Positions 1 through 50,425 of a stretch of 50,425 nt of DNA are shown here, piece after piece. The DNA is from an uncultured Bacteroidota bacterium (GTDB lineage Bacteria; Bacteroidota; Bacteroidia; Flavobacteriales; Flavobacteriaceae). Where the stretch lies: contig CACMZR010000010.1 in NCBI GenBank assembly GCA_902618245.1, forward strand, positions 1-50,425, given 5' to 3'. The notes under the pieces are model-generated. The model ran no database searches. It had not been told where the DNA came from and saw nothing but the letters and a program-made list of their open reading frames with translations. The first letter of the stretch is position 1; every line of letters starts with the position of its first letter. A program made the position numbers and the translations under genes.

Positions 1-313
1 TTATACCCCTCACGTTGATTGTGGAGATAACGTTATTGTATTAAATGCTGCAAAAATTAAATTAACTGGTAACAAATGGGAGCAAAAAAAATACATCCGC
101 CATACAGGCTATCCTGGAGGCCAACGTGTGTTAAATCCTATTCAAATACATAACAAAAACAATACCCGTCTTGTAGAAAAATCAGTGCGTGGAATGCTTC
201 CAAAAAATAAACTAGGGGCATCCTTATTCAGGAACTTAAGAGTTTATGGAGACGAAAATCACAAGCAAGATTCACAGAATCCAAAAATAATTAATCTTAA
301 AGACTACTTATAA
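1..313 (+). CDS. rplM: 50S ribosomal protein L13 (3' part)
   Basis: This is the C-terminal part of ribosomal protein L13, a component of the large ribosomal subunit. The reading frame is open from base 2 to the TAA at 311-313, and its start lies before the window. Visible L13 features are a VDCGD-like segment, the Y-R-H-T-G-Y-P-G-G core at about residues 32-40 of this fragment, and the G-M-L-P-K-N-K-L-G segment near the middle. The short internal ATG at 128 is not a start, because conserved L13 sequence continues upstream of it. The TAA overlaps the ATG of rpsI by one base (TAATG), so the two are translationally coupled as in other bacteria. Confidence 0.96.
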   Translation, partial: YTPHVDCGDNVIVLNAAKIKLTGNKWEQKKYIRHTGYPGGQRVLNPIQIHNKNNTRLVEKSVRGMLPKNKLGASLFRNLRVYGDENHKQDSQNPKIINLKDYL

Positions 314-699
314 TGGATATTATTCACACAATTGGTCGCCGTAAAACATCTGTTGCCCGCCTTTATGTAAATAAGGGAAAGGGGGAAATTACGGTCAATA
401 ATAAAAAGCATACAGAATATTTCACAACCCCCAGCCTACAGTATAAACTAATGCAACCTTTTATTTTAACAAATACTGAAGGTGATTTTGACCTGAAAAT
501 TACAGTGAAAGGTGGCGGAAGCAATGGTCAAGCTGAAGCAATTCGTCTTGCTATTTCGAGAGCTTTGTGTAAAATTAACAGTGAGCACAGGGCAGAATTA
601 AAGCCTGAAGGTCTTTTAACAAGAGATCCTAGGATGGTTGAACGAAAAAAGTTTGGTCAAAAGAAGGCGAGAAAAAAATTCCAATTTTCAAAACGTTAA
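313..699 (+). CDS. rpsI: 30S ribosomal protein S9
   Basis: Small-subunit ribosomal protein S9, 128 residues, the normal bacterial length. It begins with the S9 G-R-R-K-T-S-V-A-R-L segment and carries the G-G-G-x-x-G-Q-A-E-A-I-R motif in the middle. The C-terminus is the conserved basic tail (R-D-P-R-M-V-E-R-K-K-F-G-Q-K-K-A-R then lysines ending K-R), which in S9 reaches the P-site tRNA. The ATG overlaps the rplM stop by one base. It is followed by a 144-base gap before rpsB, so the ribosomal genes may form two transcription units. Confidence 0.98.
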   Translation: MDIIHTIGRRKTSVARLYVNKGKGEITVNNKKHTEYFTTPSLQYKLMQPFILTNTEGDFDLKITVKGGGSNGQAEAIRLAISRALCKINSEHRAELKPEGLLTRDPRMVERKKFGQKKARKKFQFSKR

Positions 700-843
700 T
701 TGGATCTGTTTTGTTTAACAAAACGATGTTCATTAATATAATAAATAATCAAAGTTGCTCAGACTGCTACGGCAGAAGTTAGTTTAGCATCTAAACAAGA
801 TTAAATACTTGTTGCTAATCAAAAGGAACGTAAACTAAATAAA
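700..843 (+). promoter_or_regulatory. candidate structured leader of rpsB-tsf
   Basis: This 144-base gap is long for so compact a region. It holds three inverted repeats: 708-724 (GTTTTG / CAAAAC around TTTAA), 782-796 (GTTTA / TAAAC around GCATC) and 794-813 (AACAAG / CTTGTT around an 8-base loop). The last two share bases and so could be alternative structures. None is followed by a T-run, so they do not look like simple terminators. In other bacteria S2 represses its own operon by binding the rpsB leader; a similar role here is inference. I found no clear TAnnTTTG promoter in the gap. Confidence 0.35.
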
Positions 844-1665
844 ATGGCAAAAACAGAAGTAATAGATTTATTAAATGCAGGCGTCCACTTCGGACACCTA
901 ACACGTAAATGGAACCCGAATATGGCTCCATATATCTATATGGAACGTAATGGTATCCATATAATCAACTTATATAAGACTGCTGTAAAGATTCAAGAAA
1001 CCAATGCAGCGTTGAAAAAAATTGCTACTACTGGACGTAAAATCCTTTTTGTAGCTACAAAAAAACAAGCAAAGGATATAGTTGCAGAAAAAGCAAAATC
1101 AGTTAACATGCCATACATAACTGAAAGGTGGCCTGGAGGAATGTTAACCAATTTTGTTACAATCAGAAAAGCCGTTAAGAAAATGGCTGCAATTGATAGG
1201 ATGAAAAAAGACGGTACTTTTGAAACACTTTCAAAAAAAGAACGTTTACAAGTTGATAGACTCCGTTCCAAACTAGAGAAAAATTTAGGTTCTATTTCAG
1301 AAATGACACGTTTGCCGGGAGCTATATTTATAGTTGATACTACCAGAGAGCATATTGCTGTCAAGGAAGCTAAGAAATTAAAAATCCCAATTTTTGCAAT
1401 GGTTGATACTAATTGTGATCCCAGAGATATTGATTATGTTATTCCATCGAATGATGATGCATCAAAATCTATTAGTAAAATTTTAGATTTAGTCACCTCG
1501 GCCGTATCGGAAGGATTAAGTCAGCGTAAAATTGAGAAAGAAGCAGCCGACGAAAAGGATGCTGTTAAAATGGAACAAGCGACTAAAGGTGAAGAATCTA
1601 AAGTTGAGGACCAGAAACAAAAAGTTGATGAAAAAACCTCGATTGAAGACAATCTTAAAAAATGA
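844..1665 (+). CDS. rpsB: 30S ribosomal protein S2
   Basis: Small-subunit ribosomal protein S2, 273 residues. The S2 signatures are clear: L-L-N-A-G-V-H-F-G-H near residue 10, W-N-P-N-M-A-P-Y-I-Y near 23, R-W-P-G-G-M-L-T-N-F near 97, and P-G-A-I-F-I-V-D at about 158-165. The folded S2 core ends near residue 225. The remaining roughly 45 residues are a highly charged Lys/Glu-rich tail, probably disordered, which accounts for the extra length over the usual 230-250 residues. tsf follows 53 bases downstream on the same strand, the usual bacterial arrangement. Confidence 0.98.
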   Translation: MAKTEVIDLLNAGVHFGHLTRKWNPNMAPYIYMERNGIHIINLYKTAVKIQETNAALKKIATTGRKILFVATKKQAKDIVAEKAKSVNMPYITERWPGGMLTNFVTIRKAVKKMAAIDRMKKDGTFETLSKKERLQVDRLRSKLEKNLGSISEMTRLPGAIFIVDTTREHIAVKEAKKLKIPIFAMVDTNCDPRDIDYVIPSNDDASKSISKILDLVTSAVSEGLSQRKIEKEAADEKDAVKMEQATKGEESKVEDQKQKVDEKTSIEDNLKK

Positions 1666-1718
1666 TGAAGCCAAATCTGTGGAAAACAAAAAAAATAAAT
1701 TTTTAAAAACTAAAACTT

Positions 1719-2537
1719 GTGAAAATTACCGCATCTGATGTAAATAAACTTCGAAAAACCACTGGAGCTGGTATGATGGATTGTAAAAATGCTCTTGTTG
1801 AGGCACAAGGAGACTTTGATAAAGCCGTAGAAAACCTAAGAAAGAAAGGTCAAAAAATTGCTGCCAATCGTGCCGAGAGAGAATCCTCTGAAGGAGTGGT
1901 TATAGCTAAAGTAAATTCGGAAAAAACAATTGGAGTTATTGTTTCACTAAATTGTGAAACCGATTTTGTAGCAAAAAATGAAAAATTTATCCATCTTGCT
2001 AAAGAAATAGCATCCCTTGCACTCGAATATGATGACGTAAACAAATTATTAGAGGCTGACTTTAGGGGAATGAGTGTTTCCGAAAAACTGGTTGAGCAAA
2101 CAGGTGTGATTGGGGAGAAAATTGAAATTGGGAATTTTAAAATTTTAAAGGCTCCATTTGTAGGATTCTACATTCACGCTGGTAACAAAATATCTACATT
2201 GGTTGGTCTTTCAAACAAATTTGAAAAATCTGAAGAAGTTGCTAAAAATATTGCAATGCAAGCTGCTGCTATGAATCCTATTGCATTAAATGAAAATGAA
2301 GTGGATGCAACAATCATTGAAAAGGAAATTGAAATAGCAAAAGAGCAATTAAGACAAGAGGGTAAACCTGAGGAAATGCTAGATAACATTGCTAAAGGAA
2401 AAATTAAACGTTTTTTCAAGGATAACACACTGGTAAACCAATCCTACATTAAAGACAATAAGATTTCAGTGAGTGATTATATTAAATCAGTTGGTGAAAT
2501 TGAAATAACAGGTTTTGAAAGAGTTTCACTAGTTTAA
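1719..2537 (+). CDS. tsf: translation elongation factor Ts
   Basis: EF-Ts is the nucleotide-exchange factor that regenerates EF-Tu-GTP. The protein has 272 residues. The N-terminal UBA-like domain carries the family signature L-R-K-T-T-G-A-G-M-M-D-C-K-N-A-L at about residues 11-26. The EF-Tu-contacting segment N-C-E-T-D-F-V-A-K-N lies near residues 78-87. The start is a GTG at 1719, chosen because the family N-terminus (M-K-I-T-A-S-D-V) begins exactly there and no in-frame ATG is better placed. The C-terminal end matches other EF-Ts proteins. It lies downstream of rpsB, probably in the same mRNA. Confidence 0.98.
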   Translation: MKITASDVNKLRKTTGAGMMDCKNALVEAQGDFDKAVENLRKKGQKIAANRAERESSEGVVIAKVNSEKTIGVIVSLNCETDFVAKNEKFIHLAKEIASLALEYDDVNKLLEADFRGMSVSEKLVEQTGVIGEKIEIGNFKILKAPFVGFYIHAGNKISTLVGLSNKFEKSEEVAKNIAMQAAAMNPIALNENEVDATIIEKEIEIAKEQLRQEGKPEEMLDNIAKGKIKRFFKDNTLVNQSYIKDNKISVSDYIKSVGEIEITGFERVSLV

Positions 2538-2587
2538 GCATTTATAATAAATCAGATCCTTTTTAGAACACTTCCACTTTTAGAACT

Positions 2588-3163
2588 ATGGAAAAAAAAA
2601 GATGTGGCTGGTGCGAAGGCAATGCACTTTATACAAAATATCATGATCAAGAATGGGGAGTACCCACTTTTAATGACAAAATATTATTTGAATTTTTAAT
2701 ATTAGAAACTTTTCAAGTTGGCCTAAGTTGGATAACTATTTTGAAAAAACGAAATAATTTCAAAAAGTCTTTTGATTATTTTGATTACAATAAAATTTCA
2801 AAATATAATTTTAAAAAAGAAAGAAAATTAATACATGATACGAGTATAATTCGTAATAAATCCAAAATAAAAGCTTCAATTAATAACTCAAAGTCATTTA
2901 TTAAAATTAAAGAATCCATGGGAAGCTTTTCAAATTACATTTGGGATTTTATTTCAGGAGAACCTATCATAAATAGTTTTCAAAAATTATATGAAATTCC
3001 TGCTTACACAGTTTTGTCAGAAAAAATAAGTAAAGATCTAAAGCAAAAAGGATTTAGTTTTGTTGGACCAACTGTCGTTTACTCCTATATGCAAGCCATA
3101 GGTATGGTAAATGATCATTTAGAAAGTTGTTTCCGATACTCAGAAGTAATTCTAAAAAGGTAA
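2588..3163 (+). CDS. tag: DNA-3-methyladenine glycosylase I
   Basis: Removes 3-methyladenine from alkylated DNA, starting base excision repair. It has 191 residues, the usual Tag length. The Tag N-terminus C-G-W-C ... Y-H-D-x-E-W-G-V-P is present (Cys6 and His19 in this frame), and the C-terminus carries N-D-H-L-E-S-C. Together these supply the Cys/His/His/Cys zinc-snap ligands known from E. coli Tag. The segment F-E-F-L-I-L-E-T-F-Q-V-G-L-S-W contains the catalytic glutamate of the family. Its last 12 bases overlap the end of the convergent DUF3127 gene, and no terminator is visible between them. Confidence 0.95.
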   Translation: MEKKRCGWCEGNALYTKYHDQEWGVPTFNDKILFEFLILETFQVGLSWITILKKRNNFKKSFDYFDYNKISKYNFKKERKLIHDTSIIRNKSKIKASINNSKSFIKIKESMGSFSNYIWDFISGEPIINSFQKLYEIPAYTVLSEKISKDLKQKGFSFVGPTVVYSYMQAIGMVNDHLESCFRYSEVILKR

Positions 3164-3526
3164 ATCATCTTCAACCTCTTTCTTATCATCGTCTGCAGCT
3201 TCAAAAGTTGAGTTAGGAGGTACTGCTGGCATTTCTGATGAGGTCTCAATTTGAAGAGTTTCAATTCTCCAACCTTGAATAGAATTGAAATATTTAGTTT
3301 CACCCTCAGGATTTACCCATTCTCTTCCTCTTAGATTGATACCAATTTTAACATCTTGACCAACTTGATATGAGTTAAGCAAGTCGCATTTATCTTGAAT
3401 AAATTCTATAAGAATATTCTGTGGATATTGCTCTTCAGTTGTAATAACTAATTCTCTTTTCCTAAAACCATTATTACCATAAGTCTTGGTTTCATCAATC
3501 CACTTTATTTTACCTAATACTTCCAT
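3152..3526 (-). CDS. DUF3127 family protein
   Basis: A 124-residue cytoplasmic protein that matches my recollection of DUF3127, a small family largely restricted to Bacteroidota. Residues 1-90 form a predicted beta-rich domain (G-K-I-K-W-I-D-E-T-K-T-Y ... F-R-K-R-E-L-V-I-T-T) resembling an OB-type fold. A further conserved stretch reads V-G-Q-D-V-K-I-G-I-N-L-R-G-R-E-W. The last 30 residues are acidic and probably disordered, ending D-D-D-K-K-E-V-E-D-D-L-P-F. That acidic tail ending in D-L-P-F recalls the C-terminal tip of SSB proteins, so a nucleic-acid-related role is possible but unproven. It overlaps tag tail to tail by 12 bases. Confidence 0.75.
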   Translation of the reverse strand: MEVLGKIKWIDETKTYGNNGFRKRELVITTEEQYPQNILIEFIQDKCDLLNSYQVGQDVKIGINLRGREWVNPEGETKYFNSIQGWRIETLQIETSSEMPAVPPNSTFEAADDDKKEVEDDLPF

Positions 3527-3623
3527 AATTTAATTTATATATAAAAATAAAAAAAGTTTTGGGGCTAAAAGCAGGCATTTGCACTAATTTGCTATATTGA
3601 TTATCTAGTTTAAGAACTTCATT

Positions 3624-4781
3624 ATGAAGCTATCAAATAATTTCAATTTTAAAGCCAAGAATACTTGGTTAATTTTTGCTTTTATCCTTGTTATTTTGAT
3701 TTTATGGAATACAAATGCTCTTTTCGATAGTTTAAGCCTCCAAGAAAGAAGTAAAATGGAATTGTGGGCAATGGCTCAAAAAGAATACATAAAAAATCCA
3801 TCTCTTAGCAATCTTACATTTGAAGTCCTTCAACGCTCTGGAACCAATCCAATAATTCAAGTAGATGAATTTGATAAAATTATAGAAATCAGAAATATCG
3901 ATTGGGATAACAAAAAACAAGACTCCATTCAGCTTTACAATTTATTATATGAAATAAAAAAAGAAAATGATCCAATAATAATTAAATATAAAAATGATCA
4001 AGGTGAACTAGTTATAAATCAAAAATTATATTATGGAAACTCCTCGATACTTAAAAAACTTCAATATTATCCTCTTGCTTTATTATTGATAATTTTTCTT
4101 TTCGGATCTGTACTTTATTTTGTTTTAAAAACTTCTCGAGTTGCCGAACAAAATAGGCTTTGGACAGCTATGGCAAAAGAAACAGCACATCAATTAGGTA
4201 CACCATTAAGTTCAATGATGGGCTGGATTTCATTATTAAAAGAAAAAGAATCTCTACCAATTAAAGAGATAGAAAAAGATATCAAAAGGCTCAATTTAAT
4301 AAGTGAGCGATTTTCAAAAGTAGGATCTATTCCTAATTTAGAGTCCCAAGAAATTAATTCTGTAATAGAGCAAACCACTTCATATCTTAAAAAAAGAAGT
4401 TCTGAGCATATTTTATTTGAAATTAAACTCCCTCAAAAAGAAGTTATATTGCCTTTCAATTCTCAATTAATTAGCTGGACACTTGAAAATTTAATAAAAA
4501 ATGGAATTGATGCGATGAAAGGCAAGGGTAGGTTAAGTGTTCAAATGATTGAACAAAAAAGTAAAGTTGAAATATATATTTGTGATTCAGGTAGTGGAAT
4601 AAAAGATGAGCTTATACCAAGTATTTTTAACCCCGGTTTTACTACAAAAGAACGTGGTTGGGGACTTGGTCTTTCTCTAGCAAAGAGAATTGTTGAGGAT
4701 TTTCATAATGGGAAAATTATAGTAAATAAAAACAGACAATCACAAGGAACATGTTTCCAAATCCTTTTAAACAAATCTTAA
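3624..4781 (+). CDS. membrane sensor histidine kinase
   Basis: A 385-residue two-component sensor kinase. A transmembrane helix lies at about residues 14-33, a presumed periplasmic sensor domain at 34-147, and a second helix at about 148-168. The dimerisation/phosphoacceptor segment reads A-K-E-T-A-H-Q-L-G-T-P-L-S-S with His189 as the likely phosphorylated residue. The ATPase domain shows an N-box (E-N-L-I-K-N-G-I-D-A-M, near 288), a G1 box (D-S-G-S-G-I) and a G2/F region (F-N-P-G-F-T-T-K ... G-W-G-L-G-L-S-L-A). No response regulator gene is adjacent, so its partner must be encoded elsewhere. The stop lies only five bases from the end of the convergent HIT gene. Confidence 0.92.
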   Translation: MKLSNNFNFKAKNTWLIFAFILVILILWNTNALFDSLSLQERSKMELWAMAQKEYIKNPSLSNLTFEVLQRSGTNPIIQVDEFDKIIEIRNIDWDNKKQDSIQLYNLLYEIKKENDPIIIKYKNDQGELVINQKLYYGNSSILKKLQYYPLALLLIIFLFGSVLYFVLKTSRVAEQNRLWTAMAKETAHQLGTPLSSMMGWISLLKEKESLPIKEIEKDIKRLNLISERFSKVGSIPNLESQEINSVIEQTTSYLKKRSSEHILFEIKLPQKEVILPFNSQLISWTLENLIKNGIDAMKGKGRLSVQMIEQKSKVEIYICDSGSGIKDELIPSIFNPGFTTKERGWGLGLSLAKRIVEDFHNGKIIVNKNRQSQGTCFQILLNKS

Positions 4782-4786
4782 ATTAA

Positions 4787-5182
4787 TTAGGGTTTGAAGT
4801 TTCGTGCTATTGAATTTGAAATCTCTCGCATTTCACTATCACTAATATTTACTTTCTTTTGGAAACGTACGTCATCAATTGTATTAATAGGGATCAAATG
4901 AATATGTGCATGTGGAACTTCTAGACCAACAACTGACAATGCTATTCGCTTACATGGAATAACCTGTCTCATTGCTAAAGCCACTTTTCTTGAAAAAGAA
5001 AATAATCTGTTATACTCTTCATTTGGCAAATCAAAGAGTTTATCTATAGGAAGTCTAGGAATACATAAAACATGTCCTTTTGAATTTGGATTAATATCAA
5101 GAAAAGCATAACAGTGACTGTCTTCAGCAACTTTATAACTAGGTATTTCTCCTGACATTATTTTACTAAATATTGAATCCAT
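4787..5182 (-). CDS. HIT family nucleotide-binding hydrolase
   Basis: A 131-residue histidine-triad protein, a family of nucleoside monophosphate hydrolases and transferases acting on substrates such as adenosine phosphoramidate. The triad motif H-A-H-I-H-L-I-P is at residues 91-98, with His91, His93 and His95. The N-terminal F-S-K-I-M-S-G-E-I-P and the L-D-I-N-P-x-x-x-G-H-V-L segment are typical of the HINT branch. It follows greA with only two bases between the genes, so the two are almost certainly co-transcribed. The exact physiological substrate cannot be told from sequence. Confidence 0.93.
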   Translation of the reverse strand: MDSIFSKIMSGEIPSYKVAEDSHCYAFLDINPNSKGHVLCIPRLPIDKLFDLPNEEYNRLFSFSRKVALAMRQVIPCKRIALSVVGLEVPHAHIHLIPINTIDDVRFQKKVNISDSEMREISNSIARNFKP

Positions 5183-5184
5183 AC

Positions 5185-5661
5185 TTAGTTTCGAGCTATT
5201 GAGACGATTTCAAGTTCGATACTTCCATTTGGAACAGTAATAATTGCAATATCACCAACCTTCTTCCCTAATAAGCCTTTACCTATAGGTGAATCAACTG
5301 AAATTTTACCTGACTTTAAGTCTGCTTCACTTTGTGCTACAAGGGTATATTTCATTTGTGCACCGTTGGCTTTATTTTTTACCTCAACAGTTGAAAGAAC
5401 AAGTACTTTTGAAGTGTCTAATTCAGACTCATTTATAATTCTTGCATTTGCTAAAGTGTTTTCAAGTTTGGCAATTTGCATTTCTAACATCCCTTGGGCT
5501 TCTTTAGCAGCGTCATATTCGGCGTTTTCACTTAAATCCCCTTTGTCTCTTGCTTCAGCTATAGCCTGAGAAGCTTTAGGACGCTCAATATCCCTAAGCT
5601 TATCTAACTCTGCGCGTAGTTTTTTTAAGCCTTCTTCTGTGTAGTAAGATACTTTACTCAT
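5185..5661 (-). CDS. greA: transcription elongation factor GreA
   Basis: GreA rescues backtracked RNA polymerase by stimulating cleavage of the nascent transcript. The protein is 158 residues, full length for the family. The N-terminal coiled coil contains the characteristic R-P-x-A-S-Q-A-I-A-E-A-R-D-K-G-D-L-S-E-N-A-E-Y sequence, including the acidic tip (D and E residues) that reaches the polymerase active site. The C-terminal domain has the family segments S-P-I-G-K-G-L-L-G-K-K-V-G-D near residues 124-137. It is divergent from the Rieske-like gene and heads a two-gene unit with the HIT gene. Confidence 0.98.
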   Translation of the reverse strand: MSKVSYYTEEGLKKLRAELDKLRDIERPKASQAIAEARDKGDLSENAEYDAAKEAQGMLEMQIAKLENTLANARIINESELDTSKVLVLSTVEVKNKANGAQMKYTLVAQSEADLKSGKISVDSPIGKGLLGKKVGDIAIITVPNGSIELEIVSIARN

Positions 5662-5680
5662 GATTCATTCGTTATAAAAC

Positions 5681-5740
5681 AAAAATCCATCTTTAAATGG
5701 ATTTTTAATCAAATATACACAATTGAAACAAGTGACTAAA
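5681..5740 (-). promoter_or_regulatory. greA promoter with start-site hairpin
   Basis: On the minus strand 5717-5710 reads TATATTTG, a perfect match to the Bacteroidota -7 consensus TAnnTTTG. A TTTA (-33-like) sits 19 bases upstream at 5740-5737. Transcription should begin near 5704, inside a perfect inverted repeat at 5681-5706 (AAAAATCCAT / ATGGATTTTT, 6-base loop). The greA mRNA would therefore begin with a ten-base-pair hairpin. The repeat also looks like a terminator in both directions because each arm ends in a T-run. The promoter overlaps the start of the divergent Rieske-like gene. Confidence 0.6.
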
Positions 5741-6178
5741 AAATTTGATTTTGTCCAAAATGTAATTCTATTTCTCTTCTTAATATTGAGCTGTAGTAAA
5801 GATCCCATTCGAAGAAATCCGTATTTAGCAGATATTCGGTTCCAAAGAGATTTAAATCTATCTCTACCTCTGTATAATCAGCTAAATTTTGTTGGTGGAA
5901 GTATTTTTATACCAGACATAGGGATTAAAGGGGTTATAGTTTTTAATCTAAGTGGAAGCACTTTTTTAGCTTGGGAAGCAACTTGTCCAAATCATCTACC
6001 AGAATCCTGTTCTAAATTATCTATTTCTGGAGTTTTAGCAGAATGTAGTTGTGAGAATTTTCAATATAGCCTTGCAACTGGTCAACTTTTAAATCCTAAT
6101 GAAAAACTGAATCCACCCAGAGATTTATTATTTTATCAAATTCAAAATTTTAATGGTATTTTAAGAATATCAAACTAA
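5723..6178 (+). CDS. Rieske-like lipoprotein lacking canonical cluster ligands
   Basis: A 151-residue predicted lipoprotein. A hydrophobic signal (residues 12-22) is followed by the lipobox L-I-L-S-C with Cys24 as lipid anchor. The rest resembles a Rieske domain, but the ligand pattern is degenerate: C88-P-N-H91 in place of C-x-H, and C108-S-C110-E111 in place of C-P-C-H, so the second histidine is a glutamate. The later S-L-A-T-G-Q segment fits the end of a Rieske core. The start is TTG at 5723 or GTG at 5732; neither has a ribosome-binding site. The next gene begins 11 bases downstream. A 2Fe-2S cluster cannot be assumed; I infer a related fold, perhaps stabilised by disulfides. Confidence 0.7.
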   Translation: MKQVTKKFDFVQNVILFLFLILSCSKDPIRRNPYLADIRFQRDLNLSLPLYNQLNFVGGSIFIPDIGIKGVIVFNLSGSTFLAWEATCPNHLPESCSKLSISGVLAECSCENFQYSLATGQLLNPNEKLNPPRDLLFYQIQNFNGILRISN

Positions 6179-6189
6179 GTCATTTAAAG

Positions 6190-6963
6190 ATGTTTTTTAG
6201 TAAAAATTCAATATCAACAACTTTAACTATTTTTCTTTTTTTCATTTTTATATCTTGGAATTGTTTTGGCCAAATGCTTGAATTAGATTACTCAAAACAA
6301 AAACGAGAAGAAAGTAGTTTTAAAGTCCATTTAATTAGAACTGGGATAGTGGGAATAAGTAGTTTAAAACATTTGGATTTTACAGTAGAGGCTTTAAAAC
6401 TTCGCTTTGATGCAAAAAAAGGTAGCCATATTGCCTTCACCTTATATGGAACTCAAACCATATGGAATGGAAATCGTGAAAATTTGCTAAATACTTTTGA
6501 TTTTTTAATGAATCCTATTGGCGGAGACATTAATTCAAACCTTTTCTTTACTTATCCTCTTTCAAATAAGGATCTTAAAAATTCTAAAATTGGTTTAAGT
6601 ATCGGTAAAAAATGGATTCAAGGACAACCGCTACCGAACTTCCAGAATAATTCATTTTTTGATAATTATGGTCGTTTTGGATTTATATATCAAAGTACAA
6701 TAGCCGAAGATCCTATTAATAATAGTAGTCTATATTTTTGGACGTTCCCATCTCTAATAATGCATCAAGGAACAGCAGAAAGTAGACGTCAATTTCTTAA
6801 CAACAATCTAGATACATTCGCATATGGGTATGCGATTGAACTGGGACTAGAATATAATACTCAATTAAAAGTCACTCTTCTAGGTCAGCAAATTCTCAAT
6901 GCCGAACCTGGAGGGGTTTTTGATCAGTTTGTTGCTCGTTTAATCTTAGGTTATCGTTTTTAA
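6190..6963 (+). CDS. predicted outer-membrane beta-barrel protein, function unknown
   Basis: A 257-residue exported protein. Residues 1-27 form a signal peptide ending C-F-G-Q. The mature part is rich in alternating hydrophobic and polar strands and ends in L-I-L-G-Y-R-F, with a terminal aromatic residue as expected for an outer-membrane beta-barrel. I do not recognise a specific family. It follows the Rieske-like lipoprotein by 11 bases, so the two probably share a transcript and perhaps a cell-envelope role. Its TAA interlocks with the TAA of the convergent TonB receptor gene (TTAA at 6960-6963). Confidence 0.6.
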   Translation: MFFSKNSISTTLTIFLFFIFISWNCFGQMLELDYSKQKREESSFKVHLIRTGIVGISSLKHLDFTVEALKLRFDAKKGSHIAFTLYGTQTIWNGNRENLLNTFDFLMNPIGGDINSNLFFTYPLSNKDLKNSKIGLSIGKKWIQGQPLPNFQNNSFFDNYGRFGFIYQSTIAEDPINNSSLYFWTFPSLIMHQGTAESRRQFLNNNLDTFAYGYAIELGLEYNTQLKVTLLGQQILNAEPGGVFDQFVARLILGYRF

Positions 6964-9185
6964 AACTTGATCATAAGTCCCGTGAGGAAGTTTATTCCTG
7001 CTTGGGGATAAAATCCTGCACCTTCAATAGTTGTAATTTTACCTGGTGCTGACCACGTATCATTATATGTATAGAAATATCCATTTGACTCATATTGCTT
7101 ATTTAAGAGGTTATTTATAAGGAATGAGCACTGAATTTCTTTTAGAAACTTACTTGGCCTCCACACATATGAAATGTTTAGATCATTTATAAAATATGAG
7201 GGAAGAATCGAGTTTTCAGAATCTATATTCCCCATATATTGCTTTCCAACAAATTTTGACAATAATGTAATTTGAAAATTTGTTGAAGCTGTATAAGTTA
7301 ATGAGCTTCCTGATATCAAATTTGGTGAATAAGCTAACTGCGTTTTACCTAAATCAACCAACTCCCCATCCCTTTCAAAAATAAAATCTAAATTTTGATT
7401 ACTACTTAAAGCTAAGTTTGGTTGCCACACCCAATTTGGAAGAAGATTCATTTTAAACTCTAATTCTAAACCAACACGTCTACTCTTACCCACATTTTGT
7501 CGTATTGGAGCACCTACTTCATCAATTGCACCCGTCAAAACCAATTGATCTTTATATTCCATCCAGTATAAGTTTGCCTGTGCTTGCATCTTTGTAGTTT
7601 TTATTCTCCATCCCAACTCAAAGTCGTCTAACTTTTCAGGTTTAGGGTTTCCATTTTCATAATCTGTTCTGTTTGGCTCCCGATGAGCTTTTGCGTATGA
7701 TGCATAAAGCTTTTGCCTATTAGATATTGTATATGTTAAACCTGCTTTCGGATTAAAAAATAAAAAATTGTCATTAACTGAAAAAGAACTAGGACCTGCA
7801 ATTTCACCTGACACTTCATAGATAATAGAACGAAGTTGAAAATCAATAAATCCAGATAAAGGCCCAATTAAAACTTGATTTACTTTTGCAAATAAGCTCC
7901 CTTCCGTTTTAATTCCTTGATTCTCATAAAATCGATGGTTGGGAAGCGCTTCTCCTAAGCTTTGCCCCCATATAAGATTTCCAAAATGGTCACCAACATA
8001 CCTGCTAGCTAAACTACCAAGGTTAAACTCAGAATTTTCCTTTTTATAATTTAATGCGAAAGTCAAAACATAATAATCATTATCTAACCATTTCTGGCTT
8101 ATATTTTCTGATGAGCTGATAATCTTTTCTCCAACTTGAAAAGGTGAAAGTTGAAGATAATTGAAGCTAGTATCACCGCCAAAACTTATGTTTTCGTTGT
8201 ACCAAAGATCATTATACTCTTCATAAAATCCGCTTCCGTGTGTATAATTTAACCCTAAAGCAAAGTCCCAATACTGATTTAAGCTCTGGTTCCAATGGAA
8301 CTGAAAATGTTCCTGAGAGTAGTTATCTACTTGATTATCATAAAATGAAAAACGATTACCATTTTCATCGTAAATTTCCCCTGCAGGATTATAGGTTCTG
8401 TTTGATTCTAATATAGAGGTGTCAACTCCATACCAAGACTGGTAGGTTATCTCTTTACCTCCAAAGAATAGTGCTTTTAAAAGTGTGTTTTCGTCTCTAA
8501 ATACCCCCTGGAAAAAATATGCATCCAAATCTGAAGAAGCTCTATCAATATATCCATCAGAATTAATCTGAGATAATCTTCCTGAAAAAGTAAAACTATT
8601 ATTAAGCTCCCCTGAAGAAAATTGCAGTGTATTTTTTAAAGTATTAAAACTTCCAATACTAGAAGAAAGTGATGCAAAAGCTTCTTTTTTTACAGAATCT
8701 GTTTGCAAATTTAAACTCGCTCCAAATGCAGAAGATCCATTTGTTGAAGTCCCCACTCCTCTTTGTAATTGAATTGATTCTACTGAAGAAGCAAAATCAG
8801 GCAAATTTACCCAGAAAGTCCCTTGAGATTCTGAATCATTATATGGTATACCATTAATTGTAACATTAACTCTTGTTGCATCACTCCCACGCACACGAAT
8901 CCCAGTATATCCTATTCCTGCTCCCGCATCACTGGTTGTAACAACTCCAGGTAAATAATTTAGTAATATTGGGATGTCTTGTCCTAAATTTCTAGGCGCT
9001 AAGTCTTGCCTACTTACATTAGTAAAAGTGACTGGAATGTCATCTTTTGCCCGAATTCCTGTTAGTAAAACCTCTTCCAAACTAATTGTTGTAAGAGAAT
9101 CTTTAATTGTCTCTGAGATTGGTTGTTGAGCTAAAAGCACAGATGCATTAAAAATTAAAAAAAAACTTAATCGTATAGTTTTCAT
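6960..9185 (-). CDS. TonB-dependent outer-membrane receptor, probable thiamine uptake
   Basis: A 741-residue TonB-dependent transporter. Residues 1-19 are a signal peptide (ending L-L-A before Q-Q). A TonB-box-like and linker region precedes the plug domain (about 45-150) with G-I-R-V-R-G-S-D-A-T-R-V-N-V-T-I-N-G-I-P. The rest is the 22-strand barrel region, ending in L-M-I-K-F. I chose ATG at 9185 because it gives a proper signal peptide; a TTG at 9203 extends the frame by six residues. A TPP riboswitch lies just upstream and thiamine transport genes lie behind it, so the substrate is probably thiamine or a phosphorylated or precursor form. TPP-regulated receptors of this kind are known from Bacteroidota. 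Confidence 0.92.
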   Translation of the reverse strand: MKTIRLSFFLIFNASVLLAQQPISETIKDSLTTISLEEVLLTGIRAKDDIPVTFTNVSRQDLAPRNLGQDIPILLNYLPGVVTTSDAGAGIGYTGIRVRGSDATRVNVTINGIPYNDSESQGTFWVNLPDFASSVESIQLQRGVGTSTNGSSAFGASLNLQTDSVKKEAFASLSSSIGSFNTLKNTLQFSSGELNNSFTFSGRLSQINSDGYIDRASSDLDAYFFQGVFRDENTLLKALFFGGKEITYQSWYGVDTSILESNRTYNPAGEIYDENGNRFSFYDNQVDNYSQEHFQFHWNQSLNQYWDFALGLNYTHGSGFYEEYNDLWYNENISFGGDTSFNYLQLSPFQVGEKIISSSENISQKWLDNDYYVLTFALNYKKENSEFNLGSLASRYVGDHFGNLIWGQSLGEALPNHRFYENQGIKTEGSLFAKVNQVLIGPLSGFIDFQLRSIIYEVSGEIAGPSSFSVNDNFLFFNPKAGLTYTISNRQKLYASYAKAHREPNRTDYENGNPKPEKLDDFELGWRIKTTKMQAQANLYWMEYKDQLVLTGAIDEVGAPIRQNVGKSRRVGLELEFKMNLLPNWVWQPNLALSSNQNLDFIFERDGELVDLGKTQLAYSPNLISGSSLTYTASTNFQITLLSKFVGKQYMGNIDSENSILPSYFINDLNISYVWRPSKFLKEIQCSFLINNLLNKQYESNGYFYTYNDTWSAPGKITTIEGAGFYPQAGINFLTGLMIKF

Positions 9186-9205
9186 TTGAATAAATTTATT
9201 CAAAT
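9184..9205. repeat. perfect 22-base palindrome at the receptor start codon
   Basis: Bases 9184-9205 form a perfect inverted repeat, ATTTGAATAAA joined directly to its complement TTTATTCAAAT. The receptor ATG (9185-9183) overlaps its edge. In RNA it could fold into a hairpin of about nine AU-rich pairs that hides the translation start; as DNA it could bind a dimeric regulator. It is not followed by a T-run, so it is not a terminator. It sits two bases downstream, in the mRNA, of the segment that can pair with the riboswitch. Confidence 0.6.
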
Positions 9206-9206
9206 A

Positions 9207-9316
9207 AAAGGGGTGATTATTTGGTGTTAAAAATTACGTTTTTATTATTCCCTTGGCAGCATTACCCGCCCAGGTTCAATGGGTATGATCTCAGCCATTA
9301 ACGGCACCCCTTTGAG
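9207..9316 (-). promoter_or_regulatory. TPP riboswitch (THI box) with expression platform
   Basis: Read on the minus strand, 9312-9252 contains the thi-box consensus: GGGGTGCC, then a short P3 stem GCC/GGC followed by CTGAGA, then ACCC with TGAACCTG and CGGGTAATGC. This is the thiamine pyrophosphate aptamer. Downstream at 9215-9207 the RNA reads CACCCCTTT, an exact complement of AAAGGGGTG (9313-9305) in the 5' side of the aptamer, so the two are candidate partners for an alternative fold. The platform ends at the palindrome covering the receptor start, which suggests control of translation initiation. The downstream gene is the TonB receptor only. Confidence 0.95.
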
Positions 9317-9343
9317 ATTGTCTATAAAATTAATTAAAAATTT

Positions 9344-10849
9344 CTATCTAATTAAATCTATTACCGATTTAACTGGATTAAATGTTTCGGAAGGAAGTTG
9401 AATGAAAATTGTATTCCACTCTGCCATTCCTCCGTTCCATAAACCGGGCCATTCAAGAATTTTGATCGGTTTATTTTTAAATATTTTTTTGCTTATCATG
9501 GCCCTTTTTTCATCTCTAAAATCCAAAAGAGAATATTTATCTCCTTTATGATCAGTTATTCCACAAACCATAATTACAGGATTGAAGTGAGTGCTAGACC
9601 AAATTGCATTTTTGTGTTCTTCAATACTTTGGTCAAATTCAACTCCTTCAATTATTTGAAGGCTTTGCCCCCTTAAATCATTTTTCCAAAATGGCCCACC
9701 ACCAGTAGCACCCTCATTTGGTATCATACCACAAATACGAATAGGGCGATGTAAATAGTCGTAAAGTACTTCATATAGAGGCTTGCTTTCTACCTTATAA
9801 TTATATTCTGGGTCAAAATTTTTCCTAATGAATTTAATTATTGGACTTAGATCTAGACCTTTATTTAATTGCTCTAAATTATTCAAATGCTCAAAAAGAT
9901 CATTTTGGATCATTAGAAGTTTTCCCGCTAAAATTTTCATCCATTCTTCTCCGATTTTATTTGATTTGCCAAGAAGAATATTATCTATATTTTTTATCCA
10001 AATACAATCTGCATCTAATAGATTTATATTTTCTAGCAAAGAACCATGTCCTCCTTTTCTAAATTCAATATTACCATGCTCATTGCGTACTAAAAAATTC
10101 TTTTGATCTATAAATGGTGTATCTGTAAGACGGTTCTGGTGGGAATATTGAACATCAAAAGAAACCTGATGCGTACTATTTAATTTTTTCTTGAAAGAAT
10201 CTAAAGATTTATCAAATAATTCCCTATGATTTTTATCAATTGTTAAATGAAGAGGAATCAAATTTATCTGATTACTTAGATTTGTCACCTCAAGTAACTG
10301 GGCTTCAAATGGTGTCCATTCTTGAGCATTTTTATCAATAAAAAAAGGAATTAAGGCCTTTGGGAAGGTCTCGTATTTATATAAAATCTTATTAATAAAT
10401 TTTTTTAAAAATAAGTTTGAATTCATTATTTCTTGATCAATTTCTCCTGAGAGTGATGATAAAATAGTTTCAAAAAATGGTAGCTTTTTAAATTGTTTTT
10501 TGAGCTTTTGAATAACTGAGCCTTCTTCAGATTCAAAATATTTTGATAAGTCGAAATTCGGTTGCTCACTTACCTGGATATAATTTTGAAGTGATGAAAA
10601 CATTCGACTTGCTACACCAGAGGCAGGCACAAATTTAATCCATCTTTTTTTTTCTGAATTAGTGTTAAAATATTGTAATGCTTTATTTTTTTCTTTAGTA
10701 TCCATTTCTAATATTCCATCCCCAATTATTGCAGGGCGGATACCAGAAATTTTTATTTTCTTCCCCACCAAATACTCATATTGCCTTTTTATGAGTTCTA
10801 GTGATCTGCCATCTGCTTTTATGCTATCAAAATCTTTTTCGGTAATCAT
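9344..10849 (-). CDS. DUF4301 family protein
   Basis: A 501-residue soluble protein that I assign to DUF4301, a family of unknown function found mostly in Bacteroidota. Recognisable conserved stretches are K-F-V-P-A-S-G-V-A-S-R-M-F near residues 93-105, G-N-I-E-F-R-K-G-G-H-G-S-L-L-E-N near 260, I-W-I-K-N-I-D-N near 284, and G-M-I-P-N-E-G-A-T-G-G-G-P-F-W near 376. The last is loop-like and glycine-rich, and the K-G-G-H-G-S / K-N-I-D-N pattern recalls nucleotidyltransferase-like sugar-phosphate enzymes (inference only). Its ATG overlaps the kinase stop by four bases, placing it in the thiamine-related operon. Confidence 0.85.
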   Translation of the reverse strand: MITEKDFDSIKADGRSLELIKRQYEYLVGKKIKISGIRPAIIGDGILEMDTKEKNKALQYFNTNSEKKRWIKFVPASGVASRMFSSLQNYIQVSEQPNFDLSKYFESEEGSVIQKLKKQFKKLPFFETILSSLSGEIDQEIMNSNLFLKKFINKILYKYETFPKALIPFFIDKNAQEWTPFEAQLLEVTNLSNQINLIPLHLTIDKNHRELFDKSLDSFKKKLNSTHQVSFDVQYSHQNRLTDTPFIDQKNFLVRNEHGNIEFRKGGHGSLLENINLLDADCIWIKNIDNILLGKSNKIGEEWMKILAGKLLMIQNDLFEHLNNLEQLNKGLDLSPIIKFIRKNFDPEYNYKVESKPLYEVLYDYLHRPIRICGMIPNEGATGGGPFWKNDLRGQSLQIIEGVEFDQSIEEHKNAIWSSTHFNPVIMVCGITDHKGDKYSLLDFRDEKRAMISKKIFKNKPIKILEWPGLWNGGMAEWNTIFIQLPSETFNPVKSVIDLIR

Positions 10850-11412
10850 TTATTCGATCTTAGTTCATTCAAAACTTTTTTTGCCTTGCTTACTCTTTCT
10901 TTAACTGTCCCTTTCAATACAGTATAGGGTAATCTCTTAATTTCTAATAATTTTTTGAAAGACTCAAACATTTCTTCTCTGTTATTTGGTCTGTCTCTTA
11001 AATCATCTCCTTGCCAGGGAATATCAATTGCAGTTAAAAAATAATAATCATATTGAAAAATCTCAGAATATTTTTCAATTTCAGGTGGACAATACCCATC
11101 AAAATGTGTTTCTGACCAAATTTTTGTAACTAAAATGTTAGTATCACAGAAAATAAATTTCTTAGCATTTTTTATTGCCTTATTCTCCAAATTTATTTGC
11201 CCCCTAGCTATGAGTAATAAATCATTTAGATTGCAAATCTCTTTTTTTTTATCCCATTTTTCTTGAAGATAATTCCTTGCATATTCTGATACCCAAGAAG
11301 TATTGTATACGGCTGCTAGAGTTTTTGCTAAAGTAGTTTTACCAGAAGACTCAGGGCCATAAAGAACGATTTTTAAACAATCTGTTTTTTTTTGTAATAT
11401 ATCTTTAACCAT
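10846..11412 (-). CDS. NadR-like P-loop kinase/ATPase, candidate thiamine kinase
   Basis: A 188-residue protein with a Walker A motif (Y-G-P-E-S-S-G-K-T-T-L, about residues 18-28) followed by A-A-V-Y-N-T and W-V-S-E-Y-A-R-N-Y-L. This is the pattern of the ribosylnicotinamide kinase domain of NadR (AAA_28 type). No NMN adenylyltransferase domain is attached. It overlaps the transporter gene by 40 bases, which is large; ATG at 11412 is the only good start. In NadR the domain phosphorylates a vitamin after PnuC-mediated uptake. Beside a PnuC-type transporter in a thiamine context, phosphorylation of thiamine to trap it is a reasonable inference, not shown. Confidence 0.85.
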   Translation of the reverse strand: MVKDILQKKTDCLKIVLYGPESSGKTTLAKTLAAVYNTSWVSEYARNYLQEKWDKKKEICNLNDLLLIARGQINLENKAIKNAKKFIFCDTNILVTKIWSETHFDGYCPPEIEKYSEIFQYDYYFLTAIDIPWQGDDLRDRPNNREEMFESFKKLLEIKRLPYTVLKGTVKERVSKAKKVLNELRSNK

Positions 11413-12005
11413 TGGATGTATCCAAATATAGCAATTAGCGTGAAAACAGAGTATTGAATACTTGTAATTGCTAAGCCTTTATATAAATATAATGGGATAG
11501 AAATAAGATCCCCAATTATCCATAAAATCCAATGCTCTAATTTTCTTTTAGCCATAAACCACATTGCAACAAAAAAGACTGCCGTCGTGAAGGTATCAAT
11601 GGGAGAAGTCCATTCAGTCCACTTGCCAAATAAATGGTAGATAAGAGAAACAAAAATAATTGAACATGTAAAAAGTAATAATCCTAATTTAATTTCCATT
11701 CTGTTAATTTTTAAAATAGGATTTAAAATTTGACCCCCTTTTTTCTGACTCCAAAAATACCATCCATAAATACTCACAATGAAAAAATAAGCATTAATAA
11801 GCATGTCGCCTAAAAGCCCTGCTTTAAATAATAAATACACAAAAATTGAGGTAGAAAACATTCCTGTTGGGTATACAAGAACCTTATCTTTCTTGGCAAA
11901 CCAAACACTGATTAAACCCAAAATCACAGCAAAGATTTCTAGAATGACCTCCAAGATATCCAAATCTTGATAAGGGCGAATTAAATATTCAAAAATCTGG
12001 TTCAT
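11373..12005 (-). CDS. pnuT: PnuC-family vitamin transporter, probable thiamine (PnuT-like)
   Basis: About 210 residues with seven predicted transmembrane helices, the PnuC family layout. These carriers move vitamins by facilitated diffusion and depend on phosphorylation inside the cell for trapping. Family features include the P-T-G-M-F-S-T-S-I-F segment, D-M-L-I-N-A-Y-F near the middle, and E-H-W-I-L-W-I-I-G-D-L-I-S-I-P-L-Y-L-Y-K-G in the C-terminal half. ATG at 12005 is preferred over GTG at 12020 because it starts at M-N-Q-I-F-E-Y-L and reduces the overlap with the upstream gene to 17 bases. Thiamine rather than nicotinamide riboside is inferred from the YkoF-like gene upstream and the TPP riboswitch downstream. 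Confidence 0.88.
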   Translation of the reverse strand: MNQIFEYLIRPYQDLDILEVILEIFAVILGLISVWFAKKDKVLVYPTGMFSTSIFVYLLFKAGLLGDMLINAYFFIVSIYGWYFWSQKKGGQILNPILKINRMEIKLGLLLFTCSIIFVSLIYHLFGKWTEWTSPIDTFTTAVFFVAMWFMAKRKLEHWILWIIGDLISIPLYLYKGLAITSIQYSVFTLIAIFGYIQWLKIYYKKKQIV

Positions 12006-12249
12006 ATTGACTCCGATCACCTTTGATCATTTTAATGTGTAACATTACGGCATCTTCATCCTCAAAAGTTTTACGAATCATAGGTATAATCATATTCATA
12101 ACCTCATCATATTCACCAAAGATCTGAGTGCTTAATGGAGTCTCATTAATTATGACTTTAAACTTTCTAAGCTTTTTAATAAAACTTTTTATTGTAGGAA
12201 CGTAATTATCTTTTAGTGGAGCTAAAGTTAATTCAACTGAAATTTTCAT
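11989..12249 (-). CDS. thiamine-binding protein, YkoF/MTH1187 family
   Basis: An 86-residue protein of the MTH1187/YkoF-like family (formerly DUF77), small ferredoxin-like alpha-beta proteins that bind thiamine or related ligands. Family features are the opening K-I-S-V-E-L-T-L-A-P-L, the central K-V-I-I-N-E-T-P-L-S-T-Q-I-F-G-E-Y-D-E-V-M and the late V-M-L-H-I-K-M-I-K-G-D-R-S. It lies four bases after the phosphopantetheinyl transferase stop and overlaps the transporter, so it is embedded in the operon. A role as cytosolic thiamine carrier or buffer beside the PnuC-type importer fits the context but is inference. Confidence 0.85.
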   Translation of the reverse strand: MKISVELTLAPLKDNYVPTIKSFIKKLRKFKVIINETPLSTQIFGEYDEVMNMIIPMIRKTFEDEDAVMLHIKMIKGDRSQYEPDF

Positions 12250-12253
12250 TGAT

Positions 12254-12883
12254 TTAAAATTTAGAAGTCGCTAAGCTTAAGCAAAACTTTTCGTAATATC
12301 TAAAATAAAGATTATAAATAAAAGTTTTTCCTCTATCATAAACTGAACCAAATCCAACTGAACTAGACTTACTAGATTTTTGAATATGCAACTGGGACTT
12401 AAAATTTATCCCCGGTTTACTGTAAATTTTATATAAAGCTTCTTTAGCTGTCCATATCTTGGTCAAGTATTTTATATCAGTAAAATCTTGAGATGTTTCA
12501 GTCTCTTCAATATTTAAAAAACGTGGTCCTATTTTTTTAATTTTCTCTCGATAAAATTCTAAATCAATTCCAACTTTTTTGTCAGATACAGCTACCGCAG
12601 CGAAGTTTCTAGAATGAGTAATTGAGAGATATCTTCCATCAATTAGATAGGGTGCGCCATTTTGATCGTATTTATTACTTCCAGGAGGAATTCCGAGTTT
12701 TTTTAATAACTGTCTTGTCGCTAAGTACCCTTTTCTATGAACATGACTTTTAAGTTGATTTAATTTTTTTTTTTCAACATGAGAAATTGTTAATCCTTCT
12801 GAGAGTTCATCTTCCGACTCTTCTATTTCCCAAATGGAAAATTGGGTTAAATTTTTAATTGATTCTTCAAGAAATTCAGGCAT
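12254..12883 (-). CDS. 4'-phosphopantetheinyl transferase, Sfp type
   Basis: Transfers the phosphopantetheine arm from coenzyme A to a serine of a carrier protein. The protein is 209 residues, a normal length for the Sfp/EntD group. The signature pair is present: V-G-I-D-L-E at 104-109 (Asp107 and Glu109 bind Mg2+) and W-T-A-K-E-A-L-Y-K at 144-152 with Glu148. N-terminal R-Q-L-L-K-K-L-G and S-I-T-H-S segments also fit. It is the first gene of the minus-strand run into the thiamine genes. A run of eleven T (11 A on the coding strand) lies at 12764-12774, a slippage-prone site. The carrier protein it modifies is not in the window. Confidence 0.94.
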   Translation of the reverse strand: MPEFLEESIKNLTQFSIWEIEESEDELSEGLTISHVEKKKLNQLKSHVHRKGYLATRQLLKKLGIPPGSNKYDQNGAPYLIDGRYLSITHSRNFAAVAVSDKKVGIDLEFYREKIKKIGPRFLNIEETETSQDFTDIKYLTKIWTAKEALYKIYSKPGINFKSQLHIQKSSKSSSVGFGSVYDRGKTFIYNLYFRYYEKFCLSLATSKF

Positions 12884-12913
12884 TTGAAAAAAGTGAAAAA
12901 GGTTGTACTTTTG
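12883..12913 (+). promoter_or_regulatory. ahcY promoter
   Basis: TTTG at 12883-12886 and TACTTTTG at 12906-12913 match the Bacteroidota -33 and -7 elements exactly, with the typical 19-base spacer. Transcription should begin near 12919, giving a leader of about 20 bases before the ATG at 12939. No SAH riboswitch would fit in that leader. Confidence 0.8.
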
Positions 12914-12926
12914 ACCTCGTTTTTAA

Positions 12927-12960
12927 CAAAGGTACAATATGAACACAAAAATATCACAAT
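12927..12960 (-). promoter_or_regulatory. promoter for the phosphopantetheinyl transferase/thiamine operon
   Basis: On the minus strand 12934-12927 reads TACCTTTG, a perfect Bacteroidota -7 element. An ATTG, one mismatch from TTTG, lies 22 bases upstream at 12960-12957. Transcription would start near 12921 and run into the gene beginning at 12883. The promoter lies inside the first codons and leader of ahcY. Confidence 0.6.
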
Positions 12961-14258
12961 ATACTCCTTACAAAGTAAAAGACATTTCTCTTGCAGAGTG
13001 GGGTAGAAAAGAAATAAAACTCGCTGAAAAGGAAATGCCCGGCCTAATGGCATTAAGAAAGGAATATGGGTCTAAGAAACCTCTTAAGGGAGCTCGTATA
13101 GCTGGCTGTCTGCATATGACTATTCAAACTGCTGTGCTAATTGAAACCTTAGTAGAGCTTGGCGCGGATGTTACATGGAGTTCATGCAACATCTTTTCTA
13201 CACAAGACCACGCTGCAGCTGCTATCGCAAAAGCTGGTATACCAGTATACGCTTGGAAAGGAATGACTGAAAAAGAATTTAATTGGTGTATTGAGCAAAC
13301 AATTCATTTTGGTGAAGATAAAAAGCCTCTTAATATGATTCTAGATGATGGCGGCGACTTAACGAATATGGTTTTCGATAATTATCCAGAATTAGTAACT
13401 GATATAAGAGGTCTTTCTGAAGAAACAACAACTGGTGTTCATCGTTTGTATGAAAGATTTAATAATGGAACATTGCCAATTCCTGCAATAAATGTAAATG
13501 ATTCTGTTACAAAATCTAAATTTGATAACAAATATGGGTGTAAAGAAAGTGCTGTTGACGCAGTGCGTCGTGCAACTGATATAATGCTTGCAGGAAAAAG
13601 AGTTATCGTATGTGGATATGGTGACGTTGGAAAAGGAACAGCTGCATCATTTAGAGGTGCTGGAGCAATCGTCACTGTTACAGAAATAGATCCAATCTGT
13701 GCACTTCAAGCTTCAATGGATGGTTATGAGGTTAAGAAATTATCAACAGTTATAAAAGATATGGATATCATCTGTACTGCAACTGGAAATAAAGATATTG
13801 TATGCGATGATCATTTTCTTGCAATGAAAGACAAAGCTATCATATGTAATATAGGCCATTTTGATAATGAAATCGATATGAGTTGGTTAAACGAAAATTA
13901 TGGCCATACAAAAACTGAAATTAAACCTCAAGTTGACTTGTATACTTTAGAAAAAAATAAACAAATAATAGTCTTAGCTGAAGGCAGGTTAGTAAATCTT
14001 GGTTGTGCAACTGGTCATCCAAGTTTTGTGATGAGTAACTCATTTACTAATCAAGTTCTAGCTCAGATTGAATTGTGGAAAAATTCTGATTCGTATGAAA
14101 ATAAGGTCTATATGTTACCTAAAACACTAGATGAAAAAGTCGCTTTGCTTCATTTAGACCATCTTGGAATAGAATTAGAGGAGCTTTCAAAAGATCAGGC
14201 AAGTTATATTGGTGTAAAAACAGGAGGGCCTTTCAAACCAGAATACTATCGATATTAA
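12939..14258 (+). CDS. ahcY: adenosylhomocysteinase
   Basis: Reversibly hydrolyses S-adenosylhomocysteine to adenosine and homocysteine, clearing the inhibitory product of methyltransferases. The 439 residues match the usual bacterial length. The substrate region [17 protein letters not shown] is near residues 53-69. The NAD-binding site [10 protein letters not shown] is near 223-232, followed by V-T-E-I-D-P. The C-terminal [12 protein letters not shown] and terminal K-P-E-Y-Y-R-Y are family hallmarks. The gene stands alone on the plus strand, with its own promoter and a strong terminator. Confidence 0.98.
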
Positions 14259-14283
14259 TAGAACTTATGTTATCAATTTAAAT

Positions 14284-14312
14284 AAAAAGCTCGCCAAAAT
14301 GACGAGCTTTTT
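14284..14312. terminator. bidirectional rho-independent terminator
   Basis: A perfect ten-base stem, AAAAAGCTCG at 14284-14293 and CGAGCTTTTT at 14303-14312, encloses a 9-base loop. T-runs follow the stem on both strands, so it can end ahcY transcripts (+) and rpmA transcripts (-). It is the clearest terminator in the window. Confidence 0.93.
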
Positions 14313-14331
14313 ATTTTGTGGATACTAAGTT

Positions 14332-14592
14332 TTAATTTTTAAAAGGTGTAACAGAAACAAAAGATTTGTTGTTTTTCTTTTTTGTGAATGTAACAATTCC
14401 GTCAACCTTGGCATGCAGAGTATGGTCTTTACCGAGATAAACATTTTCCCCAGCATTATGAGCTGTACCCCTTTGACGGATTATAATATTTCCAGCACGG
14501 GCAGTTTGGCCACCAAAAATTTTCACACCTAATCTTTTAGATTCTGATTCTCTACCGTTTTTTGAACTTCCTACCCCTTTTTTGTGAGCCAT
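14332..14592 (-). CDS. rpmA: 50S ribosomal protein L27
   Basis: Large-subunit ribosomal protein L27, 86 residues, full length. The N-terminus [16 protein letters not shown] and the following [10 protein letters not shown] segment are the L27 signature; the N-terminal tail reaches the peptidyl-transferase centre. The start M-A-H-K has no Firmicutes-type cleavable extension. It lies 18 bases after rplU, the standard L21-L27 pair. Confidence 0.98.
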
Positions 14593-14610
14593 TATAATAA
14601 ATTTTAACTG

Positions 14611-15162
14611 TTATTTCTTTGATAATGCAGCAATCAAATCAGATTTTTTCATTGATGATATGCCACTAATCTCTTTAGATTTTGCTTCTTTTTTTAGCTC
14701 TGATAGTGTCATACTATTTAGACCCTTTGTTTTAACTTCACCAGAAGAATTCTTTTCTTTAGCGGATGTTTTCACCTTGGTTTCCTTTTTAAGTAATGAT
14801 TTTGTTTTAACATCAGGTTTTTCTTTCCTAGAAGCTTTAGGCTTAGATCCATTTACCAGAATTTTTTCGATTAGTAGTTCTGTTAAAGCTTGGCGATGTC
14901 CGTTTTTGACACGATAACCTTTACGTCTTTTTTTCTTGAAAACGATTATTTTGTCATCTTTCAAATGATTTAAGACTTTAGCCTCCACAGAAGCTCCAGA
15001 AATTGAAGGTTCTCCAATAGAAACTTTCACTCCGTCATCATACAAAAAAACCTTATCAAAAGATACTTTAGATCCCTCTTTTTCAGACAATCGATTAACA
15101 AAAAGTTTCTGATTTTGATTAACCTTAAACTGTTTACCTGCTATTTCTACAATTGCATACAT
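14611..15162 (-). CDS. rplU: 50S ribosomal protein L21 with C-terminal SAP/HeH-like extension
   Basis: Large-subunit ribosomal protein L21. Residues 1-105 are the L21 core: M-Y-A-I-V-E-I-A-G-K-Q-F-K-V at the start and K-K-R-R-K-G-Y-R-V-K-N-G-H-R-Q near 77-91. The protein is 183 residues, about 80 longer than typical. The extra part is a lysine-rich linker (about 106-148) and a final 35-residue module, L-S-E-L-K-K-E-A-K-S ... S-S-M-K-K-S-D-L-I-A-A-L, which resembles the helix-extended-loop-helix of SAP or Rho N-terminal domains that bind nucleic acids. Similar tails are, as I recall, common in flavobacterial L21. It forms a pair with rpmA. Confidence 0.96.
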   Translation of the reverse strand: MYAIVEIAGKQFKVNQNQKLFVNRLSEKEGSKVSFDKVFLYDDGVKVSIGEPSISGASVEAKVLNHLKDDKIIVFKKKRRKGYRVKNGHRQALTELLIEKILVNGSKPKASRKEKPDVKTKSLLKKETKVKTSAKEKNSSGEVKTKGLNSMTLSELKKEAKSKEISGISSMKKSDLIAALSKK

Positions 15163-15182
15163 TGATATACCATTACGGTCGG

Positions 15183-15213
15183 CAAATATAGTGCTTTTTA
15201 ATAATAAAACAAT
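15183..15213 (-). promoter_or_regulatory. rplU-rpmA promoter
   Basis: On the minus strand 15190-15183 reads TATATTTG, a perfect -7 element identical to that of greA. ATTG (one mismatch from TTTG) is at 15213-15210 with a 19-base spacer. The predicted start is near 15177, about 15 bases before the rplU ATG. Confidence 0.7.
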
Positions 15214-15223
15214 TTAGTGTAAG

Positions 15224-15601
15224 TCACAATTTATTGTCAATAGAATACTTACCAGGGCCCATAATTATCAAAGAAATAAATAGTAGTAAGTACAAAAGAG
15301 ATTTTTCTTTTTTTGAAAATGGGTCACCATCATGTTTGAATATAAAAGCAACAAACATTGTTACAATTGGAAAAATACAGAAAAATCTCGTTTTCCATCC
15401 AATTATTATAAAAATTGGGACAATAAATTCAGCAAAAGCAGTGAGTATAAGTGAAGGGAAAGGTCCAATTCCAATTGGATCACTAAATGTAAAATCACCA
15501 TTAATAATTTTTAAAACCTTACTATAACCATGAGTAAAAAAAATACTCGAACAACTAACTCTGAGGAAAAATAACCCTTGACTTAATAAAGTATATTTCA
15601 T
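15224..15601 (-). CDS. DoxX family membrane protein
   Basis: A 125-residue integral membrane protein with about four hydrophobic segments. DoxX features are the early R-V-S-C-S-S-I-F-F-T-H-G-Y-S-K segment (the family usually has a conserved H-G near here), P-F-P-S-L-I-L-T-A-F-A-E-F at about residue 48, and F-K-H-D-G-D-P-F near 88-95. Members are linked to respiratory-type or redox functions but most are uncharacterised. It follows rfbB by 22 bases and is the last gene of the minus-strand polysaccharide run; a functional link is not evident. Confidence 0.8.
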   Translation of the reverse strand: MKYTLLSQGLFFLRVSCSSIFFTHGYSKVLKIINGDFTFSDPIGIGPFPSLILTAFAEFIVPIFIIIGWKTRFFCIFPIVTMFVAFIFKHDGDPFSKKEKSLLYLLLFISLIIMGPGKYSIDNKL

Positions 15602-15623
15602 TCTAATATTAGATTACCAAAAT

Positions 15624-16616
15624 TTATAAACCCAAATAATATCTAACTGTTTTATCAAGACCTAATTCAAATGGTGTTTTTGGCTTCCATCCCAATTCCT
15701 CTTTAATTTTTGAATTATTAATTGCATATCTGTAATCATGTCCTGGACGATCAGGTATAAAGTTAATTAGCTTTTTTGAAAATCCCTCAGAGCGTCCCAA
15801 TATAGAATCTGTCATTTTAATTAATTTGAGAACTAAATCAATATTTCTTTTTTCGTTTTCTCCTCCAATGAGATAAGTTTCACCTATCTTACCCTTATGT
15901 AAAATCATATCAATTGCTTCTACATGATCTTCAACATACAACCAGTCTCTAATATTTTTGCCTTCTCCATATAAAGGCATAGGTTTTTCATTAATAATAT
16001 TTTGAATTGTTTGTGGAATGAGCTTTTCAAAATGTTGTGCAGGGCCATAATTATTTGAGCAATTTGACAAAAGTATGGGAAGTTTGTAAGTGTGATAATA
16101 AGCTCGGACTAGATGATCAGAAGCTGCTTTTGAAGATGAATAGGGAGACCGCGGATCATAAGAGGTCGTCTCTGTGAATCGTCCTTCATTATCTAAACTG
16201 CCAAAGACTTCATCTGTAGAGATATGATAAAAGCGTTGTTCTTGATTGTTATTCTCCCATTGCTTACGTGCTGCTTCCAAAAGATTTAAAGTCCCTTGAA
16301 TATTTGTTTGAGCAAAATTAAAAGGATCTTTTATGGAATTATCTACGTGAGACTCAGCTGCTAGATGAACCACTGCGTCAAAATTATGAGATTTGAAAAG
16401 CTTTCTTAAAAAATCAAAATTATTAATATCTCCATGAACGAATTCATAGTTTGATGCATTTTCACAATCTTTTACATTATGCAGACTTCCGGCATAAGTT
16501 AGTGCATCAAGATTTAAGATCTTCGCCTTTGGGTAGAGTTTGGTGAATCTTCGGATTAAATGAGAGCCAATAAAACCTGCCCCACCCGTAATTAATATCG
16601 ATTTAAATAAACTCAT
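15624..16616 (-). CDS. rfbB: dTDP-glucose 4,6-dehydratase
   Basis: Second enzyme of dTDP-L-rhamnose synthesis, converting dTDP-glucose to dTDP-4-keto-6-deoxyglucose with a bound NAD. The 330 residues form an extended short-chain dehydrogenase. Visible features are the G-G-A-G-F-I-G-S-H-L nucleotide site near residues 11-20, H-L-A-A-E-S-H-V-D-N-S near 83-93, the S-T-D-E-V-F-G-S segment with catalytic D-E, and Y-S-S-S-K-A (YxxxK). Its ATG overlaps the rfbD stop (ATGA). It is the last gene of the rhamnose set rfbA-rfbC-rfbD-rfbB. Confidence 0.97.
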   Translation of the reverse strand: MSLFKSILITGGAGFIGSHLIRRFTKLYPKAKILNLDALTYAGSLHNVKDCENASNYEFVHGDINNFDFLRKLFKSHNFDAVVHLAAESHVDNSIKDPFNFAQTNIQGTLNLLEAARKQWENNNQEQRFYHISTDEVFGSLDNEGRFTETTSYDPRSPYSSSKAASDHLVRAYYHTYKLPILLSNCSNNYGPAQHFEKLIPQTIQNIINEKPMPLYGEGKNIRDWLYVEDHVEAIDMILHKGKIGETYLIGGENEKRNIDLVLKLIKMTDSILGRSEGFSKKLINFIPDRPGHDYRYAINNSKIKEELGWKPKTPFELGLDKTVRYYLGL

Positions 16617-17476
16617 TTAAGTTCTATTCTTTCTAAACATCGTTGTAATGCATTTTCCCAGGGTGAAGGGTCTAAAGATAAATGATTTTCAATTCTTTTC
16701 GTGTCTAATACCGTGTACTTTGATCTAAGAGCAGTTGTTGGGTAATCTGATGTTAAACATGGAGTTACAACAAAATGATTTTTTGAAAATTCAGAAACTT
16801 TCTTTGCGAAATCAAACCTACTAATAATGCCTTTGCACGCATAATGATAGCAATGAAAATCAAAAAACCCCGAGTGGGTTAATTTATCCAATACGACTCT
16901 GGCAAGATCAATCCCATAGGTAGGCTTTCCAAACTGATCTTTGACTACTTTTATGTCTTTCTTTGCTTCACTCAATCTTAAAATCTTTTTAACAAAGTTG
17001 CTCCCAAAAGGACTAAACAGCCAGGAGACTCTAAAAGTAATATTGCTACAGTTTGAATTGCTGAGAACTTTTTCTCCAGCTAATTTAGATTCAGCATAAT
17101 GATTAAGCGGATTTGTAGCATTGTCTTCTTTGATGGGTATCCTCTCTCTCCCATCAAAAACATAATCGGTGGAAAAATGAATGATAAATAAATCTTTATG
17201 TTCTGCTAGAGCTACCAGATTTTGAATCCCCTTATGGTTAATTTGATAAGCTTTTTCTATTTCGATTTCAGCTTCATCTACCTTAGAATAGGCTGCACAA
17301 TTAATAATTCCTTCGAAAGAGTGTTGGTTATAAACTCTTTCTAAACTTTCAGCTTTTGTAATATCGAGGGTATTCTTTGATACAAAAAATAGTTTGTGTG
17401 TTGGGAATTCCTTAGCTATAGCTTGAAAACATTGACCTAATTGTCCTTCAGCTCCAGTGACCAATATATTAGGCAT
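16613..17476 (-). CDS. rfbD: dTDP-4-dehydrorhamnose reductase
   Basis: Reduces dTDP-4-keto-L-rhamnose to dTDP-L-rhamnose, the last step of the pathway. I place the start at ATG 17476, giving 287 residues beginning M-P-N-I-L-V-T-G-A-E-G-Q-L-G; the frame runs further upstream, but the glycine-rich NAD(P)H site starts right here and the overlap with rfbC is then only eight bases. Other family segments are S-T-D-Y-V-F-D-G-R and N-P-L-N-H-Y-A-E-S-K-L-A-G-E (YxxxK). It overlaps rfbB by four bases downstream. Confidence 0.95.
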   Translation of the reverse strand: MPNILVTGAEGQLGQCFQAIAKEFPTHKLFFVSKNTLDITKAESLERVYNQHSFEGIINCAAYSKVDEAEIEIEKAYQINHKGIQNLVALAEHKDLFIIHFSTDYVFDGRERIPIKEDNATNPLNHYAESKLAGEKVLSNSNCSNITFRVSWLFSPFGSNFVKKILRLSEAKKDIKVVKDQFGKPTYGIDLARVVLDKLTHSGFFDFHCYHYACKGIISRFDFAKKVSEFSKNHFVVTPCLTSDYPTTALRSKYTVLDTKRIENHLSLDPSPWENALQRCLERIELK

Positions 17477-18041
17477 AAAGGTTCTGTTTATAATCAAAAA
17501 CAAGTGCATCTTTTAATTGGGGATGCTTTTGGTCTTTATCCGATTGAATCCATTTAGTTTCTGGAAGTATCCAGTCTATTCCTAATTCTGGATCGTTTGG
17601 AGCTATACTTCCTTCGCTTTGGGGATGGTAAAAATTATCGACTTTGTAGTGGACAATGGACTTTTCACTTAAGGTGATATAGCCATGTGCAAACCCCCTA
17701 GGGATAAAGAGTTGAAGATTATTTTGATCGCTCAGTTCCTGAGTCAAATGTTTTCCAAAAGTAGGAGACCCCTTACGAATATCTACCACAACATCTAAAA
17801 TAGTTCCCTGAATTACATTTACTAACTTTGATTGGGCATTGGGATAAAGTTGATAATGCAACCCCCTTAAAACCCCTTTTTTAGAATGGGCGAGGTTGTT
17901 TTGACAGAAGTCTATTTTATATCCAATGGCTTTATTAAAATCAATGCGCCTATATTGTTCTGAAAAACTACCCCGTTTATCTTTATGATTTATAGACTTA
18001 AAAAGGAAAACTTCTTTAAATAAGGTGGGTGTCGCTAGCAT
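17469..18041 (-). CDS. rfbC: dTDP-4-dehydrorhamnose 3,5-epimerase
   Basis: Third enzyme of dTDP-L-rhamnose synthesis, epimerising C3 and C5 of the 4-keto sugar. The protein has 190 residues with a cupin fold. Family features are D-K-R-G-S-F-S-E near the N-terminus, Q-N-N-L-A-H-S-K-K-G-V-L-R-G-L-H-Y-Q with the catalytic histidine in R-G-L-H-Y-Q, and the P-R-G-F-A-H-G-Y segment with the second conserved histidine. It lies eight bases after rfbA and overlaps rfbD, so it sits in the middle of the rhamnose operon. Confidence 0.97.
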   Translation of the reverse strand: MLATPTLFKEVFLFKSINHKDKRGSFSEQYRRIDFNKAIGYKIDFCQNNLAHSKKGVLRGLHYQLYPNAQSKLVNVIQGTILDVVVDIRKGSPTFGKHLTQELSDQNNLQLFIPRGFAHGYITLSEKSIVHYKVDNFYHPQSEGSIAPNDPELGIDWILPETKWIQSDKDQKHPQLKDALVFDYKQNLYA

Positions 18042-18049
18042 AAGTATGA

Positions 18050-18916
18050 TTAACCATATCTTTTGATTAAATACTCTCCATATGTAGTACCATTTAAAGT
18101 TTTAGCTTGAGCAATTAATTGCTCTTTAGAAATAAATCCTTTTTCAAATGCTATTTCTTCTAAACAACCTACCTTGAGGCCTTGTCTTTTCTCTACTGTT
18201 TCAATAAATTGAGAGGCTTCTAGTAAGGATTCATGAGTACCTGTATCAAGCCAAGCATTACCTCTACCCAAAGTTTCAACATGAAGGTTTCCTTGGTTTA
18301 AATAAACTTGATTAACATTCGATATTTCTAATTCTCCTCTACTACTTGGCTCAATTTTTTTTGCAATTTCAATAACGCTGTTCGGATAAAAATATAATCC
18401 TACTACTGCATAATTACTTTTAGGTTTCTTGGGTTTCTCATCAATAGAGATTGCATTACCATCATCATCAAATGAAATGACCCCATATCTTTGGGGATCT
18501 TCGACATGACATCCAAAGACAGAGGCTTTGTTTTTGGAAATTTTGATGCAATTTGAAAGTTTTTCAGAAAGGGTATTCCCATAGAAGATATTGTCTCCTA
18601 ATATTAGACATATAGGCTCACTCCCAATAAATTCTTCTCCTAAGATAAAAGCTTCTGCCAATCCATTGGGCTTTGCCTGTATTTTGTACTCAATTGTTAT
18701 CCCCCACTTACTCCCATCGCCTAATAAGCGTTTATATTGATTGGTATCCTGTGGAGTACTAATTATCATAACTTCCCTTATACCAGCTGACAATATTACA
18801 GACAGCGGATAATAGACCATAGGCTTATCGTAAACAGGAAGTAATTGCTTAGAAACTCCTATAGTGACAGGAAATAATCTTGATCCTTTTCCACCTGCAA
18901 GTAGAATGGCTTTCAT
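18050..18916 (-). CDS. rfbA: glucose-1-phosphate thymidylyltransferase
   Basis: Makes dTDP-glucose from glucose-1-phosphate and dTTP, opening the rhamnose pathway. The 288 residues match RmlA. The nucleotide site L-L-A-G-G-K-G-S-R-L-F-P-V-T is at residues 5-18, P-V-Y-D-K-P-M-V-Y-Y-P-L near 27-38, L-I-L-G-D-N-I-F-Y-G near 104, and W-L-D-T-G-T-H-E-S-L-L near 222. It starts a new group after a 90-base gap and has the only textbook Shine-Dalgarno sequence I noticed in the window, which suggests a separately transcribed rfbACDB unit. Confidence 0.97.
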   Translation of the reverse strand: MKAILLAGGKGSRLFPVTIGVSKQLLPVYDKPMVYYPLSVILSAGIREVMIISTPQDTNQYKRLLGDGSKWGITIEYKIQAKPNGLAEAFILGEEFIGSEPICLILGDNIFYGNTLSEKLSNCIKISKNKASVFGCHVEDPQRYGVISFDDDGNAISIDEKPKKPKSNYAVVGLYFYPNSVIEIAKKIEPSSRGELEISNVNQVYLNQGNLHVETLGRGNAWLDTGTHESLLEASQFIETVEKRQGLKVGCLEEIAFEKGFISKEQLIAQAKTLNGTTYGEYLIKRYG

Positions 18917-18930
18917 ATTTTAACCTCCAA
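18917..18930 (-). promoter_or_regulatory. strong Shine-Dalgarno site of rfbA
   Basis: On the minus strand GGAGG (18928-18924) lies seven bases before the rfbA ATG. Bacteroidota genes usually lack such sites, and the other starts I inspected here have none. Confidence 0.7.
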
Positions 18931-19006
18931 GTCTTTTCAAGTTATAAAAGTAATTTTATTTAACATAAGTTATTTTTAAAATTAAAAATTTATTTGTGCT
19001 GGGTTA

Positions 19007-20224
19007 TCAATTATTATTGAAATTTACAATCAAATTCATCAGATCTTTTTTTCTTAAAAAAGAGGAAAATTTGTTTTTATATAATTCTTTACAACTATAT
19101 TTCATTTTTTGATACTGCGTGTCTTGGATATTAGATAAACCATCAAAAATTTTTGATAAAGCATTTGCATCCCCAGCATTAGAAGTAAATCCCAAATTAT
19201 TCTGATTGATTAAAGAGTTAGTTTCTCCAGAAATTAATGCAATAATTGGAGTACCACTCGCTAAATATGTTTGAAACTTAGCCGGGACCGTTTTAGAAAA
19301 TAATGGACTATCATTAAGAGACAAATACAGAAAGTCCGACCTTTCAAAAAACTCTAAAAGATTTTTTGAGTCTATTGAATCATAAAATTTAATTTGATCA
19401 TATAATCCTTCTAATGAAACTAATCTTTTTAAGAATTCTTTAGCTCTTCCATCGCCTATTAATCTTATTTCGTAATTTTTGCTTTTAGACAATTTTACTG
19501 CTTGTACTAAACTTTCAAAATCTTGTGCCTTTCCAATATTCCCTGCATAAGAAATTATCACTTTTTTAGAGGAGTCAAAGATTCTCTTAATTGGCTTTTG
19601 AGATTCAAAAAACAAATCTGCCCAATTAGGGAAATAAAGTGTCTTATTGAGATCTACTCTTTTTTTGGCAAATCCCTTAAAACTCTCTGAGCCCAATAGA
19701 ATATGATCAAATCGGTTATAAAACCATTTAAATATACCTTCTAATAAATTGATTAGCCCTTTAGATTTTATAATTCCAACAGAACTAAGCGTATGAGGCC
19801 ACATATCTAAATCCCATAATATAACTTTAGCCCCTTTTATCTTTTTATAAATAAGAGCTGGTAAAAAAAGTAATGGTGGAGATGTATGGTGAATTAGTAA
19901 GATGTCGTATTTCCTATGGGCTACTGTTAGCCAAAAAGTGAAAATGAGTAATGAAAAAAAATAGGATAAGTAGTTAATTGAAAGGGTGAGCTTATTTCCT
20001 ACTCCCCTTGGAATAACTGGAAGTCTATAAACAGAAGCTTTTTTATAAGTTTTTTTACTTCCAAAAATACTAAATCCTTTGAAGATTTTACCCTTTGGAT
20101 AATTAGGATTAGAGGTAACTACTGAGGTAGTAATTTGTTCAGTTGAGAGCCAATCAACAACATCATTTATTTTAAAATATTCGGGGTAGAAATGATTTGT
20201 GAAAATTAAGATTCTTTTTTCCAC
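19007..20224 (-). CDS. WbuB-like glycosyltransferase, probable L-FucNAc transferase
   Basis: A 405-residue GT-B fold glycosyltransferase of family 4. The N-terminus shows the pattern of WbuB-type L-fucosamine transferases: N-H-F-Y-P-E-Y-F-K-I-N-D, then P-N-Y-P-K-G-K-I-F-K-G and R-L-P-V-I-P-R-G, and later L-W-D-L-D-M-W-P. The donor-binding half contains Y-A-G-N-I-G-K-A-Q and G-D-G-R-A-K-E. The start is GTG at 20224, which overlaps the preceding epimerase gene by 19 bases. It follows the three UDP-L-FucNAc synthesis genes, which agrees with the substrate suggested by similarity. It acts at the cytoplasmic face of the membrane. Confidence 0.88.
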   Translation of the reverse strand: MEKRILIFTNHFYPEYFKINDVVDWLSTEQITTSVVTSNPNYPKGKIFKGFSIFGSKKTYKKASVYRLPVIPRGVGNKLTLSINYLSYFFSLLIFTFWLTVAHRKYDILLIHHTSPPLLFLPALIYKKIKGAKVILWDLDMWPHTLSSVGIIKSKGLINLLEGIFKWFYNRFDHILLGSESFKGFAKKRVDLNKTLYFPNWADLFFESQKPIKRIFDSSKKVIISYAGNIGKAQDFESLVQAVKLSKSKNYEIRLIGDGRAKEFLKRLVSLEGLYDQIKFYDSIDSKNLLEFFERSDFLYLSLNDSPLFSKTVPAKFQTYLASGTPIIALISGETNSLINQNNLGFTSNAGDANALSKIFDGLSNIQDTQYQKMKYSCKELYKNKFSSFLRKKDLMNLIVNFNNN

Positions 20225-21348
20225 ACATTTTGATTTACGTAATCGGTGTAAGAAAGGATGATTTTTTCAATCTTCTCAGAAATATTCTCTGGCCTGTAGT
20301 CTAAAACAGAGATTTCGTTTGTTTTCGGAAGAGATGTGTTTTCCAAAAGATTAACTGCCCTTAATATTCGCTGCTTATTTAAATCGGTAAACATTACTAT
20401 AGCTTCCTCAATTGCCTCGGGTCTCTCATGAGAAGATCTAATATTTATGGCTCTAAAATTTAATATGGTCGCTTCCTCTGAAATTGTTCCACTATCTGAC
20501 AGTACTACAAATGAGTTTAACTGAAGTGAATTGTAATCTATAAAACCAAGTGGATCTATAAACTGAATTTTATTTGAAGGGCTTATTGTGACCTTCTCTA
20601 ATTGTTTTCTAGTTCTGGGGTGGGTAGAAAATATAATTGGGTAATTATACTTTTCTGCTAGATCATTTAAAGTCGAAATAAATACATCAAGCTTTCTAGG
20701 GTTGTCTACATTTTCCTCCCTATGAGAGGAGACTACAAAATAAGATCCTTTTTTAAAGCCAAGAGATTTGAGAATGTCTGATTGGTTTATTTTATCTAAA
20801 TAGAATTTTAACACTTCATTCATCGGAGAGCCAGTCTTAATAATTCTATCAGCATTAATTCCTTCTTTTAAAAGGTACTCTCTTGCTATTGATGAATATG
20901 GCAAGTTAATATCAGCTATATGATCTACAATTTTTCTATTTGTTTCCTCTGGAACATTTTGATCAAAACATCTGTTTCCTGCCTCCATGTGAAATATTGG
21001 AATTTTAAACTTTTTTGCAACTATTGCGGAAAGACAGCTGTTGGTGTCTCCTAAAACAAGCAGTGCATCTGGGTTTAATTTTTTTAATACAGGCTCAGTT
21101 TTAATTATAATATTACCTATTGTTTCTACTGCAGTAGTTCCAGCTGCTTCTAAAAAAATATCTGGCTTTTTTAGCCCTAAATCTTTAAAAAAAACTTGAT
21201 TTAAATTGTAATCATAGTTTTGCCCTGTATGAACAAGTGTGTGTTTAATAGACTTAGATTCATTAAGTCTAGAAACAACTCTAGATAATCTTATAATCTC
21301 TGGTCTAGTACCAACAATAGTTACAACATGTAAAAGTTCTTGTCCCAT
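20206..21348 (-). CDS. fnlC: non-hydrolysing UDP-N-acetyl sugar 2-epimerase (FnlC/CapG type)
   Basis: A 380-residue member of the WecB-type, non-hydrolysing UDP-sugar 2-epimerases. Family motifs are V-G-T-R-P-E-I-I-R near residues 12-20, V-H-T-G-Q-N-Y-D, V-L-G-D-T-N-S near 98, H-M-E-A-G-N-R-C-F, S-S-H-R-E-E-N-V-D, and L-S-D-S-G-T-I-S-E-E-A near 280. H-M-E-A-G-N-R with asparagine, in place of the H-V-E-A-G-L-R of WecB, and the position after fnlA and fnlB point to the FnlC/CapG branch, which makes UDP-L-FucNAc from UDP-L-PneNAc. WecB activity (UDP-ManNAc) is the alternative. Confidence 0.9.
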   Translation of the reverse strand: MGQELLHVVTIVGTRPEIIRLSRVVSRLNESKSIKHTLVHTGQNYDYNLNQVFFKDLGLKKPDIFLEAAGTTAVETIGNIIIKTEPVLKKLNPDALLVLGDTNSCLSAIVAKKFKIPIFHMEAGNRCFDQNVPEETNRKIVDHIADINLPYSSIAREYLLKEGINADRIIKTGSPMNEVLKFYLDKINQSDILKSLGFKKGSYFVVSSHREENVDNPRKLDVFISTLNDLAEKYNYPIIFSTHPRTRKQLEKVTISPSNKIQFIDPLGFIDYNSLQLNSFVVLSDSGTISEEATILNFRAINIRSSHERPEAIEEAIVMFTDLNKQRILRAVNLLENTSLPKTNEISVLDYRPENISEKIEKIILSYTDYVNQNVWKKES

Positions 21349-21357
21349 TTAACTAAG

Positions 21358-22464
21358 TTAAACAATTTCAGGGTAGGTGTCAGGATCATTTTGATCATAA
21401 GGCTCATTTATCCAGAAAAAAGTTAGTAATTCTTCGTCTCCAATATTTGTGATATTGTGTGTATACCAAATAGGCATATCAACATAACTTGGTGAATTTC
21501 CATCAAGCTCAAAAGAAATTATTTCATCTGTCAAGTATTTTCTAAGCTGAATTTTAGCTTTCCCTTTAATTACAGAAAAACGTTCAATCTTCCTGGTATG
21601 GAAATGATTCCCTCTAGTTATATCGCTATTGGTAGTTGAATAAGACGATTGACCCATAGAAAGAGCTTTGGAAAGTTCTATAAAACTTCCTCTTGGGCTT
21701 GAGTGTAATTGATACAGTCTCGGAAAAAATTCTTTATGATTAATGTAGCTTCTAAAAGTATTAAAGAGCTCTTTGTCAAATTTTGATTCAAGATTTGGAA
21801 TTTTATTTTCTGAGATATATTGTTTATAAAATAAATTTAGTTTTTCTAAAACTTCGGAGACTTTAATTTCCTTTATAAAATTAAAATTTATCTCTTCTAT
21901 TTTTTTTTCCAAAAGTAATAGTAGTGGTTTTATGTAATCATCAATATAAATTAGTTTTAATTTGTTGTCAGTAACAATTAAAGGAGTTTGATTATTTAGT
22001 AATTGATGCGAAAAAGTAGCTATGAATGAATTATGATAGGGTTTACAAAAAGGACCAAAAATATTTGGTGTTAAAGAGGAATAAAAGGAGAAATTTAATT
22101 TTTTAGAAAGAATATTAAAATCTTCTCTTGCCTGCTTTTTGGCTTTCCCGTATTGGGAGTCCGACTCTTCTTGGAGTGAAGATGAAAAATATAATCCCCC
22201 TTTAAAATTTATTTTTTCTAAGTGATTCAACAGCGAGATATTAATTTTGATGTTGGAACTATAAACTTGTTCATTAGTTTCAGCTCTATTAACCCCAGCT
22301 AAATGATAAATGAAGTCTTCTTTCTTAATTTTGTCATTAAAATTATCTGAGAGAAAATCTTCTTTATTTAATAGAATAAGATTATAGTTTGTAAAGTTTA
22401 GATTTATGTTTCTAAGAAGATGCCCTCCAACAAATCCAGTATGTCCTGAAATTACAATTCTCAC
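21358..22464 (-). CDS. fnlB: FnlB/CapF bifunctional UDP-sugar reductase-epimerase
   Basis: A 368-residue two-domain protein. Residues 1-240 are an SDR domain with G-H-T-G-F-V-G-G-H-L-L near the start and a Y-G-K-A-K motif (YxxxK) near residue 105. Residues 245-368 are a cupin with G-N-H-F-H-T-R-K-I-E-R-F, whose histidines match the metal site of Staphylococcus aureus CapF. CapF/FnlB epimerises C3 and reduces C4 of the intermediate made by CapE/FnlA, giving UDP-6-deoxy-L-talose-type HexNAc. The start is GTG at 22464. It lies nine bases after fnlA and nine before fnlC. Confidence 0.93.
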   Translation of the reverse strand: MRIVISGHTGFVGGHLLRNINLNFTNYNLILLNKEDFLSDNFNDKIKKEDFIYHLAGVNRAETNEQVYSSNIKINISLLNHLEKINFKGGLYFSSSLQEESDSQYGKAKKQAREDFNILSKKLNFSFYSSLTPNIFGPFCKPYHNSFIATFSHQLLNNQTPLIVTDNKLKLIYIDDYIKPLLLLLEKKIEEINFNFIKEIKVSEVLEKLNLFYKQYISENKIPNLESKFDKELFNTFRSYINHKEFFPRLYQLHSSPRGSFIELSKALSMGQSSYSTTNSDITRGNHFHTRKIERFSVIKGKAKIQLRKYLTDEIISFELDGNSPSYVDMPIWYTHNITNIGDEELLTFFWINEPYDQNDPDTYPEIV

Positions 22465-22473
22465 ATTATTTTT

Positions 22474-23484
22474 TTATAAATCTAAATCTTGTCTTATTTC
22501 AGGAAGTTTTAGTAACAATTCTTTCATTTGATCAACATTCAATCTATTTGTATTGTCAGAATTATATTCTTCTTTTATAGTCGTATTCTCACCTTTTGAA
22601 AAGTATTTATCGTAATTTAAATCTCTGTTGTCTGCTGATACTCTGTAATAATCTCCAAGGTCTTCACTTTTGGCCATCTCTTCTTTAGTTACTAAAGTCT
22701 CATACATTTTCTCCCCATGACGAATTCCTATATTTTGTATTTCAGATTTAGAATTGTATAAAGAGATTAATGCTTCTGCTAAAGTTTGAATAGTAGCTGC
22801 AGGTGATTTTTGAATAAATAAATCTCCGTTATTACCATTTTCAAATGCGAATTGAACTAAATCAACTGCATCACCTAAGGTCATCATAAATCTTGTCATT
22901 TGAGGGTTGGTGATGGTAAGTGGTTTATTGTTTTTTATCTGCTCAATAAATAAAGGTATTACAGAGCCTCTAGATGCCATTACATTGCCATAACGTGTTC
23001 CACAAAAAATGGATTTTTTTGAATCTAAATTTCTTGCAGCTGCCATCATCGTTTTTTCCATTAAAGCCTTTGTCATTCCCATGGCATTTATAGGATATGC
23101 TGCTTTATCTGTACTTAACACTACGGCCCTTTTAATACCAAATTCATCAGCCGCTGAAAGAACGTTATTAGTACCTAGAATATTTGTTTTTACAGCTTCT
23201 ATGGGGAAGAATTCACATGAAGGTACTTGTTTTAAAGCTGCAGCATGAAAAATATAATCGACTCCTTTAACTACCTTAGAAACAGATTCTTTGTCCCTAA
23301 CATCTCCAATGTAAAACTTAATTTTTTCAGAATTTAAAGTTTTTCTTTGATCATCTTGTTTTTTTTCATCACGTGAAAATATTCTTATTTCAGAATAAAA
23401 TTCACTTTTAACTGCTCCTTTTAAAAAAGCATTCCCAAATGAGCCTGTCCCTCCAGTAATTAATATTTTTTTGTTTTCTGACAT
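22474..23484 (-). CDS. fnlA: UDP-GlcNAc 4,6-dehydratase/5-epimerase FnlA/CapE
   Basis: A 336-residue SDR that starts UDP-L-FucNAc synthesis by inverting dehydration of UDP-GlcNAc. The NAD(P) site is T-G-G-T-G-S-F-G-N near residues 10-18, followed by R-D-E-K-K-Q-D-D-Q-R and H-A-A-A-L-K-Q-V-P-S. The usual YxxxK reads M135-G-M-T-K139, with Met in place of Tyr; as I recall this is characteristic of the CapE/FnlA/WbjB branch. Later R-Y-G-N-V-M-A-S-R-G-S-V-I-P and P-Q-M-T-R-F-M-M are family signatures. It is the first gene of the fnlABC group. Confidence 0.94.
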   Translation of the reverse strand: MSENKKILITGGTGSFGNAFLKGAVKSEFYSEIRIFSRDEKKQDDQRKTLNSEKIKFYIGDVRDKESVSKVVKGVDYIFHAAALKQVPSCEFFPIEAVKTNILGTNNVLSAADEFGIKRAVVLSTDKAAYPINAMGMTKALMEKTMMAAARNLDSKKSIFCGTRYGNVMASRGSVIPLFIEQIKNNKPLTITNPQMTRFMMTLGDAVDLVQFAFENGNNGDLFIQKSPAATIQTLAEALISLYNSKSEIQNIGIRHGEKMYETLVTKEEMAKSEDLGDYYRVSADNRDLNYDKYFSKGENTTIKEEYNSDNTNRLNVDQMKELLLKLPEIRQDLDL

Positions 23485-23485
23485 T

Positions 23486-25189
23486 TTACTCTATGCAATT
23501 TAAGGTTTTATCAAAAGACAATATCCAGAATTTATAATTAATCTCTTTTGATATCGGATTTCTAGTAACTTCTTTAAATTTATGAGGCCCTGAAATTATA
23601 TTATTTGAATACTTTAAATATTCATTTAAACTTTCATCATTAGCTACAATATAATTTATTTTATTTATCTGTAACAAATTCTTTATGTCCTTTTTAGACC
23701 ACTTAAGACGTATAAAATCACTTGAATAAATAAATTTATGATCTAATAATGATTTTGATCTGTGATCTACAATTATTCCTTCATTATTATCAATTAATCG
23801 ATTAACATTATTTGCAAAATTGTATCCAAAGGTTGTTTTTGAATTAATTTGATGAGAATCAAATATTGAATAAACTGAATTGTATGCAAAAATTGCAAAA
23901 AATATTAATTGAATAAATGCTAATGGATAAGAAAAAAATTTAATGTATTTACTGCTAATTAAACTCTTTGAATTTTCATTTGTAATATATAACCAAAATA
24001 AAGGCTCTATTATAAAACGAGCTGTTGGCTGAATTAAAATTGGAATTAATATCAAATAAAAAAATGAAGTGAGATTATGAAATTTATTTAATTTGATTTT
24101 TCTCAAAATTAATAACGTAAAAGGTAATCCCATTAATGTTGAATATTTTCCAAAATTTTCAGAAAAAAACAAATTGATTGGGAAAATTAAACTTGACCCA
24201 TCACGATAATTATTGATATGATTTAAAAATTCGTCTTTTGCTGGAAAATCATTTCTTACAGGAAGAAAAATATTAAAATCTAACTGAAACCCATTTTGAA
24301 CTTTAAAATAAAAATATGGATAGTATACCAGTAAAGTCAAAGGAATAATAATTAATAAAGAATTAATAATTTTAATTTTTTGAACTTTATTTTTTAAATA
24401 AAGAATAAATAACAAAAATGATGAAAGAAGAAAATTAATTTTAATTAAAGGTAATATTACTAGAACAAGAAAAAATAAGAATTGATTAAAGTGTTCGTCT
24501 TTGAGCGTTTTTCTATATAAAAACACTGACATTGCTAAAGCCATTAAATGGGGTTTGCCACCAAAAAAAAAATAGATTAAGCAGGGGATTCCAAAAAATG
24601 ATAAATATTTAAAATCTAAATTACTTTTGGGTTCGTATCCAAATAATTCGAAAAACAAAAATAAAAGAGAAACAAGTTGTAATATATTATTTAAATAACT
24701 TGATTTAAACAAAATTAAAATAACATTGAAAAACTCTCCTATACCAAACAATCCGAATGTATATAATGAATTATTCCATTGAAATTTTTCTTTTGTTATT
24801 ATCTCTTTTGGGATGAATAAATGGTAGCCCAAAGAATCAGCATCATTTATAGGGTGAAATATTGACAAAAATAATACTGCTAGAATAAGTTTAATAGGAA
24901 AATTGAAATTACCTATTTGTAGAATCAAACATTTGATTTTTTTAATAAAAAACTTTAATCTTATTAGACATATTGAAATTGAAACTAAGATTACATTCGA
25001 GATTAGGTCATATGAGTCATAGATTAGGAGATATTGAACAATTAAGGATAGAATAGAGTAACCAAAAATTATAGAAATAAAAAAATTTGAATCTAAACTA
25101 TTTGATTTACTTTGAGTAATTAAATTTCCTAGTTGAAATAAAAGATTTAGAAGTGCAAGTGAAAAAAATAAATTAACTAAAAATGTCAT
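23486..25189 (-). CDS. polytopic membrane protein, probable GT-C glycosyltransferase
   Basis: About 567 residues with many hydrophobic segments (roughly 10-12 helices). I prefer ATG at 25189 to the upstream TTG at 25228, because it removes a 31-base overlap and starts eight bases after the previous stop. Near residue 115 a first-loop motif N-D-A-D-S-L-G-Y-H-L-F-I-P-K resembles the acidic loop of GT-C (GT39-like) glycosyltransferases, which use polyprenyl-phosphate sugars. The gene upstream encodes a polyprenyl-phosphate type GT2, which supports that reading. The alternative is a Wzy-type polymerase, since none is otherwise seen. A ten-A run (plus strand) at 24563-24572 interrupts no frame here. 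Confidence 0.7.
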   Translation of the reverse strand: MTFLVNLFFSLALLNLLFQLGNLITQSKSNSLDSNFFISIIFGYSILSLIVQYLLIYDSYDLISNVILVSISICLIRLKFFIKKIKCLILQIGNFNFPIKLILAVLFLSIFHPINDADSLGYHLFIPKEIITKEKFQWNNSLYTFGLFGIGEFFNVILILFKSSYLNNILQLVSLLFLFFELFGYEPKSNLDFKYLSFFGIPCLIYFFFGGKPHLMALAMSVFLYRKTLKDEHFNQFLFFLVLVILPLIKINFLLSSFLLFILYLKNKVQKIKIINSLLIIIPLTLLVYYPYFYFKVQNGFQLDFNIFLPVRNDFPAKDEFLNHINNYRDGSSLIFPINLFFSENFGKYSTLMGLPFTLLILRKIKLNKFHNLTSFFYLILIPILIQPTARFIIEPLFWLYITNENSKSLISSKYIKFFSYPLAFIQLIFFAIFAYNSVYSIFDSHQINSKTTFGYNFANNVNRLIDNNEGIIVDHRSKSLLDHKFIYSSDFIRLKWSKKDIKNLLQINKINYIVANDESLNEYLKYSNNIISGPHKFKEVTRNPISKEINYKFWILSFDKTLNCIE

Positions 25190-25197
25190 GTATTGTT

Positions 25198-25908
25198 TTA
25201 ACCAAAAATATTGTATTTGAAAATGCAATATATTGCTCTAAAAGCATCCTTTAAACCAATTTTCTTTCCTTCTTTATATGTTCTCCCATAATAAGAAATT
25301 CCTACTTCATAGATTCTAATATCTGGTATTTTAGAAATTTTAGCAGTTATCTCAGGCTCAATTCCAAATCTATTTTCGTTAATTGTTATTTTTCCAAATA
25401 TTTCTTTTCTAAACATCTTGTAACATGTTTCCATGTCAGTCAAATTCAAATTTGTAAATACATTAGAAATAAATGTTAAAAATTTATTCCCAATAGTATG
25501 CCAGAAAAATAAAATTCTGTGAGGGTTACCTCCTAAAAACCTACTGCCATAAACAACATCTGCTTTTCCCATAATTATTGGCTTTAGTAATAAATTAAAC
25601 TCCTTAGGGTCATATTCTAAATCGGCGTCTTGAATTACTATTATATCTCCTGAGGCTATTTTAATTCCAGTCTTAATTGCAGCTCCCTTTCCTTTATTTT
25701 TAGTGTGAGACTCAATTAAAATGTCTAAATCATTATTGTTTGAAATAAAATTATCAATGATATTTTTTGAATTATCAAGTGAACAATCGTCAATTAAAAT
25801 TATTTGTTTTTTTATATTATTTATTAAATTAACCTTCTTTAATTCATTTAGTATATTTAAAATACTATCCTCCTCATTATAAACTGGTATTAAAATAGAT
25901 AGCTTCAT
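25198..25908 (-). CDS. GT2 glycosyltransferase, polyprenyl-phosphate sugar synthase type
   Basis: A 236-residue GT-A enzyme close to dolichol-phosphate mannosyltransferases. It opens with L-S-I-L-I-P-V-Y-N-E-E-D-S, has I-D-D-C-S-L-D near 42, N-K-G-K-G-A-A-I-K-T-G near 72, and the metal-binding Q-D-A-D-L-E-Y-D-P near 94. The segment Y-G-S-R-F-L-G-G-N-P-H-R and L-T-D-M-E-T-C-Y-K-M-F are typical of this group in Bacteroidota. No C-terminal membrane anchor is seen. It likely makes a lipid-linked sugar donor used by the adjacent GT-C-like protein; the sugar is unknown. It overlaps the preceding methyltransferase by four bases. Confidence 0.88.
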   Translation of the reverse strand: MKLSILIPVYNEEDSILNILNELKKVNLINNIKKQIILIDDCSLDNSKNIIDNFISNNNDLDILIESHTKNKGKGAAIKTGIKIASGDIIVIQDADLEYDPKEFNLLLKPIIMGKADVVYGSRFLGGNPHRILFFWHTIGNKFLTFISNVFTNLNLTDMETCYKMFRKEIFGKITINENRFGIEPEITAKISKIPDIRIYEVGISYYGRTYKEGKKIGLKDAFRAIYCIFKYNIFG

Positions 25909-26624
25909 TTGGAAGATTTTTGACCCACTACAATAACACTTAAACCAACTTTATTAAAAGTTATATAGTCCAATAGTTTAAAAAGTGGAGTTAATAAATT
26001 GTATAGAATCATATTAGATTCCGGTATGATTTTTTTATTTAAAATTTTTCCAACAATGAGCCAACCAAATATACCCGCAAAATTAAAATACCAGCTTTTT
26101 TTAATTTTGATTGAATTGGGAAATATATCAATGAGTTTTCTTTTGTTATATCTTCGATAGTGAAAAAGTGTCTTATCAAAATTATTATATAAAATTTGAT
26201 GAGCTGGAACCAAAATGTATAAAAAACCATCTGGTTTTAAAAGTTTAGTTAGATTTATCAGAGCTTTTTTGTCATCTTGAATATGTTCAATTACATTTAA
26301 GGCAAATACAAGATTAAATGTTTCAAATAGTTTTGAATGCTTTAAATCAAAATCTGGGTCAACTAAATCAATTTTTAATACTTCATTTTTAGGATATTTT
26401 GACTTTAAGGATTTTATATATTGATCCCTTATGTCTGAGAGACAAATTTCTTCCCTGTTTTCAATAAAGTGTCTCGATATATTTCCAATTCCGCTTCCTA
26501 TTTCTAAAGTTTTCCCTTTAACATAAGGCTTTATCTGAGAGTACATCCAATGATTTAATTTTGTCCCCTTACTCATCGATTTAAGAATTAGTTCACCCTC
26601 TATATCAATTTCTTTATAGTTCAT
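25905..26624 (-). CDS. class I SAM-dependent methyltransferase
   Basis: About 239 residues. ATG at 26624 is preferred to TTG at 26630. The SAM-binding motif is L-E-I-G-S-G-I-G-N-I-S near residue 40, followed by L-S-D-I-R-D-Q-Y and, at motif II/III, L-V-F-A-L-N-V-I-E-H-I-Q-D-D-K-K-A-L, typical of the Methyltransf_11/23 group. The substrate cannot be read from sequence; the setting between glycosyltransferases suggests methylation of a sugar or a lipid-linked intermediate. It overlaps the preceding glycosyltransferase by 11 bases and the next gene by four. Confidence 0.85.
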   Translation of the reverse strand: MNYKEIDIEGELILKSMSKGTKLNHWMYSQIKPYVKGKTLEIGSGIGNISRHFIENREEICLSDIRDQYIKSLKSKYPKNEVLKIDLVDPDFDLKHSKLFETFNLVFALNVIEHIQDDKKALINLTKLLKPDGFLYILVPAHQILYNNFDKTLFHYRRYNKRKLIDIFPNSIKIKKSWYFNFAGIFGWLIVGKILNKKIIPESNMILYNLLTPLFKLLDYITFNKVGLSVIVVGQKSSK

Positions 26625-27609
26625 TTTCAAAAATTTTATTTATTAGATTACTTACTTTCAATACTTGTTTTGAAGTTTTTTTATTTTTTAAAACTGTAAC
26701 TATTTTTTCTGCAATATCTTTTATTTCATAAGGATTAAAAACATTTTTAGTTTCTAAAACTTCATGTACAAAGTTTAAATCTGAAGCTAAAATTATGCAG
26801 CCTGATTGAAATCCTTCGACAAGCGGTAGTCCAAAAGACTCTTTCAAGGAAGGAAAAATCAAATACTTAGAAATACTATAGTGATTTATTAATTCTTGAT
26901 GTTTAAGTTGACCTAGATATTCTATTTTAAAATTTTGAGGTAATCTAAATTTATTAAATCTAGGTTCTTCTATGGTCAATTTAAGAGTAATCTTGTGTTT
27001 AAGTTTTTTTGATGCATAAACGAATGCCAATATAAGTCTTCTTATATTTTTATGTTTAGATTCACTTGTCGGATAAAGAAAGGTATTTGGTCTTTTCAGT
27101 TTTTTATTTAAGATGATTTCCTTAAAAATGGGGGTTATAAATATTTTCTCCTGATTAATGTTTAAAGATGAGCTCATCAATTTTCTTAGATATGAGGTTT
27201 GAACATACCAACTGTAACCAAAATCTAATCTTCTTATATATTGTTTTTTAAAAAATAAAATTATTTTTTTTAAAAATGTCATCTCTGCACCTTTTGTGCT
27301 TAATAACAATTCATTATGAAAATAAACTTTAACTTTTTTATTTTGCTTAATTGGTGGGGGTACATTTGCAAAACATATTATAGAGTCAAAAGATGTTTTA
27401 TATTTTAGATAAAATATAAATCTACTGATTTCATTTTTGTAGATCACATTATACTTTAAATTATACGTTTTTAGTTTTAAAAAATTTCTTTTATCAAGTA
27501 ATATCAAAAAATCGTTATGATCTTCTCTTTCGCTTAAATATTCTAAAACATATTGAGTAATATTTAATCCTCCATGACTGTTTATATATGTAAAGTCAAT
27601 AAGGGTCAT
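26614..27609 (-). CDS. GT4-type glycosyltransferase
   Basis: A 331-residue GT-B glycosyltransferase. The N-terminal acceptor half is divergent but holds S-H-G-G-L-N-I-T-Q. The C-terminal donor half has Y-P-T-S-E-S-K-H-K-N-I near residue 178, I-E-Y-L-G-Q-L-K-H-Q-E-L and the E-x7-E-type motif L-K-E-S-F-G-L-P-L-V-E-G-F near 259-271, the retaining family 4 signature. The sugar and acceptor are unknown. The gene overlaps its upstream epimerase and its downstream methyltransferase, so it is part of a continuous operon. Confidence 0.85.
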   Translation of the reverse strand: MTLIDFTYINSHGGLNITQYVLEYLSEREDHNDFLILLDKRNFLKLKTYNLKYNVIYKNEISRFIFYLKYKTSFDSIICFANVPPPIKQNKKVKVYFHNELLLSTKGAEMTFLKKIILFFKKQYIRRLDFGYSWYVQTSYLRKLMSSSLNINQEKIFITPIFKEIILNKKLKRPNTFLYPTSESKHKNIRRLILAFVYASKKLKHKITLKLTIEEPRFNKFRLPQNFKIEYLGQLKHQELINHYSISKYLIFPSLKESFGLPLVEGFQSGCIILASDLNFVHEVLETKNVFNPYEIKDIAEKIVTVLKNKKTSKQVLKVSNLINKIFENEL

Positions 27610-28451
27610 AAATTCATAATATATTTTTTCAATCTATCTTTTGGTTTCCAATTCAATAATTTTAATGCTTTGTTGTCTATTCTTAACGTCTCTCTATAAT
27701 TACCTAGTTGATCATTTATATGAATTTTATCAACCCCAAACTTTTCTTTAAACATTTGATATACTTCATTTAAGCTATAATTAATTCCTGTTCCAAGTTC
27801 CCATTCATTGTTAAACTTAGTTTTATTAATCCCTATTTTTAATAAGGCATCGACAATATCATGGACATGGGTAAAATCTCTCTTTTGTTCACCGTCTCCT
27901 ACAATTGTCAAAGAATAATTATTTTTTATTTGAGACCTCCATATGCCAATTACTGCTGCCCATTCCCCATGAACAATTTCTTTTGGCCCATAAACATTAT
28001 AAAACCTTACTATTTCAATATTCATGTCATAGACTCTCCTATACATCCTACATATTTCTTCTCCAAGATATTTATAAAACGCATAAGGAGACTGATATGG
28101 ATCATGGTGAAAAGAAGATGATCCAGAATAAACAATTTTTGTATGGTTTAGTCTAGCCCACTCAATAACTGACTCCACCCCTTTTGTATTTGAAATAAAA
28201 GTAGATGTAGGTTCTCTAAAAGATGGTTGAATTCTGGAAAGTCCTGCAAGATGATAAATTAAATCAAAGTCGTTTTTTATTTCTTTAATCTGATTCACAT
28301 CAAGACTAATATATTTTACTCCTTCAATATGGTTTTCTTTAGTTCCAATTGAATAATTGTCTACTGAAACTAATTTATGATTTTGTTTTTTTAATTCTAG
28401 CAATAAATTTGTGCCTATGAATCCTGCTCCTCCAGTAACTAATATTTTCAT
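27606..28451 (-). CDS. NAD-dependent sugar-nucleotide epimerase/dehydratase
   Basis: A 281-residue extended SDR. The NAD site G-G-A-G-F-I-G-T-N-L-L is at residues 7-17, followed by D-N-Y-S-I-G-T-K-E-N, H-L-A-G-L-S-R near 67, S-G-S-S-S near 107, and the active-site Y-A-F-Y-K near 122. R-F-Y-N-V-Y-G-P and R-D-F-T-H-V-H-D are typical of UDP-sugar 4-epimerases and GDP-sugar dehydratases. The exact reaction cannot be fixed. It is shorter than most members (310-340), lacking part of the C-terminal region. It begins after the 174-base gap at 28452-28625, the largest in the polysaccharide locus, so a promoter may lie there, though I see no consensus box. Confidence 0.85.
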   Translation of the reverse strand: MKILVTGGAGFIGTNLLLELKKQNHKLVSVDNYSIGTKENHIEGVKYISLDVNQIKEIKNDFDLIYHLAGLSRIQPSFREPTSTFISNTKGVESVIEWARLNHTKIVYSGSSSFHHDPYQSPYAFYKYLGEEICRMYRRVYDMNIEIVRFYNVYGPKEIVHGEWAAVIGIWRSQIKNNYSLTIVGDGEQKRDFTHVHDIVDALLKIGINKTKFNNEWELGTGINYSLNEVYQMFKEKFGVDKIHINDQLGNYRETLRIDNKALKLLNWKPKDRLKKYIMNL

Positions 28452-28625
28452 TTAAATAGCTATAGTTTTAAAATAAAAATCCTCTTTTATAATTTCTTTT
28501 ATTTAATAAAATTCAAATCTTTCTCAAAAAAAATGACCTCATTTAAAAATTTTCTTTTTCTTATCTAATCTATCAATTTTTCTAGCAAAGCCTTACCTCG
28601 AATGAATGTATATAAATGGTGTATA

Positions 28626-29462
28626 CTAAAGTGATTTTTTTGAAAAAAAATAATTAAAAAACTTCAGCACATATACAGTGTACATCCTAAAAATGCTAAA
28701 ATCATTTATAATTACGAAGTTTTTTCTAATCTTCAAATCTCTTAAATTTTCTCCTATAAAATCTTTAATTTTTTTTGGCTTTTTATTTAGTTCTAAATAT
28801 GCAATGGCACTTTTATTAATGTAAAGTTCAATTTTTTTCTTTCTTAATTCAATAGAGTGGAACAAATCTTCACAATAGGCTTTACCTTCAAAATCAAAAA
28901 AATATTCTTTTATTAAGTTTTTTTTATGATGCATAATACATCCTCCAACAAGCCATTCTGATTTTACAAGTTCAGGAGAAATTTCTGAGACCAGTGGATA
29001 TAATTCAAATCCCGAGAAACCTATTTTACCTTCTGTGCAAAAAGCACTAAAACCCGAAATAATGTTAAAACAGATTTTTTTTAAATCTATTTTATAATCA
29101 TAAATAGATCTATTTGATAAATTTTCAATGAGGTTTGGTGAGACTGAGTAATTTTTATTTAGAGATAAATTTTTTGTGAGAAATTCTAGACATGATTTAT
29201 GTAAAATAATATCATCATCTAATTGCATTACAAATTTACTTTTAGCAATTTTAAAGCCTTGAATTCTTTGGTTTACTTGACCCTTTTTTTCAGCTTTAGT
29301 AAATACTACATTTTTGTACTTTTCACTTATATACTCATAAGAATTTTCTTTAAGAGATACAATTATTATTTCAGTTGGAATTACAGTTGAATTATTTAAT
29401 GAGACTATTGTTGGTAAAATATCTCTATCTCCAATCGTAGGGATAACAACTGAAATTTCCAC
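28626..29462 (-). CDS. GT2 family glycosyltransferase
   Basis: A 278-residue GT-A glycosyltransferase. The start is GTG at 29462 (M-E-I-S-V-V-I-P-T-I-G-D-R-D). The metal-binding D-D-D is in the segment M-Q-L-D-D-D-I-I-L-H near residues 75-84, and W-L-V-G-G-C-I-M-H-H near 170 is a plausible acceptor or ED-like region followed by Y-C-E-D-L-F-H-S with an acidic pair. The closing part is basic and hydrophobic and may touch the membrane. It lies 14 bases after the oxygenase gene. The donor and acceptor are not known. Confidence 0.82.
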   Translation of the reverse strand: MEISVVIPTIGDRDILPTIVSLNNSTVIPTEIIIVSLKENSYEYISEKYKNVVFTKAEKKGQVNQRIQGFKIAKSKFVMQLDDDIILHKSCLEFLTKNLSLNKNYSVSPNLIENLSNRSIYDYKIDLKKICFNIISGFSAFCTEGKIGFSGFELYPLVSEISPELVKSEWLVGGCIMHHKKNLIKEYFFDFEGKAYCEDLFHSIELRKKKIELYINKSAIAYLELNKKPKKIKDFIGENLRDLKIRKNFVIINDFSIFRMYTVYVLKFFNYFFSKKSL

Positions 29463-29476
29463 ACCTTTAATTTTGA

Positions 29477-30289
29477 TTATAATTTACTTTTTAAATGCTC
29501 AATTTTATATTTGATGAGTGATTTGGTGTAAGGCCAATTTTTGGCTTTCAGATAGTCTGAGCTATTTGGAAGAACAAATGTTGTCCCATGCTTAAACCAT
29601 TTGTTAGGAAAGTCTAAATCAAATTTTTCAAAAGGGTTTGTAGATTCTGAATAATAGTCAACATATAAAGTTTTTCTTTTTAAACCCTTGTTATCTTGAA
29701 GTCTTTCTACACCATGAAAACTATATGGAGTATGCAGAAAAATTACAGCTCTGTTTTTTTTATATTTTATTTTTGAAATTATTTTTTTCCCTTTTTTATC
29801 AAATAATAATGTCGCTCCTCCAAAATTTTCTTTCCACTCAGATGATAAATACAAGATTATATTTAATACATGTGGTAGACCATTACTTGGATCTGTAGAA
29901 TGATCAACATGAGATCCTAAAAATCCATTTGTCCCCATTTCATGATAATTTGCAAGCTTAGTATTTCCGACCTTTGTACTTTTTAGAGTTTGAATACCAG
30001 TTAGGGATTTCAATACTTCTACCCAATCATAACTATTTAAAACAGTAGTTATGTTTGAAATGATATCTGGTAAGTTTGTATTTAAACTAATTGATTTGTT
30101 CGACTCTAAATTAGAATTAAACGACTTCCCCTTTTTAAAATAATTATTTTTAGAAATCTGTTTCTCAAGTAGACTAAAATATTTTTTTTCTAAAAAATCG
30201 TCTAGTATTATATGGGGGAAGGGCTTTTTGCTAAAAAATTCCTCTTTCCTCTCAATTAAATTTGAGTGTATAGGATTAATTATTTTCAT
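29477..30289 (-). CDS. 2-oxoglutarate/Fe(II)-dependent oxygenase
   Basis: A 270-residue double-stranded beta-helix dioxygenase. The iron facial triad is visible as His127-x-Asp129 (S-H-V-D-H) and His192 (Y-S-F-H-G-V), with Arg205 (L-K-R-K-T-L-Y-V) as the likely 2-oxoglutarate anchor. Flanking P-H-V-L-N-I-I-L-Y-L and F-G-G-A-T-L-L-F-D are typical of the prolyl-4-hydroxylase-like group. Such enzymes hydroxylate proteins or small molecules; in other bacteria KdoO hydroxylates Kdo in lipopolysaccharide. Here it sits in the same run as Kdo-like genes, so a sugar hydroxylase is a plausible inference. It overlaps the next upstream gene stop by one base. Confidence 0.87.
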   Translation of the reverse strand: MKIINPIHSNLIERKEEFFSKKPFPHIILDDFLEKKYFSLLEKQISKNNYFKKGKSFNSNLESNKSISLNTNLPDIISNITTVLNSYDWVEVLKSLTGIQTLKSTKVGNTKLANYHEMGTNGFLGSHVDHSTDPSNGLPHVLNIILYLSSEWKENFGGATLLFDKKGKKIISKIKYKKNRAVIFLHTPYSFHGVERLQDNKGLKRKTLYVDYYSESTNPFEKFDLDFPNKWFKHGTTFVLPNSSDYLKAKNWPYTKSLIKYKIEHLKSKL

Positions 30290-31968
30290 TAATAAAACAT
30301 TTTAAAATTAAATTTCTTTATTGGCACCATGTATGACTCAGCAAATTTCTTGGAATCTAATTCCATTATTTTTCTTTTATTTTTAGTAAGATTTGAAAGT
30401 TCAAAAATTGATTTTATAAAATCTTTTGATGACTTAACTTCTTTCTTCAATGGGGTTTTGTGATTTAAAAAAGGATCAAAGTTAAATTTATCAATATCTA
30501 ATCTAATAACAGGAAGAGAGCACAAAAGAGACTCAATTGAGGCGCTTGAAGAAATATATACCATTATATCAGCCCATTTAAATTCCTCGTATAGAGTATT
30601 CCTTGATATAAAATGAACCTTTTTTTTTATCCAATTTTGAGATAACCTATCCAACACAGTGATTGGGAAGTTAGGATGAAATCTAAATTTGTATTTAAAA
30701 TTGTATTTGATAGGTATTTCTTTCAATAATTTAATTGTTTTAATTATTTCATCTTTACTAGAAGAAAAAACAAACAATAATTTAGCATTATCGGCTGCAA
30801 AAAAATCTCTAACTAAAGGTTTATTTTGAAAAGTTCTTAGAGCTACACCTTGTATTATCTTTTTTGGAGGAAAATTACACCTTTTTATCAACCAATTTTT
30901 AGTAATCTTACCAACGGTAACTATCTTGTCTGGTAGTGGTGTTTTATTTATTTCTGTTTTGGAGAATTGAAAAGATAAATGCGAGGGTGTTATCGATGTA
31001 TGTTGATATCCTATTTTCTTTATTTTATTCGATAATCCCAATGATAGAAACTTCTCCATAGGCTTATTTTCAAATGGATATATTATTTTTTCTAAAAATC
31101 TATTTGAGTTTAACCTTCTAAAGGCTTTAAACAAAAGTAAATTTTCAATAATGCCTCTAGGAATTTCTTCAATCATATTTTCTCTGATAATTTTATGTAA
31201 TAATATCGATTGAGAATTATATTTAAAGTCTATCTTTTTTATTTTGAAAAAATAAATTTTAATTATTTGAATAAAGCACCACAAATAATCTTGAATCTTA
31301 AGATAGCTAAATATATAATGATGAGGCGCTTTCTCATTTTTTAGTATTTTACTCATTTTGTAAAATGGTCGATATAGATAATATAAATATCCTATTGATG
31401 TATTTGAATTTTGTTTCTCGATTAAGTTTTTCAAGTTACCAAAATATGGATCATTTATTTTTCTATTAGTTCCGTCAATAAATGTAAAAAGAAGAATTTC
31501 ATGCTGATTTTCATATGTTTTTTTAAATGAAAAAAAGATAAATACCTGAATCAATCTAATTATAACTTTAAAAAAATTTAATACCCTCGTGAAAAAAGAG
31601 ATAAAAAAGTTCAAAAAAAATAACATAACCTCATTGCCAGTACTGAAATATTGAAATAAGATTTTTTTTTGAGCATTACTGAATTTTTTGTAGTCTTCAG
31701 GATTAAAAATTCCATCCCTTTCTAAATCTAGTACTGCTAATACATCAATTATTTTTGTGACAACAGTAGTATTTAGCGGACTCTTGGAGCTAAAATTAAA
31801 AGCCCACCACAAATAATTTGAATTTAAGACATTAAGATCTGAGAGATAAGAATTTACTTTATTTAAGTAAAAATCCTGATTATTTTTTACAAACAAAAAG
31901 AGCTTTTTTTGTTTGGAAATAAAGTTCTGATTTGATTTTGACTTTTTATCTTTTTTAAAATGTTGCAT
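30289..31968 (-). CDS. putative GT-B-like surface carbohydrate biosynthesis protein
   Basis: A 559-residue protein resembling, by general pattern, the surface carbohydrate biosynthesis family TIGR04326. The N-terminal half is basic with one hydrophobic stretch near residues 118-146. The C-terminal half looks like a GT-B donor domain: K-K-I-G-Y-Q-H-T-S near 317, P-D-K-I-V-T-V-G-K-I-T near 347, L-L-F-V-F-S-S-S-K-D near 398, F-R-F-H-P-N-F-P near 430, then S-S-S-A-S-I-E-S-L-L-C-S-L-P-V-I-R near 478, a pattern found in Kdo- and CDP-polyol-type transferases. It may transfer the CMP-ulosonic acid made by its neighbours. Function is inferred. Confidence 0.6.
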   Translation of the reverse strand: MQHFKKDKKSKSNQNFISKQKKLFLFVKNNQDFYLNKVNSYLSDLNVLNSNYLWWAFNFSSKSPLNTTVVTKIIDVLAVLDLERDGIFNPEDYKKFSNAQKKILFQYFSTGNEVMLFFLNFFISFFTRVLNFFKVIIRLIQVFIFFSFKKTYENQHEILLFTFIDGTNRKINDPYFGNLKNLIEKQNSNTSIGYLYYLYRPFYKMSKILKNEKAPHHYIFSYLKIQDYLWCFIQIIKIYFFKIKKIDFKYNSQSILLHKIIRENMIEEIPRGIIENLLLFKAFRRLNSNRFLEKIIYPFENKPMEKFLSLGLSNKIKKIGYQHTSITPSHLSFQFSKTEINKTPLPDKIVTVGKITKNWLIKRCNFPPKKIIQGVALRTFQNKPLVRDFFAADNAKLLFVFSSSKDEIIKTIKLLKEIPIKYNFKYKFRFHPNFPITVLDRLSQNWIKKKVHFISRNTLYEEFKWADIMVYISSSASIESLLCSLPVIRLDIDKFNFDPFLNHKTPLKKEVKSSKDFIKSIFELSNLTKNKRKIMELDSKKFAESYMVPIKKFNFKMFY

Positions 31969-32941
31969 TTTCCAAAGATTTCAAAATTTGAGCCACTTTA
32001 TAACGTTTCACATGCATATTATCGGAAATATATGAATTGGGATTATCAGTTAAAACATACTCAAAAGAAGGAAAATAAAATACTCCTTTATGTTTTGGGA
32101 TAATTTCGTGCAATACTGCTCTTAAAATACATTTACCCGCAAAAGCTTGAGAGATTATATTACGTTTAAAAAAAGTAGCATACTCTGGGACTGGACTTAC
32201 GGTTATAATTATTTTTAAAGTTGGGTTAAACTCTTTTAAAGTTTTTATAATACTATTTAAATCATTTGTGTTTTGAACAAATGTATTTTCAACAATTCTA
32301 AACCTTTTACTATTTTTTCTAAAACTTATAGGGGGTGTTCTCCCCCACACTATTTCCATTTTTGAATCATACCAAAATTCATTTTGCCCAACAGTTATTA
32401 TTAATATATCCGTTTTTCTAAAAACTTCCCTACTGAGTTTTCTATGACTTTTTATATTAAGAATCGCTTCTTTTTTTGAATTAAATGATCCAATGCTATA
32501 TTCCCTTAAGGGGTCAAAAAAAAGATTTTTGTACTGCTCAACAAAAATTGGAACTTCTTTTTCATCGGTTGAGTAAGAAATGATTTGTAATAAATTTTTT
32601 AAAGTGTAGACTCGTCCCCAATTTGCTGAAAAATTAAAGATATTTTTTTCAAGATTTATATATGTTAATTTTTCTTCTTGATTTTTAAAATGTATTGCAA
32701 TTTCCTCTGCAAAACATGTCCCTAAAGAAGCTATTTTTGATTTCTCTGATATATTTATTTCTTTAAGTCTTTGTTCAGCATCAATATTTAGAATCTTAAT
32801 TAAATTTTTCCCACTAGGATAAATTTGAGTATTCAATAAATCATTCTTTTTATCTTCTATGATATCCCGAGGGATATGTCTTTTAATATCTTCTATATTA
32901 TCTTTTATTAAATCTTTTATTGATCTAATTATTTTTTTCAT
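31955..32941 (-). CDS. GSCFA family protein (SGNH-like hydrolase/acyl esterase)
   Basis: A 328-residue protein of the GSCFA family, named for its motif, seen here as L-G-T-C-F-A-E-E-I near residue 70. A later V-G-Q-N-E-F-W-Y and a C-terminal S-D-N-M-H-V-K resemble blocks of SGNH/GDSL-type hydrolases, with Cys or Ser near the first motif and His near the last. Members are often in polysaccharide loci and are suspected to add or remove acyl groups, but this is not firmly established. It overlaps the KdsB-like gene by four bases and the downstream gene by 14. Confidence 0.78.
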   Translation of the reverse strand: MKKIIRSIKDLIKDNIEDIKRHIPRDIIEDKKNDLLNTQIYPSGKNLIKILNIDAEQRLKEINISEKSKIASLGTCFAEEIAIHFKNQEEKLTYINLEKNIFNFSANWGRVYTLKNLLQIISYSTDEKEVPIFVEQYKNLFFDPLREYSIGSFNSKKEAILNIKSHRKLSREVFRKTDILIITVGQNEFWYDSKMEIVWGRTPPISFRKNSKRFRIVENTFVQNTNDLNSIIKTLKEFNPTLKIIITVSPVPEYATFFKRNIISQAFAGKCILRAVLHEIIPKHKGVFYFPSFEYVLTDNPNSYISDNMHVKRYKVAQILKSLENATF

Positions 32942-33705
32942 CGTTTGATTATCTTTTTAAAGATTTTTTTTTGATCTAAATTTTTGTTTAGTATTTCTTT
33001 TACTATGGCTAATTCTTTTTCAGTATTGACTGATGGGAAGTTTTTAGGAAGTACAATTGCTTTTATTTTATATCCGTGTTCAATTGCTTTCATTTGTTCA
33101 ATTGATTCTAATTTAGCAAATGGAGTATCATTTAAATTCACTAATTCATTCAGAAAATTGCATTCATAAGCAATTAATCCTTGAATTTTAAATAAAATGT
33201 TTTTAAAATTTGTAAACTCAGAGAAAATTGGGGTTTTTCTAAAAAATGAAATGATATGATTATTAGAATCTATAATACATTTAACTAAAGAATGTTTATC
33301 AATATTATTCATATCATCAAATCTTGTAACTCCATTCCACATTTTTTCAGATCTAGTTTTCACCATCTGACGAGCGAAAATATCAATGTAATTTGGTATT
33401 AAAAGTGGCTCATCTCCTTGAACTAAAATAACGTGACTGCATTCCATACAAGAAATTGCTTCAGCTATTCTATAGGTCCCATTTTTGTGATTTTTTTTAG
33501 TTAGTATTACTTTTCCTCCATTAAATTCTATTACGTTTTTTATTTCTTTGTCACCAGTAGCAATATATACCTCTTTTACACTTTTAGATAACATTGCTCT
33601 TCTTCTAACATGTTCAATCATTGGAAGGCCATCAATGTCAATTAACATTTTTCTTCCTAATCTTACAGAAGCTAAATGAGCAGGAATAATTATTACAATA
33701 TCCAT
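32938..33705 (-). CDS. KdsB-like CMP-ulosonate cytidylyltransferase
   Basis: A 255-residue nucleotidyltransferase similar to CMP-Kdo synthetase. It starts I-I-I-P-A-H-L-A-S-V-R-L-G-R-K-M-L, close to the KdsB P-A-R-x-x-S-x-R-x-P-x-K motif but with His for the first Arg and Gly for Pro. Also present are G-L-P-M-I-E-H-V-R-R-R-A near 26 and the nucleotide/metal loop V-Q-G-D-E-P-L-L near 94. The C-terminal F-P-S-V-N-T-E-K-E-L matches the end of KdsB. With KdsA nearby it should activate a Kdo-like acid; the changed residues leave the exact substrate open. It overlaps GSCFA by four bases. Confidence 0.85.
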   Translation of the reverse strand: MDIVIIIPAHLASVRLGRKMLIDIDGLPMIEHVRRRAMLSKSVKEVYIATGDKEIKNVIEFNGGKVILTKKNHKNGTYRIAEAISCMECSHVILVQGDEPLLIPNYIDIFARQMVKTRSEKMWNGVTRFDDMNNIDKHSLVKCIIDSNNHIISFFRKTPIFSEFTNFKNILFKIQGLIAYECNFLNELVNLNDTPFAKLESIEQMKAIEHGYKIKAIVLPKNFPSVNTEKELAIVKEILNKNLDQKKIFKKIIKR

Positions 33706-33711
33706 TATAAT

Positions 33712-34464
33712 TTATTGGGGCAATACTCCGCAATCAATATTAATACATTGCCCTGTAATCGCACTAGATTTATCTGAGGCCAAGTACAAACATGTTTGAC
33801 CAACTTCTGATGCTGTTGGCATTCTTGACAGGGCAGCATTTGATTTTGCAAAGTTCAAAATAAAAGTTGATGGATCCCCTTTTCCTGGAGCATAATCCAT
33901 ATCAAGAGCTTCAATAAGTCCATCTGTTGATATAAGAACAGGACATACTGCATTAACTCTAATATTCCTAGGGCCAAGCTCTTTTGCTAAAGATTGGGTT
34001 AGACCGTTAACTCCAAACTTTGAAGCCACGTAAGCAGAATTATTACTTGAACCTCTTTTGCCTGCTAGACTTGAGATATTAATAATTGATCCCTTTGATT
34101 TCATTACTTTTGCTGCAGCTTTACAGCCCCAAAAATAACCTTTGAGATTAGTGTCTAACAAATCCCCCAAAAAAGCATCGTCTATTTCGGAAATTGGTTT
34201 CCAAAAAGAATAACCCGCATTGTTTATATAAACATCTAAATTGCCAAATTTTTTAATTGCAATATCAACTAAAGAATGATGAGAATCTTCTTTACGGACA
34301 TCCGTCTTTATAAAAATAACTCTGTCGCCAAAAATATTACTCAATTTCAAATCTTGTCTTGCACCAACTATAACAACGTAACCTGCATTGATAAACGCTT
34401 TAGTGATTCCCAGTCCTATACCTCTATTACCTCCAGTAACTATTGCTACTTTATCTTTCCCCAT
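33712..34464 (-). CDS. short-chain dehydrogenase/reductase (second of tandem pair)
   Basis: A 250-residue classical SDR. ATG at 34464 is preferred to TTG at 34482 because it starts M-G-K-D-K-V-A-I-V-T-G and lies two bases after the upstream stop. The cofactor site is T-G-G-N-R-G-I-G near residues 10-17, N-N-A-G-Y near 83, catalytic Ser in I-N-I-S-S-L-A-G, and Y-V-A-S-K near 148. P-V-L-I-S-T-D and the closing N-I-D-C-G-V fit the family. The substrate is unknown. It is paired with another SDR and lies between an aldolase and a KdsB-like gene, so a keto or hydroxy group of the ulosonic acid or its precursor is the likely target. Confidence 0.85.
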   Translation of the reverse strand: MGKDKVAIVTGGNRGIGLGITKAFINAGYVVIVGARQDLKLSNIFGDRVIFIKTDVRKEDSHHSLVDIAIKKFGNLDVYINNAGYSFWKPISEIDDAFLGDLLDTNLKGYFWGCKAAAKVMKSKGSIINISSLAGKRGSSNNSAYVASKFGVNGLTQSLAKELGPRNIRVNAVCPVLISTDGLIEALDMDYAPGKGDPSTFILNFAKSNAALSRMPTASEVGQTCLYLASDKSSAITGQCINIDCGVLPQ

Positions 34465-34466
34465 AA

Positions 34467-35243
34467 TTAAATAGTCATACAAGAATAACCCCCGTCAACT
34501 GTAATCTCTGCACCAGTAACAAAACTTGAAGCATCAGATGCTAACCATAATATTGCACCTGTCAATTCTTCAGTTTTCCCAAAGCGATTCATTGGTGTGT
34601 GTCCTAAAATTGCTTTTTTTCTGTCTTCGTCAATGAAGTTTTTCAAGTTCCATTTTGTCGGAAAAAATCCTGGTCGAATGGCATTTACACGAACACCCTT
34701 TGTTCCCCATTCTCTTCCTAAATTCTGAGTTAAATTTTTTATACTTGCCTTGGCAGCCGAATATGTAAATGCTTTTGATAATGGTGGTCCTGCAGAAGCG
34801 GAAGATATATTTATAATAGAACCTTTTTTGTTGTTAAGCATGTACTCTCCAAAAACTTGACAACCATAAAAAGTTCCTTTTATTTGTGAATCCATAATGC
34901 CATCCCATTCATCTTTTTCAATCTCTAAAAAAGGAGTTGATCCATTCGTTCCAGCACCATTTATAAGTATGTCCAATTTACCAAATTTGTTAATTATTTC
35001 ATTTAGAACCCTATAATGATCTTCCTTTTTGGAAACATCCAAAGCTAAAGAAATTGTCTCCTTAAAACCTTCTTTTAAAATATCTTCTTCAACTTTTGTA
35101 GCCTTTTGAAGTCTTAAATCAATTATAGCAACTTTACATCCTGCCCTTGCAAAAGATTTGGCCATTTCACTGCATAGGTGACCACCTGCGCCTATGATAG
35201 CAGACACTTTCCCTTTCAAATTAAATAATTTATCTATATACAT
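34467..35243 (-). CDS. short-chain dehydrogenase/reductase (first of tandem pair)
   Basis: A 258-residue SDR. The cofactor loop is altered: I-G-A-G-G-H-L-C in place of the usual T-G-x-x-x-G-I-G. The remaining elements are normal: I-N-G-A-G-T near 91, catalytic Ser in I-N-I-S-S-A-S-A-G, Y-S-A-A-K near 157, R-P-G-F-F-P-T and the end V-D-G-G-Y. The enzyme is probably an active oxidoreductase. It is a different subfamily from the neighbouring SDR, so the pair may act in sequence on one substrate (oxidation then reduction would give an epimer). It overlaps the aldolase gene by 14 bases. Confidence 0.85.
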   Translation of the reverse strand: MYIDKLFNLKGKVSAIIGAGGHLCSEMAKSFARAGCKVAIIDLRLQKATKVEEDILKEGFKETISLALDVSKKEDHYRVLNEIINKFGKLDILINGAGTNGSTPFLEIEKDEWDGIMDSQIKGTFYGCQVFGEYMLNNKKGSIINISSASAGPPLSKAFTYSAAKASIKNLTQNLGREWGTKGVRVNAIRPGFFPTKWNLKNFIDEDRKKAILGHTPMNRFGKTEELTGAILWLASDASSFVTGAEITVDGGYSCMTI

Positions 35244-36015
35244 TAATTAATTTTTTCATTTGTTCAGACCATTTCCACAAAACAAATAAGTCAGAACCTA
35301 AAATTACATATGTGTACCCTAAATCAAAAAGGCCTTTTATATTTTTTTCATTAGGGTCAGCAATTTGAGTTCCACAACTTTTTGAATACTTTTCACAAGC
35401 AGTAATAACTTTTTTAGATGCTTCAATTACTTTAGGATGATCTGTTTGTCCAGGAAAACCTAATGATCCAGATATATCATATGGCCCAACCATTACTCCA
35501 TCAACTTCGTCAAAAGATAGAAGTTTCTCAATATTATTAACTGACTCTATTGATTCAACTTGAATTATAAATGAAGAGTTTTGATTCCAACAAGTAATAT
35601 ATTCTTCAAAATCAAATCCATACCCTTGAGCTCTACTAACACCATAACTTCGTTTACCAATAGGGGGGTATTTAAAATTATCAATCAATCTCTTAACATC
35701 CTCTTGGGTATTTACCATCTGAATTAACATTCCATCAGCTCCAGATTCTAAGAGTGGTTTTATATAATCATTTGAATGAGATACAGGTCTAGGAAGGCAA
35801 GGGACTCCTTCAGCTTGAGAAGCAGCTATAATTCGTTGGGCTTCTGCTTGATTTATTGTAGAATGTTCCATATCTATAGCAATAAAATCGAATCCTGCCT
35901 TAGCAATGGTTTCAGTAATTGAGGGGTGGGCGAAAGAAACCCATCCAGCGAATAAACGTTCTCTATTTCTTAAAGCTTTCTTTAATTTTAATTGTCTTTG
36001 TTTCTGAATAGCCAT
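35230..36015 (-). CDS. HpcH/HpaI family 2-keto acid aldolase
   Basis: A 261-residue class II pyruvate aldolase of the HpcH/HpaI family, which join or split pyruvate and an aldehyde. Motifs are F-A-G-W-V-S-F-A-H-P-S-I near residue 22, F-I-A-I-D-M-E-H-S near 44 (conserved D-x-E-H), G-A-D-G-M-L-I-Q-M-V near 92 and V-G-P-Y-D-I-S-G-S-L-G near 170. Relatives include 2-dehydro-3-deoxyglucarate and rhamnonate aldolases. In a Kdo-like locus it could make a different 2-keto-3-deoxy acid or control the pool of one. Such a gene is not part of the standard Kdo pathway. It overlaps the downstream SDR gene. Confidence 0.88.
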   Translation of the reverse strand: MAIQKQRQLKLKKALRNRERLFAGWVSFAHPSITETIAKAGFDFIAIDMEHSTINQAEAQRIIAASQAEGVPCLPRPVSHSNDYIKPLLESGADGMLIQMVNTQEDVKRLIDNFKYPPIGKRSYGVSRAQGYGFDFEEYITCWNQNSSFIIQVESIESVNNIEKLLSFDEVDGVMVGPYDISGSLGFPGQTDHPKVIEASKKVITACEKYSKSCGTQIADPNEKNIKGLFDLGYTYVILGSDLFVLWKWSEQMKKLINVYR

Positions 36016-36029
36016 AGATTCACATTTTA

Positions 36030-36419
36030 TTATATTAATTTTTTAACCGCAGGATGTAAATGTAGTAGGCCAAACAATTTTTTATTTTTATCTATAACTG
36101 GTAAATCCCAAATTTGTTTTTCACCCATAAGATTTACAATCTTTTTTAATTCATCGTCTGGTTTACATGTAATTGGATTTTTTTTTGCGTGAATTAAAGC
36201 ATCATCAATAAAAAAAGAAGAGAAAGGCTTCTGCACTTCTAGTAATTTTCTTCTTAAATCTCCATCCGTAATCAAACCAATCAATTCTCTTTTATCATTA
36301 ATTATACAAACCAAGCCAAGGCCAGCTTGACCCATTTCGGTCAAAGCTTCTTTAAGAATTGTTTTTTTATTTACTATTGGGAAATCACCAAAAGGAATCA
36401 TTACATCATTTACTTTCAT
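36030..36419 (-). CDS. stand-alone CBS-domain pair of KpsF/KdsD type
   Basis: A 129-residue protein made of two CBS domains only. It matches the C-terminal half of KdsD/KpsF arabinose-5-phosphate isomerases: V-M-I-P at the start, L-I-G-L-I-T-D-G-D-L-R-R near residues 46-55, N-P-I-T-C-K-P-D near 86, and L-P-V-I-D-K-N ... L-F-G-L-L-H-L-H near 107-122. The catalytic SIS domain that precedes them in KdsD is absent; the upstream base sequence is taken by kdsA, ten bases away. It may regulate KdsA or another pathway enzyme by binding a nucleotide. It is intact at both ends rather than an obvious gene fragment. Confidence 0.85.
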   Translation of the reverse strand: MKVNDVMIPFGDFPIVNKKTILKEALTEMGQAGLGLVCIINDKRELIGLITDGDLRRKLLEVQKPFSSFFIDDALIHAKKNPITCKPDDELKKIVNLMGEKQIWDLPVIDKNKKLFGLLHLHPAVKKLI

Positions 36420-36422
36420 AAC

Positions 36423-37307
36423 TTAAGAATTTGTAGGATGAACGTTATCATCCCCTAATTTATTTAAAATTTCGATACGTAGTTGATGAAGTTTTTTTGC
36501 TTGATATAAAATATTTTCCAAATATTTTAAGTCTAAAACTGTATTTGAATCAGATAAAGCCTTAGCGGGGTTGTCATGAACTTCCATAAATAATAAATTT
36601 ATGCCATTAGCAACAGCAGATCTTACCAAATAGGGTATAAACTCTCTTTGCCCTCCTGATATATTACCCATAGATGTAGGAAGCTGAATTGAATGTGTAG
36701 CATCATAACAAACCGGATAACCTGTCGAAGCCATTATAGGAAAAGATGTCATGTCGTTAACTAGCATATTGTAGCCCATAAAAGTTCCTCTCTCAGTTAG
36801 AATAATTTTTTTATTACCAAAAGATTCGAGTTTTCTACAAGAGTTTTTCATATTCCAAGGACTCATAAATTGCCCTTTTTTTAATAGAATTGGCCTATTA
36901 GTTCTTGCAGCAGCTCTCAAAATTGAAGTTTGCCTACATAAATAAGCTGGTACTTGAACTAAATCGCAAACCTCTCCTGTTAGATCAGCCCAAGATGGAT
37001 CAGAAAAGTCTGACACAACAGGAACTTTATAAAGGCGTCTAACTTCAGACAAAATTTCCAATCCCTTTTCGATTCCTACACCATGAAAACTTTTAGGTGA
37101 GGACCTACAATCCTTGTCATAACAAGATTTATAAATCCATTGAATTTTTAATTTATCACAAATTTTTTTAATTGAAGCTGCCATAAATAAAGCATGGTCT
37201 CTATTTTCAATGGCACATGGCCCCCCAACAAAAACAAGAGGGTTTTGACCACCTATTTTTATTTTTTCAACATCTCCATATCCTACTTTAACTATTTTTT
37301 TATTCAT
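36423..37307 (-). CDS. kdsA: 3-deoxy-8-phosphooctulonate synthase (Kdo-8-P synthase)
   Basis: Condenses phosphoenolpyruvate with arabinose-5-phosphate, or a related aldose phosphate, to a Kdo-type 2-keto-3-deoxy acid phosphate. The 294 residues include G-G-P-C-A-I-E (Cys31), K-S-C-Y-D-K-D-C-R-S-S, Q-V-P-A-Y-L-C-R-Q-T and T-H-S-I-Q-L-P. Cys31, His205, Glu242 and Asp253 fit the metal ligands of the metal-dependent class (Aquifex type); E. coli KdsA has Asn at the first place. Several phosphate-site segments differ from E. coli, so the acceptor may not be arabinose-5-phosphate. A housekeeping kdsA is expected elsewhere in such genomes, making this a locus-specific copy (inference). It opens the Kdo-like run after a 63-base gap. 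Confidence 0.92.
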   Translation of the reverse strand: MNKKIVKVGYGDVEKIKIGGQNPLVFVGGPCAIENRDHALFMAASIKKICDKLKIQWIYKSCYDKDCRSSPKSFHGVGIEKGLEILSEVRRLYKVPVVSDFSDPSWADLTGEVCDLVQVPAYLCRQTSILRAAARTNRPILLKKGQFMSPWNMKNSCRKLESFGNKKIILTERGTFMGYNMLVNDMTSFPIMASTGYPVCYDATHSIQLPTSMGNISGGQREFIPYLVRSAVANGINLLFMEVHDNPAKALSDSNTVLDLKYLENILYQAKKLHQLRIEILNKLGDDNVHPTNS

Positions 37308-37370
37308 TTGTTTAAAAAATTAATCTTACTTGTTTGTATGGTATTATTCCTTTATAAACCTACTATTATT

Positions 37371-38207
37371 CTATCCATGAAAAACATCAAATGAATTTTC
37401 CATATACTTAAATACAATTGGTCTAGCCATATAAAGTCTACTTTGAATTTTAATTATAGAATTAGTTTTATTAGAGCTTCTTTTATATGAATACTTATAA
37501 AATCCCATAGGCTCTATCTGGATTCTAGTTATAATTGTATTTGATTCACTTAATTCGTGAATAATCAACTTTTGTTTTCTATTGGTGGGGTTAATCCAAT
37601 AGAAATCATATGAATACCTTGCTAATAATCTATGTTGAATAAAGTATTTTTTTTTGAGAAAGCTAAAATTTCCGAGTTGTTTAATATTACCTATTGACTC
37701 TTTATAAATAGCGTCCAAATTACCATGAACATAACTTTTTATTGGCCCATAGAAATTATTTTCGTAACCTGTATAACCCCTTTCAGATAAAAAACAGTCA
37801 TAATCTTTTAACCAAATAGGTGGATTTTTATGTATTACAGCAAAGGTACCATCATGTTTTATATCCAAATTACCTGTGATTTCTTTAATATTTATTCTAT
37901 GTTTAAGATTCCGAATGTTTTTAATTTCAAATCTTTCAACTAGATCACCGGAATTATTAAAAAAAATTATTTCAACTTCAAAGATTTTATACTTTAAGTT
38001 ATCATTATCTATTAGATAGTTAACATTTAATAATTCAAAAAAAGTAGACCAATTATTTTCTATTCTATATAAAAATAAGTCACTTGTAACAGAGGAAGAG
38101 TGCTTTGGAATTTTAGATAATGTTATGCCCCTTTTGGAAATTAATTCCAAATATTTTGGGTTTATATTTTTTACAGCTGAATTTTTAATTTTTTTGTATA
38201 AATTCAT
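37371..38207 (-). CDS. unrecognised protein, second of tandem pair
   Basis: I do not recognise a family. The protein has 278 residues, no signal peptide and no membrane segment. It is rich in aromatic and beta-forming residues, with blocks such as P-P-I-W-L-K-D-Y-D-C-F-L-S-E-R-G-Y near 128-144, G-P-I-K-S-Y-V-H-G-N-L-D near 153, and R-L-Y-M-A-R-P-I-V-F-K-Y at 256-267 ahead of a terminal F-D-V-F-H-G. Its ATG overlaps the stop of the upstream unknown gene by one base, so the two are tightly coupled. The closing layout (aromatic strand, then F-x-x-x-H-G) recalls the end of its neighbour (F-T-L-H-G), so the two may be distant paralogues. A carbohydrate-modifying role is only suggested by location. 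Confidence 0.6.
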   Translation of the reverse strand: MNLYKKIKNSAVKNINPKYLELISKRGITLSKIPKHSSSVTSDLFLYRIENNWSTFFELLNVNYLIDNDNLKYKIFEVEIIFFNNSGDLVERFEIKNIRNLKHRINIKEITGNLDIKHDGTFAVIHKNPPIWLKDYDCFLSERGYTGYENNFYGPIKSYVHGNLDAIYKESIGNIKQLGNFSFLKKKYFIQHRLLARYSYDFYWINPTNRKQKLIIHELSESNTIITRIQIEPMGFYKYSYKRSSNKTNSIIKIQSRLYMARPIVFKYMENSFDVFHG

Positions 38208-38998
38208 TAAAACTTTAATTTATTAAACCAGCTGGTTTTAATTTTTTTTTGCACTTGGAATCTTGATCCATGTAATGTAAAGCTAGCAGGTGGGTGGGTG
38301 TGCTCCAATGACAGCATAGGTGCAGTTCTGTTTATTCCAAAACCAAAGGGGATTCCTGCCATATTTCTACAAATAAATGTAGGCAACTCATTTTTATTGA
38401 ATTCATATTTATTTAATGAAATAATGTTTGTATGATTGCTATAAACTTTTATTTTGTCAATAAATTTTTTCTTGTTGGGTAAATAAATTTCGATTTCTGA
38501 TGATCTTTGAATTGGAGAAGTTTCCAAGTTTACAAAAACAAAATAATTTTCAATATTAGTTTGTTGAACAAAAGGATGAAAAGTAAGCAAACTACCTTTT
38601 TCTGGAAATGGATTAATTTCACCTTGATAGCTAGTTTGAGATGATCCTAAACTAAATCCAACTGTTGCCCTCCATTCTGGCGTCTTTGTGAAAATAAATT
38701 GAGATTTAGGAAGAAGATTCATTTTTTTTGGAATATTATCATCTTTTCTAAGTTGAAGAATTACTAAATTAGAATCAATATTTTCATTCATAAATTTTAG
38801 ATTCTCCATTTCGACATTGAATGAGTCGCCGTATTTTATTTCACATATTTTTTTTGAGTTCCAGAGATTATCTCTGAGAAAAAATAACCAAAGTTTTTTA
38901 GTTTTTTTATGAGATTTTTCCCAATTATTGGGAGAAAAGTTGTGAACTGTACAAAAACCTTTTGTTTCTAGAATATTAAAAAGAGGGAAAAAAGACAT
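38207..38998 (-). CDS. unrecognised protein, first of tandem pair
   Basis: I do not recognise a family. ATG at 38998 gives 263 residues and leaves one base after the upstream stop; the frame can also start at 39037, which would overlap that gene by 38 bases. There is no signal peptide or membrane helix. The sequence looks beta-rich. The C-terminal block is striking: M-A-G-I-P-F-G-F-G-I-N-R near 219-230, then L-S-L-E-H-T-H-P-P-A-S-F-T-L-H-G at 235-250, with three histidines, a glutamate and an arginine close together. That could be a metal or carbohydrate site. Its pairing with the next gene and position between a methyltransferase and kdsA suggest a glycan-related function. Confidence 0.6.
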   Translation of the reverse strand: MSFFPLFNILETKGFCTVHNFSPNNWEKSHKKTKKLWLFFLRDNLWNSKKICEIKYGDSFNVEMENLKFMNENIDSNLVILQLRKDDNIPKKMNLLPKSQFIFTKTPEWRATVGFSLGSSQTSYQGEINPFPEKGSLLTFHPFVQQTNIENYFVFVNLETSPIQRSSEIEIYLPNKKKFIDKIKVYSNHTNIISLNKYEFNKNELPTFICRNMAGIPFGFGINRTAPMLSLEHTHPPASFTLHGSRFQVQKKIKTSWFNKLKF

Positions 38999-38999
38999 A

Positions 39000-39920
39000 T
39001 TATTTCTTAAAGATTGATCGTAGCCAAAGTGACTCATTTTTTTTAATTAGGTGAGCATCAAAATTTAAAAGTGCTTCAGTTGAATACTCATTATTTAAGA
39101 GCTCATTAATTTTTTTTCTCTTCCTATGATAAAATTTAATATCGAACTTGTAATAAAAAAAAACTCTTAATCTATTAAAAAATTTAAATAAAAGATTTTT
39201 AGTTTTTTTTATGGATGTGCCATAATAGTTCATTGAGAGAATTTCTAATCCTAATACATTTGATAATTTTTCCATTGGTTTTTTTGAGAAAAATAAAAGA
39301 TGTGGTTCACAAAGTTTTTTATACTTCCAATCATTACAGGGTACTTCGATAAATAAATTCCCTTTGGATTCTAAACAATTCACATACTGACTTAAAAATA
39401 CTACAGGTGACGATACATGTTCCAAAACATGGGAAATTACAATTAAATCAAATTTCAGGTTTCCTAGATTTTTATTTTCAATTATTTCTATGTTTAAATT
39501 CTTTAGTGATTTATAACAATTAATATCAGATTCTATTGCGAAGTATTTAGAATTTGGAAACTCACTTAACCACAAAGAAGCAAAATATCCTGGTCCTGGA
39601 CCAACTTCGAGGACATTTATTTTACTTTCATTTAGGACATTAATATTATCCTTTATCATAATTAATCTTAATTTTGACAAACCATAAAAAAATCCTTTTG
39701 TCTTAGCATCAGTTATTATTCCTCCATGTGCACTTTGGTGATAAGAATTATTATAATTATGTAGCTCTGATTCTTTTGGAGTGGGGTTGGCAAAATACAA
39801 TTCACATGAATTACATTTAACAATTTTACAATTACTGAAAATATCATTTTTATACGAATATTCTTGTATAAACTCGTTAGAATCCGAGTTACATAATGGG
39901 CACTTGATTACATTTAGCAT
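39000..39920 (-). CDS. SAM-dependent methyltransferase with N-terminal zinc-ribbon
   Basis: A 306-residue protein. Residues 6-36 are a Cys4 zinc-binding module (C-P-L-C near 7 and C-N-S-C near 36) followed by L-Y-F-A-N-P-T-P. The SAM-binding motif V-L-E-V-G-P-G-P-G-Y-F-A is near residues 103-114, and motif II/III reads L-I-V-I-S-H-V-L-E-H-V-S-S-P near 160. This arrangement is the common Methyltransf_23 type with a zinc-ribbon, frequent in polysaccharide loci and related to sugar C-methyltransferases. The acceptor is unknown. It follows the acyltransferase by one base and is followed directly by the tandem unknown genes. Confidence 0.85.
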   Translation of the reverse strand: MLNVIKCPLCNSDSNEFIQEYSYKNDIFSNCKIVKCNSCELYFANPTPKESELHNYNNSYHQSAHGGIITDAKTKGFFYGLSKLRLIMIKDNINVLNESKINVLEVGPGPGYFASLWLSEFPNSKYFAIESDINCYKSLKNLNIEIIENKNLGNLKFDLIVISHVLEHVSSPVVFLSQYVNCLESKGNLFIEVPCNDWKYKKLCEPHLLFFSKKPMEKLSNVLGLEILSMNYYGTSIKKTKNLLFKFFNRLRVFFYYKFDIKFYHRKRKKINELLNNEYSTEALLNFDAHLIKKNESLWLRSIFKK

Positions 39921-39921
39921 A

Positions 39922-40488
39922 TTATCTTTTTTTTATAAACTTTGCCGGCACACCACCATATAAAGAAAATGGTTTAATATTTTTGTTAACAATTGAACCC
40001 GCAGCAATCACGGCTCCCTCACCGATTCTTACATTCGGGAGTATGACACAATTAGCCCCAATCCAAACATCATTTTCTATTATAATATCGCCAATTTTAT
40101 TCCCTTGTTCCCTAATTGGGACTTCTTTTAAATTCCAATTATGATTAGAGGATCTAAAAACAACATTAGGTCCAATTAAAACGTCATTCCCTATGATTAT
40201 ATCACCTCCCAAATCACCATTCAAGTGAATATTATTATTTGCAAAAAAATTATCTCCAATTTTTATTGATCCTTGAATTGCAGATATAAGTGAATTGGGA
40301 CCAAAATTAACGTTAGTTCCAAATTTTATATTTTTCAAACCGTGCAAAATGGTCCCATGGGAAATGTTAACTTTTACTAGTTTCTTCATTGAAATTGAGA
40401 TATATAATGTTCTCAAATATATTCCTGTTCTTCCTGGGATTACTGAAAGTAGGTATTTAACCCAGTCAGAAATTTCATTAATTACCAT
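39922..40488 (-). CDS. hexapeptide-repeat acyltransferase (LbH/WbbJ type)
   Basis: A 188-residue left-handed beta-helix transferase. Hexapeptide repeats run from about residue 60 to 165, for example I-I-I-G-N-D-V-L-I-G-P-N-V-V and I-I-E-N-D-V-W-I-G-A-N-C-V-I-L-P-N-V-R-I-G-E-G-A-V. S-S-N-H-N-W carries the catalytic histidine and G-G-V-P-A-K-F-I is the standard C-terminal end of maltose/galactoside-type O-acetyltransferases. It probably acetylates a sugar residue of the repeating unit in the cytoplasm. The N-terminal 45 residues lie outside the repeats. It lies two bases after the Wzx gene. Confidence 0.92.
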   Translation of the reverse strand: MVINEISDWVKYLLSVIPGRTGIYLRTLYISISMKKLVKVNISHGTILHGLKNIKFGTNVNFGPNSLISAIQGSIKIGDNFFANNNIHLNGDLGGDIIIGNDVLIGPNVVFRSSNHNWNLKEVPIREQGNKIGDIIIENDVWIGANCVILPNVRIGEGAVIAAGSIVNKNIKPFSLYGGVPAKFIKKR

Positions 40489-40490
40489 TT

Positions 40491-41912
40491 CTAAAAATAA
40501 TATTTGAAGGTGGTTTTTAGATATGCATAAGTCCTAGTAATAATTAAAATTGATAATACAGATAAGATTTTATAAGACAGTCTTAAAACGTAATCAATAT
40601 TTGTCTGATATAGAATAAACGAAATAAATAATAGTAATAGAACGAACAATAAATTTCTTAAAAATTTTAATGAGAAATCAATTTTTAGAAATTTTTGAGA
40701 ATAATAAAAATTTAAAAAAGAACTTATTATACCACTGAAAAAGGCTCCCCAAGCAGCTCCATAAAGACCAAAATAATAAATAGCAGGTAGATTTATAATG
40801 ATATTTATAAATAATGTTATCATGGACAATTTACTAATCAAGTAGCTTTTATTTGCAATTAAAAGTTGTTTAGTAGTACCAAAAAAATTGACTACATAAA
40901 ACATTACGAAAGGTATAATAATTGGATAAGCTTTTTGAAAATCTTTAGTTGTTAATATTAAAAGTAATTCTTCGGAAAACAAGCCAATAGATAAACATAT
41001 CAGGATATAAACGTTAAAATACGGATATAATAATTTGTTAGACTCTTTATTAAAATTTCGCCCTTTTTTTTTATAATATAAGTCGTATAGCTCAGGACTA
41101 TACAAGTTTTGAAGTGAACTCAAAAAGTTATTTGAGGAATAAGAAATTTTTTGAGCAATATTTAGTAATCCTGTATCACCAAGAGAGCTAAAATATCCTA
41201 AAAGATATTTGTCAAACTGTGTATTTAACGAACTAAAAAAGACTTTTGGAGTTAGAGGCAACCCAAAAAAAATAGCATCCTTTAAGAACAAAAAATTGAA
41301 CGAAAATCCATTTTTCAAAATGTATAAAACGGTTAAAAATAAAATGATTAAACTTAAACCTGTGACTTGGCCAGAAATATACCCAGATGCTCCTAAATTA
41401 AACCTTGAAACAAAAATTATTGAACACGTCGTTACAATTATTGTTTCTATCATAGAAATAAATGCAAATTTTGTGACCAACTTATTGTTTATCAAAAATA
41501 TATAAAAAAATTGTATTGAGTTTTTTAAGCCTGCGAATAGCAAGGCATAGAATAAAATTTTCCCCTTAAAATTTGTATTAAAAAATATCTTTGTTATTGT
41601 GCTATGAAAAAAAAACGTCACGCCAGAGAAAAAACTCAATATTAATAATGATAAGGTTAAACAACTCCACATCAGTTTGATCTGATTTTCTTTTTTTTGC
41701 AATTGAAAAAAATTTCTTTCAAAGGCTACAGATAAACCTAAATTTGACAAACCTCCAAACAATATTCCATAAGTGTTAGCTAAAGCAAGAATTCCATAAT
41801 CTTCAGTTGAGAGGAATTTAGTAAAAATAGGCAAGCTTAAAATAGGTACTAAACTACTTACAAGGTATGGTAATTGAAGTATTAAAAATTTATTAATCAA
41901 ATTATTTTTCAC
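40491..41912 (-). CDS. Wzx-type oligosaccharide flippase
   Basis: A 473-residue polytopic membrane protein of the MOP/polysaccharide biosynthesis superfamily, with about 12-14 helices. It flips lipid-linked oligosaccharide units across the inner membrane. Diagnostic is the N-terminal segment P-I-L-S-L-P-I-F-T-K-F-L-S-T-E-D-Y-G followed by A-N-T-Y-G. Later Y-G-A-A-W-G-A-F-F is typical as well. The start is GTG at 41912. It is the only flippase in the window, so the pathway is probably Wzx/Wzy-like, although no Wzy is clearly identified. It sits between a GT-B-like protein and an acetyltransferase. Confidence 0.9.
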   Translation of the reverse strand: MKNNLINKFLILQLPYLVSSLVPILSLPIFTKFLSTEDYGILALANTYGILFGGLSNLGLSVAFERNFFQLQKKENQIKLMWSCLTLSLLILSFFSGVTFFFHSTITKIFFNTNFKGKILFYALLFAGLKNSIQFFYIFLINNKLVTKFAFISMIETIIVTTCSIIFVSRFNLGASGYISGQVTGLSLIILFLTVLYILKNGFSFNFLFLKDAIFFGLPLTPKVFFSSLNTQFDKYLLGYFSSLGDTGLLNIAQKISYSSNNFLSSLQNLYSPELYDLYYKKKGRNFNKESNKLLYPYFNVYILICLSIGLFSEELLLILTTKDFQKAYPIIIPFVMFYVVNFFGTTKQLLIANKSYLISKLSMITLFINIIINLPAIYYFGLYGAAWGAFFSGIISSFLNFYYSQKFLKIDFSLKFLRNLLFVLLLLFISFILYQTNIDYVLRLSYKILSVLSILIITRTYAYLKTTFKYYF

Positions 41913-41920
41913 TAATTCCC

Positions 41921-43681
41921 TTAAAGTTTCCCATCTATTATACTTAAATCAATTTTTAAATCTTCTCCGGCTAATTCATTTATGATATTTGACCAATCTC
42001 CAATTTTTTCCCCTCCTTCTAAAATTTTGTTGAGACCTATTTCAAGCGAAGAAAAAACAACTTCTGCTTTTTTATAAATTGGATTGTGATCATGAATGTA
42101 TCCTTTAGAATTAATTAGTATGACTTTTTTATTTCTCAAAGCACATTCTAATGCAGCAGTTGCACCTATCAAATTTCCAATACAATAATCAGCATACTTT
42201 GAAATTGTCCATGGAGTTATATCATTCCTATGTTTTCCTCTACTTATTTCAAAAAATCTTTGTGAAGAAAAAGCCTGACTTATTATTGGTGAATTATAAT
42301 TCCTAACAGTATTAAAAATGAATTGAGGCTTTAAAATGATTGCTATATTTCTATTTTTAATAACAGTTTTTGCTAATAATTCAATTTCATCTAATATTTC
42401 TTTTTGGCTAAAACACCCCCATTTATCTTTTTGAACAGATTCATCAAAATAAACTATTATCTTTTTAACTCCATTTTCTTTTAGTTTTTTCTTGATTGAT
42501 TGAAATTCTATTTTTGATTCGTTTTTGAAAATATAACCTAACGGGTAAAAGTTTTTCGGTCCTATATTTTTCCAATGAAAAATATTTTTAAATTTTTCTG
42601 AAAAAGAAAAAAATACATCTGCTGATGTAATCATAAGTGGTACTTGCATTCCCATGTTTGTAAATTGTATACACCTTGTTTCAACATTTATCATTTTAGA
42701 TATTAATTGTACAGCATCAGTAATTGGATCTTGTGCATCTATAAATAAGAATAGATCACATTTAATTCTCATTAAATAATTCTTCAGACCACACGCAAGT
42801 TTGAAAAAATCATTTAATTGGTGTTTTAAAGCATAAGGAATATTTTGTGAGTCAGAAAGTGTAAATCTTGAATAATTTATACTAGAATAAATGTTAAAAA
42901 AATTTTCTTCTACTGTTATTCCATTTTCAAATAATTTTTTTTTTGTAGTCTTAAGCTTTTGCCTACTTGTATTTATAATATGAAAATTTTTGAAAAGGCT
43001 TTTCTTAAACCAATTTGGAAAAGGGTTATCATTTTTATCTAATGAAATTGCTTGCGATGCAACAAGAACTGTGGTTGATTGATGATTTTTTAAATTTATT
43101 TTGTTTTTAATTTTAAGGCCCAAAAAAAACTTTATTATTTTTTTTGTCCAAATTTTTAATTTTCTAAATGAAATATTTTTTCTAAAATTAATTTCATACT
43201 GGCTATATTTGGATTTCAAAAATTCTTTTTTAATTGTATTACTTGGTCTTATGACTACGAGAAAATTTTTTGAAACGCCCTCTTTATTTTTTATATAATT
43301 AAAGATCTTTATGTAATATTCCATTTCATCCCAGGTCCTTTTTGCAATAAATAACTTAACAACGTTGATTCCATTTAGTTGATTTTCTCCACAATAATTT
43401 AAATTAAGTCCTTTCATCAAGTTTTCTGAATACTTAAAGGCTTCTAATGAGGCTTCTCTTCTCGAACTCATATAAAGTGACTCTCCATGATTGTTTCTAA
43501 GACTCCCGTAAAAAAAAGTAGGGCTTGTTATAGAAATCCCAATCAAATCTAAAATGGATAAAATTATTTTTCCCCTCCAGCTCAAATCATTAAGTATTAT
43601 GAATTGTTCTATTAAAGGGTATCTAAATAGAATTTTTAATACTGAAAACAAATTTAGATCGTCAAAATAAGCCTTTGTCAT
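41921..43681 (-). CDS. unassigned GT-B-like surface carbohydrate protein
   Basis: A 586-residue protein I cannot assign to a named family with certainty. It lacks a signal peptide. The C-terminal half looks like a GT-B nucleotide-sugar domain: S-A-D-V-F-F-S-F-S-E near 352, Y-P-L-G-Y near 375, K-K-I-I-V-Y-F-D near 402, I-L-K-P-Q-F near 450, and Y-A-D-Y-C-I-G-N-L-I-G-A-T-A-A-L-E-C-A near 502. The last is the position of the donor phosphate loop in capsule-type transferases such as those using CMP-Kdo or CDP-polyols. It may transfer the nonulosonic acid made by the adjoining genes. It lies just upstream of wzx, with eight bases between them. Confidence 0.6.
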   Translation of the reverse strand: MTKAYFDDLNLFSVLKILFRYPLIEQFIILNDLSWRGKIILSILDLIGISITSPTFFYGSLRNNHGESLYMSSRREASLEAFKYSENLMKGLNLNYCGENQLNGINVVKLFIAKRTWDEMEYYIKIFNYIKNKEGVSKNFLVVIRPSNTIKKEFLKSKYSQYEINFRKNISFRKLKIWTKKIIKFFLGLKIKNKINLKNHQSTTVLVASQAISLDKNDNPFPNWFKKSLFKNFHIINTSRQKLKTTKKKLFENGITVEENFFNIYSSINYSRFTLSDSQNIPYALKHQLNDFFKLACGLKNYLMRIKCDLFLFIDAQDPITDAVQLISKMINVETRCIQFTNMGMQVPLMITSADVFFSFSEKFKNIFHWKNIGPKNFYPLGYIFKNESKIEFQSIKKKLKENGVKKIIVYFDESVQKDKWGCFSQKEILDEIELLAKTVIKNRNIAIILKPQFIFNTVRNYNSPIISQAFSSQRFFEISRGKHRNDITPWTISKYADYCIGNLIGATAALECALRNKKVILINSKGYIHDHNPIYKKAEVVFSSLEIGLNKILEGGEKIGDWSNIINELAGEDLKIDLSIIDGKL

Positions 43682-43699
43682 TTGGCTAACTATTTTTCA

Positions 43700-45604
43700 T
43701 CAAACGGGTTGACTAATAATCAAATAATTCCCTATGTTCAGTATGTCTGTCATTTCCTGGCTATAAACATTCTCACCTTCGCAATATTTTTTCACAATTC
43801 TTTTAATGTATTTTAAATCAAAATATTCTGGGCTAAATGAATCTAAATAGTTTTTTTGTTGGAAAGCGTCTTTGAATAATTTCTTAAATGAAGAGGCATT
43901 GACTATCTCATCAGTATGAGAAAATGTTGGATTTATGTCATATAAATAAGAATGAGGGCCTGATTGATAATCAATCGGATAATCAATTTTATTAGTTAAC
44001 ATCCATTTTAAAGGGTACTTGGTATTATTTATATCCAAGCCCCTACCCCAGCTTTCAGGCATTTGAGATAAAAAATCTATGACCCCTTTGTCTAGAAATG
44101 GAAGTCTACATTTTAATCCAAAAGACTCACATGTATGTTCAAGAGTTGCGACTGTTCCTCCTTGCCAATGAAAAGAATGATATAAATGTAGATAATGAGA
44201 ATACAAATTATCATATCCTATTTTATCCTTAAACATGCTTAAATAAGTTTCTGATGCATTTATTAAGAACTTTTTTATACCATTTTCAGTTAAAAGTTGA
44301 TTGTTAAACTTTGAATAGAGTGGGATTCTACCACCACTTAGAAAAAAAGATTCAAGTATTTGTAATTTTATTTCAACATCTCCTTTCTTAAGTTGATCAA
44401 ATTTTGTTTTTGTATTGTAGGACATAAAAATTTTCCATACTGGATCATCTTCATATTTCCCTTCAATTAATTGTTTTAAAAATGTTGGCCCAAATAAGTA
44501 AGTAGCCATTTTATCGCTATATTCTCTGAAGGCTATTGACTCAGGATGATATAAGGAAAAATATTGGCTAAATCCCAAATTATGGGCTCCATCACTAATT
44601 TCTCCTGCAAATACAACTGCCCCTTGCTTAGAAATTTTTGACGCTCCTTTTGCAAGTTGCCAATGATTATAACCTGTAAGGTTAAAAAACTCATGCGATC
44701 TAAATAATGTTAAGACTTCATCCCTGATTTTATTTGCATCTTTAGTATAGTCTAAATCAATTACGTGTAGTTTAACATTGTAATAATCAGCAAATTTTTG
44801 GGCTCTATCTAATTCAAATTGATTAATTATTTTACTTCTTTTTGAATATCTCATCCTTCCAATAACACATTCAATTTTATCTGAACTGAATAAATGACAC
44901 AAAGTAGCTAATATAGATGTAGAGTCCCATCCTGAGGATAACAAAACAATATTTTGGATATCAGATGCCCTAGCCCTAACTGCTTCTATGAATAAATTTG
45001 AGTAATCCTGTAATTTGGAATAATCATCTTTTTTGAACACAACTTTCGGAACAAATCGTGTTTTATCAACTGAAAGTTTTTTATCATTTATTGTAAGCTT
45101 TTCATTTATACCTAATCTGTTTAATTTTTTGTTTAGAGTATGTTTCTTAAGAGGTCTACTTCCATAAATTGATAATACTTGAGCCAATCCATTTTGGTCA
45201 ATAGAACCTAAATCAGCGTCGTGGGGAATCATTTCTTTTCCAGATGTTATATAATAAATTTCTTTTTCTAAAACCCAATAAACATTTGCCCTTCCAAAAT
45301 TATCAGTCCAAACTGAAATACAATTGTTTTTTGATATCTTGACAATTACAAATCTTCCTTCGAACTCTGATATTTTTTTAAAGTCTGCTAAATTTTTATA
45401 ATTTTTTAATGAGGTATCTACTTTATTTTTATCTCTTCCTCCAAGCAAATCTCCTAACAATATACATACGCTCCCATCTTTATCTTCCCATTCTAAATTT
45501 GCACAATCACCTTCAATTGTTATTAAATCGTTTTTGAATATAATTGGGTGTTTACTTGGTATATATTTGTTTTTGCTATCTGATATTGTAATTCTGTAGT
45601 TCAT
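43700..45604 (-). CDS. asparagine synthase-like amidotransferase lacking the glutaminase cysteine
   Basis: A 634-residue protein of the AsnB superfamily. The synthetase half has a PP-loop variant L-S-S-G-W-D-S-T-S at 222-230 (normally S-G-G-x-D-S), and C-R-L-P-F-L-D-K-G-V-I-D-F-L near 500, both typical of AsnB. The N-terminal 190 residues keep elements of the class II glutaminase fold (F-E-G-R-F-V near 81, N-F-G-R-A-N near 102), but there is no Cys at position 2, so glutamine hydrolysis is unlikely. In surface-polysaccharide loci, relatives amidate uronic acids. It may use free ammonia or a different partner, or make another acyl-adenylate linkage. It lies seven bases after pseI. Confidence 0.87.
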   Translation of the reverse strand: MNYRITISDSKNKYIPSKHPIIFKNDLITIEGDCANLEWEDKDGSVCILLGDLLGGRDKNKVDTSLKNYKNLADFKKISEFEGRFVIVKISKNNCISVWTDNFGRANVYWVLEKEIYYITSGKEMIPHDADLGSIDQNGLAQVLSIYGSRPLKKHTLNKKLNRLGINEKLTINDKKLSVDKTRFVPKVVFKKDDYSKLQDYSNLFIEAVRARASDIQNIVLLSSGWDSTSILATLCHLFSSDKIECVIGRMRYSKRSKIINQFELDRAQKFADYYNVKLHVIDLDYTKDANKIRDEVLTLFRSHEFFNLTGYNHWQLAKGASKISKQGAVVFAGEISDGAHNLGFSQYFSLYHPESIAFREYSDKMATYLFGPTFLKQLIEGKYEDDPVWKIFMSYNTKTKFDQLKKGDVEIKLQILESFFLSGGRIPLYSKFNNQLLTENGIKKFLINASETYLSMFKDKIGYDNLYSHYLHLYHSFHWQGGTVATLEHTCESFGLKCRLPFLDKGVIDFLSQMPESWGRGLDINNTKYPLKWMLTNKIDYPIDYQSGPHSYLYDINPTFSHTDEIVNASSFKKLFKDAFQQKNYLDSFSPEYFDLKYIKRIVKKYCEGENVYSQEMTDILNIGNYLIISQPV

Positions 45605-45611
45605 GATTTTT

Positions 45612-46652
45612 TTATTTATTTAATTTATCTAAAGACATTCTTGTTCCTCTTAAATAATTTTTATTAAAAGTACATCCCAAGATATCCTGTAAATATTTTG
45701 GATGAAGCCCATAACCAGGGCGGATTGATCTAACATTTTCATTAGTGATTAATTCTCCCTTTTTTACATTTTTTGTAATGTATAAAGATCTCGAAAAATT
45801 TCTTCCCTTTTTCTGTTTACTAGTTAACTCATAGTTTATTTCACCAACACATACCTCTGCTTCTCTAATTGATTTAACCATTTCACTGAATCCATTTTTA
45901 TCCAATGAAAAGCTTGCATCTGGCCCCCCTACAGATTTATCTAGAATGAAATGTTTTTCAATAATTTTAGCCCCCAAATTAACAGCAACTATTGGGGCTG
46001 TAATGCCGAGCGTGTGATCTGAAAGACCAGTTACAACTCCATATCTTTTTTTAAGATCTGGAATCATGATCAAATTAGCTTCGTTAATAGGTGCAGGATA
46101 ACTCGAAGTGCATTTTAGTAATGCTAAATTGCTATTACCTACTTCTTTGCATGTTGAAAGTGCCAAATCAATATCATTCATTGTTGCTATACCGGTTGAA
46201 ATAATCGTAGGCTTTCCTTTAGATGCTATGTATTGAATTAATGGTGTGTCGGTAATTTCAAATGATGCAATTTTGTATATTGGATTATCTAAATCTTCTA
46301 AAAAATCGACTGCAGTTTTATCAAAAGGTGATGAAAAGCATAATAAACCTTCTTCGTTTGCTACTCTAAACAATTCTTCATGCCATTCCCACGGAGTAAA
46401 CGCACTTTCATATAATTTGTAATAACTCTGTCCATCCCAAATTGAATTATTTTTTATTACAAAATCATTTCTTTCTGAATCTATGGTAATTGTATCAGGT
46501 CTATATGTTTGAAGCTTTACAGCATCCGCACCTGCTTTTTTTGCAGCACATATTGTTTTTATCGCTGTTGACAAAGAACCATTATGATTAGCTGAGAGCT
46601 CGGCGACAATTAATACTTTCTCTAATTCATTAAAATTTAAAAAATTAATCAT
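45612..46652 (-). CDS. pseI: pseudaminic acid synthase (PseI, NeuB superfamily)
   Basis: Condenses phosphoenolpyruvate with a 6-deoxy-HexNAc to give a nine-carbon nonulosonic acid. The protein has 346 residues. NeuB features are A-E-L-S-A-N-H-N-G-S near residue 17, A-D-A-V-K-L-Q-T-Y near 41, and I-E-K-H-F-I near 232. The PseI branch is suggested by T-P-W-E-W-H-E-E-L near 84 and C-F-S-S-P-F-D-K-T-A. A C-terminal SAF (antifreeze-like) domain occupies about 285-346. Its start overlaps the stop of the 62-residue small gene by eight bases. The other Pse enzymes are not in the window and may lie to the right. Confidence 0.92.
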   Translation of the reverse strand: MINFLNFNELEKVLIVAELSANHNGSLSTAIKTICAAKKAGADAVKLQTYRPDTITIDSERNDFVIKNNSIWDGQSYYKLYESAFTPWEWHEELFRVANEEGLLCFSSPFDKTAVDFLEDLDNPIYKIASFEITDTPLIQYIASKGKPTIISTGIATMNDIDLALSTCKEVGNSNLALLKCTSSYPAPINEANLIMIPDLKKRYGVVTGLSDHTLGITAPIVAVNLGAKIIEKHFILDKSVGGPDASFSLDKNGFSEMVKSIREAEVCVGEINYELTSKQKKGRNFSRSLYITKNVKKGELITNENVRSIRPGYGLHPKYLQDILGCTFNKNYLRGTRMSLDKLNK

Positions 46653-46833
46653 TGTTCTCTGAAAGTTTCTTTAAAAGGTCACCAATTTTTTTATCATCCT
46701 TATTGATTTTTTTAACAATATCCCTCGCTTCAGATGGAGCATGCTTAAATGCTAACCTCAAGATATTCATCCAATTTATATTATTTTTTGTTCTAACTTT
46801 TTCTATAGCATCTATGATCTCAAAATCTGTCAT
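46645..46833 (-). CDS. small 62-residue protein of nonulosonic-acid loci
   Basis: A small gene whose best start is ATG at 46833 (M-T-D-F-E-I-I-D-A-I-E-K-V-R), just after the formyltransferase stop at 46838; the frame runs on upstream, but only inside that gene. The 62 residues are charged and helical, with N-N-I-N-W-M-N-I-L-R-L-A-F near 18-30, A-P-S-E-A-R-D-I near 33, and a final K-I-G-D-L-L-K-K-L. No signal peptide or membrane segment is seen. It is probably a two- or three-helix cytosolic protein. I recall similar short proteins next to NeuB/PseI-type genes in other bacteria; the function is unknown. It overlaps pseI by eight bases. Confidence 0.7.
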   Translation of the reverse strand: MTDFEIIDAIEKVRTKNNINWMNILRLAFKHAPSEARDIVKKINKDDKKIGDLLKKLSENND

Positions 46834-46837
46834 TTTT

Positions 46838-47371
46838 TTATATTTTATTAATTTCAATGTTCCAGTCAATATTTTTTGGCAAATCTTTTTCTTTATGAAA
46901 TGACCCCTTCCCAATTTGTGGTTTGGGAACTATCTTATTTGTAATAATTTTATTAAAAGAATTGTAAAATAAATCCTCAATTGTTTTTTTTAATTTCATG
47001 TAGCTTGATAATAAAGTATCTGCTTCCGTAAATACTTGTTTTTTCTGAACTAAAATTGGCCCCGTATCAATCCCTTTGTCCATAAAATGAATTGTAACTC
47101 CTTTAGGTGTCTTTTCTTTAAAACTCCAATAATTAGGGTGAGCCCCTCTATTAAATGGTAAATAAGAAATGTGCAAATTTATAATAGGGTTTTTCAAATT
47201 GTCTATATGATTTTTTGAAATTATATGCCTGTACCCATAAGAAACAATCCAATCAAACTTTTGATAGTTTAAATATTCAAGTTTTTTATTATGAAAGTAT
47301 GTCTCTCCATATTTAGATAAAAATGAGAACATTTTTTTATTTTGCTTTTCACCCAAATAAAGGATATTCAC
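46838..47371 (-). CDS. formyltransferase family protein
   Basis: A 177-residue protein with the catalytic core of formyltetrahydrofolate-dependent formyltransferases. The motif N-L-H-I-S-Y-L-P-F-N-R-G-A-H-P is at about 86-100, with the Asn and His of the usual triad; V-T-I-H-F-M-D-K-G-I-D-T-G-P-I-L near 112-127 supplies the Asp. It lacks the C-terminal domain of methionyl-tRNA formyltransferase and so is a sugar-type enzyme, probably adding N-formyl to an amino sugar. The start is GTG at 47371. It stands between the class III aminotransferase and the small gene; the aminotransferase may supply the amino group it formylates. Confidence 0.88.
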   Translation of the reverse strand: MNILYLGEKQNKKMFSFLSKYGETYFHNKKLEYLNYQKFDWIVSYGYRHIISKNHIDNLKNPIINLHISYLPFNRGAHPNYWSFKEKTPKGVTIHFMDKGIDTGPILVQKKQVFTEADTLLSSYMKLKKTIEDLFYNSFNKIITNKIVPKPQIGKGSFHKEKDLPKNIDWNIEINKI

Positions 47372-47372
47372 T

Positions 47373-48680
47373 TTAATTTAATCTTTGAAAACCATTATGT
47401 GCAATTTTACTATCTAGAAGATTGTCAATATTTAACTCTCCATCAATACATTTTTTTATATTAAAAAAAATTTCATCTAAAACTTCTGAGTAATTGTCTA
47501 TAACTTTATAAGTATGTGCTGTAGATGCATAAAAACTCGTCGTTGCCAAATAACCCTTTTTCAGAAATTCTTGTGTTAAATATGTTTTAAATTTTTGAGC
47601 ATCTTTATTTTCAAAACTAAATGAACTGATGGATGGTAAGCCACTTATCTTAATATTTACCTCATATTTTTTTGAAGAAAATTTCCATTTTTCCTGCATG
47701 TAATTACCTAAGGCAGTGATTATTTCCCAAGACTTTTCTCTTTCCATTATCTCTAAGGTTTTTAGGGCAGCTGTTGGACCTATCCTTTCGGTCCAAAAAG
47801 TGCTGCTTATAAATGTTTTTTGAGCTGCTTCCATAACACTTCTTTTTCCAACAACAGCAGTTATAGCGTATCCATTACCTAGAGCTTTTCCGTACATAGC
47901 TATGTCAGGCTCAACATTAAACTTTTGATGAATACCTCCAAATGTTTCTCTAAATCCTGAGGTACATTCATCAAAAATTAAAACAATCCCTTTTTTTGTA
48001 GCTAATTGTCTGACATCATCCAAAAATCTATCCTTAGGTTCGATATTTCTGACCACTTCCATTTTTATAATACCAATTTTGTGCTCTTCAATTATTTTTT
48101 TCAGGTAATCAATATCATTATAATTGAATGGAAAAACAGTATTTTCAAGACCTTTAGGAACACCTGCAGGATTCAACCCTGATAAAAGATGATTTGAAAG
48201 ATCATTCCCATTATTATGATTTGCAGAAAGATACCAATCATGCCATCCATGATAACCACATATTGCAATTTTATCATTACCCGAAGCTGCCCTAGCAATT
48301 CTTATAGCAACAGAATTTGCCTCTCCACCAGTTCTAGCAAATCTAACCATGTCTGCCCATGGATTAATTTCAATCAATCTCTCAGCTAATAAAACTTCCT
48401 CTGGGCAATTTAATGTGCTCATATTACCTAGTTTTAAAATTTCATTAACTGCGTTATCTACCTCATTATTCCTATACCCAAGAGCATTTGTACCCACACT
48501 CATTGTAGAACAATCAAAATATTTTACCCCATCTAAATCCCAGACTTCACATCCAATAGCCTTATTAAAGTATGACGGCCATAAATCTGGTAAAAACATT
48601 TCAGGTCTTTTAGATAAAAGCATTGTTCCTCCAGGTATTAATTTTTTTGCTTTATTGTATAAGTTCTGTCCTTTAAACAT
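47373..48680 (-). CDS. class III PLP-dependent aminotransferase (HemL-like)
   Basis: A 435-residue class III aminotransferase related to glutamate-1-semialdehyde aminomutase. Features are I-P-G-G-T near residue 15, V-R-F-A-R-T-G-G-E-A-N-S-V-A near 112-125, Y-H-G-W-H-D-W-Y near 143-150, Asp237 in L-I-F-D-E-C-T-S-G-F-R, and the PLP lysine Lys265 in Y-G-K-A-L-G-N-G. It is unlikely to be HemL itself because of its setting with CMP-sugar genes. It probably puts an amino group on a sugar or sugar-acid intermediate for the nonulosonic-acid product. It lies one base before the formyltransferase. Confidence 0.9.
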   Translation of the reverse strand: MFKGQNLYNKAKKLIPGGTMLLSKRPEMFLPDLWPSYFNKAIGCEVWDLDGVKYFDCSTMSVGTNALGYRNNEVDNAVNEILKLGNMSTLNCPEEVLLAERLIEINPWADMVRFARTGGEANSVAIRIARAASGNDKIAICGYHGWHDWYLSANHNNGNDLSNHLLSGLNPAGVPKGLENTVFPFNYNDIDYLKKIIEEHKIGIIKMEVVRNIEPKDRFLDDVRQLATKKGIVLIFDECTSGFRETFGGIHQKFNVEPDIAMYGKALGNGYAITAVVGKRSVMEAAQKTFISSTFWTERIGPTAALKTLEIMEREKSWEIITALGNYMQEKWKFSSKKYEVNIKISGLPSISSFSFENKDAQKFKTYLTQEFLKKGYLATTSFYASTAHTYKVIDNYSEVLDEIFFNIKKCIDGELNIDNLLDSKIAHNGFQRLN

Positions 48681-48694
48681 TTTATCAAAATAAT

Positions 48695-49447
48695 TTATTT
48701 GTACATACTTTCATAGCCTTTTATAGTAAATTGGTAAACCAATTCTTTTAGGCTTTTATTTTCATCTAAAAAACCTATTACATCTTCTAGAATTATGTTA
48801 GGGGCTTGATGACAAAATTCCTTATAGATTTTTCTACAAACAACAAGATCTTCTGGATTATCAACAGTCAATCTAAGATCTTTGCGATTTAATCGCTTTG
48901 GGGCCATAATTTTTTTTACTTTGAATGAGTGAATGTTTTCCCTTATAAATAATGTGCACATTTCCGAACGATGTCTGCTATTACCTTTTTTGTGTGATAG
49001 TTCTAAAGCATTTAATTTGATAAATTCAAATCCACACCCATCAATGATTTCATCATAAAAAGTTGCATCATTATCATCATTACAATGTGCTACCCATGAT
49101 TTTTCTACTGCCTTGTAATATAAAAAGGGAGATTCACTAGTTACTCTAAAAACATCAGTACCTTCTTCCTCCTTACATGCGAGAATAAGCCTAGATAAAA
49201 CATCTATCTCATCTCCAGTTATGTATTTAATTCTTTTCTCTTTTGCTATTTTTTTAAAAATGTCATTTTCCTTACCCTCGCTAATAGCTAAAACAATTGA
49301 ATTAATTGATTTGATTGTCTTCAAACAGTCGATTATATTATCAATTACTCTAATTCCTTTGTCTATATCCAAGTTCTGGATAGGTTTCCCAAACAAACGT
49401 GAACCTTGATTTCTGCATGCTAATACAGCTACTAATTTTCTACTCAT
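48695..49447 (-). CDS. SpsF/NeuA-like cytidylyltransferase
   Basis: A 250-residue nucleotidyltransferase. The N-terminal nucleotide site L-A-C-R-N-Q-G-S-R-L-F-G-K-P is at residues 9-22, the pattern seen in SpsF-like enzymes rather than the P-A-R-G-G-S of NeuA. R-V-T-S-E-S-P-F near 97 corresponds to the R-x-T-x-D-x-P segment, with Ser-Glu-Ser replacing the metal aspartate region. R-L-T-V-D-N-P-E-D-L near 193 is conserved too. It should activate the acid made by the adjoining NeuB-like synthase with CTP. It is separated from the NeuB-like gene by one base. Confidence 0.87.
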   Translation of the reverse strand: MSRKLVAVLACRNQGSRLFGKPIQNLDIDKGIRVIDNIIDCLKTIKSINSIVLAISEGKENDIFKKIAKEKRIKYITGDEIDVLSRLILACKEEEGTDVFRVTSESPFLYYKAVEKSWVAHCNDDNDATFYDEIIDGCGFEFIKLNALELSHKKGNSRHRSEMCTLFIRENIHSFKVKKIMAPKRLNRKDLRLTVDNPEDLVVCRKIYKEFCHQAPNIILEDVIGFLDENKSLKELVYQFTIKGYESMYK

Positions 49448-49448
49448 A

Positions 49449-50425
49449 TTAACTAAAATGATCTTTTAATATGGGTTGATTACATTTTAATTTTTTTTTG
49501 ACAATTTTACCTAAAACCAAATCAAGTTTTTTAATTGATTTAATGTTGGATGTTCTTTTAAGTGTAATATTTTGGAAAGTTAACATTTCACCTGGTGAAA
49601 TGTCTTTTGATGCAACTATGTCTCTTCTAATATTTTCTCTATATTTTTTTTCTGAATCACTCATCTTAAAATCATTGTCTTTGTTAATTATCCCTAAAGC
49701 CTTTTGACCCAAATTCACTTCATTTACGAAACATGAAAACTCATCTGGGTTTAATGCAGATTCAAAATCCTCTAATTCCATTATTCTTCCCAATGTTATA
49801 TGTTTTTCGATTATTTCTGCACCTGCTCCAATAGCAACTAGTGATACAATAGATGATAATTTTTCATCTACAGCATGGTCCGCAAATCCCATCTCGAAAT
49901 TTAATTGCAATTTTAAAGCCATTTCCTTAATAGCTTCTATTCTACAGATTTGATTGTCCAGAATTTCTGTGGGATATCCTTGAAAGCCACACATTAAAAC
50001 TAAAGCCTTTGATTTAAGAATTTTCAAAGCTTTTTCAATTTCCATCCAATAAGCACCACCTACACCCAATATGACTTTTTTGATTGAAGATTTTGCAATT
50101 GATTCTAATAAGCTAATATTTGTGATATCGGTCCCATGAACTTTAATAGTATTTAATCCTACTTTTTCAGCAGTATAAAGACTCTTAGCTCCAAATACAT
50201 CTACAATAAAATCTAATCCAAGTGAAATTGCATAATCATTTAATTGTTTCCATTTCCCTTCCTCCATTTCTAAGTTTTTGAAAAGATTATAATATTTATA
50301 ATCTTTAGTCGCAAGTTCATCAGCGTAAACAAGTTGAAATTTCACTGCATTTGAACTTGATTTGGATGCTGCTTTTATTAATAATTTTGATTGGTTAAAT
50401 TTTCCTTCAAAACCTTGAGCAACCT
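49449..50425 (-). CDS. NeuB-family sialic acid synthase-like protein (5' end outside window)
   Basis: The frame is open from the stop at 49449 to the right edge, so the gene start lies beyond the window; the GTG at 50345 is internal. The visible N-terminal part reads A-Q-G-F-E-G-K-F-N-Q-S-K, a variant of the NeuB I-G-x-N-H-x-G motif, then N-A-V-K-F-Q-L-V-Y-A-D-E-L-A-T. Further on are C-G-F-Q-G-Y-P-T and G-F-A-D-H-A, then E-I-I-E-K-H-I-T-L-G, all typical of NeuB/SpsE. The last 60 residues are a SAF-type domain. It is a second synthase besides PseI, and next to its own cytidylyltransferase. It probably makes a different ulosonic acid; the aldose acceptor is unknown. Confidence 0.9.
   Translation of the reverse strand, partial: VAQGFEGKFNQSKLLIKAASKSSSNAVKFQLVYADELATKDYKYYNLFKNLEMEEGKWKQLNDYAISLGLDFIVDVFGAKSLYTAEKVGLNTIKVHGTDITNISLLESIAKSSIKKVILGVGGAYWMEIEKALKILKSKALVLMCGFQGYPTEILDNQICRIEAIKEMALKLQLNFEMGFADHAVDEKLSSIVSLVAIGAGAEIIEKHITLGRIMELEDFESALNPDEFSCFVNEVNLGQKALGIINKDNDFKMSDSEKKYRENIRRDIVASKDISPGEMLTFQNITLKRTSNIKSIKKLDLVLGKIVKKKLKCNQPILKDHFS

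Follow-up and report, generated by a model that had tools for sequence, protein, structure and literature searches.

A variant KDO8P synthase with a free-standing CBS pair, in a recurrent cassette that probably makes a 3-deoxy-ulosonic acid other than Kdo

The marine bacterium whose DNA we analyzed (a stretch of 50,425 nucleotides, hereafter the window) seems to be without the standard Kdo pathway and carries a six-gene cassette, with counterparts in distant bacterial relatives, that opens with a variant synthase, KdsA'. We infer the substrate and product of this cassette, and regard as probable an isomerase-free route that starts at a central aldose phosphate and ends in a CMP-activated 3-deoxy-ulosonic acid other than Kdo, for a surface polysaccharide. 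The gene order, the KdsA' clade, its residue changes, the isomerase that was not found, and the optional module were observed directly. A sequence-only reading had described an unbroken six-gene run at 32938-37307, and this is what we found: all genes are on the minus strand, the kdsA-like gene comes first, from 37307 down, and adjacent open reading frames overlap or have 3-14 bases between them (Table 1). From the sequence, an ATG at 34464, directly past the SDR1 stop, is a more likely start of SDR2 than the listed TTG.

Table 1. Genes of the cassette and linked genes in the window
Feature	Positions	Strand	Basis
Linked beta-rich protein, family c8, directly upstream of kdsA'	37371-38207	-	model pLDDT 86.7
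KdsA', variant 3-deoxy-ulosonate-phosphate synthase, KDCRS for KANRS	36423-37307	-	Pfam DAHP_synth_1, NCBIfam KDO8P synthase, tree, diagnostic columns
Free-standing CBS pair, homologue of KdsD/GutQ C-terminal part, no SIS domain	36030-36419	-	CBS; TIGR00393 155-268
HpcH/HpaI class II pyruvate aldolase, opening gene of the optional module	35230-36015	-	Pfam HpcH_HpaI
SDR1, short-chain dehydrogenase	34467-35243	-	Pfam/NCBIfam
SDR2, short-chain dehydrogenase	33712-34482 (as listed)	-	Pfam/NCBIfam
KdsB' (type B), cytidylyltransferase-like	32938-33705	-	CTP_transf_3, residue census, tree
GSCFA-family protein	31955-32941	-	Pfam GSCFA
Candidate CMP-ulosonate transferase	30289-31968	-	GT-B fold; HP motif; remote similarity to TIGR04326

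A scan of GTDB with KdsA' returned 80 of 84 confirmed loci and required one of two exact peptides, so this number of loci is a lower bound. They take in genomes of Prochlorococcus, Pelagibacteraceae, SAR116, and flavobacteria. A CBS match lies 1-163 bases downstream of kdsA', on the same strand, in 79 of the 80 loci and, since these were gathered by KdsA' alone, the order is not due to chance. We separated long forms, where the aldolase, SDR1, and SDR2 are present (41 loci fetched), from short or mid forms. The six-gene order, which the earlier reading had proposed to look for elsewhere, recurs on one strand in 35 of the 41 long loci when inserts are allowed, and in 19 of the 35 a stretch of over 400 bases is inserted at some point between CBS and kdsB. 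Given its recurrence across many genomes, we rejected plain contamination or a chance arrangement. The same reading had pointed to an extra aldolase and two dehydrogenases. These are present, but they are an optional addition, since the aldolase was absent from all 25 short- and mid-form genomes searched; the common core is KdsA' followed by the free CBS pair, with KdsB. Hence, the key novelty is KdsA' and not the added enzymes. In a full-text search of the open-licence literature, we found no account of the cassette, the motif, or a Kdo isomer among the matches listed.

In the tree, KdsA' forms a single clade, on one side of a branch with an SH-aLRT of 100. We compared 81 KdsA' with 33 canonical KdsA. 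All 13 catalytic columns checked (K55, K60, R63, S64, D95, Q113, R120, K138, R168, H202, E239, D250, and the metal cysteine), involved in PEP, metal, and phosphate binding, are invariant in 81/81 KdsA'. The two groups differ in and near the arabinose-5-phosphate (A5P) pocket, where KANRS becomes KDCRS. A61D is found in 81/81 KdsA' (canonical: A 31, D 1, E 1) and N62C in 76/81 (S 4, G 1; canonical N 33/33), with H97S in 81/81 (canonical H 33/33) and F117Y in 80/80 (canonical F 32, Y 1). S57C is also fixed (81/81; canonical S 33/33). In the numbering of the window's protein, the pocket changes include D66, C67, S102, and Y122. In the modelling study PMC6650799, whose residue numbering is that of E. 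coli minus 5, six of the 13 catalytic columns are key residues, and the residues matching N62 and F117 are put on the A5P side. The alignment of KdsA' with KDO8P synthases spans most of its length, and the window's protein scores above two of the three NCBIfam cut-offs for KDO8P synthase, in one case by a small margin (317.9 vs 314), which means that automatic annotation would probably label such genes as Kdo synthesis.

A scan of viral contigs with KdsA' found no relative. Matching phage records number 14, with less than 60% identity among the 10 of 14 matches listed. There are 110 matching plasmid records, the best among 30 of the 110 being a Legionella plasmid (46.9%), and the four that we fetched fall among canonical KdsA in the tree. 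One of the fetched records, labelled 'Bacillus velezensis', resembles a roseobacter-type sequence.

The window's CBS gene matches TIGR00393 at positions 155-268 only and, as judged from the sequence, is the C-terminal part of KdsD minus the isomerase domain. We propose it as a candidate regulator of KdsA'. The absence of KdsD noted from the sequence alone holds at the genome level, where this gene is the sole TIGR00393 match (assembly 85.8% complete). Across the 80 KdsA' loci, the SIS half of KdsD was found in only two. Our survey of KdsD covered 50 of the 80 genomes. A full KdsD is present in 5 of the 21 that have KdsA' only and in 22 of the 29 where another KDO8P synthase match occurs as well (Fisher p 0.00045). 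This difference supports an isomerase-free route, and the five exceptions count against it. The test depends on the nine Prochlorococcus rows, minus which p = 0.068. These nine genomes all match TIGR00393 in the CBS part only, in incomplete assemblies. Many of the genomes are SAGs or MAGs, so an apparent absence of KdsD can reflect incompleteness. Among the 29 genomes with a second KdsA, six lack KdsD and one has a fragment only, and its loss, or its absence from the assembly, is thus not specific. L073 has a full KpsF around 4 kb from KdsA', and a second KdsA was not found there, which also counts against the route. L090 has canonical kdsA, kdsB, and kdsD 2-4 kb from KdsA'-CBS-KdsB, which speaks for it.

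The window's KdsB' differs from E. coli KdsB by R10H, H181I, Y185I, and D235N. H181 and Y185, which we take to have a sugar-side role, are lost in 37/37 long-form rows and kept in 3/3 canonical and 12/12 type A rows. The type A enzyme, present in 12 loci, keeps R10, H181, Y185, and D235, and the product in those loci may thus be near Kdo. D100 is kept in 37/37 long-form rows. D235N was dropped as a mark of KdsB': N is found in 35/37 long-form rows (2 gaps), the window included, but also in 2/3 canonical control rows. One of 66 rows (<200 aa) was left out of this census. The altered P-A-R motif singled out from the sequence does read P-A-H in the window; however, this change (R10) concerns the CTP site and is mostly not shared by short forms, since position 10 has H 28, R 6, and gap 3 in the 37 long-form rows and R in 27/28 short or mid rows. 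PMC3149649 places R10 at the CTP site and gives the two conserved Asp Mg-A ligands as D95 and D219 in A. aeolicus, for which D100 and D235 were the columns checked here. Given R10H at this site, nucleotide activation by the window's KdsB' stays putative.

Alignments minus short rows kept 45/46 sequences for the aldolase, 42/43 for SDR1, 37/38 for SDR2, 78/80 for CBS, and 63/66 for KdsB. The aldolase motifs IDMEH, PR, QxE, and GPxD, presumably the catalytic His and Arg and metal-binding Glu and Asp of HpcH/HpaI class II aldolases, are conserved in the 45 rows. Its best-scoring models are HpaI and GarL, both below cut-off, and the substrates of these enzymes are diacids. The classical YxxxK and catalytic Ser are kept in 42 SDR1 rows, as YSxxK in this protein, and in 37 SDR2 rows. 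The best NCBIfam model of SDR1, D-mannonate oxidoreductase, is under its cut-off. Among 149 relatives, an aldolase copy with at least 74% identity and an SDR1 at E 1e-60 were found only in the three genomes with KdsA'. Since short forms lack the aldolase, we rejected the idea that the aldolase and SDRs supply the substrate of KdsA.

KdsC is absent from the cassette, as the sequence-only reading had it, but not from the cell: a KdsC-family phosphatase is encoded elsewhere in the genome (G000:C21:6342-6797), with 150.5 bits vs a cut-off of 106.95. A KdsC-like gene lies within 5 kb of kdsA' in 17 of 80 related loci, and in G024, another cassette-bearing member of the genus (58% complete), nothing of the KdsC family scored above the cut-off. 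In the window's genus, the lipid A gene LpxC is found in 35 of 38 genomes, WaaA (PF04413), which transfers Kdo to lipid A, in only one, with no match in the window's genome, and KdsA only in the three cassette genomes. A second CTP_transf_3 gene lies in the window at 48695-49447. Genome profile searches can miss weak members, and since this gene was missed, the absences hold for strong matches only.

The GSCFA gene is at the same place in two other genomes of our set (G010 and G024). The candidate transferase next to it has a general GT-B fold in Foldseek, with TagF as the best match, WaaA among the matches, and TM scores by query length of 0.26-0.42 among the 50 matches listed. Upstream of kdsA', family c8 is present in 16 of 80 loci, and a Foldseek search of the beta-rich protein against the PDB gave no convincing match. 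The window also has NeuB genes of its own outside the cassette, and a class III aminotransferase is found beside NeuB, around 10 kb from the cassette.

In the route that we propose, KdsA' would join PEP to an aldose phosphate that is available without an isomerase of its own. The simplest candidate, a guess based on parsimony, is D-ribose 5-phosphate. This compound, epimeric with arabinose 5-phosphate at C2, would yield the C5 epimer of Kdo 8-phosphate on condensation with PEP. The phosphate would then be removed by a KdsC-family phosphatase encoded elsewhere. In long forms only, the two SDRs and the pyruvate aldolase may rework the free acid; one such sequence would be oxidation, inversion at C4 through retro-aldol and aldol steps, and a final reduction. 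KdsB' would, judging from its family, couple the product to CMP, and the GT-B enzyme encoded nearby may transfer the CMP-linked product. The free CBS pair would once have belonged to the isomerase, now lost, and have passed to KdsA' as the new committed enzyme, which it may gate by sensing a nucleotide or the CMP-sugar end product.

The sequence-only reading had suggested a modified ulosonic acid, and the product is indeed probably not plain Kdo, given the sugar-side changes in KdsA' and KdsB', the missing A5P isomerase, and the rarity of WaaA. We consider it rather unlikely that the product is ordinary CMP-Kdo, destined for a capsule or O-antigen, with KdsA' and KdsB' merely divergent and A5P delivered by an unrecognised isomerase. 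The two KDO8P synthase cut-offs passed, one narrowly, the pairing of KdsA' with a canonical-residue KdsB in 12 loci, several of them also with KdsC, and the KpsF near KdsA' in L073 are consistent with it. However, the changes at and around the A5P pocket are fixed across several phyla (81 sequences), no isomerase was found in 16 of the 21 KdsA'-only genomes, 29 of the 50 searched genomes also have a second KDO8P synthase match, and WaaA is found in 1 of 38 genus genomes. It is distinctly improbable that KdsA' uses erythrose 4-phosphate, giving a C7 acid, or another central aldose phosphate, giving a C8 acid, and that the long-form module turns this acid into a heptulosaric or similar one. The synthase does lie within the DAHP/KDO8P superfamily, and the aldolase scores best, below cut-offs, against models of two enzymes with diacid substrates; yet most of KdsA' aligns with KDO8P synthases, its R63, S64, and R120 are kept, and the canonical residues checked are all retained in type A KdsB, which together favour a C8 product.

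It is also unlikely that the aldolase and SDRs form a separate pathway, for another sugar or a substituent, that moves together with the ulosonate genes. In favour of this, short forms lack the module, and it is sometimes found on the opposite strand (L049, L055), upstream (L050), or at a distant site of the genome (G181, G211). However, in 35 of 41 long loci it sits between CBS and kdsB on one strand, and a close aldolase and SDR1 occur only alongside KdsA' among the 149 relatives. A bolder form of the non-Kdo route, possible but doubtful, is that KdsA' defines a separate and widespread class of CMP-ulosonate synthesis, starting from ribose 5-phosphate and leading to the C5 epimer of Kdo (3-deoxy-D-altro-oct-2-ulosonic acid), in which the isomerase was deleted, its CBS sensor became a free regulator, and the add-on module yields a further new acid.

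The cassette shares with the canonical Kdo pathway (KdsD, KdsA, KdsC, KdsB) a PEP-dependent synthase that belongs to the KDO8P synthase family and keeps its catalytic residues, a KdsC-family phosphatase in the window's genome, a cytidylyltransferase of the KdsB family, and CBS domains homologous to those of KdsD. It differs in that CBS is a separate gene and the SIS isomerase was not found, the A5P-pocket motif is changed in KdsA', KdsB' lacks H181 and Y185, the long form adds an aldolase and two SDRs, and the genus almost always lacks WaaA (1/38). Capsule Kdo sets, with KpsF, KpsU, and kdsA in one locus, also place Kdo-type genes within a surface polysaccharide locus, but here a CBS-only protein takes the place of KpsF, and in L090 the KdsA' set has canonical kdsA, kdsB, and kdsD as a neighbouring set. 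In the Kdo8N pathway (KdnA/KdnB), an aminotransferase and an iron alcohol dehydrogenase act on Kdo. The idea of a Kdo-like acid modified ahead of CMP activation is similar, whereas neither an iron alcohol dehydrogenase nor a PLP aminotransferase is among the six cassette genes. NeuB-type nonulosonic acid pathways, some of which have CBS modules, share PEP condensation followed by CMP activation, but the cassette synthase is of the KdsA family and not NeuB.

These results have consequences for annotation, which could assign Kdo to organisms where it may be absent, and the KdsA' residue set is a simple test separating KdsA' from canonical KdsA. A synthase naturally altered in the KANRS motif would also be a ready tool for the enzymology of aldose specificity. 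In Prochlorococcus, Pelagibacteraceae, SAR116, and flavobacteria, phage adsorption and grazing are influenced by surface sugars. If KdsA' does define a separate class, it would be a parallel to Kdo for surface decoration in Prochlorococcus and other organisms whose core contains no Kdo.

The six genes that the sequence-only reading had placed in one run are intact and closely spaced, and the labels it gave them match our family scans. The cassette CBS protein aligns to positions 155-268 only of the KpsF/GutQ model and, judged by this match, is the CBS portion of an arabinose 5-phosphate (A5P) isomerase without the SIS (isomerase) portion. We read the cassette as what would be an isomerase-free route to a CMP-ulosonate. 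It is part of a long surface-polysaccharide region that also has glycosyltransferase, flippase, and NeuB-type genes. Downstream of it come genes for a GSCFA protein, for a large protein with distant similarity to TIGR04326, and for a 2OG-Fe(II) oxygenase. A second ulosonic-acid set is also present; several CMP-ulosonic acids may be encoded in the window for use in a single polysaccharide.

Features of the window discussed in the text
Feature	Position	Strand	Description
Cassette	37307 down to 32938	minus	six genes
kdsA'	36423-37307	minus	variant KdsA
Adjacent pair	37371-39037		278 and 276 aa, no Pfam match
Protein two genes past kdsB	30289-31968		GT-B fold in model
Second ulosonic-acid set	45612-50345		two NeuB-family genes, weak CTP_transf_3 cytidylyltransferase, class III aminotransferase, formyltransferase

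A three-sequence alignment of KdsA' (the variant KdsA clade of the cassette), used to scan GTDB genomes, gave 84 confirmed loci, 80 of which were used (65-98% identity). By record title, which can mislead for MAGs, 55 belong to Pseudomonadota, nine to Cyanobacteriota (all Prochlorococcus), eight to Bacteroidota, two to Nitrospirota, and one each to five other phyla; one has no phylum. A CBS match lies downstream of kdsA' on the same strand, 1-163 bases apart, in 79 of the 80 loci; the exception is L102, whose contig stops 35 bases past kdsA'. Loci with the aldolase and SDR1 were classed as long (41, and four more that are cut), and those lacking the aldolase as short when kdsB was at most 800 bases from kdsA' (21) or as mid when it was farther (7); seven fall outside these classes. 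The search for the same gene order in other genomes, proposed with the sequence-only reading, was successful: kdsA'-CBS-aldolase-SDR1-SDR2-kdsB occurs on one strand in 35 of the 41 long loci, if inserts are allowed. Inserts exceed 400 bases in 19 of these 35 and often encode a methyltransferase. The other six long loci are rearranged, cut, or incomplete.

The layout requires 12 changes on a quick KdsA' tree, hence the aldolase-SDR1-SDR2 module was probably gained or lost repeatedly. At an E-value of 1e-40, no aldolase was found in the genomes of the 25 short and mid loci searched (L074, L109, and L116 being outside the search), and it was present in all five long-form controls. Two genomes with unclassed loci (G181 and G211) carry it elsewhere; G186 has an uncertain match at 40% identity, and the same search gave no match in G196. 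The short locus L109 has an SDR1-like gene behind kdsB. In the Acetobacteraceae locus L090, canonical kdsA-kdsB-kdsD stand beside KdsA'-CBS-KdsB.

We compared 81 KdsA' with 33 canonical KdsA (27 from the order of the window, four from plasmid records, one from L090, and that of E. coli). A branch with an SH-aLRT of 100 separates the KdsA' sequences from the canonical ones in a quick unrooted tree where canonical rows have long branches. Positions follow E. coli; the numbering in PMC6650799, which models inhibitors in the Neisseria enzyme, is lower by five. All 81 KdsA' keep the metal cysteine, K55, K60, R63, S64, D95, Q113, R120, K138, R168, H202, E239, and D250. All 81 also differ from canonical rows by S57C, A61D, H97S, and V179N, and F117Y is found in 80 of 80; one canonical row has D61 and one has Y117. 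N62C occurs in 76 of 81 (S in four, G in one), and position 252 is N in 78 of 81 but variable in canonical rows (A in 22, P in seven, others in four). The KANRS motif presumably sets the choice and orientation of A5P, with S57 and H97 close by. In KdsA' the phosphate-binding residues are kept and those on the sugar side are switched, the pattern to be expected if the synthase takes an aldose phosphate other than A5P. In the Synechococcus phage S-SCSM2R (PQ898602.1), genes are annotated as KdsA and KdsB; the phage KdsA shares 34% identity with KdsA'.

The search for A5P isomerase and KDO8P synthase covered 50 of the 80 KdsA' genomes. The isomerase was above the cut-off in 25, with a full-length match just under it in two more; a 93-residue fragment in G177 was scored as absent. 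Among the 29 genomes that gave another KDO8P synthase match besides KdsA', counted as canonical by match and not by residues, 22 have the isomerase, against 5 of 21 with KdsA' alone (Fisher p = 0.00045; p = 0.068 once nine non-independent Prochlorococcus genomes are removed). These nine all have KdsA' alone and match only the CBS part of the isomerase model. The SIS half occurs in two of the 80 loci, L090 (beside the canonical genes) and L073. In the latter no second KdsA was found, and this is a case against the isomerase-free reading. In 17 of 80 loci, nine of them short forms, kdsA' has a KdsC-like gene no more than 5 kb away, which suggests that the pathway intermediate is a phosphate.

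Among 65 aligned KdsB rows (37 long-form, 28 short or mid), the canonical H181 and Y185, residues with a sugar-side role, are lost in all 37 long-form rows (I, V, L, or M there). H181 is also lost in 16 of the 28 short and mid rows. The other 12, mostly from Rhodospirillales and Magnetococcales, agree with E. coli at R10, H181, Y185, and D235 and form a separate group in a quick tree with three canonical rows, which do not group together. All 37 long-form rows keep R15, K19, Q98, D100, E101, and P102. PMC3149649 describes D219 of A. aeolicus (E. coli D235) as a strictly conserved Mg ligand and R10 as binding CTP. In the long-form rows, H replaces R10 in 28 of 37 and N replaces D235 in 35 of 37 (two gaps); the latter change says little, since N also stands there in two of the three canonical rows. 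The roseobacter-type canonical KdsB of L033 and L034 have N in place of this Asp. L034 (NZ_CP061939.1), a 16 kb seawater record labelled "Bacillus velezensis plasmid", has a Kdo and dTDP-rhamnose set of proteobacterial look and is probably a contaminant contig. The two KdsB residue types indicate that KdsA' works with two kinds of cytidylyltransferase. This points to a Kdo-like C8 product in some of the short forms; in other loci the product may be another.

Ribose 5-phosphate is an aldose phosphate common in central metabolism and differs from A5P at C2 only; on grounds of parsimony, it would be the first choice as KdsA' substrate. The CBS pair may have been retained as an end-product sensor of the committed step. 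An HpcH/HpaI aldolase can cleave the C3-C4 bond and form it again, and two SDRs together can oxidise a neighbouring carbon and then reduce it back; most plausibly, the long module would invert centres of the free acid. Large proteins of family c6 directly follow kdsB in 26 of 80 loci, and the window protein two genes past kdsB is 14-20% identical to them. D173, E300, E305, P346, E407, and H431 (HP motif) are invariant across the 29 aligned sequences. The model of the window protein (pLDDT 83.1) is a GT-B fold that matches TagF best, with WaaA among the matches, all at low TM score, and fits a candidate CMP-ulosonate transferase. Families c11 and c8, related to the adjacent pair of the window, adjoin each other in 15 of 80 loci, of which 10 have the two immediately ahead of a called kdsA'; the c8 model is beta-rich, and its comparison with the PDB gave no convincing match. 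CMP-ulosonate pathways are already well known; among the titles and abstracts listed by full-text searching of open-access papers, none described the synthase clade, the CBS-only partner, or the aldolase-SDR-SDR add-on. Hence, this would be a variant of a known pathway type, new in these features.

The assembly of the window has 1.83 Mb and is 85.8% complete. Among 38 genomes of its genus, LpxC is above the cut-off in 35, WaaA in one (G009), the full KpsF/GutQ isomerase in one (G023), and a KdsC-family phosphatase in 30, including the genome of the window but not the cassette carrier G024. In a search of 149 genomes, the only genus members with a KdsA match are the three cassette carriers; members of other genera of the family mostly have a KdsA at about 37-41% identity. 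Close copies of the aldolase and SDR1 (at least 74% identity) are in the same three genomes and were not found in the other 146 (E-values of 1e-50 and 1e-60), two further genomes having weaker aldolase matches (33-36%). The KdsA' of the window, compared against L037, is 98% identical to that of the carrier G010; the gene before kdsA' is 91% identical and those after it 43-79%, a drop that points to a recombination breakpoint between kdsA' and CBS. Given the few WaaA and KpsF and the restriction of KdsA to cassette carriers, lipid A in this genus seems to be made with no Kdo route, and the cassette seems to be an acquired extra.
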